Part shown: positions 1-64,000 of the stretch, one piece after another
How positions within the stretch are numbered: position 1 is the stretch's first letter
Layout: each line of letters begins with the position of its first letter
Notes under the pieces: model-generated
Told to the model about the DNA's origin: nothing
The model's input: only the letters and a program-made list of their open reading frames with translations
The model's database searches: none
Program-made: the position numbers and the translations under genes
Assembly (NCBI GenBank): GCA_026874595.1
Contig: CM049310.1
Span: forward strand, 54,501,058 to 54,565,057
DNA length: 64,000 nt
From: Sipunculus nudus
Taxonomy: Eukaryota > Annelida > Sipuncula > Golfingiida > Sipunculidae
Direction: 5' to 3'

Positions 1-530
1 GTGGTGATCCGGTTCGTCTTTTGGCAGAAATTATCCCGGCAGAGCCCCGGATTATCTCGGCAGATCTACATCTCACCACGGTCCGCCAAGGATGCGCTAC
101 TGATTCCTGTTTTTGTTTGCCGCCCTAGTCCGGGGTGATTAGCAGCTCCGACGGGGCACTGCCGTGGAAGTCCTGGGCTCTGCCGTATTGGTCCGTCGCT
201 CAGCCGGGGTAGTTTTCATTGTCCCGGACCTCCAAGGACTGTCACAGCAGTACCCCGGACTTCCACGGCAGTAGCAAGGACACCTCCGGCAAAGCCCCGT
301 CAGAGCTACGGATGAGCCCCGGATCACCCCGGATTACATTCCGCCCCGGATTGGCATCCAAAAACTGCCGGCTCGCCCTCCCGGACCGTCCCGGACCATC
401 TTGGACCATCCCGGACCATCCCGGCAGCGCCACGGCTTACACCCCGGATCACCCGGGACCTATCCGTGGCACTGCCGTAGCTCTGCCGGGTTCTCTATGG
501 GACTTATACTTAAGGTCTGTGACTTTCTAG
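1..530. repeat. GC-rich palindromic repeat block
   Basis: Much richer in G+C than its surroundings. It consists of degenerate copies of CCCCGGA, CCCGGACCATC and GGCACTGCCGTGG-type motifs in both orientations: GGCACTGCCGTGGAAGTCC near 155-173 is matched by its reverse complement near 260-277, and a further GGCACTGCCGTAG lies near 467. The ORFs across it are low-complexity (Pro/Gly/Arg/Ser) and unlike protein. The build resembles the palindrome-rich foldback arms elsewhere in this window, but its core motif differs and it is cut by the window edge. Confidence 0.6.
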
Positions 531-863
531 AGATGGCTGCGCGTATGAGATCCGCATGTGTGTCACCTAGGTAACATACCGACTTTGATGATAGTACATC
601 ATCCGTTCTCACGTAGTTCACGTAGCTGTTGACAGGTAGCGGATTCTCAGGATTTATGAGAACATCTCAGAAAGGGCCCACATACACCTCAGGACGCACA
701 TAACATCGTAATCGACAGTTTAAGACCGAAAATGGGCATTTCTGAGACGTAACCGCAGAGGGATTCGATGACAAAGCCGAATTGTTATACCAACGTCAGT
801 TATAAAATAGATGATTAAGATGACATTATTCCAGCACTGAGTTATGCTGTGGCAGAGTTTTTT
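531..863. other. Intergenic, nothing recognised
   Basis: No ORF, repeat end or RNA signature was recognised in this stretch. Confidence 0.4.

Positions 864-903
<40 letters not shown>
864..903. repeat. (CA)n-(TA)n microsatellite
   Basis: CA repeat (864-882) passing directly into a TA repeat (883-903). It abuts the left end of the candidate solo LTR, and TA repeat resumes at the LTR's right end, so the LTR appears to sit inside one older TA tract. Confidence 0.9.
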
Positions 904-1512
904 TGTGACAGGTGCTCTTTTTATTGTGTGACACGAGCGTAACTCTTGTTGTTGTTGCACTTTATGTTTTATCCGTACAGGTTGAACTCTAGTTGTCATG
1001 CTGGCTTGGGGTTTTCACGCCTGGCCGAGGTCACGTGATGACCCTGGTATGTAGAGATACACACAGCGATGTTTTTCTAGAGAAATCCTGTGACGCGTGC
1101 TTACCATGTATAATGTATTATTCTTCGAATGTTCTAGAAGTGGAAATTTCTCGGCTTGGGGTAAGAGTATATAAAGGGGCTGTGTTTAAGAACCGAGGGC
1201 GGAGAGCAGAGAAGATTCCAGCGGACGCAGAAGGTATCCAGGTACTGTGCACATTATTTTTCTGTGTGATTGTATTGATTTGTTGTTATACCGCTGTTTT
1301 ACTGTATAATTGTATTGATTTAGTGTATTGTAATGTTAGGGTTGTTTTAAGAATAAATTATAGTTATTTGTTAATAAAAAACACTGACTTCTTTATTCAT
1401 TCCACTAGACATTTCACGCTGCATAGTGTTACAGAATCTGTTATTTTTTTTAATCTCCGTTACAGAATTTGTGTTCATCACGCATACGTGATCTGTTTAT
1501 ATTAGGTCCCGT

Positions 1513-1516
<4 letters not shown>
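904..1516 (+). mobile_element. Probable solo LTR with heat-shock-element promoter
   Basis: A 613-bp segment starting TGTGACAGG and ending CCCGTAACA, so it has TG...CA termini. ATAT lies on both sides (900-903 and 1517-1520), a possible 4-bp target duplication, although the TA-repeat setting makes this weak. Inside is a three-unit heat-shock element (GAA-nn-TTC-nn-GAA, 1127-1139), a second GAA-nn-TTC pair (1143-1150), a TATA box (TATATAAAG, 1168-1176), then AATAAA at 1352-1357 and 1373-1378. Promoter, short R region, poly(A) signal and U5 are thus in LTR order. No primer-binding site or gag/pol follows, hence 'solo'. The long ORF at 993-1505 is probably chance. An alternative is a displaced hsp-type promoter fragment. 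Confidence 0.5.
1127..1176 (+). promoter_or_regulatory. Heat-shock elements plus TATA box
   Basis: Perfect 5-bp phasing of GAA (1127), TTC (1132) and GAA (1137) gives a canonical HSF1 trimer site. A further GAA/TTC inverted pair is at 1143-1150, and TATATAAAG follows 18 bp later. The match is to textbook HSE and TATA consensus sequences; activity is inferred. Confidence 0.6.

Positions 1517-1569
<53 letters not shown>
1517..1569. repeat. (TA)n microsatellite
   Basis: About 26 uninterrupted TA units directly following the LTR end. Confidence 0.95.
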
Positions 1570-1571
<2 letters not shown>

Positions 1572-2939
1572 CTTATATGTTAAATTTGATCTGGTTAAAT
1601 TTTAGTCCTGATAATATACATCATAAATATATACACTCCATATCATCAATAAAGAATTGATTTTAAGGTAATAAAAATTGATTGCATCGGGAGACATAGA
1701 TTATATGCGCCCTATACCTCTTGTAAATGTCCCTGGGATGATAAAATATTGATCAGCGCTTTTGTGAATATTTGGTGGTAGCAACAACAAAGTGTGTTTA
1801 TGTATGTGTGTCTGTATCTCTATATTTATTCATACATACAATTTTCGTCAATTTTCTGTAAGGCAACACCAAAATATATTTTACTCTACTGACCTTGACA
1901 TAAAGGACCGACCGAGCGGCCGAGTTTGGAACTTAATTATTTGGAAGAACACAAAATATGCGCTCCAGTTCTTTATATGACGCAGCCTATACTACAATTT
2001 GGGGAAGTGGGCGTGATTGAAGAAAAAGCGTCATACTTTCGTGTCGCATCCCGACGCCCTTATATATATGATCGAACCCTGACAAGTTTATTTCTCGTAG
2101 CTTTTACGAAACCGCTAGCTCATAGCAGCTGCTGTTTTTGCAGACATACTAAAATCTGTATGTCACAGTCGCATGTCGAAATTATGGGTATACCATGCAC
2201 TAGAATATGAATAATTCATACTTAAACCACTTTCCATGATAATTTATATGCAGTATCTGAAGGGATCGAAGCCTAGCACCACTAAGCATCATCACCGAGG
2301 GTTTGGTTCACGCTTACCCCAAAATATGTGCCCCAAAATAGGAGGCGTGATTCTATAAACATATTTTTATTTAGTCAAAGTAGCCTTAAAGCCTGGATTC
2401 ACCGAACCCTTCGTTGCGCAGCCAAAATTAATGTGAGTACATTAAACACACTGCATGTACAGTGGTCACTTTTCAGATAATGGTTTTGTATATATGCTGA
2501 CCCGTACGGGCAGAAAAAAAAGGTGGCACCAGTCTGCTGTGAACATGATTGTTGCAACATGCATTGACTAAAGAAAGTAATTCTCGTTTGTCTGGCGATA
2601 CGATTAGATAGATTATCTTTATCGGTATCTTTATATTGAGTTTATTCTATTTCTGATTGACAGGACATGCAACAGGCCAGACTATTTACCTTCAACACAA
2701 GTTGGTTTGCAATGGTCATTCGGCATTGTATCCTATTTCTAAATATGAAAGTATGAAGACATAAGATTTTAATTTATTTGTATAAGCAACCAGATATGAC
2801 CGATATATTGTGATAAAGTGTGTCTTATTTGCCTTACAGTGTCCTCTATTCCGTCCATCTTTCGACGGTTTGATACGTCAGTGATACTTGGTGTATAATA
2901 TTAATGGAACTGATTGTAATTGATCCTAATGTCAGTTTG

Positions 2940-2941
<2 letters not shown>
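1570..2941. other. Intergenic, nothing recognised
   Basis: AT-rich sequence. Short ORFs here (for example 1926-2210) show no recognised domain and no splice-bounded coding pattern. Confidence 0.4.

Positions 2942-2993
<52 letters not shown>
2942..2993. repeat. (TA)n microsatellite
   Basis: About 26 TA units. It is read as an Ile-Tyr run in the overlapping minus-strand ORF, which is therefore spurious. Confidence 0.95.
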
Positions 2994-2996
<3 letters not shown>

Positions 2997-4038
2997 TTCA
3001 CCCAGCACGTGCGCAATTATAACATCAAAGACTTTAACTTTAAATAATTTATCATTGTCCGTTTGTTTGTAACAGCATGATAATGTGATAACGATGATAG
3101 CTGGAACAAATAATGACAATAAAGCCATGTCACCACTTTCATGCCAACTCATTATAAAAAAACCCTTATATCTTGATGGATTATATAAATTTTATTGTTT
3201 TTCTATTACAGACAGACAGATATGGAACACGGCAATCAGACTGTGACATCCTGGTCAGGTTAACCTGGTGAGGTAAGCCTGAATGACAATACGCTGGCCG
3301 GCATGATCACTTTTTGCGCGAAATATCTCCAAAATGTTTTAGTTTTAAAAGCAATATCAGCAAACAAACAATAAAATCCTACTATAATTTACGGATAAGG
3401 GCGCGGTCATCCAAAAGGAATGTTATCTCAGCTTCTAAATAAAAGATATGGGTGTATTGGCCACCAAACTCTCTCGTCATGTAAATTCTCCACTCTTTTG
3501 AATGTGCTCTGAGTACTTTCCTGTCGTGTTTCAGTGCCCTTATCAAACCCTGACCTCGCAAAAATGTTGAATCCACTTATGGGGTCTACTATTCTGAGTA
3601 AAGAGCGGATGTCAAGTCGCTTTTCAGAATTAAGGGTATATCGTTAATATAAATATAATCTGAAACCAAAAATGTTTAGTTCATATATCAATCTTATTGC
3701 ATGAATACCTACTTCTCAATACAACAGACAGTGTCAATGACAGGTCATTGACATGCCCTTTGAAAGTTGTAGCTGTATAACACACTTCTATCGATGTAAA
3801 CATTTTTATTTAAAAAAAATAGGTATGTAATTATAATTATGTCATCAATGGGAGCAAGGCTTGTGCCAAATTTTATAGCTTGGACTTTATTGCATATAGC
3901 TCTTTTCACCTCGCTGTGATCTGGTAACCGCATGATCACATCATACTGGGTTAGCTGTTTGTCCGGTATAGTATCAAATTCGCGCTTTTCACGAAAGGGA
4001 ATTTATCGGGAAAATGAAACCTTCGTGAAAATAACGCA
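2994..4038. other. Intergenic, nothing recognised
   Basis: No repeat end, domain or RNA gene recognised. Confidence 0.4.
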
Positions 4039-4045
4039 TATATAT

Positions 4046-4103
<58 letters not shown>
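4039..4103. repeat. (TA)n microsatellite, left of GC-rich island
   Basis: Imperfect then perfect TA repeat ending at the GC-rich segment 4104-4498. A second TA tract begins at 4499. Confidence 0.9.
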
Positions 4104-4108
<5 letters not shown>

Positions 4109-4498
4109 GCAGCCGAAGAAGTTTACTCTCGTCGAGCAGCTACAGGTTGCTGTGGTCAAGACCTCAGCCCTGTGCGCTCCTTAAACACGTTCTCTGAGCC
4201 AACAGACGCGATGCCACACCCAGCCAAGAGAGCAGCGAGAGGCCGCCGCCGTACATCGATCCGAGCCGGTGACCTTTTAGGAAGGCTACAGCACCCACAG
4301 CCGCAAAGGCAGAAGCAACCCACATTCCCTCCACCGTTCCCAGCAGCGGAGACCCAGCCATGCCATTCGAGAGCCGAACTCGATCATTGTGAACGACAGT
4401 GTTTCGAGACGCATCGCCTTTATACTTGCAGTTTCGGCCATTGGACCGTAAACCAGTTTCCCAGTTATGCAATCAAGTTTTTTCGTCATCGGCCATTT
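4104..4498 (-). other. GC-rich island between two TA tracts; possible insertion or pseudogene
   Basis: About 395 bp of much higher G+C than its flanks, boxed by TA repeats on both sides, as expected if something inserted into one TA tract. On the minus strand a short reading frame begins ATGGCCGATGACG near the right edge and stops after seven codons. A second frame then runs to about 4164, with a small-residue hydrophobic stretch (VASAFAAVGAVAFL, then MYGGGLSLLSWLGVASRL) that resembles a pair of membrane segments. I do not recognise the product. It could be a processed pseudogene with frameshifts, an exon, or part of a mobile element. No clear terminal repeats were seen. Confidence 0.35.

Positions 4499-4572
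<74 letters not shown>
4499..4572. repeat. (TA)n microsatellite, right of GC-rich island
   Basis: TA repeat with a few TG variants at its left end. Confidence 0.95.
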
Positions 4573-4574
<2 letters not shown>

Positions 4575-5827
4575 CATATAATTATATAACATGTATTTTT
4601 ATATATAAATATATATACATATATAAGTAACAAAGCATTATCTCATGTGCGTTATCAGTATATACCTATAGCGTCGAATATCGGAAGGCTAAAGATTGAA
4701 AGGTAATAACAGCTCTTTTATATAACCAGTAACCGAAAGAAAGACATAGCAATTAATATCAGACCTTGAATGTTATCGATACCAATGATGAACTGAAATT
4801 TTCGCTCGTTCGGTGTTCCCTTTGGTCGCGAAACAGAACCCTTGCGAAACACTGTAAAACATAATAAACGCGAATATTTATACGATTCGTCCCATCCAAT
4901 GACCATAAAGCATGTTTAAACTTTAAATCGGGTCGTCTGTGGTATAGCCTTTGTCACCCGGATGGACACTGGCGATTGAATGTCACTCGTTAAGGGGGAT
5001 TTATTTATGAATTTCAGTAAAGTATTTCCGTACTTTACCGCTAAATCTGTAGCAGCATGGCTAACTGAAATGCGGATGCAGACATAAACCGATCGACTGA
5101 GTGGATTTGAAGATCCACTGAGTCGCCTATTATGTTATGCGTATTGTGTGGCCGACCTATCTTCATATTATGTCAGTAGCCAATAGTTTGGGTGCATGGG
5201 TATCCTCTTGAGCCACTATGAGCCACTATGAGCAATTTTATTTTTTATCATTATAAACCAATGCTATAAAACTGTGAGTTGTGTTTCACCATCGCGAAGC
5301 CAAATTTAACTTCATGTGAGATAAAAGCTTATCACATTTTTTATTGTTTGCAAACTGTATACCAATAAAAACCCAGAACCATGAACATATCCTCTTAGTT
5401 AAAGCACAAGAATAAGAAAATTGTAAATTTGCATTACCTTACAATTGAACAAAAGGTTTCTGTACACCTGCCACATACCGTATGTGAAACATATATCCAT
5501 TTTGTTCTTAATCATATGTATTTGTTTTGTTTTAACCATAAAAACATTCAACAACCCCAAACGACTCCTCGTGCTGCATGAAATTGCTTATAAATATGGG
5601 GTCATTTACCTTTTTATAATATCAAGTTCAAAAGTTATGTGGATTCTGAATTTCAGTCAAAATCCAAGATGGCTGCCAATATGGCAGCCAAAGAACCCCA
5701 TGGGACATTATTTCGTAATGGGAACAAAATTCGTTAATGAATTTAATAATGTTGTTTAGAAAAAAATATTGGCGTATCATCTGGGTGCATAAGAGCCCTT
5801 ACAGAGAGTCTTCCGTCTAGGCTATAT
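4573..5827. other. Intergenic, nothing recognised
   Basis: AT-rich. A short inverted pair, CAAGATGGCTGCC / ATATGGCAGCC, lies near 5667-5692. No gene recognised. Confidence 0.4.
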
Positions 5828-6340
5828 CTATTGATGGAACAAAAGTAGAAATTGCACAAGAGTATAAATACTTAGAGGTAGTATTAGATGACAGGCTTGC
5901 ATGGGATAATAATGTAAATTTAGTATACCGTAAAGAGAAGCAGCGTTTATACTTTTTAAGGAAATCTGAAATCGTTTAATATGGAAAGCGAACTACTTGG
6001 TTCATTCTATTCTTCGATGGTCCAGAGTCTCATATCGTATGCTTTGATATGCTGGTGGGGAAATCTGACAATTAAGAACAAAAAAAATTGAACAGATAAG
6101 AAAAATAGCTGAAAAATTATTGGTCTTGATTTATATGACATAAATATTGTTTATGAAAATAAAGTTATGAATATGATGAAAATATTGTTGAAGGTAAAAG
6201 CCTGCTCATTGATTATATTGTCTGGCTAAAATCAGGCGACGGCTGAAGTCTCTGAAATGCAGAACAAACCGGTACTCCAGTTCGTTTGTATCGAAGGCGA
6301 TTAGATTGTTTAATGCATAGATAAATCAAAATATAATATT
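5828..6340 (+). pseudogene. Non-LTR retrotransposon (LINE) reverse-transcriptase relic
   Basis: The first frame (from about 5830) reads IDGTKVEIAQEYKYLEVVLD, then DRLAW, NLVYRKEKQRLYFLRK. After a frameshift near 5966 it continues SFNMESELLGSFYSSMVQSL and ISYALICWWGNLTIKNK. Further on (about 6228-6320) RRRLKSLKCRTNRYSSSF and AIRLFN can be read. This order (YLGxxLDDRLxW, QRLYFLRKLRSFNV, CWxGN, CRTNRYxxSFxPxAIRLxN) is the C-terminal part of LINE reverse transcriptases, probably of the Rex1/CR1/jockey side. The catalytic YADD region is absent (5'-truncated), and stops and frameshifts interrupt it. It is a dead fragment, typical of 5'-truncated LINE insertion. The family assignment is tentative. 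Confidence 0.75.
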
Positions 6341-8999
6341 ACTACTTATTTCTTTTTTTTTTCATTCTTACTCCTATTTTTGTACTGTGTCTTTGTTTTC
6401 ACTCAGCACTATATATGTCTTATATATGATATCACCCACGAAACAAATTCCTGTATTGTTATGGCATAAATCTTGTATCTTGTATTATTTGTACTGACTT
6501 TGGAACAAACCTGACACCTCCAGCTAAATAGAAGTGACGGAGGGGTTTCAATACAATCTTCTTGACTGAGTATACTTAAATAACTAAATCCATGCATGGA
6601 GACATTTCTTTACCTGAGGGGTTGTTACATGTAACTTGTGTCTTATCTCTTCATATCAATAACCTGAATTTTATGACTTATGGTTTATACAGAAGAGAAC
6701 ACTTTAGCGGTAAACGCCCTGACTCCGACCCCCGCAGGGAATGTCCATAAAGTGTGTATATATATATTTTTTTCTCTATAGTGTGGAAAGCTGACATGAA
6801 ATTCCTGCAGGCACTCTGGTATTTTTTTATTTGTTTATTTTTCTAGTCAAGTGTGTTATATAATAATATCATGAGATTTTGAATACGTTTGCTTGATCCT
6901 ATAGGTTGTTGTCTAAGATGTTCAAGATGTAAATTGTTTTAAGGAATCGCAGCTTTACCTCTATTTAATCAATGACATAGAGGTCATGAGAAATTAACCT
7001 CGGTGTGTCTGCACTAAATGACTGAGCAAAACCAGCTGTGTCACTGAAATTTACAAGGTACGATTTGTCAATTTCAGGTCCCTCGACACACCTGTATGCA
7101 CCCAGTGAACTGTAACGACGGTTATGTCTTCTATAATCTCTTATTTATGTGTGGACTTGAACTTTTTACTGAATTATAAGATAATTCTCTTCACCTTGGG
7201 CATATTTGGCTTGTATAGAGATTATTGTCCATGTATACTTTTTTTGGTCAGATTTTTTACAGAGATATACGTGGGACCAAATTGACCAAATGGGAAAAAA
7301 ACTTTTTGAGACTAAATTCTTAAGTTTATCCCCAGTTCCGGAAAAAAAGGGGAGTCGCAAAAATGGGTCTGAACTCCTTAAAAAAAGGTTGCAGCGGGGG
7401 AAAAGCGGGCCGCCGGACCTCCTGGACACCCCTCTGCATGCGCTTAGTTAAATATGTATGCATAAAGGTTACAATTTGATTTTCTTTAAGTAGGGCGCCT
7501 TCAATATAATAAAGGGTTTTAATGGTTTGGTTATACAAACTGAACACAGATGGAAATGTATACAAACTCCGAACAGCCCTTTTGTAGACCAGTTACAGGA
7601 AGGGGAGCTTACCTGGTGATGCTCGTGAAATGTCTTTTTTTTTTATCACTAAACTCCAGTGATGCATTACCCAAGTCTGTTATTATGTTAATGTATACAG
7701 TCTAGATTATTGTGAGAGTTCAGCCTGAACTTCCCCCCCCCCCCCCCCCCCCCCCCCCCCAAGGAAATCCCAGAAAGGCGCGATCCCTGAACGTGATTCA
7801 GATCTAATTTACACAACAGCAGAGGCAAATGTTTATTCTACAGATAAAGGAAATCATTGAATCCAGACAACCAAAGATCCATTAGCTAGTAAAACAAGTG
7901 ACGTCACAGAGTTACACAATTCTTTATTCATGGACTAACATGACCCACTATGAACATATAAAAAGGCATTTTGCGGCAAAAAAAAATTTTTTTTTTATTT
8001 TCCTCAAAATGGTGACACTTAATTTAAATACATTAGATTAAACTATAAACATATCGATCAGTGTCATATGGGATACAAGGAATGCATGGAAAATGCCACC
8101 TACATTAGCGAAAACAATATTATATATCATCCTGGTGGTCATATATTAACAAAAATAATAATAATGCTATGACAGTCCACCAGGTGGCGACAATGTGAAA
8201 TGTCCTCCTTGCCTGAGAGAAGAAATGTCAGGTGGAAATTATCTCATACATTTCAAATGTATTATGTATATCAAATTATATTTACGTGTAGGTTACAAGT
8301 GGAAGAGTCTTCTGTGTGGTTTCAAGAGAACAAACAAATAGTTAAGGTTGTGGGCAATGTTTTAATATCATACACCTGTTTAACTGCATTAAATATATGT
8401 TGGAATTGAGAGTACCTATGAGTTTTGGAAACAAATGCTTGAGAATGAGTCTTGAGTTTTTAGACGGCTGTATTTACTTTCTGACAGGTAATTGGACAAT
8501 ACCGAAAGAGCACATAACGCCGACAAGTCCATTGTTATTAAGCAAAAAAATAAAAGACTTTTGGATCACCACTAAAATATAATAAATTCCGTGCTTCATG
8601 AAGAGTCCCTATCTGATATTACCAGATCAGGCCACTAGGTGTCAGCAGCTCCTAATAGTATCAGTGCTGCGCCCAATAATTTATGTAAATATACAAACAG
8701 ACAATCAAATGAAATAATCCACAGCCTACAAACACTAATATTCAAGAAGATTTACTTATATTTATTCATAGCTTCTTGAGATACTTCGATATATTTATGG
8801 AAGAATAACAAAATAAAAATTCTTGTAGGCCTATTGAAGTGTTACTCCTACATTCACTTTAGACATTTGGCCTCAGTGTCATTAACTGCTGTCTCCCTGG
8901 CTAAATATTGACAGACCTAATTAGAAAGCCCTGTTCAAGGGCGTAAACAACAGTACAGAGTCCTAGTCAGATATATTATTCAAATACCCAACTGGTTTA
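6341..8999. other. Intergenic; poly-C tract, nothing else recognised
   Basis: The left end may include the LINE 3' tail. A pure C run lies at about 7733-7760. The overlapping ORFs at 7166-7565 run through low-complexity and G/C homopolymer sequence and are not convincing. Confidence 0.4.
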
Positions 9000-9310
9000 T
9001 ACTGTAGCTCAGTTGTGGTACAGGAAGGCCGCCAAATTCTGTGGCCCTCTGTTACTTAACACTCTGTACATTCAAACCCTGTTTCCGACATGGGCAGTCG
9101 ACTGGTAACCGGCTCGGCTTCTTCTGCCGGCGACCCGTGTTCGATGCTCGGCGTAGCCATGACAGTGAGTTGCAGTGGCCCCTGCAAGATCAGCGGTTTT
9201 CTCCGGGTTCTCAGGTTTCCTTCCACCCATGCAGGCTACCGTAGGCCACCATCTGAGCCAAACAGTGTGCCTCGATCAGTTGAAATAAATATTTATACAA
9301 TAAATAAAAT
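9000..9310 (+). mobile_element. Probable tRNA-derived SINE
   Basis: Near 9005-9015 the sequence TAGCTCAGTTG fits the Pol III A-box consensus. CCCGTGTTCGATGCTCGG (near 9137-9154) resembles a T-arm/B-box. Downstream is AGCGGTTTTCTCCGGGTTCT followed by CAGGTTTCCTTCCACCCATG, a CTCCGGGTxCTCxGGTTTCCTxCCAC-type block known as a conserved central domain of invertebrate SINEs. The element fades into an A/T-rich tail (AATAAATATTTATACAATAA). The A to B spacing (about 120 bp) is long for one tRNA head, so the true 5' end may be near 9088 instead. ORFs across it are not protein-like. Confidence 0.5.
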
Positions 9311-10444
9311 GTTTAATGTTTCCCTTGTTTTCAAAACTCCTGGAACAATTAACCACTAAATTCAACCGAGAAAATCATATCAAGTTTGATTGGTTTTCCA
9401 CTTATTTACTTATTTCCATTGAAACCTCTAGATGGCGCTACCGCGCTGTACTATTTATAGCATTTTAACATAATTTTCTGTCTGATTCACCGTTCCTCTC
9501 ATACCCGCTCTAAATTGACAAAACAAGTGTCATGAAATAGCTAATAATATGCATTACTGTATATCATAAGTGACCTGTAGCTTTCAGCATTAGTTTAGCG
9601 AGTCTTGAATCGGGGGATGGTATTACAATTAACTCTCCTGTCAAAACATGTACATATGTACTCTCAGTGTAAAACTTAACACCCACGAAACTTCGTTCGT
9701 TTCAGATTATGTACATTTAAAGTGATCCCTGACATGGTATAGATTTTTTTTCTATTTTATCACAATATAAAACATACTCAAAGATTTATAAATTATATAC
9801 ACAGGAATGGGCCACATAAACCATTAAAACCATCAAATTGTTTAATGTAGAAGTTGTCAAAATCTTTAGATAAACGAATTATGCGGGTAACTTAGGCTTC
9901 CCAAATATGAGTAGCAATTATTTGAATGTTTCTTTTGGTGAACACATGTGTATACCCGTGTTTATGTCAAACGGTTATTTATCCCACATAACCGGTTGGT
10001 CAGGTAAATGCATTTTTGGGTGTATTTCCTGCCACAATTGGACCACAGGTATGTTTACTCATATACATGCGGGCACACCCAAACACACACACTAATCAAA
10101 CACAGTATTGTTCTATATACGGACAAAAATATGGGGTGAGCAGGCGATTTATTTTTCTTCTTTAACGGTCGTGACACAGTATTAGAATTTAGCAATCTTG
10201 CCAAGAAAATAAAACAGAAAGTGCTCCAAATATTGAAATGGTGTGAATATGATCAACAGAATACTTAGCCAGTTTTTCATATCTCTAATAATTCCTCTCA
10301 CGTATTTGTGCCATAGCACAAATTAGCAGCATTGGCTGGTTGGCTGTTTACTTTAATGTGTATAGATCTATATATATGGATGGGTGTCTGATTGGATAGT
10401 TGAAATGAGAGGACGTTACATCAATCAATTTTCGCATATAACGA
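9311..10444. other. Intergenic, nothing recognised
   Basis: No gene or repeat boundary recognised. Confidence 0.4.
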
Positions 10445-11322
10445 AAGTAGTAGTAGTAAAAGTAGAAGTAGTAGTAGTAATAGTAGTAGCAGTAGTAGTA
10501 TTAGTAGTAGTAGTAGTAGTAGTAGCAGCAGCAGCATCAGTCGCAGCAGTAGTAGTATTAGTAGTGGTAGTAGCAGTAGTAGTAGTTGTTGTTGTAGTAG
10601 AAGTATTTGAAGTAATAGTAGAAATAGCAGTAGTAGTTGAAGAAGCAGTAGTAGAGGTAATAGTAGTTGAAGTAGTAGTAGTGGTAGTAGGTGAAGTAGT
10701 AGTAGCAGTAGTAGTAGTAGTGGAAGTAGTAGTAGTAGTAGTAGTAGTGGTAGTAGTAGTAGTAGTAGTAATAGTAGTTGTAGTAGTTGTTGGCGAAGTA
10801 GTTGAAGTAGTAGAAGTAGTAATAGATGTAGTTTCAGTAGAAGTAGTTGAAGTAGTAGTAGTTGTAGTTGTAGTAGTAGTAGTAGAAGTAGTTGAAGTAG
10901 TAGGAATAGATGTAGTAGTAGTAGTAGAAGTATTAGTAGTAGTAGAAGTAATAGAAGTAGTTGTAAGTAGTAGTAGTCGTTGAAGTAGTAATAGAAGTAA
11001 TAGAAGTAGTAAATATAGAAGAAGTAGTAGTAGTAGTAGTAGTAATAGTAGTAGTAGTAGAAGTAGTAGTAGTAGTAGTTGTTGTTGTTGTTGTTGTAGT
11101 AGTAGTAGTAGTAGTAGTAGTAATAATAGTTGAAGTAGTAGAATGGTTGTAGTTGTAGTAGTAGTAATAGAAGTACCAGTGGTAATAGAAGAAGTAGTAG
11201 AATAGTAATAGACGTATTAGAAGTAATAATGATAAAAGAAGTAGTAGTGTTAGTTGTTGTTGTTGAAGTAGTAGTTCTACTGCTTCTAGTAATGCTATCA
11301 TCATTAGCAGCAGCAGTAGTAG
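10445..11322. repeat. Long imperfect AGT/GTA trinucleotide array
   Basis: About 880 bp of AGT units with interspersed AGA, AGC, TGT and ATT variants. Long open frames on both strands (poly-Val on +, poly-Thr on -) are products of the repeat. Interruptions are spread throughout, so this is an old array rather than a fresh expansion. Confidence 0.95.
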
Positions 11323-11681
11323 TTTGCCTTTTTCCTGCTGTTTTATTCAGTCTGATATATATTCACTTTCTATCGCTTTTCCAAGCTTTTATAAGCCAAA
11401 CGAAAACGTCTGTAATTTAATACAATAACAAAGAATTCATTCTGGTGATTTATTTTATGAACATAAAAAACTACATGATACAATTGACCGTTGTGAATAT
11501 ATTTCTAAATATTCAATATTCATCATCCCACTCGATATTTATCTAAAAGAACTATATTTGCCATCACCGATGCTATAAATTGATGAACTTGTATGCCCTC
11601 TCAGCATCCTGCATGGGGGGGGGGGCACAAAGTGCTTCATAGAGTAGATCACTGAAGTCGGAGAAAACATCACACCATTGA

Positions 11682-12323
11682 CAGTGGCGGATCTAGAACA
11701 AACTGTTAGGCGGGGGGGGGGGGGGGGGCGACGACTCAGATTCTAGATAGCATGTTGGTCGAGGGGCGTAGCACCTGAGGGGGGTAGGGTGTGGGAAGAA
11801 GATATAATGATTAAGAAATCAAATTTGAGCATTTTCGTGAACTTAAACCAGATATTTTTGTTTCTGATAAATTGGATACAAGGCAAAAGTTTTAGAATAT
11901 AGGCCTAAATCACTTCTGTTTCTCCTATTGAGGGTGTGGGAGGGGTGTCCCCCTCGCATGCACGGTGAGGAATTTTTTTTGAAGATATGATGATTAAGAA
12001 ATCAAATTAAAGCATTTTCAGCCACATAAACCAGACATTTTTGTTTCTGATAAATTGGATACAATGCAAAAGTTTAAGAATATAGGACTAAATCACTTCT
12101 GTATGTCTTATTGAGGGTGTGGGAGGGGGTGTCCCCTCAAATGCACGGTCAGGAAATTTTTTTGAAGATATGATGATTAAGAAATCAAATTTGAGCATTT
12201 TCGCGCACTTAAACCAGACATTTTTGTTTCTGATTAACTGGATACAAAGCAAATGTTTTAGAATATAGGACTTTGTCCTATATCGCCCCCTGTGCCCCCC
12301 CCCCCCCCCCGGATCCGCCACTG
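11682..12323. mobile_element. hAT-like MITE with 183-bp internal tandem repeats
   Basis: Begins CAGTGGCGGATCTAG and ends GGATCCGCCACTG, giving terminal inverted repeats. The 5-bp sequence ATTGA lies directly outside both ends (11677-11681 and 12324-12328). Between the ends are about 2.7 tandem copies of a 183-bp unit (the motif GAAGATATGATGATTAAGAA recurs at about 11798, 11981 and 12164) containing GAGGGTGTGGGAGGGGTGTC. Long G/C homopolymers lie just inside each end. CAGTGGCGG termini are common in hAT-type MITEs, but hAT elements usually make 8-bp duplications, so the 5-bp one is atypical. There is no transposase ORF. Confidence 0.8.
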
Positions 12324-14403
12324 ATTGAGGGCTGGGTCTTCAGCTCGTGATACTGCTGACATAGGAAGTCCGGCCTAAGACAGCCAGTATTAAATTAGCC
12401 GTCAGCATTAATCCATCAGTGGCGTGACCTCGCGGGGACAAGGCTGGGGGGGGGGGGGGGGGGGTCCGTCAATGACGTGTACCTCAACAATAGGCAATCA
12501 CGGACCCCCGGCCTGGTCCGCCCAGCCTAATGGATGTCACGCCCCGTGCGGTGACTTAATTATTGATGTAGCAAAAACGGTCACATCGCATGTGACCTGG
12601 ACAACTGGAGATTTCCTGAACAATATGACAGTAGGGGCAATGACGTTTGATAATGCCTGGACACCTGATCATAACATAGCGATCGTTTTTGACAATGGCG
12701 GAAACAGGCTTTTAGAGAAGGGGGCGGGGGTTCAACACCCTGGTACAGCCAAACTAGCGTGCGTCAATGCTAGTAGAACAGGATACGGTCGTGCTCTTCT
12801 TTTGGTGTATAAGCGTACATAATTATAATTCCTAGATTTTGTTTTTCGTAAAAGAAGGTAAAGACGCCCCTTGCGCCACCCCTACCCCTAAGTCCGCCCC
12901 TAGGTGAGGTATGTATAGTTGTGTGCAAGCTTTTGGACAGCGTCATCTATCAATAATCAGCATGGTTAATTGATGGTTGAAGTAATATAACTTATAGCCT
13001 TTTTTTCACCAACGATCCATAAGAATTATTATTTAAACAAAAACCATTTTCTTTTATAAGGAATTAATAAATGCATAATATATATGTCTTATCTGTCTGA
13101 TTAATATTCCTTAAATCTTGTTCCCACGACAAATCATAACGGGAAGGGCAGGGGTAGTTCAAGCTGCTCGTAATCTCAGAGTTGTACAGGTCAATGGAGA
13201 TGAATTAAACTAACATTACTTGAACCTGTTAAGCAGAATAAATACCTAGCTGCAAGAAACTGAAACTGTAGAAATAGTTGTAATACACATATAAATTATG
13301 ATGCATTCGAAAAGATGGAGACTGCCATGGGTTTTGTTGAGAATAAATAGAACAGATGAAACAATCGATAAGATTGAATCGAGGTAATATTGGTAGTGTC
13401 CGGTAGATGCCGCTCACATCAAGACAGGATGGCGACGAATCGCAGTGTGTCCTCAAAACACCAGCACACTGGGTATCAACGAAATAATTCCATTCTGAAA
13501 ATACACTGGTCACCCGAAAATACTTCCACAAATAGTCCTGATTCAGCTGTTATAAGAAATTATTTAGAGGTGGCTTTCCTTTGATCTGATAAATATAACA
13601 GTCAAGCAAGGGTTAGATTTTAATTCATATCGTCCTTAATTACACTCATGTGTTTAAAAGTTCCATGCCTTCTCAAATCAATAAGAAGAAACATTGCTGC
13701 CAGCGTTCTCTATCTAAAGACCACAGGCCCAATATAAAGTGTTCTAGATCAGCTTCAGAGTGTGATGGCGGATACTGATCTTGCATATATTCCAGATCCC
13801 GATTTATAGCTGGTATAGTTTTGTTTAAACTGGTCTAGACCATGCCCTAGTCATAATTTAGTATCTAGGTATTTATAAAACTTTTCAAAAATGTTTTTAG
13901 TCATCATGTGTTTTTTCTGAACAAATATTACATGTTTTATTTATATTTTTAATAGCATATTTTGGTTATATTAAACTGGTCACGCAGCAAAACAGATTAG
14001 AAAATTGTATGTTGGTTGTGTGTTTACTCTTTAACGAGAACACTAAAGCCTGAGAATGTTAAACACAACAGAAAGAAAAGCAAACAAGGTCTAATTAGCT
14101 CTCAGGCCTGACAAAACACTCTTTTTTTTTTAAAGAATCACTCTTTGTTGATTTCCTGAAAATGACGTCAATTACTCTTTCTTTACTCATTTTTTTTTCA
14201 GGAGCGCCTTTTTTTGCTCTGTTTTTCAGTAAAAGAATCCCGATATATACTCTTTCTCTTCTGTTTTATCAGTCTAGTTAGAATACAAACGGGACATTTC
14301 GCAATTTTTATGTGTGTTAATGTTCAGCATGTGTCTCAACATGCGGAAATTACCTTGTCTACATGTCCGGGGAATGTGAACAATGTTTGTTTCTGACTTT
14401 AGG

Positions 14404-14404
<1 letters not shown>
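12324..14404. other. Intergenic; possible second CAGTGGCG element
   Basis: CAGTGGCGTGACCTCGC at about 12417 resembles a hAT-type end. AAGTCCGCCCCTAG near 12890-12903 could be a decayed opposite end, but no target duplication is visible. The 132-codon ORF at 12424-12822 lies within this segment and is not recognised. The rest shows nothing. Confidence 0.3.

Positions 14405-14452
<48 letters not shown>
14405..14452. repeat. (TA)n microsatellite
   Basis: About 24 TA units. Confidence 0.95.
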
Positions 14453-14455
<3 letters not shown>

Positions 14456-14672
14456 TTGAAGCATGTCAGTCACATTTTCATTCAGTCTGTGATAAATAAT
14501 TGGGAAATTTGCGCTAATTTTACTTTGTTTTCAATCTTTATTATAAATTGGTCTACTCTTTTATTTAGCACTTTCTTTTTTTTTCGTTTATTTACCTTTA
14601 AAGCTTTGGAAGGCCTGAGCTGTGCCGTAGAAGTCTTTTGCCTTGCTTCCGCTATAGCACTCTCGGACAGTA

Positions 14673-14931
14673 TGGTTCTCAGGCACTTTTTTTTAATCAG
14701 TGCGGACGAGCGATTTTTTTTTCTGTATGTTTCGATAAAAATGTCATATATGATCAGAGAAAAGCATGATTATAACGGATTTTTTTTTTTGCTAAACAGG
14801 TAAAAGCACCTGTCCACATAACAAAGAAAATATTATCAACATTGTATTATTTTATCTTCTTGATAGATGAAAATCAAAATAAAAATGATTGATGCGGGTG
14901 GGGGGTTTAAATCGCCGTTGCCTGAGAACCG
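14673..14931 (-). mobile_element. MITE, TGGTTCTCAGGCA family, copy 1
   Basis: 259 bp bounded by TGGTTCTCAGGCA and its inverse TGCCTGAGAACCG, with TA at both flanks (14671-14672, 14932-14933), as in Tc1/mariner-type elements. The interior, read on the minus strand, matches the copy at 31391-31682: ACCCGCATCAAT next to one end, then TCAAGAAGATAAAAT, then TGTTTAGCAAAA/TATTTAGCAAAA. Two independent copies confirm a family. No coding capacity. Confidence 0.75.
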
Positions 14932-16491
14932 TACCTATTTTTGGCTTGACTGAAAATAAGACAAATATTGGCATAGATAGTTCCTAATTATTTTGGCCTT
15001 TGCAAGTTTCTAGTCAACATAACGGGAACCTTTAAAAACATGTTATTCCCCAGTGTTCTCGTTCACATGGAAATCATTTACGTGGCAGTAATGCCAAGTT
15101 AGGCTTGTAACAAAGGTCACACAATATTCCAAATATTCAAAGTTTATAAACCCATACCGACAGGAAGTAATCTAAATGAAACTTACACTAAGCCGGTTTC
15201 TGCGCTCGTTCCAGGTTGGTGTATTGACGGGTTCTCTGAAAATTAGTCTCTGAACTAGCTCTTCACATAAGGCCTTTTAATGTTCTCGGTATATTTTGTA
15301 TATACCACATGGATTACGTGTTACAAAAGTTCCACGTTGTTCTCTGCTGTCTGAGGTTTCTCACAATGCCGCGGATAGCCGCTGTTTACGCCTGTTGGAT
15401 ACATGTCAGATTTGACTAATAAACCATACCAAAATAAAACATATATGCATGTGATGACATTTTTTTCATCGGCCCCTGATTTCGGGCTACAAGAAAACGC
15501 CTAGGAAGTGCCCTTTTCTGTTCTTGATGTGTCAGGAACAATGTCTAGTGGGACCGTTTTCCATAGTTTCTCATCCTGAGAAATGTGACACAATTTCGCG
15601 AATGGGCTATCGCAGCGCCATCTATTGGAAACTATTTTAACTCACTCCAACGCAAGAACGGACAATATGCTAGTTTTCTTAATAAATATTTACAACCCTT
15701 GTTGATAGAAAATAATTTATTTATATAATTTTCTTTGTATTATTTCCTAGCTGTTGTTGCTGTTTGACTTTCCCATCCACACACACCCTGCGGGCACTGT
15801 ATATTGATGAGGCTGCTGACTTGCACCGAGACGAGTGCAGGTTTACTGAGCCACTGAGCTAGCAGAATGGGCTGAATCAATAATGATGCCACGATTCTCA
15901 ACAGGGAATGCATGATAAAATACCATAGAGGCCCAGTCGGTTTGACTGAAAAACAGAGAAAACTATAATAAAGTTATATCTGTACATTAGAAAATAGCGT
16001 TAGACGGAAAGTTCACTCGATTCTACGTGTCAGTTATATTATTTCTGAAGCACCAATATGGCTACCAGTCGAAATATATACGCCGGATGGCTGACATAAG
16101 GATAGGCGACATCCCGATTGGTGACATCCCTAATGGGAGACAGCCCGGATGTGAGACACTCCATCTAATGTATATTTACCATTTAACGCCTGCTATGCCA
16201 CAACACGGATGTTTTGTTGGCACAGGATTGTCGTTCAGTTTTTACTCTGGCTCTGGCAGTCTAGACTTTATATTACCGTCATATTCACTTTATATAAGTA
16301 CATTCCCCATAATCATTTATCAAGTGAACTAGGCCAAAATACTGGTGTTACACATGGTTGCATTTAAGAAGAAAATCAGGTCGGTTTCCTGTACAGTTTT
16401 TCATTTGATCTTTAATTTACGAATATGAACTGGTTACGGAGGAGCCCAATCCAGGGATGTCAAAAGAAAGATAGATTGAAATTGGCATATA
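14932..16491. other. Intergenic, nothing firmly recognised
   Basis: On the minus strand TAGCTCAGTGG near 15855-15865 is a perfect Pol III A-box, but no B-box or tRNA fold follows. No gene recognised. Confidence 0.35.
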
Positions 16492-17177
16492 TATTACGAA
16501 GACAAATAAATGAGGGGAAAATCCTGGGCCGATCCGGGTGTCGAACCCAGGATGTATAAGTCCGGCGTACCAACCGCTTCGCTAGAAAAGCCAGCTTCAC
16601 TAGCGGATCAGTTCGGTCCGCTTTTATGTCACCCAGTAACACACCCCCTCTTAAGAGCGTTCTGCTATCAGAACTAGACTAATTATCCCAGGAGTCACAC
16701 TTAAGTGAGCTTATTCCCTGGGCCACAAAGTTAACCGTCACGTTAGACGAGCCCCCATTTTGTTACGAAGGCAAATTGTTGAGGGGGAAAAATACTGGGC
16801 CGATTCCGGTTTCGAACCCAGGTCGGTGGCGCACAAGGCCGGCCAACCAACCGCTTCGCTAGCAAAGTTCGGACAGTTTGGTCCGCTTTTATGTCATCCC
16901 GTAACACACCCCCTCTTAAGAGCGTTCTGCTATCAGAACAATACCAATAATCCCAGGAGTCACACTTTGGTGAACTTCTTCCGTGGGGCACAAAGTTAAC
17001 TGTCACGTTAGACGAGCCCCCATTTTGTTACGAAGACAAATTGTTCAGGGGAAAACATTGGGCCGATCCCGGTTTCGAACCCATGTTGGTGGCGGACACG
17101 TCCGGCGTACCAACCGCTTCGCTAGAAAAGCAGGCTTCAGTAGCGACACAGTTCAGTCCGCTTTTATGTCACCCCGT

Positions 17178-17181
<4 letters not shown>
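16492..17181 (-). mobile_element. TRIM element, tandem LTR-int-LTR-int-LTR array (locus A)
   Basis: A 690-bp, non-coding, minus-strand element with three LTRs (17026-17181, 16761-16906 and 16492-16641, each 146-156 bp) and two internal regions of exactly 119 bp (16907-17025, 16642-16760). Read on the minus strand, each LTR starts TGTTACGGGGTGACATAAAA (or a variant) and ends CGTAACA (decayed to CGTAATA at the far end). Each internal region starts AAATGGGGGCTCGTC, whose TGGGGGCTCGTC matches the 3' end of tRNA-Pro (primer-binding site), and ends CTTAAGAGGGGGTG, a purine tract touching the next LTR. ATATA flanks both outer ends (16487-16491, 17182-17186), though in TA-rich DNA. The size, with LTR, PBS and PPT but no genes, is that of a terminal-repeat retrotransposon in miniature. 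Each LTR carries tRNA-like A/B boxes. Confidence 0.85.

Positions 17182-17236
<55 letters not shown>
17182..17236. repeat. (TA)n microsatellite
   Basis: About 27 TA units directly abutting the TRIM's 5' LTR. Confidence 0.95.
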
Positions 17237-17239
<3 letters not shown>

Positions 17240-19140
17240 TAACTGTTAATACATTATAAAACTAGTTTGTATAAGCATAACATATACTTCGTCTAAATCA
17301 GTTGGTCCATTTTGGAGTCGTCAAATATGGTGCTGCCGGTTGGTCTGTCGTGAAATCGTCCATTTGGGATTCGAACTTAATTTTCAACTGTAGAGAGTAG
17401 AACGGACCTCTAGCGTTCATGCATGGTTCAGTGTTTATAATTCAATGGTTTTCATATTCGCTTGTCATCTTCTTACTTAAATGCATATTATAGTGTAAAA
17501 TTAGATGATAATGAAGGATAATGATGGGTCTAAATAAAATAGAAAATGCTTCGGTTTTTCTTTAATTTGTTGTTTACATAGTTGTGCGTATATACCGTAA
17601 CATTCCGTTTACCAAAGATAAGATTCATTTCATGAAAAATTTATAAAGTATCGATGAATGTGTAAATAAGTACATGTACTTGTGTAATCTAGATTAATAA
17701 CTGACTAATGTTATCCATGGAGCGTTTCCCTCATTTTAGGTCTATATATATGGCGTGTTATAATTAAGACATAAATGTGAATAGACTCGGTAGAGATAAA
17801 TGTATATATATACTGCTCAATGGAATGAAATGCAAATTAATTATATTATAGTATATTTAGTATATTATAGTATATTATATTAAATATTATTTTTTATAAT
17901 ATTATGCTATATTTTATTATATATATTATTCTATATTATAGTATATTATATTATAAAATTATATCATATTATATTATAATTTTCATATTTCCAACAGACC
18001 TCTTCATATGACGAGTATCTCTATACAGATAATAAACTGATATGACAACTATCCATACTGTTTTGCAACCACGCCAATGGTTTAGTCAAGTCCATTGCAT
18101 AAGAGTCCAAGTGTAAGTCCTAGTCCTTCAGGTTCTAGACCAGTGAAGTCCACCTTCTTCCGTTAGGGTTTACTGTCATCCCATAAACCCTTTCCTCTAA
18201 AAAACTTTAATAAACCCTTTGTTTAAACAATGTGGGTCATTTTGAACTCCAGTCTACACCCGGGTCCAATATTAATCTTCTTATTAAAATGGATTTCAAA
18301 TGGACCTCTAGTCCAAGTCCGAGTCAGTTAAAACTGCCAAATTCTGGAATTCATTATTTCCTGCATCACTTACCCATGCAACAGTTTATTCAAACTCTTA
18401 TCGATGTCCGTTGTCTGGAAGTAAATGTTATTTTAACCGGTATGATGCCGGTCAGCCAGGCGAGGCAATAAAAATGTCTATGTTTTACGTGACCATTATA
18501 TATAACATCATGAGGACACAGACTGGAATACTTAACAAATTTGGACGTCTGGGTTAGGCGGACAAGGTGTTATATGTCTCTAATTATTGTTTAACGCCTG
18601 GACGCTTTGAGGTAAAAGGGATGTACTCATTGGTCAGTCGGTCATTATTAATACCCACGACTCTCGTGATGAAAAAGCCATATTAAAGGCGGGGTGTCTA
18701 GGCGTACCCACTGGGATCCATGCTGTCTGGGTAAAAACGTGGCCCGTCTGTATGGTCATAATTGGCCGAAGAAAGCTTTACCGGATTATCCATGCAATAT
18801 TAGCCTAAGGCCCGGTACAGTGTTACTGTACAAGCCTAAATCTGCTTTGCCTAGGCAGCTCCATATATACAGCTTTGCCAGCTTTCCTTTTTATTTTTAT
18901 TTTTATAACATGCACGCAGACACGGTTTCACTGTCTGATTCACATTACAAATTGACGTCACTGGCAAAATACCAGAAAGCTGATTTACGGGAGCGTGTGC
19001 TTTGCAGTGCATGTATATTTAATAAATATTGTAAACTATGACAACACAAGAATAACTGGCAAGCGATGCATTATTAACAAAAGGATATCATGAAATTGAT
19101 AATAGAAAAGGATATTTATTTAAATATGAAAACTATAATT

Positions 19141-19143
<3 letters not shown>
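17237..19143. other. Intergenic; AT-rich patch, nothing else recognised
   Basis: About 17835-17985 consists of degenerate TATATTATAG-type repeats. Short GTCCAAGTCC-like repeats are scattered between 18090 and 18330. The ORF at 18694-19041 is not recognised. Confidence 0.4.

Positions 19144-19191
<48 letters not shown>
19144..19191. repeat. (TA)n microsatellite
   Basis: About 23 TA units, followed directly by TTAGTGGTGTGTCGAC and an ATTGATTAAATCGAT-rich segment (19205-19290) of short inverted repeats that may be one end of an unrecognised MITE. Confidence 0.9.
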
Positions 19192-19194
<3 letters not shown>

Positions 19195-20039
19195 TGGTGT
19201 GTCGACTAATTGATTAAATCGATGATTGATCGTTTTCTTTCAAAATCGATTAAATCGATCTTAGTTTTGCATAATTGATTAAAAACGATTATGTAGTCAC
19301 ATGCATTCACAGAATCTCATTCTGTCAGAGATTCACGAACACAAAGTTAAGAAATAACATCAATATTAATAAGAAAAAAAAATGACCCTTGCCTCCATCT
19401 TTATTATTAAATATAAATTATTATTTGCACTTATCTTACTTTAAAACAAGGACCATGAAAAAGAAAAGGACAAAAAATTCTAAAGCAATAGTACTCATAG
19501 CAAAATACATGTAAATAAGTTAATAAATAAATAAATATATAAATAAATAAATAGATAAATAATAATAATGATAATAATTCATAATTATAAAAATTATCAT
19601 AATAATAATCATAATCGTCATCATCAGTAGCATCTGTATTTTTTATTTAATGCATCAAAGGCTATATACCCTTACAGGAAGCAACAGACAGCAGATGGCC
19701 TACGTCCAACAAATGGGGCGCATCCCATTCACTTTGGCGCGAAACGCGAGCCATTGCTTCCATGTTTGTAGTTTTGGCACCATGCATGCACGTGCAGTTC
19801 AAACAACGCACAATGAGCCTGGCATTGGATCTGCCTCGGGAATAAGTCGTGTTGTTTGTGCGTAATTTCACAGTTAAAATGACATCAATATTAAAACGGT
19901 TTGTTATTTTTAGACAAACGTCTTGCTGTGTTTCTTAGAAGTCTCTTGTGAGAATTCAGAAAGGAAAACAGTTCGATAAGAATTACCTAACAAAGAGCTT
20001 TTGAAAAAAATTAGTGTTGTAGTAACAAGATTCCCCGCC
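19192..20039. other. Upstream region, nothing firmly recognised
   Basis: ATTGATTAAATCGAT-type inverted repeats (19205-19290), then an AAATAAAT/AATAATAAT low-complexity patch (about 19515-19615). The sequence becomes less AT-rich from about 19650. No upstream non-coding exon could be proven. Confidence 0.4.
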
Positions 20040-20088
20040 AGATGTCAGGGCAGTCGGAGCAGGTACCCGGTGGCTGATGGTTAGCTGC

Positions 20089-20096
20089 TGACGTCA
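20089..20096. promoter_or_regulatory. CRE palindrome TGACGTCA
   Basis: Exact match to the CREB/ATF consensus, about 150 bp upstream of the scribble ATG. Occupancy is not shown by sequence alone. Confidence 0.45.
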
Positions 20097-20184
20097 CGAT
20101 CGGAGTTGTGTATTCGAATGGATGTGTGACCAACCTTGACATGGTTTTAGTTCCGTAAATGTCCTGTGCCTGTTGCCTTTCTGA

Positions 20185-20694
<510 letters not shown>

Positions 20695-21396
20695 TAATTT
20701 CTGGGTCATCATATGGAGGCCGCCATGTTTTATGGGGTGTCACATTTCAAGATAAATCCTGTGTTTATCGGTGGTTGTGCGTCACCTGGTGTTGGTTTCA
20801 GGATGTGCAGGGTGGGGCTGACTGCAACAGAATACCCCTTACTTCAGAATTTTGCTGTTAAACGGTCTGTCACAAACTCTCCACTACAGGCAAAAGTAAT
20901 GAAGATTAAAACCAGAAGGGGGGGGGGGGGGGGGGAGATGAAACCAAAATCTGTTGTGTGTGAGAATAATTATACTAAATATATCTTGCATCATTTGTAA
21001 ATAAACCACAGGGTCATTCATTCATAAATGAAAAAAAGTGAGTAAAATGGTTGGAGTAGATTGGTGTAACTTACTAGTTAAAATATTCCAAATTTGATTT
21101 AGCGATTTATATACATATGACATGTATGTTTGTATTTTTACTGTTATTGAGTCACTTGAATGAATCATGGGGGAATTCCACCTATATTTATGCTGAGCAT
21201 ACTTCATCCTAGATTTGACAGGATGTGACATTCTTTTTAGAACTGTTTATAAACACAGGCTTTGCTGATAATCATATGTTGATGTAATCTCCATCCCATT
21301 TTATGTACATGTATTGTATCCTCTTGTGTTGAAATGAAATGTTCTCGTTGAAATCACACCACTGTCACATTAGTACTGGTACATATCACTGTGGAC

Positions 21397-21432
21397 GGTC
21401 CCCTGAAACCCCAAAAACACTAGTGTTTTTGA
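21397..21432. repeat. Solitary end of the ACACCAAAAACACC hAT family
   Basis: CGGTCCCCTGAAACCCCAAA followed by AACACTAGTGTTTTTG resembles the left end of the 21451 element (CGGTCCCCCTAAACACCAAA, AACACCGGTGTTTTGG). It is probably a decayed or truncated relative lying directly upstream. Confidence 0.5.
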
Positions 21433-21450
21433 CCTTTTTCTCTGCCTTAC

Positions 21451-21911
21451 CGGTCCCCCTAAACACCAAAAACACCGGTGTTTTGGGTATCTGTGATGAA
21501 ACACCCACTTCACTTCAAACCTGAACCAAAAACGTAACACCATCGGTAAATCATCTGATGAATATATCTCTGCTATATTGTTTCATAAATTCATGTCATA
21601 AAGATAAAAACGAGTGTTTCATGCAATTGTCGGTTAACCGGCGCCCACGGTAGCCGTTTATGCCAGCTATGACCCTGCCCCCTAGTGGCGCAAGTCGCAA
21701 TCAAGCAGCGCAGTTGTCTGTCGTACAAAACACTATTGCTTTCTTTAATTTTACAGAATAGTGGCACAAATTCTGTATTAACATATCCAACAGATGATGG
21801 TTTATTAACTGATACAAGTGTTTGCTTCAAATTCGAATTTAAAAGGGTGTTTCGTGGTGTTTGGTCACACGTACCCAAAACACTGGTGTTTTGGGTGTTT
21901 AGATGGACCTG
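21451..21911. mobile_element. hAT-type MITE with 8-bp TSD (461 bp)
   Basis: The left end CGGTCCCCCTAAACACCAAA and the right end, inverted CAGGTCCATCTAAACACCCA, form long imperfect terminal inverted repeats. Each contains a near-palindrome AAACACC[A/G]GTGTTTTGGGTA. An exact 8-bp duplication TGCCTTAC flanks it (21443-21450 and 21912-21919), the hAT hallmark. The left terminus has lost or changed one base (CGG versus CAGG). The interior is non-coding. Confidence 0.88.
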
Positions 21912-21994
21912 TGCCTTACCTCTGACGAAACAATTTTGATGACAAAATGTGGCATCACTTGATAGAAAATAAGTTGTTGTGTAGATCTTTGTGG

Positions 21995-23575
21995 CAGGGT
22001 TGGCAAGTTTTAGGCAGGAAGGTTTTAACCATAGGTTTTAACCTGGTTAGAACTGCCCTGCCTAAAACAGGTTTTGGGCAGGTTTTAGGCACCAAAAGTG
22101 CCTAAAACCTATATTTGTTTAAATTTTTGACTCAAAGATCTATAAAACTACCAAACTGGCTGGGGTGATGCAGTCACAAGGCTTTGCTGGGCATCTGGAA
22201 AGTTTCAGGTATTACAAGTAATGCATGATTTCCTGTTGGCTGGCATCATGCAGTCTTCAAAGAGCCTGTATAGGTTTCTTAAGCATGAGTCCATGTTTGT
22301 GTGGCACATAGTTTCATTGGCCAATGTAAAGTTATTATCAGGACCCTTCTGGTTTCCTAATGAGTGCCCTGCTACCTGGAATGATGTAATAGAGCCTCCT
22401 GTATGCCTCCTGTAACTTAGTGTAAGGCAAGGTATCAGGGGGAGGCGGGAGGCATGCTTGATTAGACTGGTTAATTACTATTTATCAGGGTGATGGGGTA
22501 ATAAGACCCAATGGTCATAAGTCCTACTACTGTGTACCAGTAGATGTTCAAGTTAACTTTCATACATAACTAGGATGATGCAATCAAAGCCCTTGCCCTG
22601 AAAATTGTTCTTGAGTCAAACTTTTTATTGAGTGATGTAATCAGGGCCCCTGACCATGACGTGGGTTTCTCAGGCCTTTAGGTTGAACATTGCCCAAAAA
22701 GTGATTAAGAATAACCTGTGGTTTGCAACGTATTCACTGCAATATATTTTAGCATTTTCAGTTTTATACTTATTATAGTGTTTCATGAGGGTTCATTTTC
22801 ACAGTCCAATCATACAGTTAACATCACTATATAGACAATAAGTATTTGCACAAAATCGAAAATTTTGCCAATGGATGACCTAGCTTAAGGAAATAAACAA
22901 CTAGTGGAAATCTTGTTCATTATCAGATAATGTAAAAGATATTATCATATTTTAGTTAATGGCTAGCATAAAGATCTTTAATTATTTATAAAATTAATCT
23001 TTTGTTTTTTGCCATTTGAAGCTACAGGCATTCAAACATGTATGTTATATTAGTGAGACTACAGTACAAAGGACTATTCATCAGTGTAAAAGGAACAAAA
23101 TTTTGAATTGGGGAAAACTTCTTTCGCATATATCACAAAATTTAATCCCTTTTGATCAAAAAGCCAATCAAAGAATCTGGTTATAAGCTTATACAGTATT
23201 AGCATTCATTTATAAATCGGCAGTAATGGAGGTGGGAGACCTCAGAACATGATTTTGGGATAAAAGCTAAAACTGTCATTTGGAAAACCTGAAGTAGTGT
23301 TGTATTAATTTGTTGCTATGTTTGTACCATTGTTTATTTGTTTAGCTTGAATAAAGTGTTCCTCACTTGTAATTTGTTGAGCATATTTCTGTAATGCATT
23401 TAGCTGTGTAACAATAAAACATAGTTAAACTGCAAGTCATAGGTGAGGATAAGTAAGGTTTTAGGCAGTTAAAGGCAGTTTTAGGCAGGTTATAACCTAT
23501 TTTAGGCAGTAAAAGGCAGGTTTTAGGCTCTGCCCTGCCAAAAACAGGTTTTGGGCAGCCTAAAACCCAACCCTG
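21995..23575. mobile_element. hAT element, non-autonomous, with 8-bp TSD (1,581 bp)
   Basis: Starts CAGGGTTGGCAAGTTTTAGG and ends CAGCCTAAAACCCAACCCTG. An exact 8-bp duplication CTTTGTGG flanks it (21987-21994, 23576-23583). Subterminal regions (about 22010-22110 and 23455-23570) are packed with GTTTTAGGCAG repeats in both orientations, as expected of hAT transposase-binding subterminal repeats. No transposase reading frame or BED/hATC motif was recognised inside, so it is probably mobilised in trans or is dead. Confidence 0.9.
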
Positions 23576-25293
23576 CTTTGTGGTTTTATCATAACCAAAC
23601 ATTCTGGGGGCCAATAGATTGCAGAGTATTAGAATAAGCCTTGAATTCTGACATCATATAAATTCACAGTACACATACCAATATTTTCAGTATATGTAAC
23701 CAAAGTTGATGTCACATCTGCTCTTCTAGTATTATTCAATCAACCATGTTTTATTTGTCCAAATTAAACATTTACATAAAGTCACTGAAGACTCTCTCAG
23801 TTATTGTGCAGGGGTAGAGTTTCTTGAGAATCATTTCGTGTGAATTTTCTGCTGGCGTGAATCTAACTGAATTATATGCCTTGTACATATCTAGGATCCA
23901 TGATAAGTACTCCGCATAAAAAAACTTCAACAAACGCAAGAACTTTACACCCTTGCCCGGAAAATAATCGTGTAAAATCAAGTATTGCATTTTTGACAGG
24001 GAAACTTATGCACTAATCTTAAGGCAGAAATCATAATTAATTTCAAATGGCCAAGAAATTTAGCTGCATATTGTGTTAAATTATGAAAACAATGCCTCAC
24101 TTTTTAAAACTTTGCAACCCCAGCTTTTGAAACTGAGAAACAGAAACAATGACATGCGTGATCTTTGCTCGCAGAGCCACACAGCTGACGGTTGGTACAT
24201 TATAACAAATAGCCAGGCGACTCCGGCCCACCGTGGCTGAAGGGATCCCAGAGCAGACATCATTCGCTGCTTATCATCACTTATTATAAGGCCAATATTT
24301 TTCTAATCAACTTTTGAAGTAGAAAACACTGTTGAAGTGCTTTGTTATATACACATTATAAATAATTTTTATTTCATGCTAAATACATCAACGGTGAGAG
24401 ATAATAGAGGTTATTACTGCTTTACCAGCAATCTATTGACAATACTAATTGTTCACAAACATTGACCGCTTTGATATGGCTCATTTAATATACATGACAT
24501 ATTAACTTCATTAAGAATAAGTTTCAGTATGATAGTCACTCAACTTGTAACATTAAACATGCTTTTATTAAGACTTTTTTAAAGAAATTCAAAATCAATA
24601 ACTTATTTCTTTAAAATGTATGTCACAGTGTTAGTCCTTTTAATATTGCAGTGCAGGAATGATAAAACAATGTTTGAAAAACAGATGAAACCCCAGTATA
24701 TTTTATATGATTTATAACACTCAACCAAGTAAAGATTTGATTTTCAGAACAAATTAATTTTTTTTTAAATCTAAAAATGTGTTTGGCATCTCGAAAACAA
24801 GTTAACAGCTTAGTCTGTCAAGTATGTAGTGCCTAATAAGGACCTGTCAACTGGCAGCATGACCCCATGTGTTGCCTGTCTCCTGGTCATTTTGATTCTG
24901 TGATTCCTGTAAATCTGTTTTGTGGGAATCACTTATGATTCTTCTTAAACCCTGCAAAATTCTAACCCAGTTGTGTCAATAGTCTGCATATATTGGCAAC
25001 ACCTATGGTGATGGGATAATTATTATCAATCAGACCACAGATTTAATGTGCACTCAGACAATAGGAGTTGATGTAAATTTTTATTCGCAATTTTTATTGC
25101 AAATGTGCAATGGGGATCAGAAAAAACTGTGTCACCTTTTATTAAATCTTCTCCTCAATACATAAATCCTAAAAATGATGCTTGATTGAACACTGGTAGT
25201 TTGGTATATATAAACTACAACAGCATTTATAATGATCCCCAAAATGTTATACCAAATCAGGCCCCTCATAAGATGCATGTCAGCTGTTACAGA

Positions 25294-25720
25294 TGTTACA
25301 GGGTGCATATAAAAGCGGACCAAAATGTCTCGCTAGTGAAGCTTGCTTTGCTAGCTAAGCGGTTGGTTCGCCGGACTTGTGCACCACCGACCTGGGTTTG
25401 ACTCAAGGATCGGCCCAGGATTTTCCCCTCATATATTTGTCTTCATAACAAAATGGGGGCTTGTCCGACGTGACGATAAAACTTTGTGGCCCAGGGAATA
25501 AGCTCACCAAAGTGTGACTCCTGGGAAAAATTAGTCTTGTTCTGATAGCAGAACGCTCTTAAGAGGGGGTGTGTAACAGGGTGCACATAAAAGCAGACCG
25601 AACTGTCTCACTAGTGAAGTTTGCTTTGCTAGCGAAGCGGTTGGACTTGTGCACCACCGACCTTGGTTCGACTCCCGGATCGGCCAAGGATTTTCCCCTC
25701 ATTTATTTGTCTTCGTAACA
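25294..25720 (+). mobile_element. TRIM element, complete two-LTR copy (locus B)
   Basis: 427 bp: 5' LTR 25294-25450 (TGTTACAGGGTGCATATAAA...CATAACA), internal 25451-25571 (121 bp), 3' LTR 25572-25720 (TGTAACAGGGTGCACATAAA...CGTAACA). CAGA at 25290-25293 and 25721-25724 is a candidate 4-bp target duplication in non-repetitive DNA, so this copy defines the element limits best. The primer-binding site TGGGGGCTTGTCCG (25454-25467) differs by one base from the tRNA-Pro complement. The polypurine tract is CTTAAGAGGGGGTG (25558-25571). The 5' LTR has a TATA box (TATAAAAG). The 3' LTR has an exact A-box TAGCGAAGCGG (25630-25640) and B-box GGTTCGACTCC (25665-25675). Confidence 0.88.
25630..25675 (+). 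promoter_or_regulatory. tRNA-like A-box/B-box inside TRIM LTR
   Basis: TAGCGAAGCGG fits the A-box consensus TRGYNNARNGG and GGTTCGACTCC fits the B-box GGTTCGANTCC exactly. They lie in tRNA order, with 24 bp between the boxes in this copy and more in others. Related LTRs at 16492 and 61687 also keep a T-arm-like hairpin. Pol III transcription is inferred, not shown. Confidence 0.65.
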
Positions 25721-28179
25721 CAGAGAAAATCAGGTATTGATGTATAAGTAAGAGTATTTTACTAACAAATTGAGTAACAATTAAAAAATAATGTCAGCGA
25801 TGCTGTCCTGAACTGTTGCTTTAAGAAATGCATGACCCTGCACAAAACATTTTTCTTAACAAAACATACTGTAGCAAGGTTGGGAAGGCATAGGGTGTGG
25901 GGCTATAAAAAATACCCACTTACAATATATGAGTAGGGACAGACTGACATTTGATACCTGCTCAAGATGGGGAAATGTAATGGTTGGTATATCATCAGAT
26001 TTGCACCTCCAGTGATAGAGAGCCTGAAATGACTAATGACTGATGTCAGAGTGGCTGTTGAATTTGTTGAGAATTTCCATGAAAACCTGGTAAAGAAAAC
26101 TTTTCATTATTTTTCATGTTTAAAACTTTCAGATAAACCAACCCATTCAGTCAATAGATGTTGCCTTATTTTCAATCAAGAAGCTACTTTGTATTATAAA
26201 AAAATCTTAATATTTCATTACTTTTGGTTTTGGTAATTTACTATTAATTTCATGACTGTTAATCTGCTGGCCATTGTGTCTCCCATAGTTTTCATGAAAT
26301 TATTGGATTACTAGCGGAGATTAACCACCAGACTTAATGCAAAGTATAATTAGCAAGTACTTGATGTATAGCTATTTAAAGTGAACCCTCAGGGTCCACA
26401 TCTTTCTAGCTAAGCTTAGCCATCAGGGCTATAAGCACAGTACTTACTATTAACAGGACCTGTTACATTACAGATAAACCAGACTTGATGTTCAGTAATA
26501 TTTTACAGCTCTGGAGTACAAGTTAAGATTTATTAAATATCAGACCCATAACCTACAGTAATATTGACAGGTATCACATTCCTTAGCCCTGCCAGGGCTT
26601 TAGTATTTGCGTTTACTAATAAAATGCTTACAATAAAACGTGATTCAATGTACCGAAAGACTTAACACAGTGCCAGCTCTTATCACTAAAGCCCTGTAAT
26701 GTCCGTAGGGTGAATCGCTGATATTTGCATATCAAGGCGTCACAAGGCTCTTTGAGAACCTGACGATTCCCCCGTATTTGCATATCAGGCCGTCACACCT
26801 CATGTGAGTGGCATCGTTGCTATGAGAACGCCAACAGCGGTCCCACAGCTCGACCCGTTTGGTAACATTCGCAGGTAGTTCACACATGAATCTTCGTGTT
26901 CTATGATATATCTCTGCTGAACGAATATTACGGGCCATGGGCCAAATGTAAGTGAATATTGTAGACACTATCGCAACAATTTTGTACCGACAGGTCCAGT
27001 AAAATTCCTTATGCCGAGATGACAAGAGCAGCTGGCAGCATTTGTCTGAACCCGTGTATTAACTGTCAAATTGCGATTTGCGAATCGTGATCGTTTCAGT
27101 CAGCGGGTACATTTTGACTGCGCTGATTCTCGCGCTGATTGGCTGAGCCAGAGTTTGGCCTACATTATATTTAAACAGGCCAACTTTCAAGACTGCTGGG
27201 CCGATAAACGTTAACACTGAGGCTGAGGGTCATAGTGTTTTATAAAGTCTCGCCGAACTCAATTTAAGCGACGGCATAAAATTATTAAGACAAATTAAGT
27301 GGGAATATTTGTAACCAATTGGAAGCCCGGAATAGGCGATTACTGAATGAACCATATTGGTTTTGAAAAAGATTCTGGGAAAGACCACTGCTGACGTCAC
27401 TGGAAAAGACCTTAGTTCAGCGAGGCGGTGATTTGTGGCGCTGACCGTCCGGGAACCGGCCAAGATTACCAGTCCATGAAATCAGAGGGTCAGATAGTGG
27501 CAAATTAGTTATATGAGTTCCCGCAAGATGCGACACAACGCATGAACGTTTGATTTCTCTGTCAGAAGCAACAATTAAGTCAGAACTATTTCATGGACTG
27601 GGCCAGTCTACACATTCCTTCAAATAATTAGTTGTGGGAAGTAGATGGCGATACATGATGTGGTTCAAATGAAATGAAAGATCTAAAATAGATAAGGGAT
27701 AATGTGGAGGATATTTTGGTTTCATTGGTAATTCATATCTGTTAATATGATGAGGAAATGTGAGCCTGCAAATTTTGATATTTAGAAAATTAAAAAAAAA
27801 AATAAAGTAATTTTGGTTTCCAATGTAGAAATGGATAAAAAGGTTTTACTTACCTGTTCAGGTTTATGTGAACAATAATTTTAAGATTTCCAGCAAATTC
27901 TCTCTACATGCTCTACATTTATTCATGTACATTACAGACAATATCTCATCCAGCTTTTGTACTTATCTGTACCAAATTTTCAACACTTCTTACTGAGGAG
28001 GTTTGCTTGATTTTACTAGGAAACTTTGAAACATAAAAAAAAAATTATTCTGCAGTATGCTGGACCTGATAGAATCTAACTAAATGAGAAGTTCCCTGTA
28101 TCAGTTTTGAGTGTGCTTTAGTGAGCCTGTGAACGTTAAAGGGATAAAACACTGATACAGCCAACTATGAGAAGAAATA

Positions 28180-28346
28180 CAGTGGAACCAGTTTTAAAAG
28201 ACCGCCTATCTATTAAGACCTCCCTTTGGTGAACTGAAAGCATTCACACCGGTAAAATAACTGGCCTGTCTAATAAGACCACCTGTGAATTATAACCACT
28301 TTAGGCCATTCCTGCAGGTGGTCTCTTAACAGGTTTCATTCTACTG
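28180..28346. mobile_element. Tc1/mariner-type MITE (167 bp)
   Basis: Starts CAGTGGAACCAGTTTTAAAA and ends CAGGTTTCATTCTACTG, with TA on both sides (28178-28179, 28347-28348). CAGTxGAACC ends with AAGACC blocks just inside both termini are typical of widespread animal mariner-derived MITEs. No coding content. Confidence 0.75.
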
Positions 28347-30229
28347 TATCAATAGAAAGTTTGTATTTCTTGATCACTTCACATGTTGCTGTTTTATCTA
28401 TGGATGATCCCTCAAGGCACAGGACAGAAAAGCCTGCTCCTAACATGGCAAATATATCCTAAAGTACATCCCCTGAAAGTGCCTCAAGTGTGTTGAGTTT
28501 TCCTATGGGTCATAAAAATTCAGGTTCGTAATAGATTTATGCCACACACAAGGCATTGTCCCACAGGATAGAGTTTCATCTGCCAGTGCTGCCACTACTA
28601 CTGCATGGAAAAAGAGCATATACACTGACAAATAGCAAAAAAATTGCCAGAGTTACAACACAAGGCACTCAAGATCCATAAAAGTAGCATGTAGAATTGG
28701 GAACTATATATGGTTGTCAGTTTATATGCTCTTTCTCATTCAGAAAGGGTTTTGAATATTTACTGGTGTTCTAATTGGAATTTGGAGGGTTCTGAGTGGT
28801 TTATTTTAAAAATTTCTCCAGCATTTTTTTGTAACAATTTTAAAATTAAATCTGACATGGAGGTCTGTGAATATTAGAATAAATCATTAAAGCTCTTCCT
28901 CAAATCTTTTTAAAAAAAATATGAAATATTATATAAGATTTAATGAAATAAAAGTTGAAAATTGTTATTAAGGTGAGGTGTCAAAACATTGCGCTGTCTT
29001 TCATTGGTCTAAAATTTAGGGGCTGATAGTTTGTAGAATGATTTGGTCTTGACAAGTCAACAAAATATTTTTCTGGTGGCAGGGACAAGAAATATAGTTA
29101 AAAGGCCAATTTGAATCTTGAGGTGCTAGTAGAAATCCTGAAGTTGGACAGAAATGTACTAAATCCTGTTTTACCACCAACCAGTGACTTAATTATCACC
29201 TAAAGCAAGGATGCTTTTGATGCCATTTTAGTTAATATTCCAAATACAAGTTCTGCGGTAGACCGTAATAGACTCATTCCCTCCCGCACATGTACCCCAG
29301 AGACCAGCAAACAGTGGGTTTCATTTCCACATGGCCTTTGATCAAGAGACAAATGCGACCCTAGGGGAGGCAAAATTAAGCTGGTGTATGCTGGACCAGT
29401 TGGCCAATCCGCAGACTGTGTGATCTGCGTGTCTGAAGAGGTCTGGCCTCCCTGGCTTTTCAGTGTTGTTCTAGGACCATCTTGATACACATTCAAAAAG
29501 AGAGGTTATGCTCAGTCTGTTTATGAGGTTATTAGGTACAAGTGTGCAAAAAAAAACAATTATCGTAGCAAGACCAGGTTATAGGTAAATATAGGGTTTC
29601 TAGTATTGTACCGGTATTAATGTGCTTATTTGCATTTTTATGCATGAGTAATTAAATGCCATATATCCTATTTTTTAAATCTGATTATGTAAAATCTTGT
29701 ATTATACTTCTCATTTTGATGGTTGGAAGTCCATTTTTCTCTCATTTGATGATTAAATAAATGATAGCACTGAAAATCTGAACTGAATATCATTAAAACA
29801 AGTTTGTTATTAATTTAAAACAAAATCAGTTCATACATGACAGAACCCTCAATTTCAATTATAATTAAAAATCAAAAGAATGATGGCTTGATGTGATATT
29901 CCCCACATTATTTCAAGAATACTGAAGTCATGCTGTAAATTAAAAATCTGACAGATTTTTAAGGTCATCAATTTGCAATAGAACGGAGCAAGGTCTTCCA
30001 ATATTTTCCATGAAATGTCTGCAGCATATTGTTTTGTAGTTCATGATGAACGTGTTCTGTACATCGATTGAAGATTAAATGATAAGTGCACTCATGAAAA
30101 TTAATTTCTTCAAAAGTGATTTGATGTATAATATCTTGTATCAGTCTTATACAAATGTCTGTTTTGATTTATCATCACCTTTCATATGATCAAATTGATT
30201 AATCATTCAACTGATTTTCTATTTTTCAG

Positions 30230-30308
30230 AAATATGTGACATACCAGAAAATATTAAATTCTGCAAAAGCCTTCAAGTGGTAGATTTTAGCAGCAACCCT
30301 CTTTCCAA
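30230..30308 (+). CDS. Scribble, coding exon 3 (residues 94-120)
   Basis: Two bases complete Glu94, then ICDIPENIKFCKSLQVVDFS SNPLS, ending with two bases of Lys120 (phase 2). This is the end of LRR 3 and LRR 4. The order IPExIKFCKxLxxxDFSxNPL matches human SCRIB and the fly (SLQVADFSSNP). The acceptor is ATTTTTCAG|AA and the donor CCAA|GTAAGT. Without the neighbouring exons this 79-bp exon is too short to be found by ORF length. Confidence 0.95.
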
Positions 30309-30364
30309 GTAAGTACCAGATATTTGTGTTCTTGACTCTGATCTGCAGCAACATTTAATTAAGC

Positions 30365-30815
30365 AGGGCTCCACATTAGCAGTTAACTGCTTGTCTGGGC
30401 AAGTAAAAGATCCTGAAAATAGTGGTAAACAAAGTGTTTGAACATACTTGCACGAGGGGGGTCCAGCATAAACCTTTATGGGAAGGCCTTAATCATAACT
30501 TATCTTCAGTAACCATATTCTTTCTTGGATGAATGAAACCATATGTATAATACTCTTTTGTATATTAAATACCCTGTTATGTTATCTGTATAAATATTAA
30601 AGAAAATTATAATAAACAAACAAATATTTGTACATGTGTTTTTGTTTAGCTTGCAATAAAACATGAAATACAATCAGGTGGATCACACTTTTTGCTCATA
30701 GCTGCTGTCACTGATTTTTTAGGGCAAGTAGAGATTCATTTAGTACAAATGAAAATTTGAAATTACTTGCCTAACCCCACCAAGTACTTTCAAACATTAA
30801 TGTTCATTGAATTAA
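30365..30815. mobile_element. Possible decayed hAT element
   Basis: CAGGGCTCCACATTAGCAGT (30365) with GGGCAAGTAAA nearby resembles the widespread CAGGGCTCGACATTAAC hAT termini. TTGCCTAACCCCACCAAGTA and AACATTAATGTT near 30767-30804 look like the inner part of the opposite end, but no CCCTG terminus or target duplication is left. Confidence 0.35.
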
Positions 30816-31390
30816 GTAAATGAGTATGTTTTAAATTTTTGTATTATACCTCATGGAGTTTGACTCTCATGAGTATTATTTCATTTAATGAATCATGGCC
30901 AGGAGCCCCCATGCAACCTTAGTCCAGCTCTCTGACATTCTGTGATGCTATATTTACACACACAAGATATATATATACTTGACTTGAATGACACAATATG
31001 TTGCCATTCCTTTTGCTATACTGTATTTAAAAGAATTAGATTGTTTCTGCGGTTACAGTATGTCCTAATCTCTTAAAATGCAAATAATCTTGTCAGATAG
31101 ACACAAACAAATTCTGTGTTTGTCTTATTGTGACGCTTGGCTGGAAAGTGCTTACACTGAATCACCTAGTGGGCCTGTGTTTATCATAGTTGCCACACTT
31201 GCTTGTGTCAATATTTGTCTGTACTGACTATATATAGCTGAATGATAACTAAGTGAAAGCTCTAAGAATTGATAAGGATGTTGAACTGTGACTCAAGTGC
31301 AGGAATGTACAGAGTGAAATTTTGATTAGACTTAGAAGTAATACAGTCTTGATACACACTGAGAACTAAGTAAAAAAAAATAAAAATTTA

Positions 31391-31682
31391 TGGTTCTCAG
31401 GCACCACCCGCATCAATTTTATTTTAATTTTCAATAGAAACTTACCAGTTTTGGGCTCCAGCCACTCAGACATATCTTTCAAGAAGATAAAATACAATTT
31501 TGATAAAATTTCCTTTCTTAAGTACTGCCTTTACTTATTTAGCAAAATAAATCTTTTATTATCATTCTTTCCCCTTATCATTTGACATCTTTATCGAAAC
31601 ATACAAAAAAAAATCAAAAAATAAAAAAAGCCCCCCCCCCCCACCCCCACATATATTTTTGAAAAAAAGTGCCTGAGATCCA
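31391..31682 (+). mobile_element. MITE, TGGTTCTCAGGCA family, copy 2
   Basis: Starts TGGTTCTCAGGCACCACCCG after a TA and ends TGCCTGAGATCCA. It is homologous along its length, in opposite orientation, to 14673-14931. It contains a C-rich run at about 31631-31649. The right-hand TA is lost. Confidence 0.7.
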
Positions 31683-32359
31683 AACCTTATTTTTTTGGGC
31701 CTAATCTGTGATTGCCCTAGAAGTTACAAGATCTTACCAAATTTCATTCTTTCCTCAATATATAAAATTTATGCATGTCTACATAGGTGTCACCCTATAT
31801 GTCATGGTATGTTTATTTGTGCGTGGTCCCTTGGATTGTGTGCACACTACTTTAAAAATTGGGTCATTGGTGTTACAGATGTATAAACTTTATAGGATCA
31901 TATTTAGTCATCAAATACAAGTCAAGTGGTGCTTGTGAAATTCTGTTACAGATATTCTGGGGGTCACATTATACTTGTTCATCAAATAGAAGTCAAGTAT
32001 ATATGTTGGTGAGAGGGGGTCCACTCAAAACTGAGAGTACTGAGTTCCATATGGATTGCCATCAGGAAAAGAAAGTGCTTATCTGTTCTTCCTTTCAATA
32101 TATTTTGGTATGCATGATTAGTCTAGAGGTATGGTCTTTTTAAGCTGGATGTCAAAGTGCAGGCAAATCTGGGCCAAAGACCATATATTATTAGTGTAGT
32201 ATTAGGGAGAACTTTGTATTCAATCAGAACACCTGTATTGTCAGCAAAATTATGTTCTTCCATGACTGCAGTGGATAAAATTCATGTGGAATCTGAATGG
32301 AGAATGCATTTTTGTTTGGATGAGGAATTTACAGAACATGCATAGAGATTGACTCATGT

Positions 32360-33275
32360 GGAATTTGTATAAAAAAAGGGTCATAGAATTTGTGTGGAGA
32401 GTGAGGCATGTAGAATATATTTGACAAGTGGGTCTTGTAGATTCTGCATAGAAAATGAGTCCAGCAAAATCTGTATGGAGAATGAGGTCTTTCGAAACTG
32501 TATGGAGAATGAGGCCTGTAGAATCTGTACATGGTGAATGAGGCCTGTAGATTCTGTACATGGTGAATGAGGCCTGTGGAATCTGTATGGAGAATGAGGC
32601 CTGTGGAATCTGTATGGAGAATTAGGCCTGTAGAATCTGTATGGAGAATGAGGCCTGTGGAATCTGTATGGAGAATGAGGCCTGTAGATTCTGTATTGTG
32701 AATGAAGCCTACAGAATCTGTATGTAGAATGAGGCTGGTAGAACCTTTATGGAGAATGAGGCCTGTAGAATCTGTATGGAGAATGAGGCTTGTATAATTT
32801 GTATGGAGAATGAGTCTTACAGAATCTTTGTGTAGAATGGGGCCTGTGGAATCTGTTTGGTGAGTGAGCCTTGTAAGATCTGCACAGAGAAATAATCTTG
32901 CAGAATCTGTGTGCAGTAGCCCTCTGTATAGAATCTGTATGGAGAATAAGGCCTGTAGAATCTGTATGGAGAATGAGGCCTGTGGAATCTGTATGGAGAA
33001 TGAGGCCTGTAGAATCTGTATTGAGAATGAGGCCTGCAGAATCTGTATGTAGAATGAGGCTGGTAGAACCTTTATGGAGAATGAGGCCTGTAGAATCTGT
33101 ATGGAGAATGAGGCTTGTATAATTTGTATGAGGAGAATTAGTCTTACATAATCTTTGTGTAGAATGGGGCCTGTGGAATCTGTATGGTGAGTGAGCCTTG
33201 TAAGATCTGCACAGAGAAATAAGCTTGCAGAATCTGTGTGCAGTAGTCCTCTGTATGGAATCTGTGTGGAGAATT
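32360..33275 (+). repeat. 27-bp minisatellite with a 325-bp higher-order repeat
   Basis: About 0.9 kb of tandem 27-mers of the form GAATCTGTATGGAGAATGAG + GCCTGTA. Because 27 is a multiple of three, some frames stay open and read ACRICMENE repeats; this is a repeat artefact, as stop-containing units interrupt every frame. A block beginning TATGTAGAATGAGGCTGGTA at 32721 recurs at 33046, followed by the same ordered variants (AGAACCTTTATGG, GGCTTGTATAATTTG, GATCTGCACAGAGAAATAA), so a 325-bp segment was duplicated as a unit. Confidence 0.92.
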
Positions 33276-36200
33276 AATCTGTGATAATTATGGTCGGATG
33301 ATTGATGAACAGATAGAGTGTGGTCCTGTGATTGACCACATGGGGAGAGTGATTAGGAAGACAATTGGGGCTTCTCTCCAGCAGCATATTATAATATCCC
33401 CAGCACTTTATCCATGACTACATCTTTCTGTGGACACCTTCTCAGATGCCTTTGTTGGCAGTGGGTGTAAATTTAATCCACGGGAGGAGTCACTGACAAA
33501 GCAGGATGATTAAATGGATCTTAGATGTGGAATGTGTCTGGGGAATTTTACTATGCTAGAGAGACTAGAATGTCCTGAAGGCATGATAACAATCCTGTTA
33601 TAAATGTATTGAGCACTGAGATGTACTGACTGTCACCTTGCTGGAGCCAGCACTGATGTCACTGTAGTTGATGGATTAAATATGAGAAAGTTGTGGGAGT
33701 TGCTGTATAATTGATAGCTGGTCTGAGCAAACTGATTGATTATTGTTTAAATTTCTTGACAAACATTTGACCATCTGTGTGTCAGCCTTTCACACAATGT
33801 CTTTTTTCATCATGTTCAGTAAATATGTAGGTAAGATACCCCACCTTTATAAAATTTAATAATAATTTATGAAATTTAAAAATCCATGGATTATTTTAGA
33901 TGGTTCTTTCGAGTTCAGGTTATAAACACATGAACAGACATGAGCTTTATCATAAATCAGATAAAAAATTTAATGTAATCTCCATTTAAAATCAAGGGCA
34001 TCAGAATGGAACTGATAATGCTTCTGATTCAGAAGTTACACATGTTTTCAGCATGAATGTTTTTCTCAAATTTGATATTTAGATAAAACATGTTACATAT
34101 TATAAAACTTGTTTCAAGACACCCCATGTTTATTAGAGGCACAACGTTAGAGTGTCAGATATGAAAACATATTTGCAGATTTTTCATGTTCAGAGGGTGT
34201 TAGACTCATAGAGTAAGAACTTTGGTAATTATGGAAAGGGGGGGGGGCAGCTTACTGAGATCAACTTATTGTCTAAAGAAAAAAAAATCAGTCCCCCTAA
34301 TTCCCTGTCCACATGTTAATGCAAATGATGTGATGACAAGTTGAAACACACCAATCAATTTTATTCAGAGTTGAGGCAGACCTAAGTACTTTATTTAGGA
34401 CTTGTCTTGGTCAACATGTCATGTGTGAAGGCCCAGTTAATTGCCAGTATTCTAAAATGCTTCATTGTCATATTGAAATAAAGTTGTTTTTTTTTCCTTA
34501 TGAAGTATATGGTACATGGACATAAGTCACCTGAAAGCAGTTACATTATATAGGATGCCAACATTAAAATGTATGACAAAATCCCATAGAGAATATTGAA
34601 TAAAAACTATTAAAAAAATCATGGGTCTTTATATAAAGATTAATTAATGTCACACTGTGCAATAGGAGGAACTGACTTGGAAAAAGAGTACGTCATGCAA
34701 CAAGGCATGCAGTTTAAGCTCTTTTATATGTAAACATCAGTTGTTATTATCGAAAGTAAATCTTTCCTGGTTGAGAAGATAGAGCGAAGTAGAGTGTATG
34801 GTCCACAGCTGTGGTATCATGAAAAGTGAAACTGTTTGTGTTCTCAGTTTCCATCAACAGGAGGAGGAAGTGGATATACAATGCAGAGCAATTGTGTATT
34901 CACTTTCTAAACTACATCAGGATGTTCACCATATTGGGACCAGTTTTGGATTTGTTGTCTATGAGACACAAAAACTGGTGTGATAGCAATCTTCTTGTTA
35001 GAAGTATAATTATAATATATTTTGTACAACCATATCGCTTTACCTACTTGTTATGTTACAATGGAGACATTTTAATGTTGTGTTCAACTCACAGATAAAT
35101 TGTAAGTAGAAAAAAAGAGGTCAGGTTATTTAGGCATTAGATTAGGTTTACTTTATCAAACAATTGTTTAGATGCAGATGACAGGCGTATACTCAGGAGA
35201 TCATCAGGAAGTTGAGCTCAGATCATTTCATGCACTCAAGTCGGGACAAAATATATTTTTTATACCTTGATCAATATGAGTTATTATTTCATAACTAAAT
35301 TTTAAGACCAGTAACATGCACATAAATGAAGGTTTTATCAGTGTAAATGGCAATGTAGGTATACAGATTTAAAATAATATGACTTTCCAAACAATATTTT
35401 TGTTGTGTTCATTAGTTTTGACAAACAATCTTTTTGTTGTGCTCATTAGTTTTGTCCTGTCATCAGGAAGTGTTCTTGTTTTGTTTTTCCTCTTTTCTTC
35501 TTGTAAGGGGTGCCTATATCAATATTTAGAAAGAATGTAATAATAGACTTTTAAATGCATAAATGAGTGTACTCTGACTATACTCTGCAGTATTTAAGGT
35601 TTATTGCAGCATATTTTTCATTTAAAGAACATAAACTTAGCAGGAATATGTGTGTTATCTCACACTGTCAGTAACTCTTCACTTTGGCTGAATTCAAAAT
35701 TTTCCCCAGCAAAACCATCCCCTTACATGGACTTAACTATCTCCAGTTCCCTGTCTTATACATTTGTATAGTTATGTGTGTGAGCAAACACAAACCACAT
35801 GTGTCTGGTTACCATAACAAGACTGCATGACCAGAGCTCAAATCCTGCCATGCCGCAACAACACCCTTGACAAGAATAAGAAACAAAACAGATAAAAAAT
35901 CTTAATTTGCATTGTTGCATGGTACAGCTACCAGGTGGGTTTTGTGTTTTTCACAATCTGATTGCACCTGATGCAAGCTTATTTCCACCTTTGAACAGGT
36001 ATAAGCAAATGGTTTTAGAATAAAATATAGGCAGATATCATAATAATCTAAGAAGAAAACAATATTTCATTAATATTTAACATATCTGGGATTTGAATAG
36101 GTTCATTTAAGTCTGAATTAATTTTTGTTGACACATGAACTAACTGTTTAATGGTGGCAGGCCTTGCTGTAAAATATAACTGAATCAATCAAATGAGGTG

Positions 36201-37442
36201 GTACCTGCAGCACACCCTGTCTTCACATATCCGAACTAAAAATGCTATCTAGTGAACAGATTGATCAGAACATTACCACAAGTCCAACCATGATGAATTG
36301 CCTTATGAAATTATTAACATATGTTGTTTTTGCCTTGAATTATCACTTTATGGATTAACATGCTTGCTAATATGAGATATTCACTATTCTTGTTGGCATG
36401 ACCCAAAAAATAAATAATTGAAATATGGTAATATATCAGATCATAGATCTAAATAAATAACATACTTTTTCGGAGTCAGGTTTTGAGATGAACCCTTTCA
36501 TTCATTAATTTTGCATCTTTTAGTTACAAATAGTAACCACCTTGGGAATCTGTTTTGAGGACTGCATTCTGTATCATAACTCCTGAATTATTTAGAAATA
36601 TACTGGGATTCCAGGCAAGTGTAGCAGATCTGTTATAACGCTGCATTGGGAAATAGGAAATGCAGTTGACCTGTTAGGTAGATCATAGTCACCGGAGAGC
36701 ATAGTCAGCAGACAAGACAGATGCCTGGAGGAGTGCATGTAGTGAGTTCAATGGTGAGCCCAGTAATACATCCACAAGAACAGTCAGAGCTACGGCTGGT
36801 ATGACACTTGTTGGCTGTAGCCTTACTTAATGGACAAATCAAACACAAATGAAGATGAATTATTTGTGTGGGTTCCTGATGGGCAAACATAGGGTAGGGG
36901 ATTAACAGGAGTTTGAGGAGGGACTTAATGGGCCCAAACAGGTATAATCACAGTGATGCTGCTGGTCCTCTTTACCAATAATTGGTACACCCAACTTGGT
37001 ACTCTTAAATATCTGTTTATGTCATTAGGGTGAATAGGTACTTAGATATGTGTCAACAGAACTCTTTAATTTTATCATCTCATCAGGTTTTTTCGCTGTG
37101 TTTGTATGGCTGTGTCAATAAAATTTACATGACTGCAGTGCTGTGGACTGCCAAAAGGATTTAAGAAATGGAGCAATGATGGTAAATTTGTATTAATGTG
37201 TTATTTTTCATGCTAACTTTTTCATGCTAATCCTTTTGCCCAGGTTTGATGCATCAGGTTCAAGAATTAATTAATAGATCTATAAATGTGCTGTGCATCA
37301 TAAATTTCCATTCAGGTCTTAATGCACATATTATATTTGAAATTAAATTGTGTCAATAACCATTTGTTTTTGGAAAGAAAATTAACCAAAGTCACACAAA
37401 ACATATTTTCTGTATGTTGTTTGTTCAATAAATGAAAAAGAT

Positions 37443-37608
37443 GGATTTTAATCTCGCCTAGGCGAGATTGCGATTGTGATCTCGTCTAGGCGAGTTTAAA
37501 ATCCGTCTAGCCGAGATCACAATTGCAATCTTGCCTAGGCGAGATCACAATCGCAATCTTGTCTAGGCAAATTTAAAATCCGCCTGGATTTCAATCTCGT
37601 CTCTGACA
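37443..37608 (-). mobile_element. Foldback arm, CCTAGGCGAG family, solitary
   Basis: Alternating palindromes CTCGCCTAGGCGAG, GATTGCGATTGTGATC and AAATCC, ending TTTCAATCTCGTCTCTGACA. It is the inverse of the left arm at 61249 (TGTCAGAGACGAGATTGAAA). No partner arm was recognised nearby. ATATATA follows the end. Confidence 0.8.
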
Positions 37609-40263
37609 TATATATAAGAAGCTGTCTTAATGAATACAGTTGATGGAAGGATACTCTTGTATTCTATGGAAAGAGCAGGGTACAGGCTCTTGTTTCTATA
37701 CTAAAAATAAACATTGAAAATATCTAGTAAAAATTGTAGACAATTTTATTTCAGTGTACCAGTTTCTAAAAAGAAATACAGAAAAATTCATGTTTATAAA
37801 CATATATATTTAAATTGCCCATGTATCAGTTCATACAGGTAAGAAAGGTCATATGGTTACAGTCAAGATCATACACACAATTACAATGTGAGCTGGTATT
37901 ATGAAGCCAAGATGGGGAGTGGGAAAATGAAACTCTGGCACACAGGTCACAGGAACAAGTTAAAATGCAGTGAATAATATGGATGCCTGAATGGTGTGCC
38001 CAAGCATCTTTAAGAACTGCCTTAATATCCTCTTTGTATGAAGCTTTGAGAATTCTCATATTATCCACATTTTGAAGGAATAATGGAGAATAGTTCATTC
38101 CTTTGAGAAAAGAGATCACCAGTTCAGGTTTCTTTACATGTAAATGAAAAAAGTCTACATCTTTCAGGTGAGAGAATAAAGTGAGAAAAGGACAAGTACA
38201 CTATAGGTGGTTAATTCCACTAATGGATACATTTAGGAAAGTGGTGTTTTAGGACATCGGCAGGAACTTCAGGAAGTGAAATCCATTTCTCAATTAAGTT
38301 CCATTGTCTATGCAAGTTCTCATTTAAGCTCTAAATGCTCTATCTCACATGCTGTAATTAATTGAGAGATCCACAATTGTTAGAGTATTAGTTTTCTTTG
38401 GGAAACTTTTGAGTTGGAAATCATATTCTTAGGGTTAAAGTGAAATAAATGCCTTAAGCAAAAAATGTAATGTTTTCAGATTTCCCTTGTGAACTATATT
38501 CAGTAGTCCCAGTACTGTATATCATAATAATCATATTGATAATGTTAAACAATATAATGAAGACCCTAATGTATTATATTGCTTCAGAGATGTTTCATTA
38601 AAACTTGACTTTTAGGAAATCTTGTCAAATAATTTTTAAACAAATTACGAAACTCAAGAAAAGTATGTTGACACTCAATCAGTTATACCTCATCTTGTTT
38701 TAAGATTTAAAAGGATGATTTTAAAACTTATTACCACAATAGATGGGTCATTTTCAGGATCTTCTCCACGAGTAAGTGGTCCAAATACTCTGCATACTTT
38801 TCATAAATAATGCACAGAAGTATTTTGTTCTTATTTTACCAGAATTAAAATGTTATTGCAATACTTGACAATGGGTTCTGATAGTAGATGGTCATGGTTA
38901 AAATAAGTTTGACAAAAATTGTGTAAATCCTTGTAAATTGAAGAAAGTAAATATCAGGGCTACCTCCATCCAAGGGAAAAGCAGACTTCTGAGTTAAAGT
39001 GGAAGTGTGGCCAAGCCCATGAAAAATCAATAATTCTCACTGCAGTTTTGTTACTGATAAATCCAGTGGCATCGTAACCTTTTAAACCACCAGCCATTAA
39101 AAATAAATAAGGTTTGTGTGAATGCTTCTGGGGTTTAAAAATTGTTTTTTAAAGAGCGATTCCGCTGGACTTTGTGTACTCCAGGACACAGCAGTTTGCT
39201 TTTGACGCCTGTGAAGTATTTACCATATAAGCAGTTTTAATAAAGAAAGATGTTAGGTTGTTATAAAATACAGTCAAACATGGCTTTTCAAAATTCAAAT
39301 GACATTGGGATTCACAAAGCAAAGCACATTCGCTAATTCCAGCTAACACTGTAACAGTGTCCATGATAATAACTTTTGAATTCAAAGACATCTATGAGCA
39401 CAAAGTTAATATTTCTAAAAAAGTTTTTTTTAGCATTTTCTGGTTATCACATTTTAAAAGTTTCTGAAAGCAAACTTCATGTTACCATACAAACCATCAA
39501 AAGAAGTGATTTTATCAATTTATTTTTCGAGTTGAAAATAGACACTACTTTATATTAAAGTACAAGGTTTTTGAATCTCAGACTTCGGGGCTTCAAGTAG
39601 AATCCCCTCCTTCAACACACTGTTTTTTAATATAATATTCTGTTCTTGTTTATACTTAAAAGATTTGTAGGTAATATAATTTTCCCAGGTCAGGGTTTTT
39701 GAAAAATCACAATGATAACACATCTTGGAGAGTGTTTGAGGTTTCATCGTTGCAGGTCTTCAATACACGTATATTGAATAAGCTGCTATTAGTAGAGGCC
39801 TCCTCTGCCAGACGAAGAATTAGTCAAAAAGTCATTTGGGATAAATACGGTAATGAAACAGGATTAAACCAGGGACCTCTGGGCAGTTGCCTTGATTCTG
39901 GCAGCCCAGCAGCTCTGGCTCTGACCCTTGTTTAGATGAGCTGAGTACTGGCAGGAGGGGTTTACATGGGAGTTATTGTCTTTTGTCGCCCCAGTTATAT
40001 CTCTCAGGAATCCGCACACAGCCCCCAGACATGAACAGTATTGATCTTGGTAGTCACACAATGATTTTTATGGAAGTCCTACTATTTTTGTCCATGTAAG
40101 AACCTTTGAATTTTACCCAGGTTTCCTTGGAATGCAGTATGTCATCTTCAGCTGATAGAAACATCAGCTTCAATCATGATAGAAACCTTTGATAAGTAAA
40201 AAATTATGAGAAATTTCAAATTTCTTAATTTTATGACTGCTAGTATTCTTTTTTGCATATATA

Positions 40264-40930
40264 TGTCTAGGGAAGAATGAGAATCTGGGAAGATCCAGAA
40301 TCTTCACGGGAAGAAAGGGAATAATTTCATACTGTCACTTGATTCTCATTTTTCCTGGGACAGTTGATAATTCTGGTTTTTCCCGAGAAGAATTGGAATT
40401 CTCATTTTTGCCAGCTTCTTATTCTCTAACAACTTGAACCTGTCCTAGCTATTATTATAATAATGATACAAAAAAAAGGAACTTGTTATATTTAAAACTC
40501 TTATCTCAACTTGCAGTTGTAAGCTTCATATTTTATTCACATAATTCCATTTTAAGTGAGTGTATTTTTATTTTTTTTAACTACTTAAACAGTTCAGAAT
40601 TAATGTTAAAAGAAAGACAATCTAAGTTACTTTTTGAAAAAGAAGTAAGATAAACATAAAAAAAATTGAAAAAAATTTAAAGAGTTTTAGGTTGCCATAA
40701 ACGATTCCTGTTCTTCCCAGGATAAAAGGGAATTCTCATTTTTCCTAGGTTTGAATTTCAAAACTGAATTCCAGTCTTCCTCAGGAAAAGTGAGAATTCC
40801 CATTTTTCATGAGAAAAACAGGAATCAGTATATACCATCTCTTGATTCTCATTTTTCCCAGGATCAATGAGAATTCTCATTTTCCTTGGAAGATTCTGGA
40901 TCTTCCCATATTCTCATTCTTCCCTCGACA
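40264..40930. mobile_element. Foldback element, GGGAAGAATGAGAA family
   Basis: Left end TGTCTAGGGAAGAATGAGAA (then GATCCAGAATCTTC). The right end is inverted: GAAGATTCTGGATCTTCCCA, ending TTCTCATTCTTCCCTCGACA. Both arms are made of repeated GAATTCTCATTTTTCC/GGAAAAATGAGAATTC-like palindromes. TATATA lies on both sides, and only 10 bp separate it from the next foldback element at 40941. No ORF. Confidence 0.82.
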
Positions 40931-40940
40931 TATATATATA

Positions 40941-42946
40941 TGTCAAGGCCCAGATTGCGATCTGGACGGATCTTAGATCTGTCCAGCCCAAATTGCGATC
41001 GCAGTTCAGGCCGGCCCAAACTGCGATCGCAATCCAGGCTGGCCAGATCTTAGATCCGTCCAGCCTAGATTGCGATCGCAGTTTAGTCCGGCCCAGACTG
41101 CGATCCTGTCTTTCTTGCTTCAGGATCGCAATCTGGACTGGACAGATCTAAGATCTGTCCAGTCAAGACTGCGATCCTAAACTTGACCAGCCCATATTGC
41201 GATCCATGCGATCCAAGTGTTTCAGCTTGTTAATTTATAGTTATTTTAAAATTTAAAAAAGAAATAATATATGTCAAAATGTTAAAATTTTACTCAGACA
41301 AGTACTGATTAAATATGTCAATATGTTTCACTAATAATATTAAGACTCGTGGCTGTATCAGCTGTCACAAGACTATGTAAATAATCAAAATCTGTATTGC
41401 TGGTTCCTCAATTTATGTTAATAAAATTAAACTTGCCCATCTCTAGTTTTCTCCTTGTACAATTTATAGGGTGTTCTTATGCTTGAGTTATTTTTTATTC
41501 TTATAATGGTTTCATAGCTGAGATTGCTTTTAATTTTTTTTTTACATTTTTTTAAATAAAAATATTTAAATATGATAAAAAAATCAGATCTTAGACAAGT
41601 TCTCTTTATGATTTCTGTAATGTTGATAATTGTCATAAGACTTTTGCTATGTGCTTAGATTGATGTGAAAGTAGTCCAAAGTGAATATAATAGTTTTATG
41701 TTCAAATATAAATTAAAGCCATAAAACCAGGTACTTATGATCATTATGATCATACTTATGATCAATTTGTGAAATTAGTAAATTCTGGATTCTCAAGAAC
41801 TTTGTTTTGCTGAAACTTAATGAATACCAGACATGATAAGAATACTTTGCAAATATATTTGAATGCGAATATGAATATATGTACTCCATAATTTCATGCA
41901 TAAAAATAGGAATAAAGGTATAAATGAAAGTACTTGAATACAAATGCAAATACTTTCAAAATGTAATCATGAATGTATTCATGAATATATTCTATAATAT
42001 TATTTTAATAATCATTTATTTCGATTATATTATTAAAAGATCTTTTCATATAATGCTGTTATTATTTTAAATTTAAATTATATTTGACACAATATTTGTT
42101 TTTAATTTATAATAAATAGTTATATTATTTAAGTTTTATTCTTGGGTAGGAATAACCAGTAATTATTAAATAAAAGTTCTCATTTGTAAAAATCAGAATT
42201 ACCATGACTGATAATGGACAGGTTTTTTTTCCAATAATTCTACTGCAGTGTAGATAAGTTATATGGCCAAGCAAAATGTATGTGAAAACAGCACACCATT
42301 TCCAACTGTATATAATATAAATGACATCAATCCTCTTCCCTGTCTCCAAGGATATTATCATAATCTGACATAAATTGAGTTAAACACCATCAGCTCATAA
42401 TACAGCTTATATTACCACACAAGACCTGCACTTGCCTACCTCCTCTTCCAAATCATATTTTGTGAGCATATAAAACCCATGGGTTCCTTGTTACATTTTT
42501 TCAACAACCATGCAATACTAAATAAGTTTTTGAAACATCCCATGTTTCACTCCTGTGATATGAAGGAGTGAAAATTGTCTTTCTGTATTATAATTGTATT
42601 TATTATGGGAAAATGGTACAATGCAATACAAAATGAGTTGGTAAAACAACCAATGTTTCACTAATGAGATTGTAAAAGCATGGATCGCAATATGGGCTGG
42701 TCAAGTTTAGGATCGCAATCTCGGCTGGATTGATCTTAGATCTGTCCAGACCAGATTGCAATCCTGAAGCAAGAAAGACAGGATCGCAGTCTGGGCCGGA
42801 CTAAACTGCGATCGCAATCTAGGCTGGACGGATCTAAGATCTGGCCAGCCTGGATTGCGATCGCAGTTTGGGCCGGCCTGAACTGCGATCGCAATTTGGG
42901 CTGGCCAGATCTAAGATCCGTCCAGATCGCGATCTGGGCCTTGACA
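40941..42946. mobile_element. Foldback element with 269-bp arms, GATCGCAATC family
   Basis: The left arm 40941-41209 starts TGTCAAGGCCCAGATTGCGA. The right arm 42678-42946 is its inverted counterpart, ending GATCTGGGCCTTGACA. Both arms are 269 bp. Each arm is a chain of small palindromes (TTGCGATCGCAA, GATCTTAGATC/GGATCTAAGATCC, GGCCGGCC) of far higher G+C than the 1.47-kb AT-rich middle, which has no convincing ORF. The right flank reads TATGTCTATATATA, the left flank is a TA run, so the target duplication cannot be sized here. Confidence 0.9.
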
Positions 42947-43649
42947 TATGTCTATATATATTTGTACACTTTTTAAGACTTCCTGACTTATAAACTTTTT
43001 TCATAAGAGAGAAAATGGTCTTATCTCAGTATTGTATAAAACCTCTTTATTTCAGGACTGTATTTTTGTCAAAATTGCCCAAATAATGGTCCACAGTTTT
43101 AGATATATTTTTCATCCAGCATAAATTTGTTAAATAAAATTATGTTAACTTAAACAGGGTCTCATCTGCTGTCTTGAACCACTTCTCTCTGCATCAATTT
43201 ATTGGTTTCATGACCTTTTTTCCTCATTTACCAGAGGTTTTTCATCTCCCTTTTCAGGAGTTAATAATTTGCACTAGATATACTTAAATATGTATAAAAA
43301 ATGATCTTATGACCTTAAAAACAGATCAGTTGACTTTTGGTTTAGGTCAGGCACTAGAATTTCAAAAAGAGGTTACTATTTTTCTAGAAGGTCATAATTT
43401 ATGAAAACGCATCTTTGACTGTGTTTTGGTTTCATCAAGACAAACTTGGTCAGGTTCTTAAATTTGTGAAAAATCTTAAAATTTGCTGGTTGATTAGAAA
43501 CAACTGTATTTAAAAAAAAACAGAATTTATAGGATGGGTCCTTTACCTGTTGATGGTACTTTTTATCAGATATGGCTTAAAGGTAAAATTATAAAAGTTA
43601 ACCATGCAATAAGAATGATATATTGTTATGATGCCTTTGGGTGATACAT

Positions 43650-43890
43650 GTTAAGCCTGCTGCCATGGCAATTTTGCTGTGTTTATTATCTGCAACCAGT
43701 TGCAGACTGTCGGCGATCTTCTGCTACTGCTTGTGGTAAACAATCGGGGACCTGTGGAATTTTTGATCTTCTGATATATTTTAAACTCACCGCCCACTGG
43801 TAATTTTGCTGCGTTAATTATCTGCAACCAGTCACAGACAGTTGGTGATCATCTGCAACTGCTTGTGACTGACAATAGGCAAAATGTCGC
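43650..43890. repeat. Diverged direct duplication, TCTGCAACCAGT motif
   Basis: AATTTTGCTGTGTTTATTAT...TCTGCAACCAGTTGCAGAC...GGCGATCTTCTG at about 43669 is repeated about 131 bp later as AATTTTGCTGCGTTAATTAT...TCTGCAACCAGTCACAGAC...GGTGATCATCTG. TCTGCAACCAGTTGCAGA is itself palindromic. Related CAACCAGTTGCAGA lies near 44144. Family unknown. Confidence 0.6.
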
Positions 43891-46800
43891 AGACTCAAGT
43901 TCATGAAGTTCCTTCATTGTTTATTTTGGAGACAATAATTTTTGACAAGACAAACTGGTAGAACTAGTTGGAGATTCTGTCACCTGACAAAACTAGTTAG
44001 ATGATATTCAGTCCCAAATTGCATCACAAGCAATCACAGATGCCTGCGACAGTCACCAAGGATTGCAAGTGAATCGCAAGTTTTCGGACATGCCAGGGTT
44101 TGCAAGTCCCCCCCACCAGCGATTCATGTGCAATTATAATCAGCAACCAGTTGCAGATCTCTTGAGATTCTTGTCACATTGCATCACGTCGAAGCAAAAT
44201 CACCAGTTGGCTGCAGGCTTTATATGCCTGGTATTACAAATGATTAAGAAACTATAACCTGTCATCAGGACCTTTGACAAAATTATAAGATCCAGTTCCC
44301 TGGAATTCTCATTATGTCTTTGATTCAGCCTGAAGCTCATTAGTCCCAATTTCTCAACCACTCCTGTTGCTTGACTAAAATTCAGAAATATTTCTGGAGC
44401 ATTGACACTTTGCTGATGACCATTGTCTATGAGAGGAAAAGAATAGTCCTGTATTGATAGACTTCCTGAGAATTCAGTTATTAGATGAAGTTTTATTGTA
44501 TGAGAAATTTACAGAAGATGTTCCACACAAAGAACAAAAGGTCAGATGCCAGTCTTGTCATGAGAAAATGTAAAAGACCCTGCATTAATGTTCTTCATTT
44601 ACAAATAAGCATAAAAACGTTGGTTAAATTACCCAGAATGCCAGACTAGTGATCATTTGTAATGATGATGAGTAAGATAAAAAAAAATTTATACCTGTAC
44701 ATTTTTATGGTACAATAAATTTCATACCATGGCCATGTTGTCAATACTTAACAGTAGAAGAAGTACATTAACTTAAGTCTTAGTTTTAATAATCCCTCAA
44801 ACAATGAAGAGATTGTATTGGCATTTGGCTGCATCTTATTCATTATAAGTGAAATTGCTATTGTCTGAAACATGAAAAATGCTTTTCTTTCTGCCAATCT
44901 GGGGCTACCAATTCTCATTTGATTAGAAAGGTTAGAAAGATTAGAAAGAAATAAAGATGCATGTTGTGTAAGGTTTTACGGTTGTGTGTCTACTACTTGT
45001 GTAGAAATATTGGACTCCAAGTACGAAGTGTCCTTGAATCACCACACAGTGGAATAAATTATATTAATTTAATCTGTTAGGTAAAATCTTTAAATCCGCT
45101 CAGAGATTTGCTGAATTAAAGACTGCCTTGACTTGGTATTGAAGTTTTGCCAGTCTAAAAAAAAGTATAAAATGTTTCAAGAAAAAAAGAATGAATTGAG
45201 CAGTCTCTACCATTTGTACTATATGTGATGCTTTTGAACAGCCTTCAGGTATATCGTCTTCAGTTATGTGGAAATTTAGTTATAGCACACACGACTTTAG
45301 TATTTTGTTTCCAGTGAGAACAATACTCCATTGTTCTTGCCAAGTGCCTGAACATTTGAAATATATTTATGTAAACAGCCAGAAATTGCCAGCTTAAAGA
45401 TAATTTGGGCATAAAAACTAGAGAAAAGTATTAACACCTGAAAAGTAATAAAAATTAGCCTTTCTTTAAAATATATTTAAAAAATATAGGGTGGCAACAC
45501 AGGTAATACAAAGACAAGTTGATAGAAAGTTGTGAAAAATCTGTGAAACATGTGAATTTAAAAAAATAGAATGCAAGAAATAATATGTTATTGTTCGATT
45601 TTCTTTTAGAGAAAGAAACATCAACACTATGTCCAGGTTAATATGTTTTTTTCATGTAAAATCCAACTTGGGCAATGCTAGTTTAAGCACTCCTGTTTAT
45701 AAAAGTCAGGTCCATGGAAGACTCCAGAGAAAATCAGGCTTGTACCAAATTTGCAGTCTTGTTGAATAACAAGTGGTTTTAATTTAGTAGATTTGTGTTA
45801 GCAGACACCTTCATCTTTTAAAGGGTTTTGTAACTTGGTCTAGTTCTGCTGTTCCTTTGAAATTGGATCCTTACACAATGACTTGGAAAATGGAATTAAG
45901 TTTTCAAGTCTTGGGCTTAAATAACTCACTTTTCTATTAATATAGAAGGAACTAGTTTTCAGAAATTTCAGAGTAGAAATTCATCAAACTGAAAAAATAA
46001 AACTGTATTTTATGAAAACAAAAATTTACTTGCATGGAATTGGTATGCTTTTAGAAAGAGAGCACAATGTACAAATTTATTATTAAATAAGGTCTTTTAT
46101 CCCCGATCAGGTTTCCATTTATTGGACTAAGTATCACTGTGATTGATAAATCTATTGAATCATGGTTAATTTAGAACAGAACATCTGCAGTTTCAGTAAT
46201 GAAGCAGCCGTGCCAGGAGGTGGAAGGGCCTCTAATGTGTAACCAGCATGTAATATTGGCAGGGGCAAGACAATGACCTGCCACACTTTGTCAGGGAAAA
46301 TTATTGTGGCCTTTTCTTTTTACAGCAGGATAACCTAAATAGGATAATGAAAAGCCAACATGCAGTTCCTCCTGTTTGTTTGCAAGGCTAGTTTACTGGC
46401 AGCCTCAATAAGCAATTTCATCTAGTCTTAAATGGTTTCCAAAAGCAAATTGCTATTCTCTGTAAGGTATCTGCTTTAATGAGCTTACAGCCTAAATTGC
46501 TAAAAAAGAATTGGAGGTTATCATGTAAAGCATTTCATATACCTCTGATGGTTTGCCAAGATGAATGTTGAATTATTCATATGCTGCAAAAAGTATATTT
46601 GTCATTTTCTTCTGGAAACTTGAAGGAACCTTTGAAGTTTGTTCTGGGTGAATTTAGGCCAGAGGGAACTTATTTCTGCATATTACATACTAAAGATCCT
46701 TATTCATTTTCTAAACAATACCGAACTGTTTTGACATGACTCCTCAGATGTCAGTCTCTGAAGCCCTCAAGTTATAAATTGTAGAATCTGGTTACCAATT

Positions 46801-47262
46801 CATCTACATCTTCAATGTAACTTAGTCATCCTGATTTGGGTGTTATTTTGCTTAATCACAGTATCACCAATTAAAATATTACACATCTTTGCATGTCTCT
46901 GATGTGCATTATGTGGCTATAAACTTTTAGTTCTCTACATTGTAGGCCTGAAGTGTAATTTACAACAGAGTGTTATTAGTTTATTCAAATATTAAAACAT
47001 TGGTGCTGACAACATGAAAGAACACAACAGATGAATCTTCCACTGCGTCTGAGCACCAACACCAGTGGGTCACTTAAAAGTTTTAAGTGCTGAAAACCAA
47101 ATAATATATTTCATTTTTTACAGCTAACAGATATGTATCAGTAAGGTAATACAATGTCTTTTTGGAATTTACTAGGCCTTTGAAGTTGTTATTTACTGTA
47201 GGGTTGTTTAAACACACAGCTGGTTTGCTGAGACTAATGGGTGATTGCTCTTGTGTCTGCAG

Positions 47263-47352
47263 ACTTCCTGAAGGTTTTACACAGCTGCGAAACTTGACCC
47301 ACCTGGCATTGAATGATGTATCGCTTTGTCGTCTGGCCCCGGACATTGGCAG
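47263..47352 (+). CDS. Scribble, coding exon 4 (residues 120-150)
   Basis: One base completes Lys120, then LPEGFTQLRNLTHLALNDVS LCRLAPDIG and two bases of Ser150 (phase 2). It matches human LPDGFTQLRSLAHLALNDVSLQALPGDVG almost position by position; this is LRR 5 into LRR 6. The acceptor is TCTGCAG|ACTTCC and the donor GGCAG|GTGAGT. LCRLAPDIG carries Ala where the LRR consensus usually has Leu-Pro, a small lineage difference. Confidence 0.95.
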
Positions 47353-47877
47353 GTGAGTTAATATTATAAAACATAATATACAGGAGTTTATATAGTTTGT
47401 AAATTCTGGGTTTCCTGTAGGCACAAAGGAGATGGTTTTACATGTTTGAAACCAGATCTTTTGCAGCATTTTGTGCCTAGTGCCTATTTTGATATCAAAC
47501 CCTGTTAAAGGACAAGGCAGTGTGGTACATGACTAAATGAGGTTAAAAAAGTGATGTTGGTAGGAAAGTTGTGATCATTAGAGCCTATTAATAGCAGTTA
47601 TGGGGCTGTGTGGGCGGTAACACCTCCTGCTGTCAACTTCAACAGGACAGCATGCCTTCTGAGGACAGAAGAAATGCTGCAAACACACCCTACACAGTCA
47701 CAGCTTGTTTGCTGTTACCTTCAATGTCCTAACAAGTTGGGGTCAACAGGTATACCAGATATGAGATGGGCACTTTGCTGTTGATGAAGGACTAAAGCTA
47801 AATAAACCAAAAATAAAATATTAACCCCAGTTAAATCCACCTAAATGGTTGATGAGCAGAAATTTCTATTTATTGTA

Positions 47878-49361
47878 TCGCCAGACATAGTCTGGAGATA
47901 CTATGGTTGAGGCACGGTTGCGCCGCCGCCGCAGAGATTTCTTTTGGACACAATAACTAAAAAAATATTTCAAGGATCTTTTTCAAACTTGACACATTTA
48001 TAGATATAGGTGAGAGGACGAAGCCTATTTAAAATGGGGTCATGACCTCAACTAGGAGAGTGACCTTGACCTTGAATAGATCCATTTTTGGGGAAAATCA
48101 CACAAATTCTTAAATATCTCAAGAAATCTTTCATGGATTTATCCAAAAATCAAGTTGGACAAAGATCTTGGATAGTGATGTCATGTACCGGAAACTGGTG
48201 GTGCCACCTAGTATCCTTTTCTTGTTTTTGTGCCGTTTAATACCCCCATCATTGCCACTTGACAGTACTTTTAGCATCACAAGTCAAAAACTGGTTGACA
48301 GATTTCTTTAATATTATGCATATTCATAGGTATGGGTTATGGGATGATGTATATTAAAATTGGGGTCATGACCTTTCCTTTGAGAGTGGCTTTGACCTTG
48401 AATATTACCATAAATGGTGAAAATCACATAAAATCATGAATATCTTAAAAAAGGATGTATGGATTGGTCCAAAAATCAAGTTGACCGAAGATCTTGGATA
48501 GTTTTGTCTTTTGCAGAAGATAGGTGGCGCCACCTGTTGTCTTTTTCTTGTTTTTTGCGCCTTTGAATACCCCATCATTGCCACTTGACAGTATATACTG
48601 TGAGCATTATAAGTCAAACAGTAATGGACAGATTTCTTTCATGTTATGCATGTATATAGATATGGTTTATGGAATGAGGTATATTTAATTTTAAATTTAA
48701 TTTTAAAATTTAATTTAATTTAAATTATTTTTTTAAATTTAATTTTTTTTTTCAAATGTTGGATATTTTGGAATGCAGTTTATTGATTTGGGGTCATGAC
48801 CGTGACTATGAGAGTGACCTTGACCTTGAATATTCCCATATTTGGTGAAAAACATAAAATCATGAATATCTTAAAAAGGGCCACTTGACAGCACTGTGAG
48901 CATTATAAGTCAAAAACCCTTTGATCAATTGTCCTTCCCGATCCAAAATATTCCTATGCATGTATATAGATATGGTTTATGGAATGAGGTATATTTAATT
49001 TTAAATTTAATTTTAAAATTTAATTTAATTTAAATTATTTTTTTAAATTTAATTTTTTTTTTTTCAAATGTTGGATATTTTGGAATGCAGTTTATTGATT
49101 TGGGGTCATGACCGTGACTATGAGAGTGACCTTGACCTTGAATATTCCCATATTTGGTGAAAAACATAAAATCATGAATATCTTAAAAAGGGCCACTTGA
49201 CAGCACTGTGAGCATTATAAGTCAAAAACCCTTTGATCAATTGTCCTTCCCAATCCAAAATATTCCTATATTTTGTACAAATGTTTCTCACATTCATTGC
49301 TAAAATACAAATACATCACATTATATCAACAAAATACCACAAAACCTCATTTGTCTGGCGA
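47878..49361. mobile_element. Repeat element with TCGCCAGACA ends and internal duplications
   Basis: Starts TCGCCAGACATAGTCTGGAG and ends with the inverse TTTGTCTGGCGA, so short terminal inverted repeats (about 10 bp). The interior is three to four diverged copies of a 300-340-bp unit (GGGGTCATGACC, GAGAGTGACCTTGACCTTGA, ATCTTAAAAAAGG, GGTGGCGCCACCT). The last unit was duplicated again very recently. No transposase ORF; no clear target duplication. Probably a non-autonomous DNA element; class unknown. Confidence 0.6.
48651..49268. repeat. Recent 310-bp tandem duplication
   Basis: TGTATATAGATATGGTTTAT at 48651 recurs at 48961, and the two 310-bp units are almost identical, including a long TTAAATTTAATTTT low-complexity run. 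The few differences include CCCGATCC versus CCCAATCC and T-run length. Confidence 0.9.
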
Positions 49362-49710
49362 TGTCTAGTTTAGTAAGTAGTTTATTTCTTTCATAATCAT
49401 TCTCAATTTTGAATTTTAAGATTTTAAGGAGCTACACACAAAAAATTGAATTCTGTAAATAAAATAAGATGCATTATATTGCAAGTAGTAATTAGTATCA
49501 ATTTTTTTTTTCTTTAATTTTTGGTGCAATCATATTAATAATGGCAAATACAGGTTCTTGCCACAATCAAAATTAAATCACATTCCATTTAAAAGGTCAT
49601 GAATGGTTACACCTGCTACAAACAGTGTTATGATGTGTTATTTAGATGTTTTTTATTTTATTTTACAAACCTTCCCTACATGCAAAAGAATATCATTTTA
49701 CAATTATTTG

Positions 49711-50112
49711 TATCCCCAGACAAAGTCGGGGGATACTATGTTTTCATACCGGTCCCGCCGCCGCGGCCGCCACCGCATATAAATCTTGTTGGCGCGATAA
49801 CTCAAAAAATATTTCACGGATCTTTACCAAACTTGGTATATGTATAGATATGGGTGAGAGGATAACGCCTTTTTAAAATGAGGTCATGACCTTCACTAGG
49901 AGAGTGTCCTTGACCTTGAATAAGTCCAATTTTGGGGAAGATCACACAAATTCTTAAATATCTCAAGAAATCTTGCATGGATTGATCCCAAAATCAAGTT
50001 GATGGAAGATCATGGATAGGGTTGTCATGTTCCAGAAACTGGTGGCGCCACCTATTATTCTTTACTTGTTTTCTTGCCGTTTAATACCCCAAAAATTGCC
50101 ACTTGGCAGTAC
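49711..50112. repeat. Second copy of the CCAGACA repeat family, partial
   Basis: Starts with the hairpin TATCCCCAGACAAAGTCGGG GGATACTATG, then the same blocks as 47878 (AAAATATTTCACGGATCTTT, GGTCATGACC, CCTTGACCTTGAATA, GGTGGCGCCACCTATT), ending near TGCCACTTGGCAGTAC. No right-hand inverted end is present. Confidence 0.7.
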
Positions 50113-50114
50113 TG

Positions 50115-50215
50115 GAAAGAATTTGAATTCTGATTTTTTTCCCTGGTAGAATTGGAATTCTTACTCTTCTAGAAGATTCTGTAACTTCCTAGATTCTTAT
50201 TCTTCACTCAACATT
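50115..50215. mobile_element. Decayed foldback end, GGGAAGAATGAGAA family
   Basis: GAATTGGAATTCTTACTCTT then AGAAGATTCTGTAACTTCCT AGATTCTTATTCTTCACTCA ACA is a mutated version of the right arm of 40264-40930 (GGAAGATTCTGGATCTTCCC, TTCTCATTCTTCCCTCGACA). Confidence 0.6.
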
Positions 50216-52376
50216 TATATGAATTGTCAGACTGTTCAAAATCAAAGATTAGATTTATCTAAAAAAATAAAGGGTTACTTAATTAAAGACCATCTGTGAG
50301 CCAATTTTGATCTGTGATAATTTATTATATAATATTAATTCAGCAAAGCAGGCCAGTTTTGAAACTCAGGGATTAATCTGTATGTAGTATCTGAGAAGCC
50401 TAAAATACAGGATGTTAAAATCACAATTGTTGTACTCTTGAGACGGACAATCCACACTAACCTGTACTGTTTCTGATGCTCTGCAAACATGAGGTAAAAC
50501 CCTGCTACAATATATTTCCTGTTGATAAAATGTTGGAAAGTGAGTAAACATTAAGGACGTTATTCATAAACAATCGAGATGATATAATATAGTGTGCTTT
50601 GTAAAGAAGTCCACCAAAATATGGATGGGTAAAGTTATTATATTTATTGAAGCCCATTGAATGTCCATGTGCAGACCATCGTCTTTGTAAAGGGATATTT
50701 TATATGACAGTACTTTAATATGTAGAAAGCTTTTGGTAACCTTAGAATATTTCTGTAGAAGAAGAATGGGTGTTATATGGCAGATTGTGTGCTTCTAAAG
50801 GTCATGAGGTTTTAACCTGAAGAGTTCTGTGACATGCTTTTGACGTACATAATGGGAAATTATTTTATATTACTCCAAGGATGTCGCAGTAAATGGACTA
50901 GTAAATGCCACTTTAATACATAGCTGGGTGAATAGATTTAATGAAATGCAAAACTAGGCCAAATTGAGAATTATCAGCAGATTGGACTGAATATGGCCTT
51001 GTACTGATAGTGTCTTCATTAATGGTATTTATTTGCAGTTGTGACTGAATTTGCTTTTATTGAAATATAATGAACGGTTCATCAAATCTGACCAAGGCTA
51101 AATCTAAAAACTTAAGCAAATAGGTTTGTTGGTGGAAAACATGTTTGGTCACGAACCCAACTGTAGAAACTCCCGTAGTTTGCATTTTCTGTGTATTATT
51201 TGGAATTTGATGCCAGGGATGTCAAAAGGAGTAATAACATAAAACATATTTATACTGGGCTTGCTGATATTGTAAGGAAACGCCATCATGACCTCACAGG
51301 GCTGGCATCTTGGCTGGGTTGTTATTGGAGTGAAACCAAGAAAATATCTGGTGGCACATAATTAGAGATGACATCCTGAAGGGAAAAAGGGATTGATAGG
51401 AAAGTGCCACGCAGGGAAAACTGCTGCAGTCACCCCATTTTGTGGTCTAATGAATCTCAGTTGCTAACCCACTAAAACAGTAATGAGGTAATGTTGGCGG
51501 CACTGTGCTGTTTTTATCACCTGGAGCTGGATGTGGCTGAAATTTTGCTGCAGGCGACTTCGGTATTAGCTGCAGTCCTCTGGTAGTAGATCACCGGAGA
51601 AGCTTGTAACTTCGTCCCTGCAAAACAGAGAGCTGTCATATTTACTCTGAATAAATGGTTGTTTCTGGGATCATAAGAAACGTAAGCCCACAGGGAGAGC
51701 TGTCTTATGCACAATAAATATTTTTTATTGTGATTGTAGTATTATATTCTACACTGTGCTGCTATATTTATAGATGTATTATTTCTGATGATCATAAAGC
51801 ATGTAATCCATGACGCATTTACTGTCATATTTTCTATAAATAAGCACATGTTTTTGTGTTCTGAATATACGTAACATTATGAATAATCTAGTTTTGTGTG
51901 TAGAGCCCCATTTATCCTTCTTTAATACAAAAAAAATCAATGCATGTTTTTATATTCTTTAAATATATCTATAATATTACTAACCATATAAATATTTTGT
52001 GTTTGTTTGAGTGGTAGATACACTAGTTAAATTTACATGAAAAATAATGCATGTTTCATTGTGTTTTCAAGATCGGTAAACCTGCTAGAGTTGTACCACA
52101 TATTTGCTTTATACATAATAACATTCCTATGTGAAAAGCTTGCAAAGGAAAATAACATCCATAAACCATGAAGGTCCCCGGAAGAAAAATCGTGAAAATG
52201 GATAGTTGCATGACAAGTAAAGCTGTTGTGTGTTTGGTTGATTTAGTGTCCTGGGCAAGAGTTTGAGCAGCTTTATTTTACTGCCAGGTGTTTTGACAAG
52301 TTTAAGAGACCTCTGGCTTTATTTACAAGGCTGTAACAGAAAGGGCTATAGAAAAAATTCCTGCTTATTTTTGTAG

Positions 52377-52497
52377 CCTCGCCAACCTTGAATTTCTGGA
52401 GCTACGGGACAATCTTCTCAAGTACCTCCCTTCTTCTCTGTCTTTCCTCGTCCGGCTGGAGAGCCTTGACCTTGGCAGCAATGTCCTTGAAGAACTG
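52377..52497 (+). CDS. Scribble, coding exon 5 (residues 150-190)
   Basis: One base completes Ser150. The exon then reads LANLEFLELRDNLLKYLPSS, LSFLVRLESLDLGSNVLEEL. This is LRRs 6-7, with LELRxNLLKxLPxSLSFLxxLxxLDLGxN matching human (LVTLELRENLLKSLPASLSF) and fly. The acceptor is TTTTTGTAG|CCTC and the donor GAACTG|GTAGGT, phase 0. No in-frame stop or missing LRR anchor leucine is seen. Confidence 0.96.
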
Positions 52498-54784
52498 GTA
52501 GGTCATTTTCTCTGCATATCAAAATTGGATTCTCTGTTTCTTTTGGTCACTTCAGATAACAATTTATTTACATTATAAGTATAGAAATGTTGTGATTAAA
52601 CTATGAATGAAACTACATTTCATCTAACATAGGTTTCTTATATTAGATATTTGTTAAGATATGCAACAATTGTACAAAAATAATTTCATAATTATTTGTG
52701 TTATAAATAAATGTTGCTTAAATATTGTGGGACAAATTTAAAAAAAAAAATTTTTACTTGGTCTTTGGGAATTTTTTTTCAAAGTGACCTCATTGCCAAC
52801 TTGTGGTTTCTCTGCAAGCCACTTCTTGACTTGATTATCATTAGTTTAAATGCAGCAACATGAAACAAATTTGACAGTGGGCTAGCATTTTGACCTACAT
52901 GCATCTTGGAGCTATTAAGGATCATGATCTTGAATATATGAGAACACTTGATCACAAAGATGTGTCAGTGGGGTTTAAGAGATTAAGTTTTAACATTCTG
53001 GATTAATATTGAAAAATTGCTTGTCAGTCAGTGCCATGAATCAGGTATTTGAGAAGTTTATTAAAAGGAAACTATGACCATACTTTGGAAAGAATTTGAG
53101 TTTCATAAGTGATTTAATATCTGAAACTTATAATGTATAACATTCATAAGTTTGAATATTTTGAATCAAATATTTCATTCTCTGTTGCCCAAGGTGCTTA
53201 TCTTGTTCTGTCATTGTCATATATTGAACAGAAGAATGAACATTTCATTTTTATCACCAAAAATGATGGGGACTCCTGGGTTGAACAGAATCAATAGTAA
53301 AAAAGGGGTTTAAAGGCTTTAAATATTCAACACTTTTCATATCGAAAGTAATCCTGTTTGTATGTATTGTATTATATTATACCTTGGTGGCTTAATATTC
53401 CACCAGTGCCTCTGTTGAGGACAGTAGGAACATATTTTATACTTAATGCTTGTGTCTATTATAATTTGTCTCATGGGGGTTGCTTCCCTATCGTAATGGA
53501 AACTGCATATAATGTTATACATCAGTTCTATACACACCAATGCCCAGATCCCCACAGATATTTGCCTTACTGCATTTACCTGAGCTGTAATTTGGACTCT
53601 GTTCAAAGATTGTTCTGCTTAAAAATTCTCAGCCCCTCTGACTCCTGATTATATGTCCATGAATTTCACAGGGCTGTTGTAGTGTCAGATAATAAGAGTG
53701 TACGAGATACTCGTGTAGGGACCGCGTCCTACTTATGTGGCTCATGGGTGTAAGTCATGAATACAGAGTAACCTACATGACACCACTTGTATCACCAAGA
53801 CTACTACTTTGGCTGACCCTCTGGAAAAACGAAAACTACCAGTGTCTGTTTGATGAATTTTACATGAGTTTAACAGAGGATGAAGCAGCCACTGGTTAAA
53901 AAAAACCTGACTTAAGGGATAGCCATGCAAAGGTCGTGGTTCTATAGAGATTGGCCCTATTCAAGCATTTAAGGAGATTCACTCTTAAAAAATTCTAGTG
54001 ATAGCTGTGATTGCATCGCAACTTTGATATTAAAGGCGTATCATGTGCAGTTGTAATGTAGCCATCAGAAGTGATGAAATATAGATAAATCGTCATTAAC
54101 ACTGGATAACTATGATTTTCAGCGGCTCTGACAAGAATTTATATGGTTACTGATGGCTCTGGTAAAACTGACATGATAATGATGCAATATTCTTAAAACA
54201 TAGTTTCCCAACAAGCAGGTTCATATGAGGAAACAGAATTTCTTGATATTCCTGTCATGTATGGCTGAGTAAGAATAGCACCAAAATATAACTTTAGTGT
54301 GTGAGTAACATACACTTATAAATATCACAGCCTTATTTGAGACCAATATTTGCATTGGCTGTTGTACCAAAATGGATAATTTAGGCAGTATTTGTCTAGA
54401 ATTGTAATAAGCGCTGACAGGAAAAGTTTTTACCCACCAGATTTTGGGAGTATATGAGTAAAACTTGTATTACAACATAGCCAAGTCCGTGAAAACATAA
54501 CTCAGGAGAATGAAGATTTATGGAAGCAAGGAAGCCATGAAATCATTCCTGGAACGAATCATAAATGAAATCAGTTCTGGTAGGGATCATAGAGAAAATG
54601 ATTTAGCAGCTAGGTGTACAGTAACAGCATGCTGGTATAACTTTTCATCTACAGTTCCATTGATTTATGTGTCACATCCGATATCATGACACACATAAAA
54701 TAATAATCATTTGATGTATTGGACTGTGCCATCACAGACAGGGTGTGGACTACCAATATTTGGCAGACATGATTGGTAACTGAG

Positions 54785-55165
54785 CCAGCATCCTTCTGCA
54801 AGAGGATGTTTCTATTCAAAACCAACCTCTTCTGATTTGTCAAACTTTAAAGTCAAAATGTGTTACTTTTCAAGGAAACTTCCTGTTAACAATCCACAAA
54901 AATGCTTGAAAAATATTTCTCATTCAGTTAAGTCCTTATCACAAAAACACCCAAGTTTATGTAATTTGCCTTGAAACAATTTTTATCAAACATATTTAAA
55001 CAGACAACATGACCCTCTTCACGTTTATACCTATGCCATCTGTGTATCTAAAGGTCATGATGCATTGTGGGGTTCAGATTTTGATGCCCATAAACCCTAA
55101 ACAGCAGATTCTTACTCTTGAGCGTCTGATTCTGCGCAGTTTACTGAGCCCGCTGTTATTCTTTA
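54785..55165. repeat. Diverged repeat, copy 1
   Basis: GCCAGCATCCTTCTGCAAGA ...CAAAACCAACCTCTTCTG...TTTGCCTTGAAACAATTTTTATC...GATGCATTGTGGGG...CTAAACAGCAGATTCTTACT can be followed, in the same order and orientation, in 55640-56060. Unknown family or old local duplication. Confidence 0.6.
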
Positions 55166-55639
55166 TGCAGACATATAGAGGCACAGGCTGTACTTTGCCA
55201 AGATGAGAGCCTCATCCCCCAAGAATATTGTCACACCTACCAGCAGTGTTTTTATGGTCAATGACTCGTTCAAATGTCATTTATAACCAGTGGATGTGAT
55301 TGTAGCAGGACCACTTGGTTAATTAATTATACACAAAAGTCTTCACAAAAATCAATACTTGTTTTGTCTGGATTTAGAAGCTCTCAATTTAGCAGATGCA
55401 CGTTGCGTTCATGAATTGAGCATTTAAATGAGAGTATTCATGGTTTTATTGTGTAATTTATTAAGGAGACTTCTAAGAGCAAAGCCTTGTTTCTTTGAAG
55501 TGAATGGTTCTGAAGTTACTAATCTGAAATATATTGATACTCCCATCTGCTCCTAAAGATACAGTACTGAGGTCATTAGTATCTGTATTTTCTCAAAGTT
55601 AATGTAAGGCACTCTGAAATAAATATTTATCAAGCACCC

Positions 55640-56060
55640 ACCCTTCCGCCAGAGGATTTTTTGTTCAAAATGAACCTCTTCCAGTCAGGAATTATGAAAC
55701 AGCTGGGATAACTTGTTTCAACTGTCAATGTTTAGAATAAAAAAATTGTCATAATTCTACAAAACCCTCTATCTTTTTCACAGTGCTTATGCTAAGTGTA
55801 TGCACAGTGTATGCTAACCAGTTGTTATTTATTCTGATGAGTTCTTACTGCAAAAACATATTTGTCTAATTTGCTAATTTGTCTTGAAACAGTTCTTATC
55901 AAAATTATTCAGATGGACAGCATCTGCTCCTTTTCAAGATTTTTACCTGTATCATTAGTGTATTGGGAAGGCCCAATGCATTGTGGATAAAGGATTTCTT
56001 TACCCAAAATCCCTAAGCAGCAGTCATACTTTGTATGTTTCTGTGCAGTGTGATTAAGTA
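55640..56060. repeat. Diverged repeat, copy 2
   Basis: CACCCTTCCGCCAGAGGATT...CAAAATGAACCTCTTCCAG...TTTGTCTTGAAACAGTTCTTATC...CAATGCATTGTGGATA...CTAAGCAGCAGTCATACTTT: the counterpart of 54785-55165, about 0.86 kb downstream. Confidence 0.6.
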
Positions 56061-59000
56061 CCCTCGGTTGTGTTAAAATAAGCATGGATTCTATAAATAT
56101 TGTTCCAGCTGCTAATATAGATATTAATAGATATTAAATTACCTTAAACTGCTCTATAATGCATAGCATCTTATTTATGTCAAGCTGCTCTTAATTTTAA
56201 AGGTATTAAATTACCTCTGTATTAAAAAATACATCATTCCTATGTTAGCTATATTTGTTAAGGTTACAGGTGCACTGACAGATATAACTACACCTATTTC
56301 GCTAGGGCCACTCTGATATATAAAATTAATGGTTGTTGTTAAACTTTATTTTCAACAAATAATACAGAGAATCAAGGTACCAGATCTGTTAACCCCCCCC
56401 CCCCCACACCATGATATATAAACTAAAAGTTGTTTAAATCATCGTCAACAAAAATTTTAAGGACCTGCTTTACTGATATGTGATCCATTGTTTTCAAAAG
56501 CCATGGCCATGAAACAACTCAAGCAGGATTCTAAAAGGTATTTTAACAATAAATAATATTCCTCCGCATCATAAGCTTTAAATTAACTCAACTAGGCTGT
56601 TTCCAATTAATTGAGATGTTTTTCATGACTTTAATGGCCAGATAAGTCCAAGAGTTATTTTCTATATGAAAGTCCTGTGGTTGCTGTCACTATTAGTATG
56701 AACTGGCTGCATGAAATCAGCCACCAGAAATAAGAAAAATCCCTGGATGCAATAAATTACGATACACCAGAGGGTATCTCTACATGACGAGAACCAAGGT
56801 GCAGAATGTTTCTCTAATTAGTCCAGGCCCCCAGGGACTCCAAAATGTCATTTGGCGCTTTTTTAAACCGTTCAGTTTAATTACATAAGTATCATCTTGG
56901 TAATTTCTTGGTGATTTGCTTGCAAAATTAGATCATCTTATAGATATTGTAATTGCTTTGCAAGCCATTTTCAGACCTAATTTAAAGCTCTGGCATAGAC
57001 GGGGCAGTAATGTTAATTCTAGAACCTCATTACAGATCCAAATGCGGATATTACTCCACCTACTTGGGTTACACGTTGACATTCTTGGAGTAAAGTTTGT
57101 CTCCAGTTATCTATTTTTTTTCCTTTTCTACATTTTACCAGTAATTATTTTGTTCATTCTGCACACAAGGGACTGGGATGACTTAATTACTGTTTAAATG
57201 TAAGTGAAATTTTCACATAAGTAATGTTTTAATTCACTCAGGTCATATTAATTTAGCATGAGTTTATATAATTAGACTAATCACATGTGAGTCAACACTA
57301 TAAATTTGTGTTAGTAACACTGAAATAAAATACAATTTAGCAAAATGAAATTATATTATTTGACAGGGGATGAAAGAATTGAAAAATTGCAAATGCCAGC
57401 AGTACTGGCGGATTGGTTTTTCAGGCCCACCTTGGAAACTGTAGGCTGGGTAGTATCTCTTTTGGCAAAAGTCTAGTATCTCTATCAAAACAAAAAATGT
57501 GGAATGCAAGCCTCTGCCAATGGGGGGGGGGGGGGGGGGGGGTTCCCTATTGTAGGATTCTCCCAAAACCATGTTGCATTCACTTATATGGCCCATCTTT
57601 CTAGGTTCATTTATGTATAAGTTTCTGTAGATTTGTGAATATTCCTTGATTGCATTTCTGAATCCGGATCATGTGCGGAATTCGCTCCAAGATTGATTCT
57701 TCATATAACCATTCCCGAAATGCTGTATAAAATTTCTTCAGATTCCATTCTTGATTGCATGAGTTATGTTGCAAAAAAAAAACATATAAAAACACACAAA
57801 AATTATGAATAATAATATATATGTTGAATTGTAAACCATGCACTCCAAGGATGAAGGCAAAATCTTTTGAGGTCCACTGCGCTTGAAATTACCAGGCTGG
57901 GCATATGGACCTCTTGTCTTCTCAGTCCTCTCTGCTGTAATTGTTTTGGCAACCATAAGTGTGTATGAAAATGGGGATGGGAAAATTGAAAATTAATGGT
58001 TGATTGATGCAGCTGATTATCAGATGAATGTGTATCAGTCTTACTCTGCATACAAACTCGCCTGGAGAAAGTAGATCCAGCAGTCTCCCATAAATCAGAT
58101 TAGAGTGATAAATGAGGTCCTTTTTTGTAGATTATGTTGTTACAATGTTATTAATACTCTCAGCTTGACAGAGCTGACATCAGAGCTTGGCAGCAAGGTG
58201 TGCCCTTGTGGAAGTCTATACAGGCTAGGACAGAACTGGAATGCTATGCTTTACATTCATTTGTTTACAGTAAAAAGTTGGGACCTGAGTTCTATAGTAC
58301 TCAAGAACAAGCTCTTATATAAACGATATTTGTAATTTAAATATCTATTTGGTACTGGTGGTAGGAATAGGTTGTAAAAATATATTCATTGATTGAAGTA
58401 ATAGAACTATTAATAAGCAATTATTAATCATAATATGCAACTGCGTTTTCACACAATATGCTCTAAATGTTAGTGATCACAGAATGATGTGATAAATTAT
58501 GATATCTTAGAAATCATAACCATTGTGAAGTCTTGCTGTGTTTAGTGTGGTAACGATGGGAGAGAGGTGGTTGGTTATGAAATAATGGGTACTAACAATG
58601 AAACACATTATTATGGCAATGCTGGAAAGTTAAACCCAGATTGTTGACACTTGAACATTATGCAGTATAGCTGTGGCCCAAGTTGATAATTCCAGTCACA
58701 TTTAACGGTAGAACAAACCATTCAGTGCAAACAGCAGTTATCAACAGAGGTGGATAAAATTTAAATTATGGAACAGTTTTCTTGGAGAATCCTTTGAATA
58801 TCTTTATAAAGAAGCCTGTAATTGTAAACTTCACCAACAGATAAATTGGTTCTTCACTCAGACTGGTGAATAAATTGACACCATCAGTCTTGAAGTCTGA
58901 AAGGCACTTTGATCCTGGTCTTCTTTGTAATCACTGCCTCTGAGGACCTGATTGGGTTAGTAATATGTAGACTTCCTGTAGACTGGAATGTTAAAACAGG

Positions 59001-60583
59001 ATTGTCATTAAGGCCTCCTCAGTTCTCCAGTTAAAAAGCATGGTATGTTGTAGAAAAAGGTATTGTGAAAAAGGTCCCCTTAGAGTCAGTTTCTCCCATG
59101 TACGTGATTTGATTTTTAATCTCTAGACTTCTGTAGGCGTTTGCCTGGAAAGCCTCCCTCATCCCTGATATACTATTGTTGGCTTTATATTCACGAGGCT
59201 TAAATTTTGCGATTTTTTCATTATGAACGTTTTACAAAAGTTTCATTTTCACAATTGCACCAGAACCTGTAAAATCTAAGTGTAGCAGGATCTGTATTGA
59301 TTTAAAATTTAGAAGAAAAAAATCCTACAAAACCTAACTTGTTGCTGAATCAGTCATTAAATTATGACTTGTATCACAGTTGATATGTATCACAGCCTGT
59401 GAGTACGGCTACTGCACGGGCCAGTTTCGAAAACAGGCACAGATAAGGTTGCTGATAAGGTTGTTTTCAGAGGTCATCTTAGTTGATGGGGCACCTTATT
59501 CCTGAGGGTTTCATATTCACGATTATTTCACATTTGAGAATGTCTCATTTATATAATTAAAACCCTCACAAATAAAAAGCAACCACATTATTTTTGGTAA
59601 AATTTGTTTTGATCACTACATGTCCCAGCCTTGATGCTGTGTAGGACGTGAGGACAGGTTTGGATTAACAGTACATGTAAAGGAAAGAGAAACAAAAACC
59701 AAGTTGGAGAGGTGGTAAGTTTAGGATCAGAGGGATGTCACTATGATTTAGTTTTTTGTCAAGTTCTTGCACGTGTACTCAAACAGCGGGAGAGAAATTT
59801 GTTGACTTGAACAAATTTTTTAGCAGGAGTTCTTGATATTTTGTTATGGTACATATTGTTCATTTGAGAAGCTGATAAATGGTAATTTTTTGTGTGATGA
59901 TGTGGTATTTTATTAACTTTTTACATTAATAACATGTACTTCTAACTAAGCCTTTTCATCGAAATATTTTCAACACAAGCTACAATTTTAGATGATTAAA
60001 CACAGAGGAATTTCCTTACGTTCAGGAAACTTGGTTTCTTTTTGTTGCATACAAGACGAGATAATGGTATCAAGTGTTCAAGTCCCCTCCATAGGAATCC
60101 AGTGTTGTGATTTTCCTCTTTATATGGTAATCAGGACATGTGAATGACTCACAGGCATTTCCTGATATTTTTAGCTTTATTCAAGAGAAAGCCAGATCTT
60201 TTGGAAAGTTTTATCTGGTAGAATTCAGTTGAGTGAACCTGATATGGTGTGAACAACATTCCGCTTATAACAATTGATAATTCAAGCCAAATATGCCCAA
60301 CTGATCAAACATTTTACATTGGTATGAATAAAGTGATAGTGACTAAGTACTTCCAAGGAATCCTGCCTGAAAGCAACACACTTACTTAATTTTATGTTAT
60401 CAATATGTTATTAATTTCACCATCTGTAAGTGGAGATATTTGTTTTTACATTCTTCTTCTTCTCCTTCTCATTCTGTCACTTTTTTCCATCTGATTTTAA
60501 TGATACATACTCAGGATATACCTAACTATGACCCAATTAATTTGACACATTTTCAGTGACCTTGACCTATTTACAAGGTCACA

Positions 60584-60805
60584 TTGGTAAAAAAGTGTGT
60601 TTTTACCCACATATTCAAAGTCAATTTTCTCCTTATTTATATAGTGTACAGACAAATGGATGAAAAACCTGCCATAGTATCTGGTTCCCAACATTACTGG
60701 GGGTACTGCTTGGAAAACACTCATGAAGAACAATATGATATAGATGACCCAGCAGTTTTCAGTTTGGCTGAGTTTCTGGATAAAACATACAACCTAGAAA
60801 AGTGA
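60584..60805 (+). other. Unrecognised coding-like ORF in intron 5
   Basis: The second half (about 60647-60805) reads VYRQMDEKPAIVSGSQHYWG, YCLENTHEEQYDIDDPAVFS, LAEFLDKTYNLEK and a stop. Composition is mixed and protein-like, unlike the hydrophobic or repeat-derived ORFs around it. TTTATATAG|TGTACAG|ACAAATGG offers possible splice acceptors near 60645-60652, so it could be the last exon of a nested gene, an alternative scribble terminal exon, or a retro-copied or transposon gene end. I do not recognise the family, and no upstream exon was identified. Confidence 0.3.
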
Positions 60806-61248
60806 AACAGTTACTGACAAATGCCATTTAAAATGTAGGAGTGTAGTGGCAGGTTTGGGGGTGATATCTTTAATAGTTTTGGAATAATATGCAAATTACA
60901 AAATTGTGATATCAGCATTTTCAGCTCATCTCTAAAAACATGAGAAAGAACAGCCAAATTTGATTTGTTTTACAGACCTATATTTGTTCCGAAACTGTTA
61001 GAGGTAGATAAAAGATCAGTGGGAGATCCATGATAGGCGGTGAGGGATGGGGGGTGGGTGGGATAGATGGAGATAACTTACTGTCCCAACACAGTTACAA
61101 GGAGTCGTTTATATATATTATCAGTCAAATGAGAGGATAACAAAGTAATAGGTTAAATATGGTGCTTTACTGTATTAATTTATTTGATACATCCTGTAAG
61201 ATCAAGAAAAGTTTTTTCAACATTTATACAGAAGCAGAGTGTACCATA

Positions 61249-62037
61249 TGTCAGAGACGAGATTGAAATCCAGGCGGATTTTAAATTCGCCTAGACAATC
61301 GCCTGCGATTGTGATCTCGCCTAGGGGAGATTGCGTTTGTGATCTCGCCTAGACAGATTTTAAACTCGCCTAGACGAGATCACAATCGCAATCTGGCCTA
61401 GGCCCCATTTTGTTACAAAGGCAAATAAATCAGGGGAAAATCCTGGGCCGATCTAGGTTTCGAACTCAGGTCGGTGGCGAACAAGTCCAGCGAACCAACC
61501 GCCTCGCTAGCAAAGCATGCTTCACTAGCGAGACAGTTCGGTCCGCTTTTATGTCACCCCGTAACACACCCCCTCTTAAGTGCATTCTGCTATCAGAACA
61601 AGACTAATTATCCCCAGGGGTCACACTTTGGTGAGCTTATTCCCTGGGCCACAAAGTTAACTGTCACGTTAAACGAGCCCCCATTTTGTTATGAAGGCAA
61701 ATTGTTGAGGGGAAAGTTCCTGGGCCGATCCCGGTTTCGAACCCAGGTCGGTGGCGCACAAGTCTGGCAAACCAACCGCTTCGCTAGCAAAGCAAGCTTC
61801 ACTAGGTCCGCTTTTATGTCACCCTGTATCAGTAGCAGCCCACGTAATATATCATTTAAATATGCCACATAAAATACCCAAATAAGTTTCTCATTACTTA
61901 GTTTATTAATAAAAATATAAAACAAAAAAATTAATGTTAATTATTAATTAATAATATAATAATCTGTAAATATAAATAAATATATTACTTGTGAACTGAA
62001 TTTAAAATCTGCCTGGATTTCAATCTCGTTTCTGACA
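61249..62037. mobile_element. Foldback element, CCTAGGCGAG family, with 7-bp TSD
   Basis: Starts TGTCAGAGACGAGATTGAAA (then TCCAGGCGGATTTTAAA) and ends with its inverse AAAATCTGCCTGGATTTCAA, TCTCGTTTCTGACA. An exact 7-bp duplication TACCATA lies directly outside both ends (61242-61248, 62038-62044). The left arm is long (to about 61402; CTCGCCTAGACGAG-type palindromes) and the right arm is only about 40 bp. The TRIM at 61411-61831 lies inside, abutting the left arm. 789 bp in total, non-coding. Confidence 0.85.
61411..61831 (-). mobile_element. TRIM element (locus C), nested in foldback element
   Basis: Minus strand: 5' LTR 61687-61831 (TGATACAGGGTGACATAAAA..., with an 11-12-bp deletion after GCGGACC), internal 61567-61686 (120 bp; PBS TGGGGGCTCGTTT, PPT CTTAAGAGGGGGTG), 3' LTR 61411-61566. 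On the minus strand, beyond the 3' LTR, AAATGGGG continues for 8 bp before CCTAGGCC of the foldback arm, so a further tandem internal unit has been cut off there and no target duplication remains. Confidence 0.85.
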
Positions 62038-62975
62038 TACCATACATAATGTCTACATTTATCCTGTATAATTCACATTGCAACTTGATACTAAAGCATT
62101 GCCAATATCAGTCAGACTCATAGATAGTGAATATAAAAATTTATTAATTGCCTTTAAAAATGCAAGTGTGGTTGTGTACTCAACCAGGCAGGGTTCTTTG
62201 AATGTTATGTTACTTTTGTTATTGTAATTTTGTTCAGGGTTTTAGTAATTTTCCAGGGCTGGTTGCTCAGTAATCGAGATAATGGAGGGTACCAGAATAT
62301 AACAAGGTTTTCTAGCTGACTCTGAGGTCAGCTCATCTTGACGTATGCTTCTGCTGATTGTACCAGGCTAGGAAAGGCAATTATATGTGTATTTGCATTT
62401 GCTGTCAGGACCTGTGAGATCAGAAGTGAGCCACTCAGTACAGTAATCAAGTTTAAACATCAAGGATCTTGAATTGATTGGCACAAGTTCACTGTTTCAC
62501 CCCTGGCTTTGAAAATTTCTCTCTTGTATATATTCATGATACCCACTCAGTTCATTTGACTGTATTAATCTTCAGATTAAACATAATAATGTTATCTAAA
62601 CTTACCTGATATTTGAAGAAATATATTCTGCTCTCTTCATTAAAGCAAGTTATTGAATTCTACCTATGATACAATGCACATTGTAGACCTGGCAGTTGCC
62701 TACAAAAGCTGCCTGGGGGTGGATGTTGGGGGTGGGGTCACTTCCCCATCACCTTACCAACACCCCATAAACCCCAACTCCACCCTCTCCATCTCTGCTC
62801 CAAGGCAGAACCCAAGGTCAGGCTGATATCCCCTCATATATAATGCACATTGATCCATAAATTCCATCTTCAGTCACTCAACATATTTATAATATGTAAA
62901 AAAAAACCTTTGTTCATGTTGCCATGGGACTCGGACTCAACATATTTTATTTATTTGTTGAAATTTTCTTTTCAG

Positions 62976-63050
62976 CCAGAGAACATTGGAGCGCTTCCAA
63001 ATCTGCGTGAACTGTGGCTGGACTGCAATGAACTCATGGACCTGCCAGGG
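62976..63050 (+). CDS. Scribble, coding exon 6 (residues 191-215)
   Basis: PENIGALPNLRELWLDCNEL MDLPG: LRR 8, with the LPNLRELWLDxNxLxxLP block that is near-invariant in human SCRIB (LPNLRELWLDRNQLSALP) and fly. Phase 0 at both ends: acceptor TTTTCAG|CCAGAG, donor CCAGGG|GTGAGT. The next exon should begin with the ELG residues of the following LRR. It is not found in the remaining 950 bp, so the window ends inside intron 6. Confidence 0.95.
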
Positions 63051-64000
63051 GTGAGTACTTTTCAACACCTTGCATTCCATTGTCAGAAAAAATCCTGCGG
63101 TCATTAAAGTGTAGTTTTATCTAGCAGATAGCGTATCGTCAGAGGTAAGAGAGACTGACAAGAATGTCTGTGTTTGAAAACTGGTGAGGAAATAAATATT
63201 TTTTTTTTAATTTATGACAATGTCTTGACATACAAGTATGTATCTTGTAATGAACATAATCAGCTAGTTACTATGTTTGTTTACATTCTTACAACATCCA
63301 CCTTGTGTGAGAAAGATTCTTTATAAATCGGCTTACTCCCTGCATGTGTGTTGTATTTCTGTCCACAGAGAAGAAAAAATTTAAGTAATCCTGCATTTCC
63401 ATGACTGATAGTTTTGTCAGTTATAACAGTCAGCAGGAATGTTATCAGTTCCCATGTAGAGAGGAGTAACAAAGTTTTATAAAGATTTTGTTATGATAAT
63501 ATTAGACAGCCTTGCAGGAGTGTTTTCAAAATTATGTTTCCTGCACCCTTCTTGTGCAGTTTGTTGTTGATAAAAGCATGTGGATACTGTTAATGAACCT
63601 TGGCCAGCTGTGTGTCTGTATTGTGATTTTGGCTCATACTGATAAGGGGAAATTGTAGAGGGAAGCCTTTAGAGGATGGTTCTTAAGAGTATAGACATTA
63701 AAATGCTGATTGTTTTGAGCCCTCTCTTGTAATAAAATAATGACAATTCTACTCTCCAGGCCAATCATTCCTGACTTTAAACTACTCATTTTTTCTTGCG
63801 TTGGATAAACAGGGGCTACCCTGGGTCTAGGACCGAATGTGATGATGTAATTTTAGCTCAGACTCATTGACATACTCAATACCTGGTTTCTGGATGATGA
63901 ATCCCCTGAGAGCATTATTGTCATTCCTTTGACACTAAGCATGCTGATATTGTCTCTTGATTAAGAACTATGGTCTCGGTTTGATGTCCGTTTGTGTGTC
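63051..64000 (+). other. scribble intron 6, start only
   Basis: GTGAGT donor followed by 950 bp of AT-rich intron reaching the window edge. No repeat or further exon recognised. Confidence 0.8.

Follow-up and report, generated by a model that had tools for sequence, protein, structure and literature searches.

Kojima (2024) gave the name Helenus to TRIMs whose LTRs resemble tRNAs; some bivalve families among them have a tRNA-Pro PBS, and Pteriomorphia is the sole group of bivalves listed (PMC10886601). In the passages of that paper drawn on here, these animal elements combine a tRNA-like LTR containing A and B boxes with a PBS, a PPT and 4-bp target duplications; tRNA-Pro is among the bivalve primers, one zebrafish family forms tandem arrays, and a functional tRNA is considered unlikely for most families (PMC10886601). 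The same passages do not validate Pol III transcription of Helenus, state that the tRNA-like part and the PBS lack complementarity, and deduce Gypsy as the animal partner from the resemblance of the PBSs (PMC10886601). No LTR T-run, chimeras, fold-backs or tRNA tails were found in them, and the sole passage on a terminator concerns Cassandra (PMC10886601). A search of one literature collection found no primary paper on Helenus besides Kojima 2024.

Cassandra of plants is similar in its LTR-internal Pol III promoter and terminator, its transcript running from the 5' to the 3' LTR and its tandem arrays (PMC10886601, PMC7215508); in the present element the arrays are seen, and the promoter, terminator and transcript are predicted from sequence. 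It differs in carrying 5S rRNA instead of tRNA and in its plant hosts, and the passages used indicate no partner for it (PMC10886601). Ajax of nemerteans is likewise a TRIM with a Pol III-type LTR promoter, but it is derived from 5S rRNA and makes 5-bp duplications (PMC10886601). The bivalve biv-TRIM shares the tandem arrays and occurs as solo repeats, whereas its repeats of 202-218 bp, its internal part of 77-80 bp and the lack of a canonical PBS set it apart (PMC6934838).

The element described here agrees with Helenus in being a short LTR element with boxes in its LTRs, a PBS and PPT, and 4-bp duplications, the comparison being with the published description of Helenus; its box A (TAGCG..CGG) is one base off TRGCY. 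For a 5S rRNA in the LTR, the feature of Cassandra and Ajax, no Rfam hit reached the gathering score, either in the window (the whole 64-kb stretch analysed) or in 20 loci, a level below which a partial, Ajax-like 5S could score. Membership in biv-TRIM is rejected on repeat length and on the conserved word TGATCCCAAAGGAC, which is missing from the element and has a single match with two mismatches in the window (39831, outside the element). LTRs, PBS and PPT are all present, unlike in a tRNA SINE. The first-pass annotation of this locus had drawn a parallel with Cassandra, which is apt but not new, as TRIMs with tRNA-like LTRs have been in print since 2024 (PMC10886601). Its central observation is right, and the kind of element is already published as Helenus. 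What goes further here is a set of fossils showing the primer tRNA and a probable helper, a Gypsy element with the same ends, and the Pol III type-2 layout.

Results

Three copies in the window

One repeat family occupies three loci in the window, with the following parts.

16492-17181, minus strand: locus A, LTR-internal-LTR-internal-LTR
17026-17181, minus strand: locus A first LTR, 156 bp
17114-17124, minus strand: A box TAGCGAAGCGG, locus A first LTR
17071-17081, minus strand: B box GGTTCGAAACC, locus A first LTR, 43 nt from the A-box start
17052-17055, minus strand: T4 run 3' of the B box, locus A first LTR, resembling a Pol III terminator
16907-17025, minus strand: locus A first internal region, 119 bp
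17011-17022, minus strand: PBS TGGGGGCTCGTC, locus A first internal region, complement of the tRNA-Pro 3' end (host tRNA-Pro genes)
16761-16906, minus strand: locus A middle LTR, 146 bp
16851-16861, minus strand: A box, locus A middle LTR
16808-16818, minus strand: B box, locus A middle LTR
16642-16760, minus strand: locus A second internal region, 119 bp
16746-16757, minus strand: PBS, locus A second internal region
16492-16641, minus strand: locus A last LTR, ending GTAATA inside a TA repeat
16574-16584, minus strand: A box, locus A last LTR, where a deletion leaves the B box just 37 nt on
25294-25720, plus strand: locus B, LTR-internal-LTR
25294-25450, plus strand: locus B first LTR, 157 bp
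25451-25571, plus strand: locus B internal region, 121 bp, PBS at 25454-25465 with one mismatch
25572-25720, plus strand: locus B second LTR, 149 bp
25290-25293, unstranded: CAGA, left copy of the 4-bp target duplication of locus B
25721-25724, unstranded: CAGA, right copy of the 4-bp target duplication of locus B
61411-61831, minus strand: locus C, LTR-internal-LTR
61687-61831, minus strand: locus C first LTR, 145 bp
61567-61686, minus strand: locus C internal region, 120 bp, PBS at 61672-61683 with one mismatch
61411-61566, minus strand: locus C second LTR, 156 bp
61403-61410, minus strand: AAATGGGG, 3' of the locus C 3' LTR, matching the start of an internal region

The direct LTRs at the three loci measure 145-157 bp, and the internal regions (119 and 119 bp at locus A, 121 bp at B, 120 bp at C) agree with the four regions of 119-121 bp first reported. 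The tRNA-Pro-type PBS stands 3 nt inside the LTR end, with a purine tract ahead of the following LTR, as had been claimed, with the single PBS mismatches at loci B and C noted above. The ends TGTTAC...GTAACA hold as the general pattern and not, as had been stated, for every unit: besides the third LTR of locus A, which terminates GTAATA, the first LTR of locus B terminates ATAACA and the second opens TGTAAC, and the first LTR of locus C opens TGATAC and terminates ATAACA, all single-letter exceptions. The A-box word TAGCGAAGCGG, allowing up to two mismatches, occurs at 11 places in the window, and the PBS word at five, four of them in the element; neither count was reached in any of 100 shuffles. 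Pfam matched none of six window ORFs at E 0.1.

Within the window, a clean target duplication is seen at locus B alone (CAGA, 4 bp), and none was found at locus C. The AAATGGGG beside locus C may be the start of a further internal region, belonging to a cut tandem, or the end of a strong-stop DNA. Next to this locus, at 61320-61402, lie short repeated and inverted words around TCTAGGCGAG. Locus A sits in a long TA repeat (17182-17237), like several genome copies, and AT-rich sites may be preferred targets. A possible hairpin, TTCTGATAGCAGAA, is contained in one of the locus A internal regions, which folds at -34.9 kcal/mol, a value without shuffle control; a packaging signal in such a hairpin is conceivable.

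Genome copies and target duplications

The window lies on contig C5 of the host assembly (1.4265 Gb, 153 contigs). When one unit served as the DNA query, 2706 first-look candidates came back, 40 of which were scored and yielded 98 matches. Thirty loci were taken; L014 and L017 were dropped as repeats of arrays already included and 12 were added, which with loci B and C makes 42 stretches. Exact LTR-end/PBS junctions GTAACANNNTGGGGGCTCGTC number 906 genome-wide (449 + 457), against none for the reversed-pattern control. One exact DNA pattern found no copy in a viral contig collection.

Target duplications were scored on 44 LTR-bounded groups, of which nine were dropped and 35 have both termini recognisable, these being 34 multi-unit elements and a single LTR. 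Identical 4-bp flanks border 23 of the 34 multi-unit elements, against 0.076 in the mismatched-pair control, and outside TA repeats the duplications are found in 15/25 against 0.010. Exact flank matches of 3 bp and of 5 bp occur once each among the 34, and those of 6 bp four times, every one in TA repeats. The duplications of 4-5 bp expected by the first-pass annotation are thus 4 bp long, and the 5-bp part of that expectation falls away. Simple LTR-internal-LTR elements make up 21 of the 34 and tandem ones 13; units that are always tandem and never LTR-flanked, named beforehand as the refuting case, are not what the genome holds. With both ends, the simple elements span 399-433 bp, which fits a short (<1000 bp) non-coding element, coding being judged by length. 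The reading as a TRIM is borne out by ends at TGTTAC/GTAACA, 4-bp duplications and LTR-flanked single elements.

The assembly gave some observations of its own. Contigs C1-C17 are of chromosome size (61-111 Mb, ~1.40 Gb together), and the host karyotype is probably n = 17. A search with PF00115 turned up no animal COX1 contig; a short COX1-like piece lies on C5. Molluscan haemocyanin (PF14830) was not detected, in a search whose control was uninformative. Bacterial contigs with cox1 genes are present (C60, C61, C62, C89 and others), C61, C62, C72 and C89 measuring 2.0-3.3 Mb. The four translated cox1 of C60, C61, C62 and C89 are near-identical mutually, with at most 58% identity to the best 80 GTDB matches listed, and these contigs are perhaps several strains of a deep-branching associated bacterium. 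C123 (112 kb) has bacterial oxidase genes in 1-20000 (L047, L048) and a GC of 53% over its first 20 kb; it looks, by eye, like a second, gammaproteobacterial associate.

The LTR as a predicted Pol III unit

LTR statistics were taken from 81 LTR matches, 73 of them full length; the copies are related, and the box and T-run counts are not independent. The TATA-like ATAAAAG is found in 60/73, the A box TRGCNNAGYGG in 51/73 and the B box GGTTCGANNCC in 45/73. The first-pass annotation was right that both boxes are present, whereas its B-box word GGTTCGANTCC is found in 31/73 and fits less well than GGTTCGANNCC. Both boxes are recognised in 33 LTRs, 29 of which have a start-to-start spacing of 43 nt. 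GGTTCGA is retained in 51 of the 73, and a T4-6 run begins 19-20 nt after it in 46 of these, the other five being without such a run. No T4 stands between the boxes in the 38 LTRs with both, or in any of 46 internal regions, and AATAAA occurs in 1/73. As read from these motifs, the TATA-like site is followed by the A box, the B box and then the terminator-like run, the order of a tRNA gene (Pol III type 2), and we infer that the boxes may drive Pol III transcription. The T-run would also halt Pol III in the 5' LTR, so that leakiness must be assumed, and the TATA-like ATAAAAG, which could serve Pol II, counts against the Pol III reading.

The tRNA and covariance searches proposed earlier detected no tRNA: ARAGORN found none in the window or in 28 loci, no Rfam hit in the window or in 20 loci reached the gathering score, and a listing for locus A that extends to E 10 is free of tRNAs. 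On these negatives the idea of a true tRNA in the LTR is rejected; the promoter boxes are kept, and a tRNA fold is not detected. Conservation within the family does not establish the boxes as a working promoter. Taken jointly, the TATA-like site, A box, B box and T-run have a non-CpG mismatch of 0.055 against 0.066 for the rest of the LTR, a value equally low in 1375/5000 permutations, and the B box by itself varies more (0.104).

Probable primer tRNA-Pro and a Gypsy element with the same ends

Forty-five of the 46 internal regions open with AAA, and the exact 12-nt PBS is present in 29. Two tRNA-Pro genes were found in the host genome (AGG in L167, CGG in L180), and their 3' ends are complementary to the PBS. 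Compared with a tRNA-Pro complement, the 46 regions match at 11-14 of 18 nt, the first 12 being the conserved ones. A full 18-nt PBS followed by a normal internal region was seen at 3/26 junctions taken in listing order and at L155.

The candidate partner is known from one nearly complete, frame-broken copy, L153 (C1:30041000-30050000), whose direct repeats (113-873 and 6087-6855) are 94.6% identical. Its second repeat starts TGTTAC, preceded by GGAGGGGGAG, and its first TTTTAC; the LTR end CCGTAACA is followed by the spacer TAT and the Pro-type PBS TGGGGGCTCGTCCGGAAT. Judged by these sequences, L153 and the TRIM family agree in their LTR ends and PBS and resemble each other in the PPT. The L153 LTRs contain TATA words and an AATAAA-type signal, and the A- and B-box words used here are absent from them; no clear target duplication was read. 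Separate open frames match, in order, SCAN, the integrase zinc finger and core, the integrase C-terminal domain, RVT_1 and RNase H. An integrase upstream of RT is the Gmr1 gene order. L153, with its SCAN-like gag and integrase ahead of RT, resembles Gmr1-type Gypsy elements, a class assigned here by domain content and order. Among frog LTR elements, SCAN is found in Gmr elements only, according to the passages used of PMC4131045. It is probably a Gmr1-type Gypsy element of this kind that moves the TRIM; the Helenus passages above reach the animal partner by PBS likeness, and here chimeras provide the link.

tRNA tails and Gypsy-Helenus chimeras

The pattern GGTTCRANTCCCGGACGAGCCCC for the tRNA-Pro 3' end occurs at 35 places in the genome, each of which was read. 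They comprise the two tRNA-Pro genes, L168 on its own (a tRNA-like tail among Gypsy-LTR-like pieces), four tRNA tails (L160, L172, L177, L189), four chimeras in which a Gypsy-type LTR is joined to an inverted Helenus LTR (L164, L165, L182, L184) and 24 fold-backs.

In the tRNA tails, the complement of tRNA-Pro continues after the LTR end and PBS, of a Helenus LTR in L160 and L172 and of a Gypsy-type LTR in L177 and L189. Measured from the mature 3' end by hand count on the alignment, with two bases of CCA added, they reach 38 nt in L160, 57 in L172, 39 in L177, 40 in L189 and 39 in L168, with 0, 3, 0, 1 and 2 mismatches, respectively. Most end near tRNA nucleotide 37, a stop just before which corresponds to 39 nt (and one before 58 to 18 nt); the tail of L172 extends past it. 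Plus-strand synthesis halts ahead of m1A58, with a minor product at the modified position 37 in tRNA-Lys, and m1G37 occurs in tRNAs for C-starting codons except CAN, according to the passages used of PMC13191261. The tailed element L160 has no flanking duplication.

Chimera L184 consists of a Gypsy LTR (positions 1-759 of 761), the junction and an inverted Helenus LTR, and is bordered at each end by GTAT. For L164 and L182 the match covers just the 3' portion of the Gypsy LTR and no duplication is readable, and L165 is tangled. L172 is a reverse chimera, in which a Helenus LTR and 57 nt of tRNA-Pro lead into the 3' portion of a Gypsy LTR, with the Gypsy internal region behind it. The tails support priming by tRNA-Pro, and the chimeras support co-packaging: Gypsy and Helenus DNA would have met in reverse transcription, most simply in one particle.

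Fold-backs as candidate strong-stop fossils

In the 24 fold-backs, a Helenus LTR end and PBS are joined to an inverted Helenus LTR starting near the B box. The inverted LTR is matched from position 115 in 23 of them (L163 is gapped there), and the arm extends back to LTR position 1 in 17, with L187 in two pieces and the rest shorter. Three (L157, L176, L179) copy nearby ones. Both outer ends are readable in eight, and the 4-bp flanks are identical in seven of these (6/7 without the copy L157), against 0/54 mismatched pairs; the miss is L174 (TGAA/TAAA). The other 16 have at least one unreadable outer end and stand outside this count. An extra inverted LTR lies left of a truncated direct LTR in L166, L171, L175, L176, L178 and L179.

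The fold-back probe was built on the junction itself, and other breakpoints are under-counted. Taken in listing order (entries 21-46), 26 junctions lead to a normal internal region in 23 cases, to one fold-back (L158), to the Gypsy element L153 and to one deletion, L207, where the PBS and CCGGGAT run into position 72 of the internal region, a place that itself reads CCTGGGAT. The CGGGAT at fold-back junctions need not be a tRNA copy, because genomic 18-nt PBSs exist (the 3/26 above). The products themselves are seen; from them we infer a mechanism in which the fold-backs would be fossils of a plus-strand strong-stop intermediate. A limited and weak literature search found no title concerning strong-stop fossils of this kind.

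Divergence and tandem arrays

The two LTRs of 26 single elements differ by 8.0% on average (2.9-14.1%), and LTRs of different loci by 10.6%; since the loci are the best matches to a window unit, 8.0% is not a genome-wide age. Outer LTRs are closer mutually than to inner ones in just 4/15 tandem arrays (means 0.108 and 0.094). In array L009 the internal regions are near-identical (0-0.8%) and the outer LTRs 12% apart. Identical 4-bp flanks enclose the whole array in 9/13 scored tandem elements (control 0.141), several of them in TA repeats.

Discussion

Two alternatives concern what the element is. If the repeat were a SINE or satellite of tRNA origin, with tandem units that merely resemble LTRs, this would account for A and B boxes such as SINEs have and for the 13 tandem elements, locus A among them. 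This alternative is refuted by the 4-bp duplications at the LTR ends (23/34) together with the LTR structure, that is, the 21 single LTR-internal-LTR elements with TGTTAC/GTAACA ends and the PBS and purine tract at fixed places, and we give it almost no weight. An ordinary Pol II TRIM, in which the tRNA boxes are the functionless relic of a SINE once inserted in the LTR, draws support from ATAAAAG in most LTRs and from boxes whose conservation does not exceed that of the remaining LTR, and for the B box falls below it; the tRNA-gene spacing of the boxes, a T-run at the position of a tRNA-gene terminator, the absence of T4 within the transcribed part and the near-absence of AATAAA speak against it and make it rather unlikely. 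We consider the element very probably a Helenus-type TRIM of ~430 bp with a Pol III-type LTR promoter, moving by the cycle proposed below.

Two further alternatives concern how the joined and tandem structures arose. Genomic inversion, nested insertion or gene conversion, unrelated to reverse transcription, might have produced fold-backs and chimeras, for the fold-back junction has the 8-nt word TCCGGGAT in common with the LTR, breakpoints other than that of the junction-built probe were sought in the 26 listing-order junctions only, and two thirds of the fold-backs lack at least one readable outer end. Such rearrangement would nevertheless have to explain single 4-bp duplications around the whole fold-back in 7/8 and around the whole chimera L184, inverted arms that hit LTR position 1, the start of plus-strand DNA, in 17/24, and 38-40 nt of tRNA-Pro sequence after some LTR ends, and we judge it improbable next to a strong-stop origin. 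Tandem arrays, for their part, could stem from reverse transcription of read-through dimer RNAs. Leaky terminators would produce such RNAs, tandem Cassandra RNAs are reported (PMC7215508), and whole arrays within identical flanks fit, though these are expected of either route. This origin predicts like outer and unlike inner LTRs, but outer pairs are closer in only 4/15 arrays; it is not supported and we hold it doubtful. The outer-LTR result and the L009 pattern instead point to unequal exchange following insertion, by which the tandem units most likely arose.

The proposed cycle of this Helenus element would begin in the 5' LTR, with Pol III initiating a short way ahead of the A box, sometimes passing the T4-6 run there and terminating at the matching run in the 3' LTR; given a leaky first run, the RNA would start and finish with R. 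It may be packaged by proteins of Gmr1-type Gypsy elements, in line with the chimeras, and tRNA-Pro would prime minus-strand DNA at the 12-nt PBS, as the tRNA tails suggest. The purine tract, from its place in the structure, is the putative primer of plus-strand DNA, and integration would yield the 4-bp target duplications that are observed. On occasion, plus-strand strong-stop DNA, its 3' end copied from tRNA-Pro, might mis-prime at the B-box word, complementary to that end, in the plus strand of a Helenus LTR. Synthesis from there would continue as far as the LTR start, the point of origin of plus-strand DNA, and the resulting U3-to-U3 fold-back, both of whose ends are U3 ends and suitable for integrase, could then be integrated.

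We lean slightly towards a broader reading, in which the genome would be a fossil record of one retrotransposition reaction: strong-stop DNAs of helper and Helenus, ended at the modified tRNA-Pro nucleotides 58 and 37, would have primed on the B box in shared particles, the fold-backs would form a distinct insertion class, and the tRNA-like LTR would trap the tRNA-derived ends of the helper's and its own strong-stop DNA.

The autonomous helper of a TRIM is often not known, and chimeric insertions with a target duplication are a sequence-based route to it, just as tRNA tails reveal the primer, and perhaps modified blocks too, without experiment. The proposed cycle further explains, in a form open to test, how genome-length RNA can come from a Pol III unit whose LTR contains a terminator. 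If the same is true in other Helenus genomes, helper and primer would be readable from assemblies.
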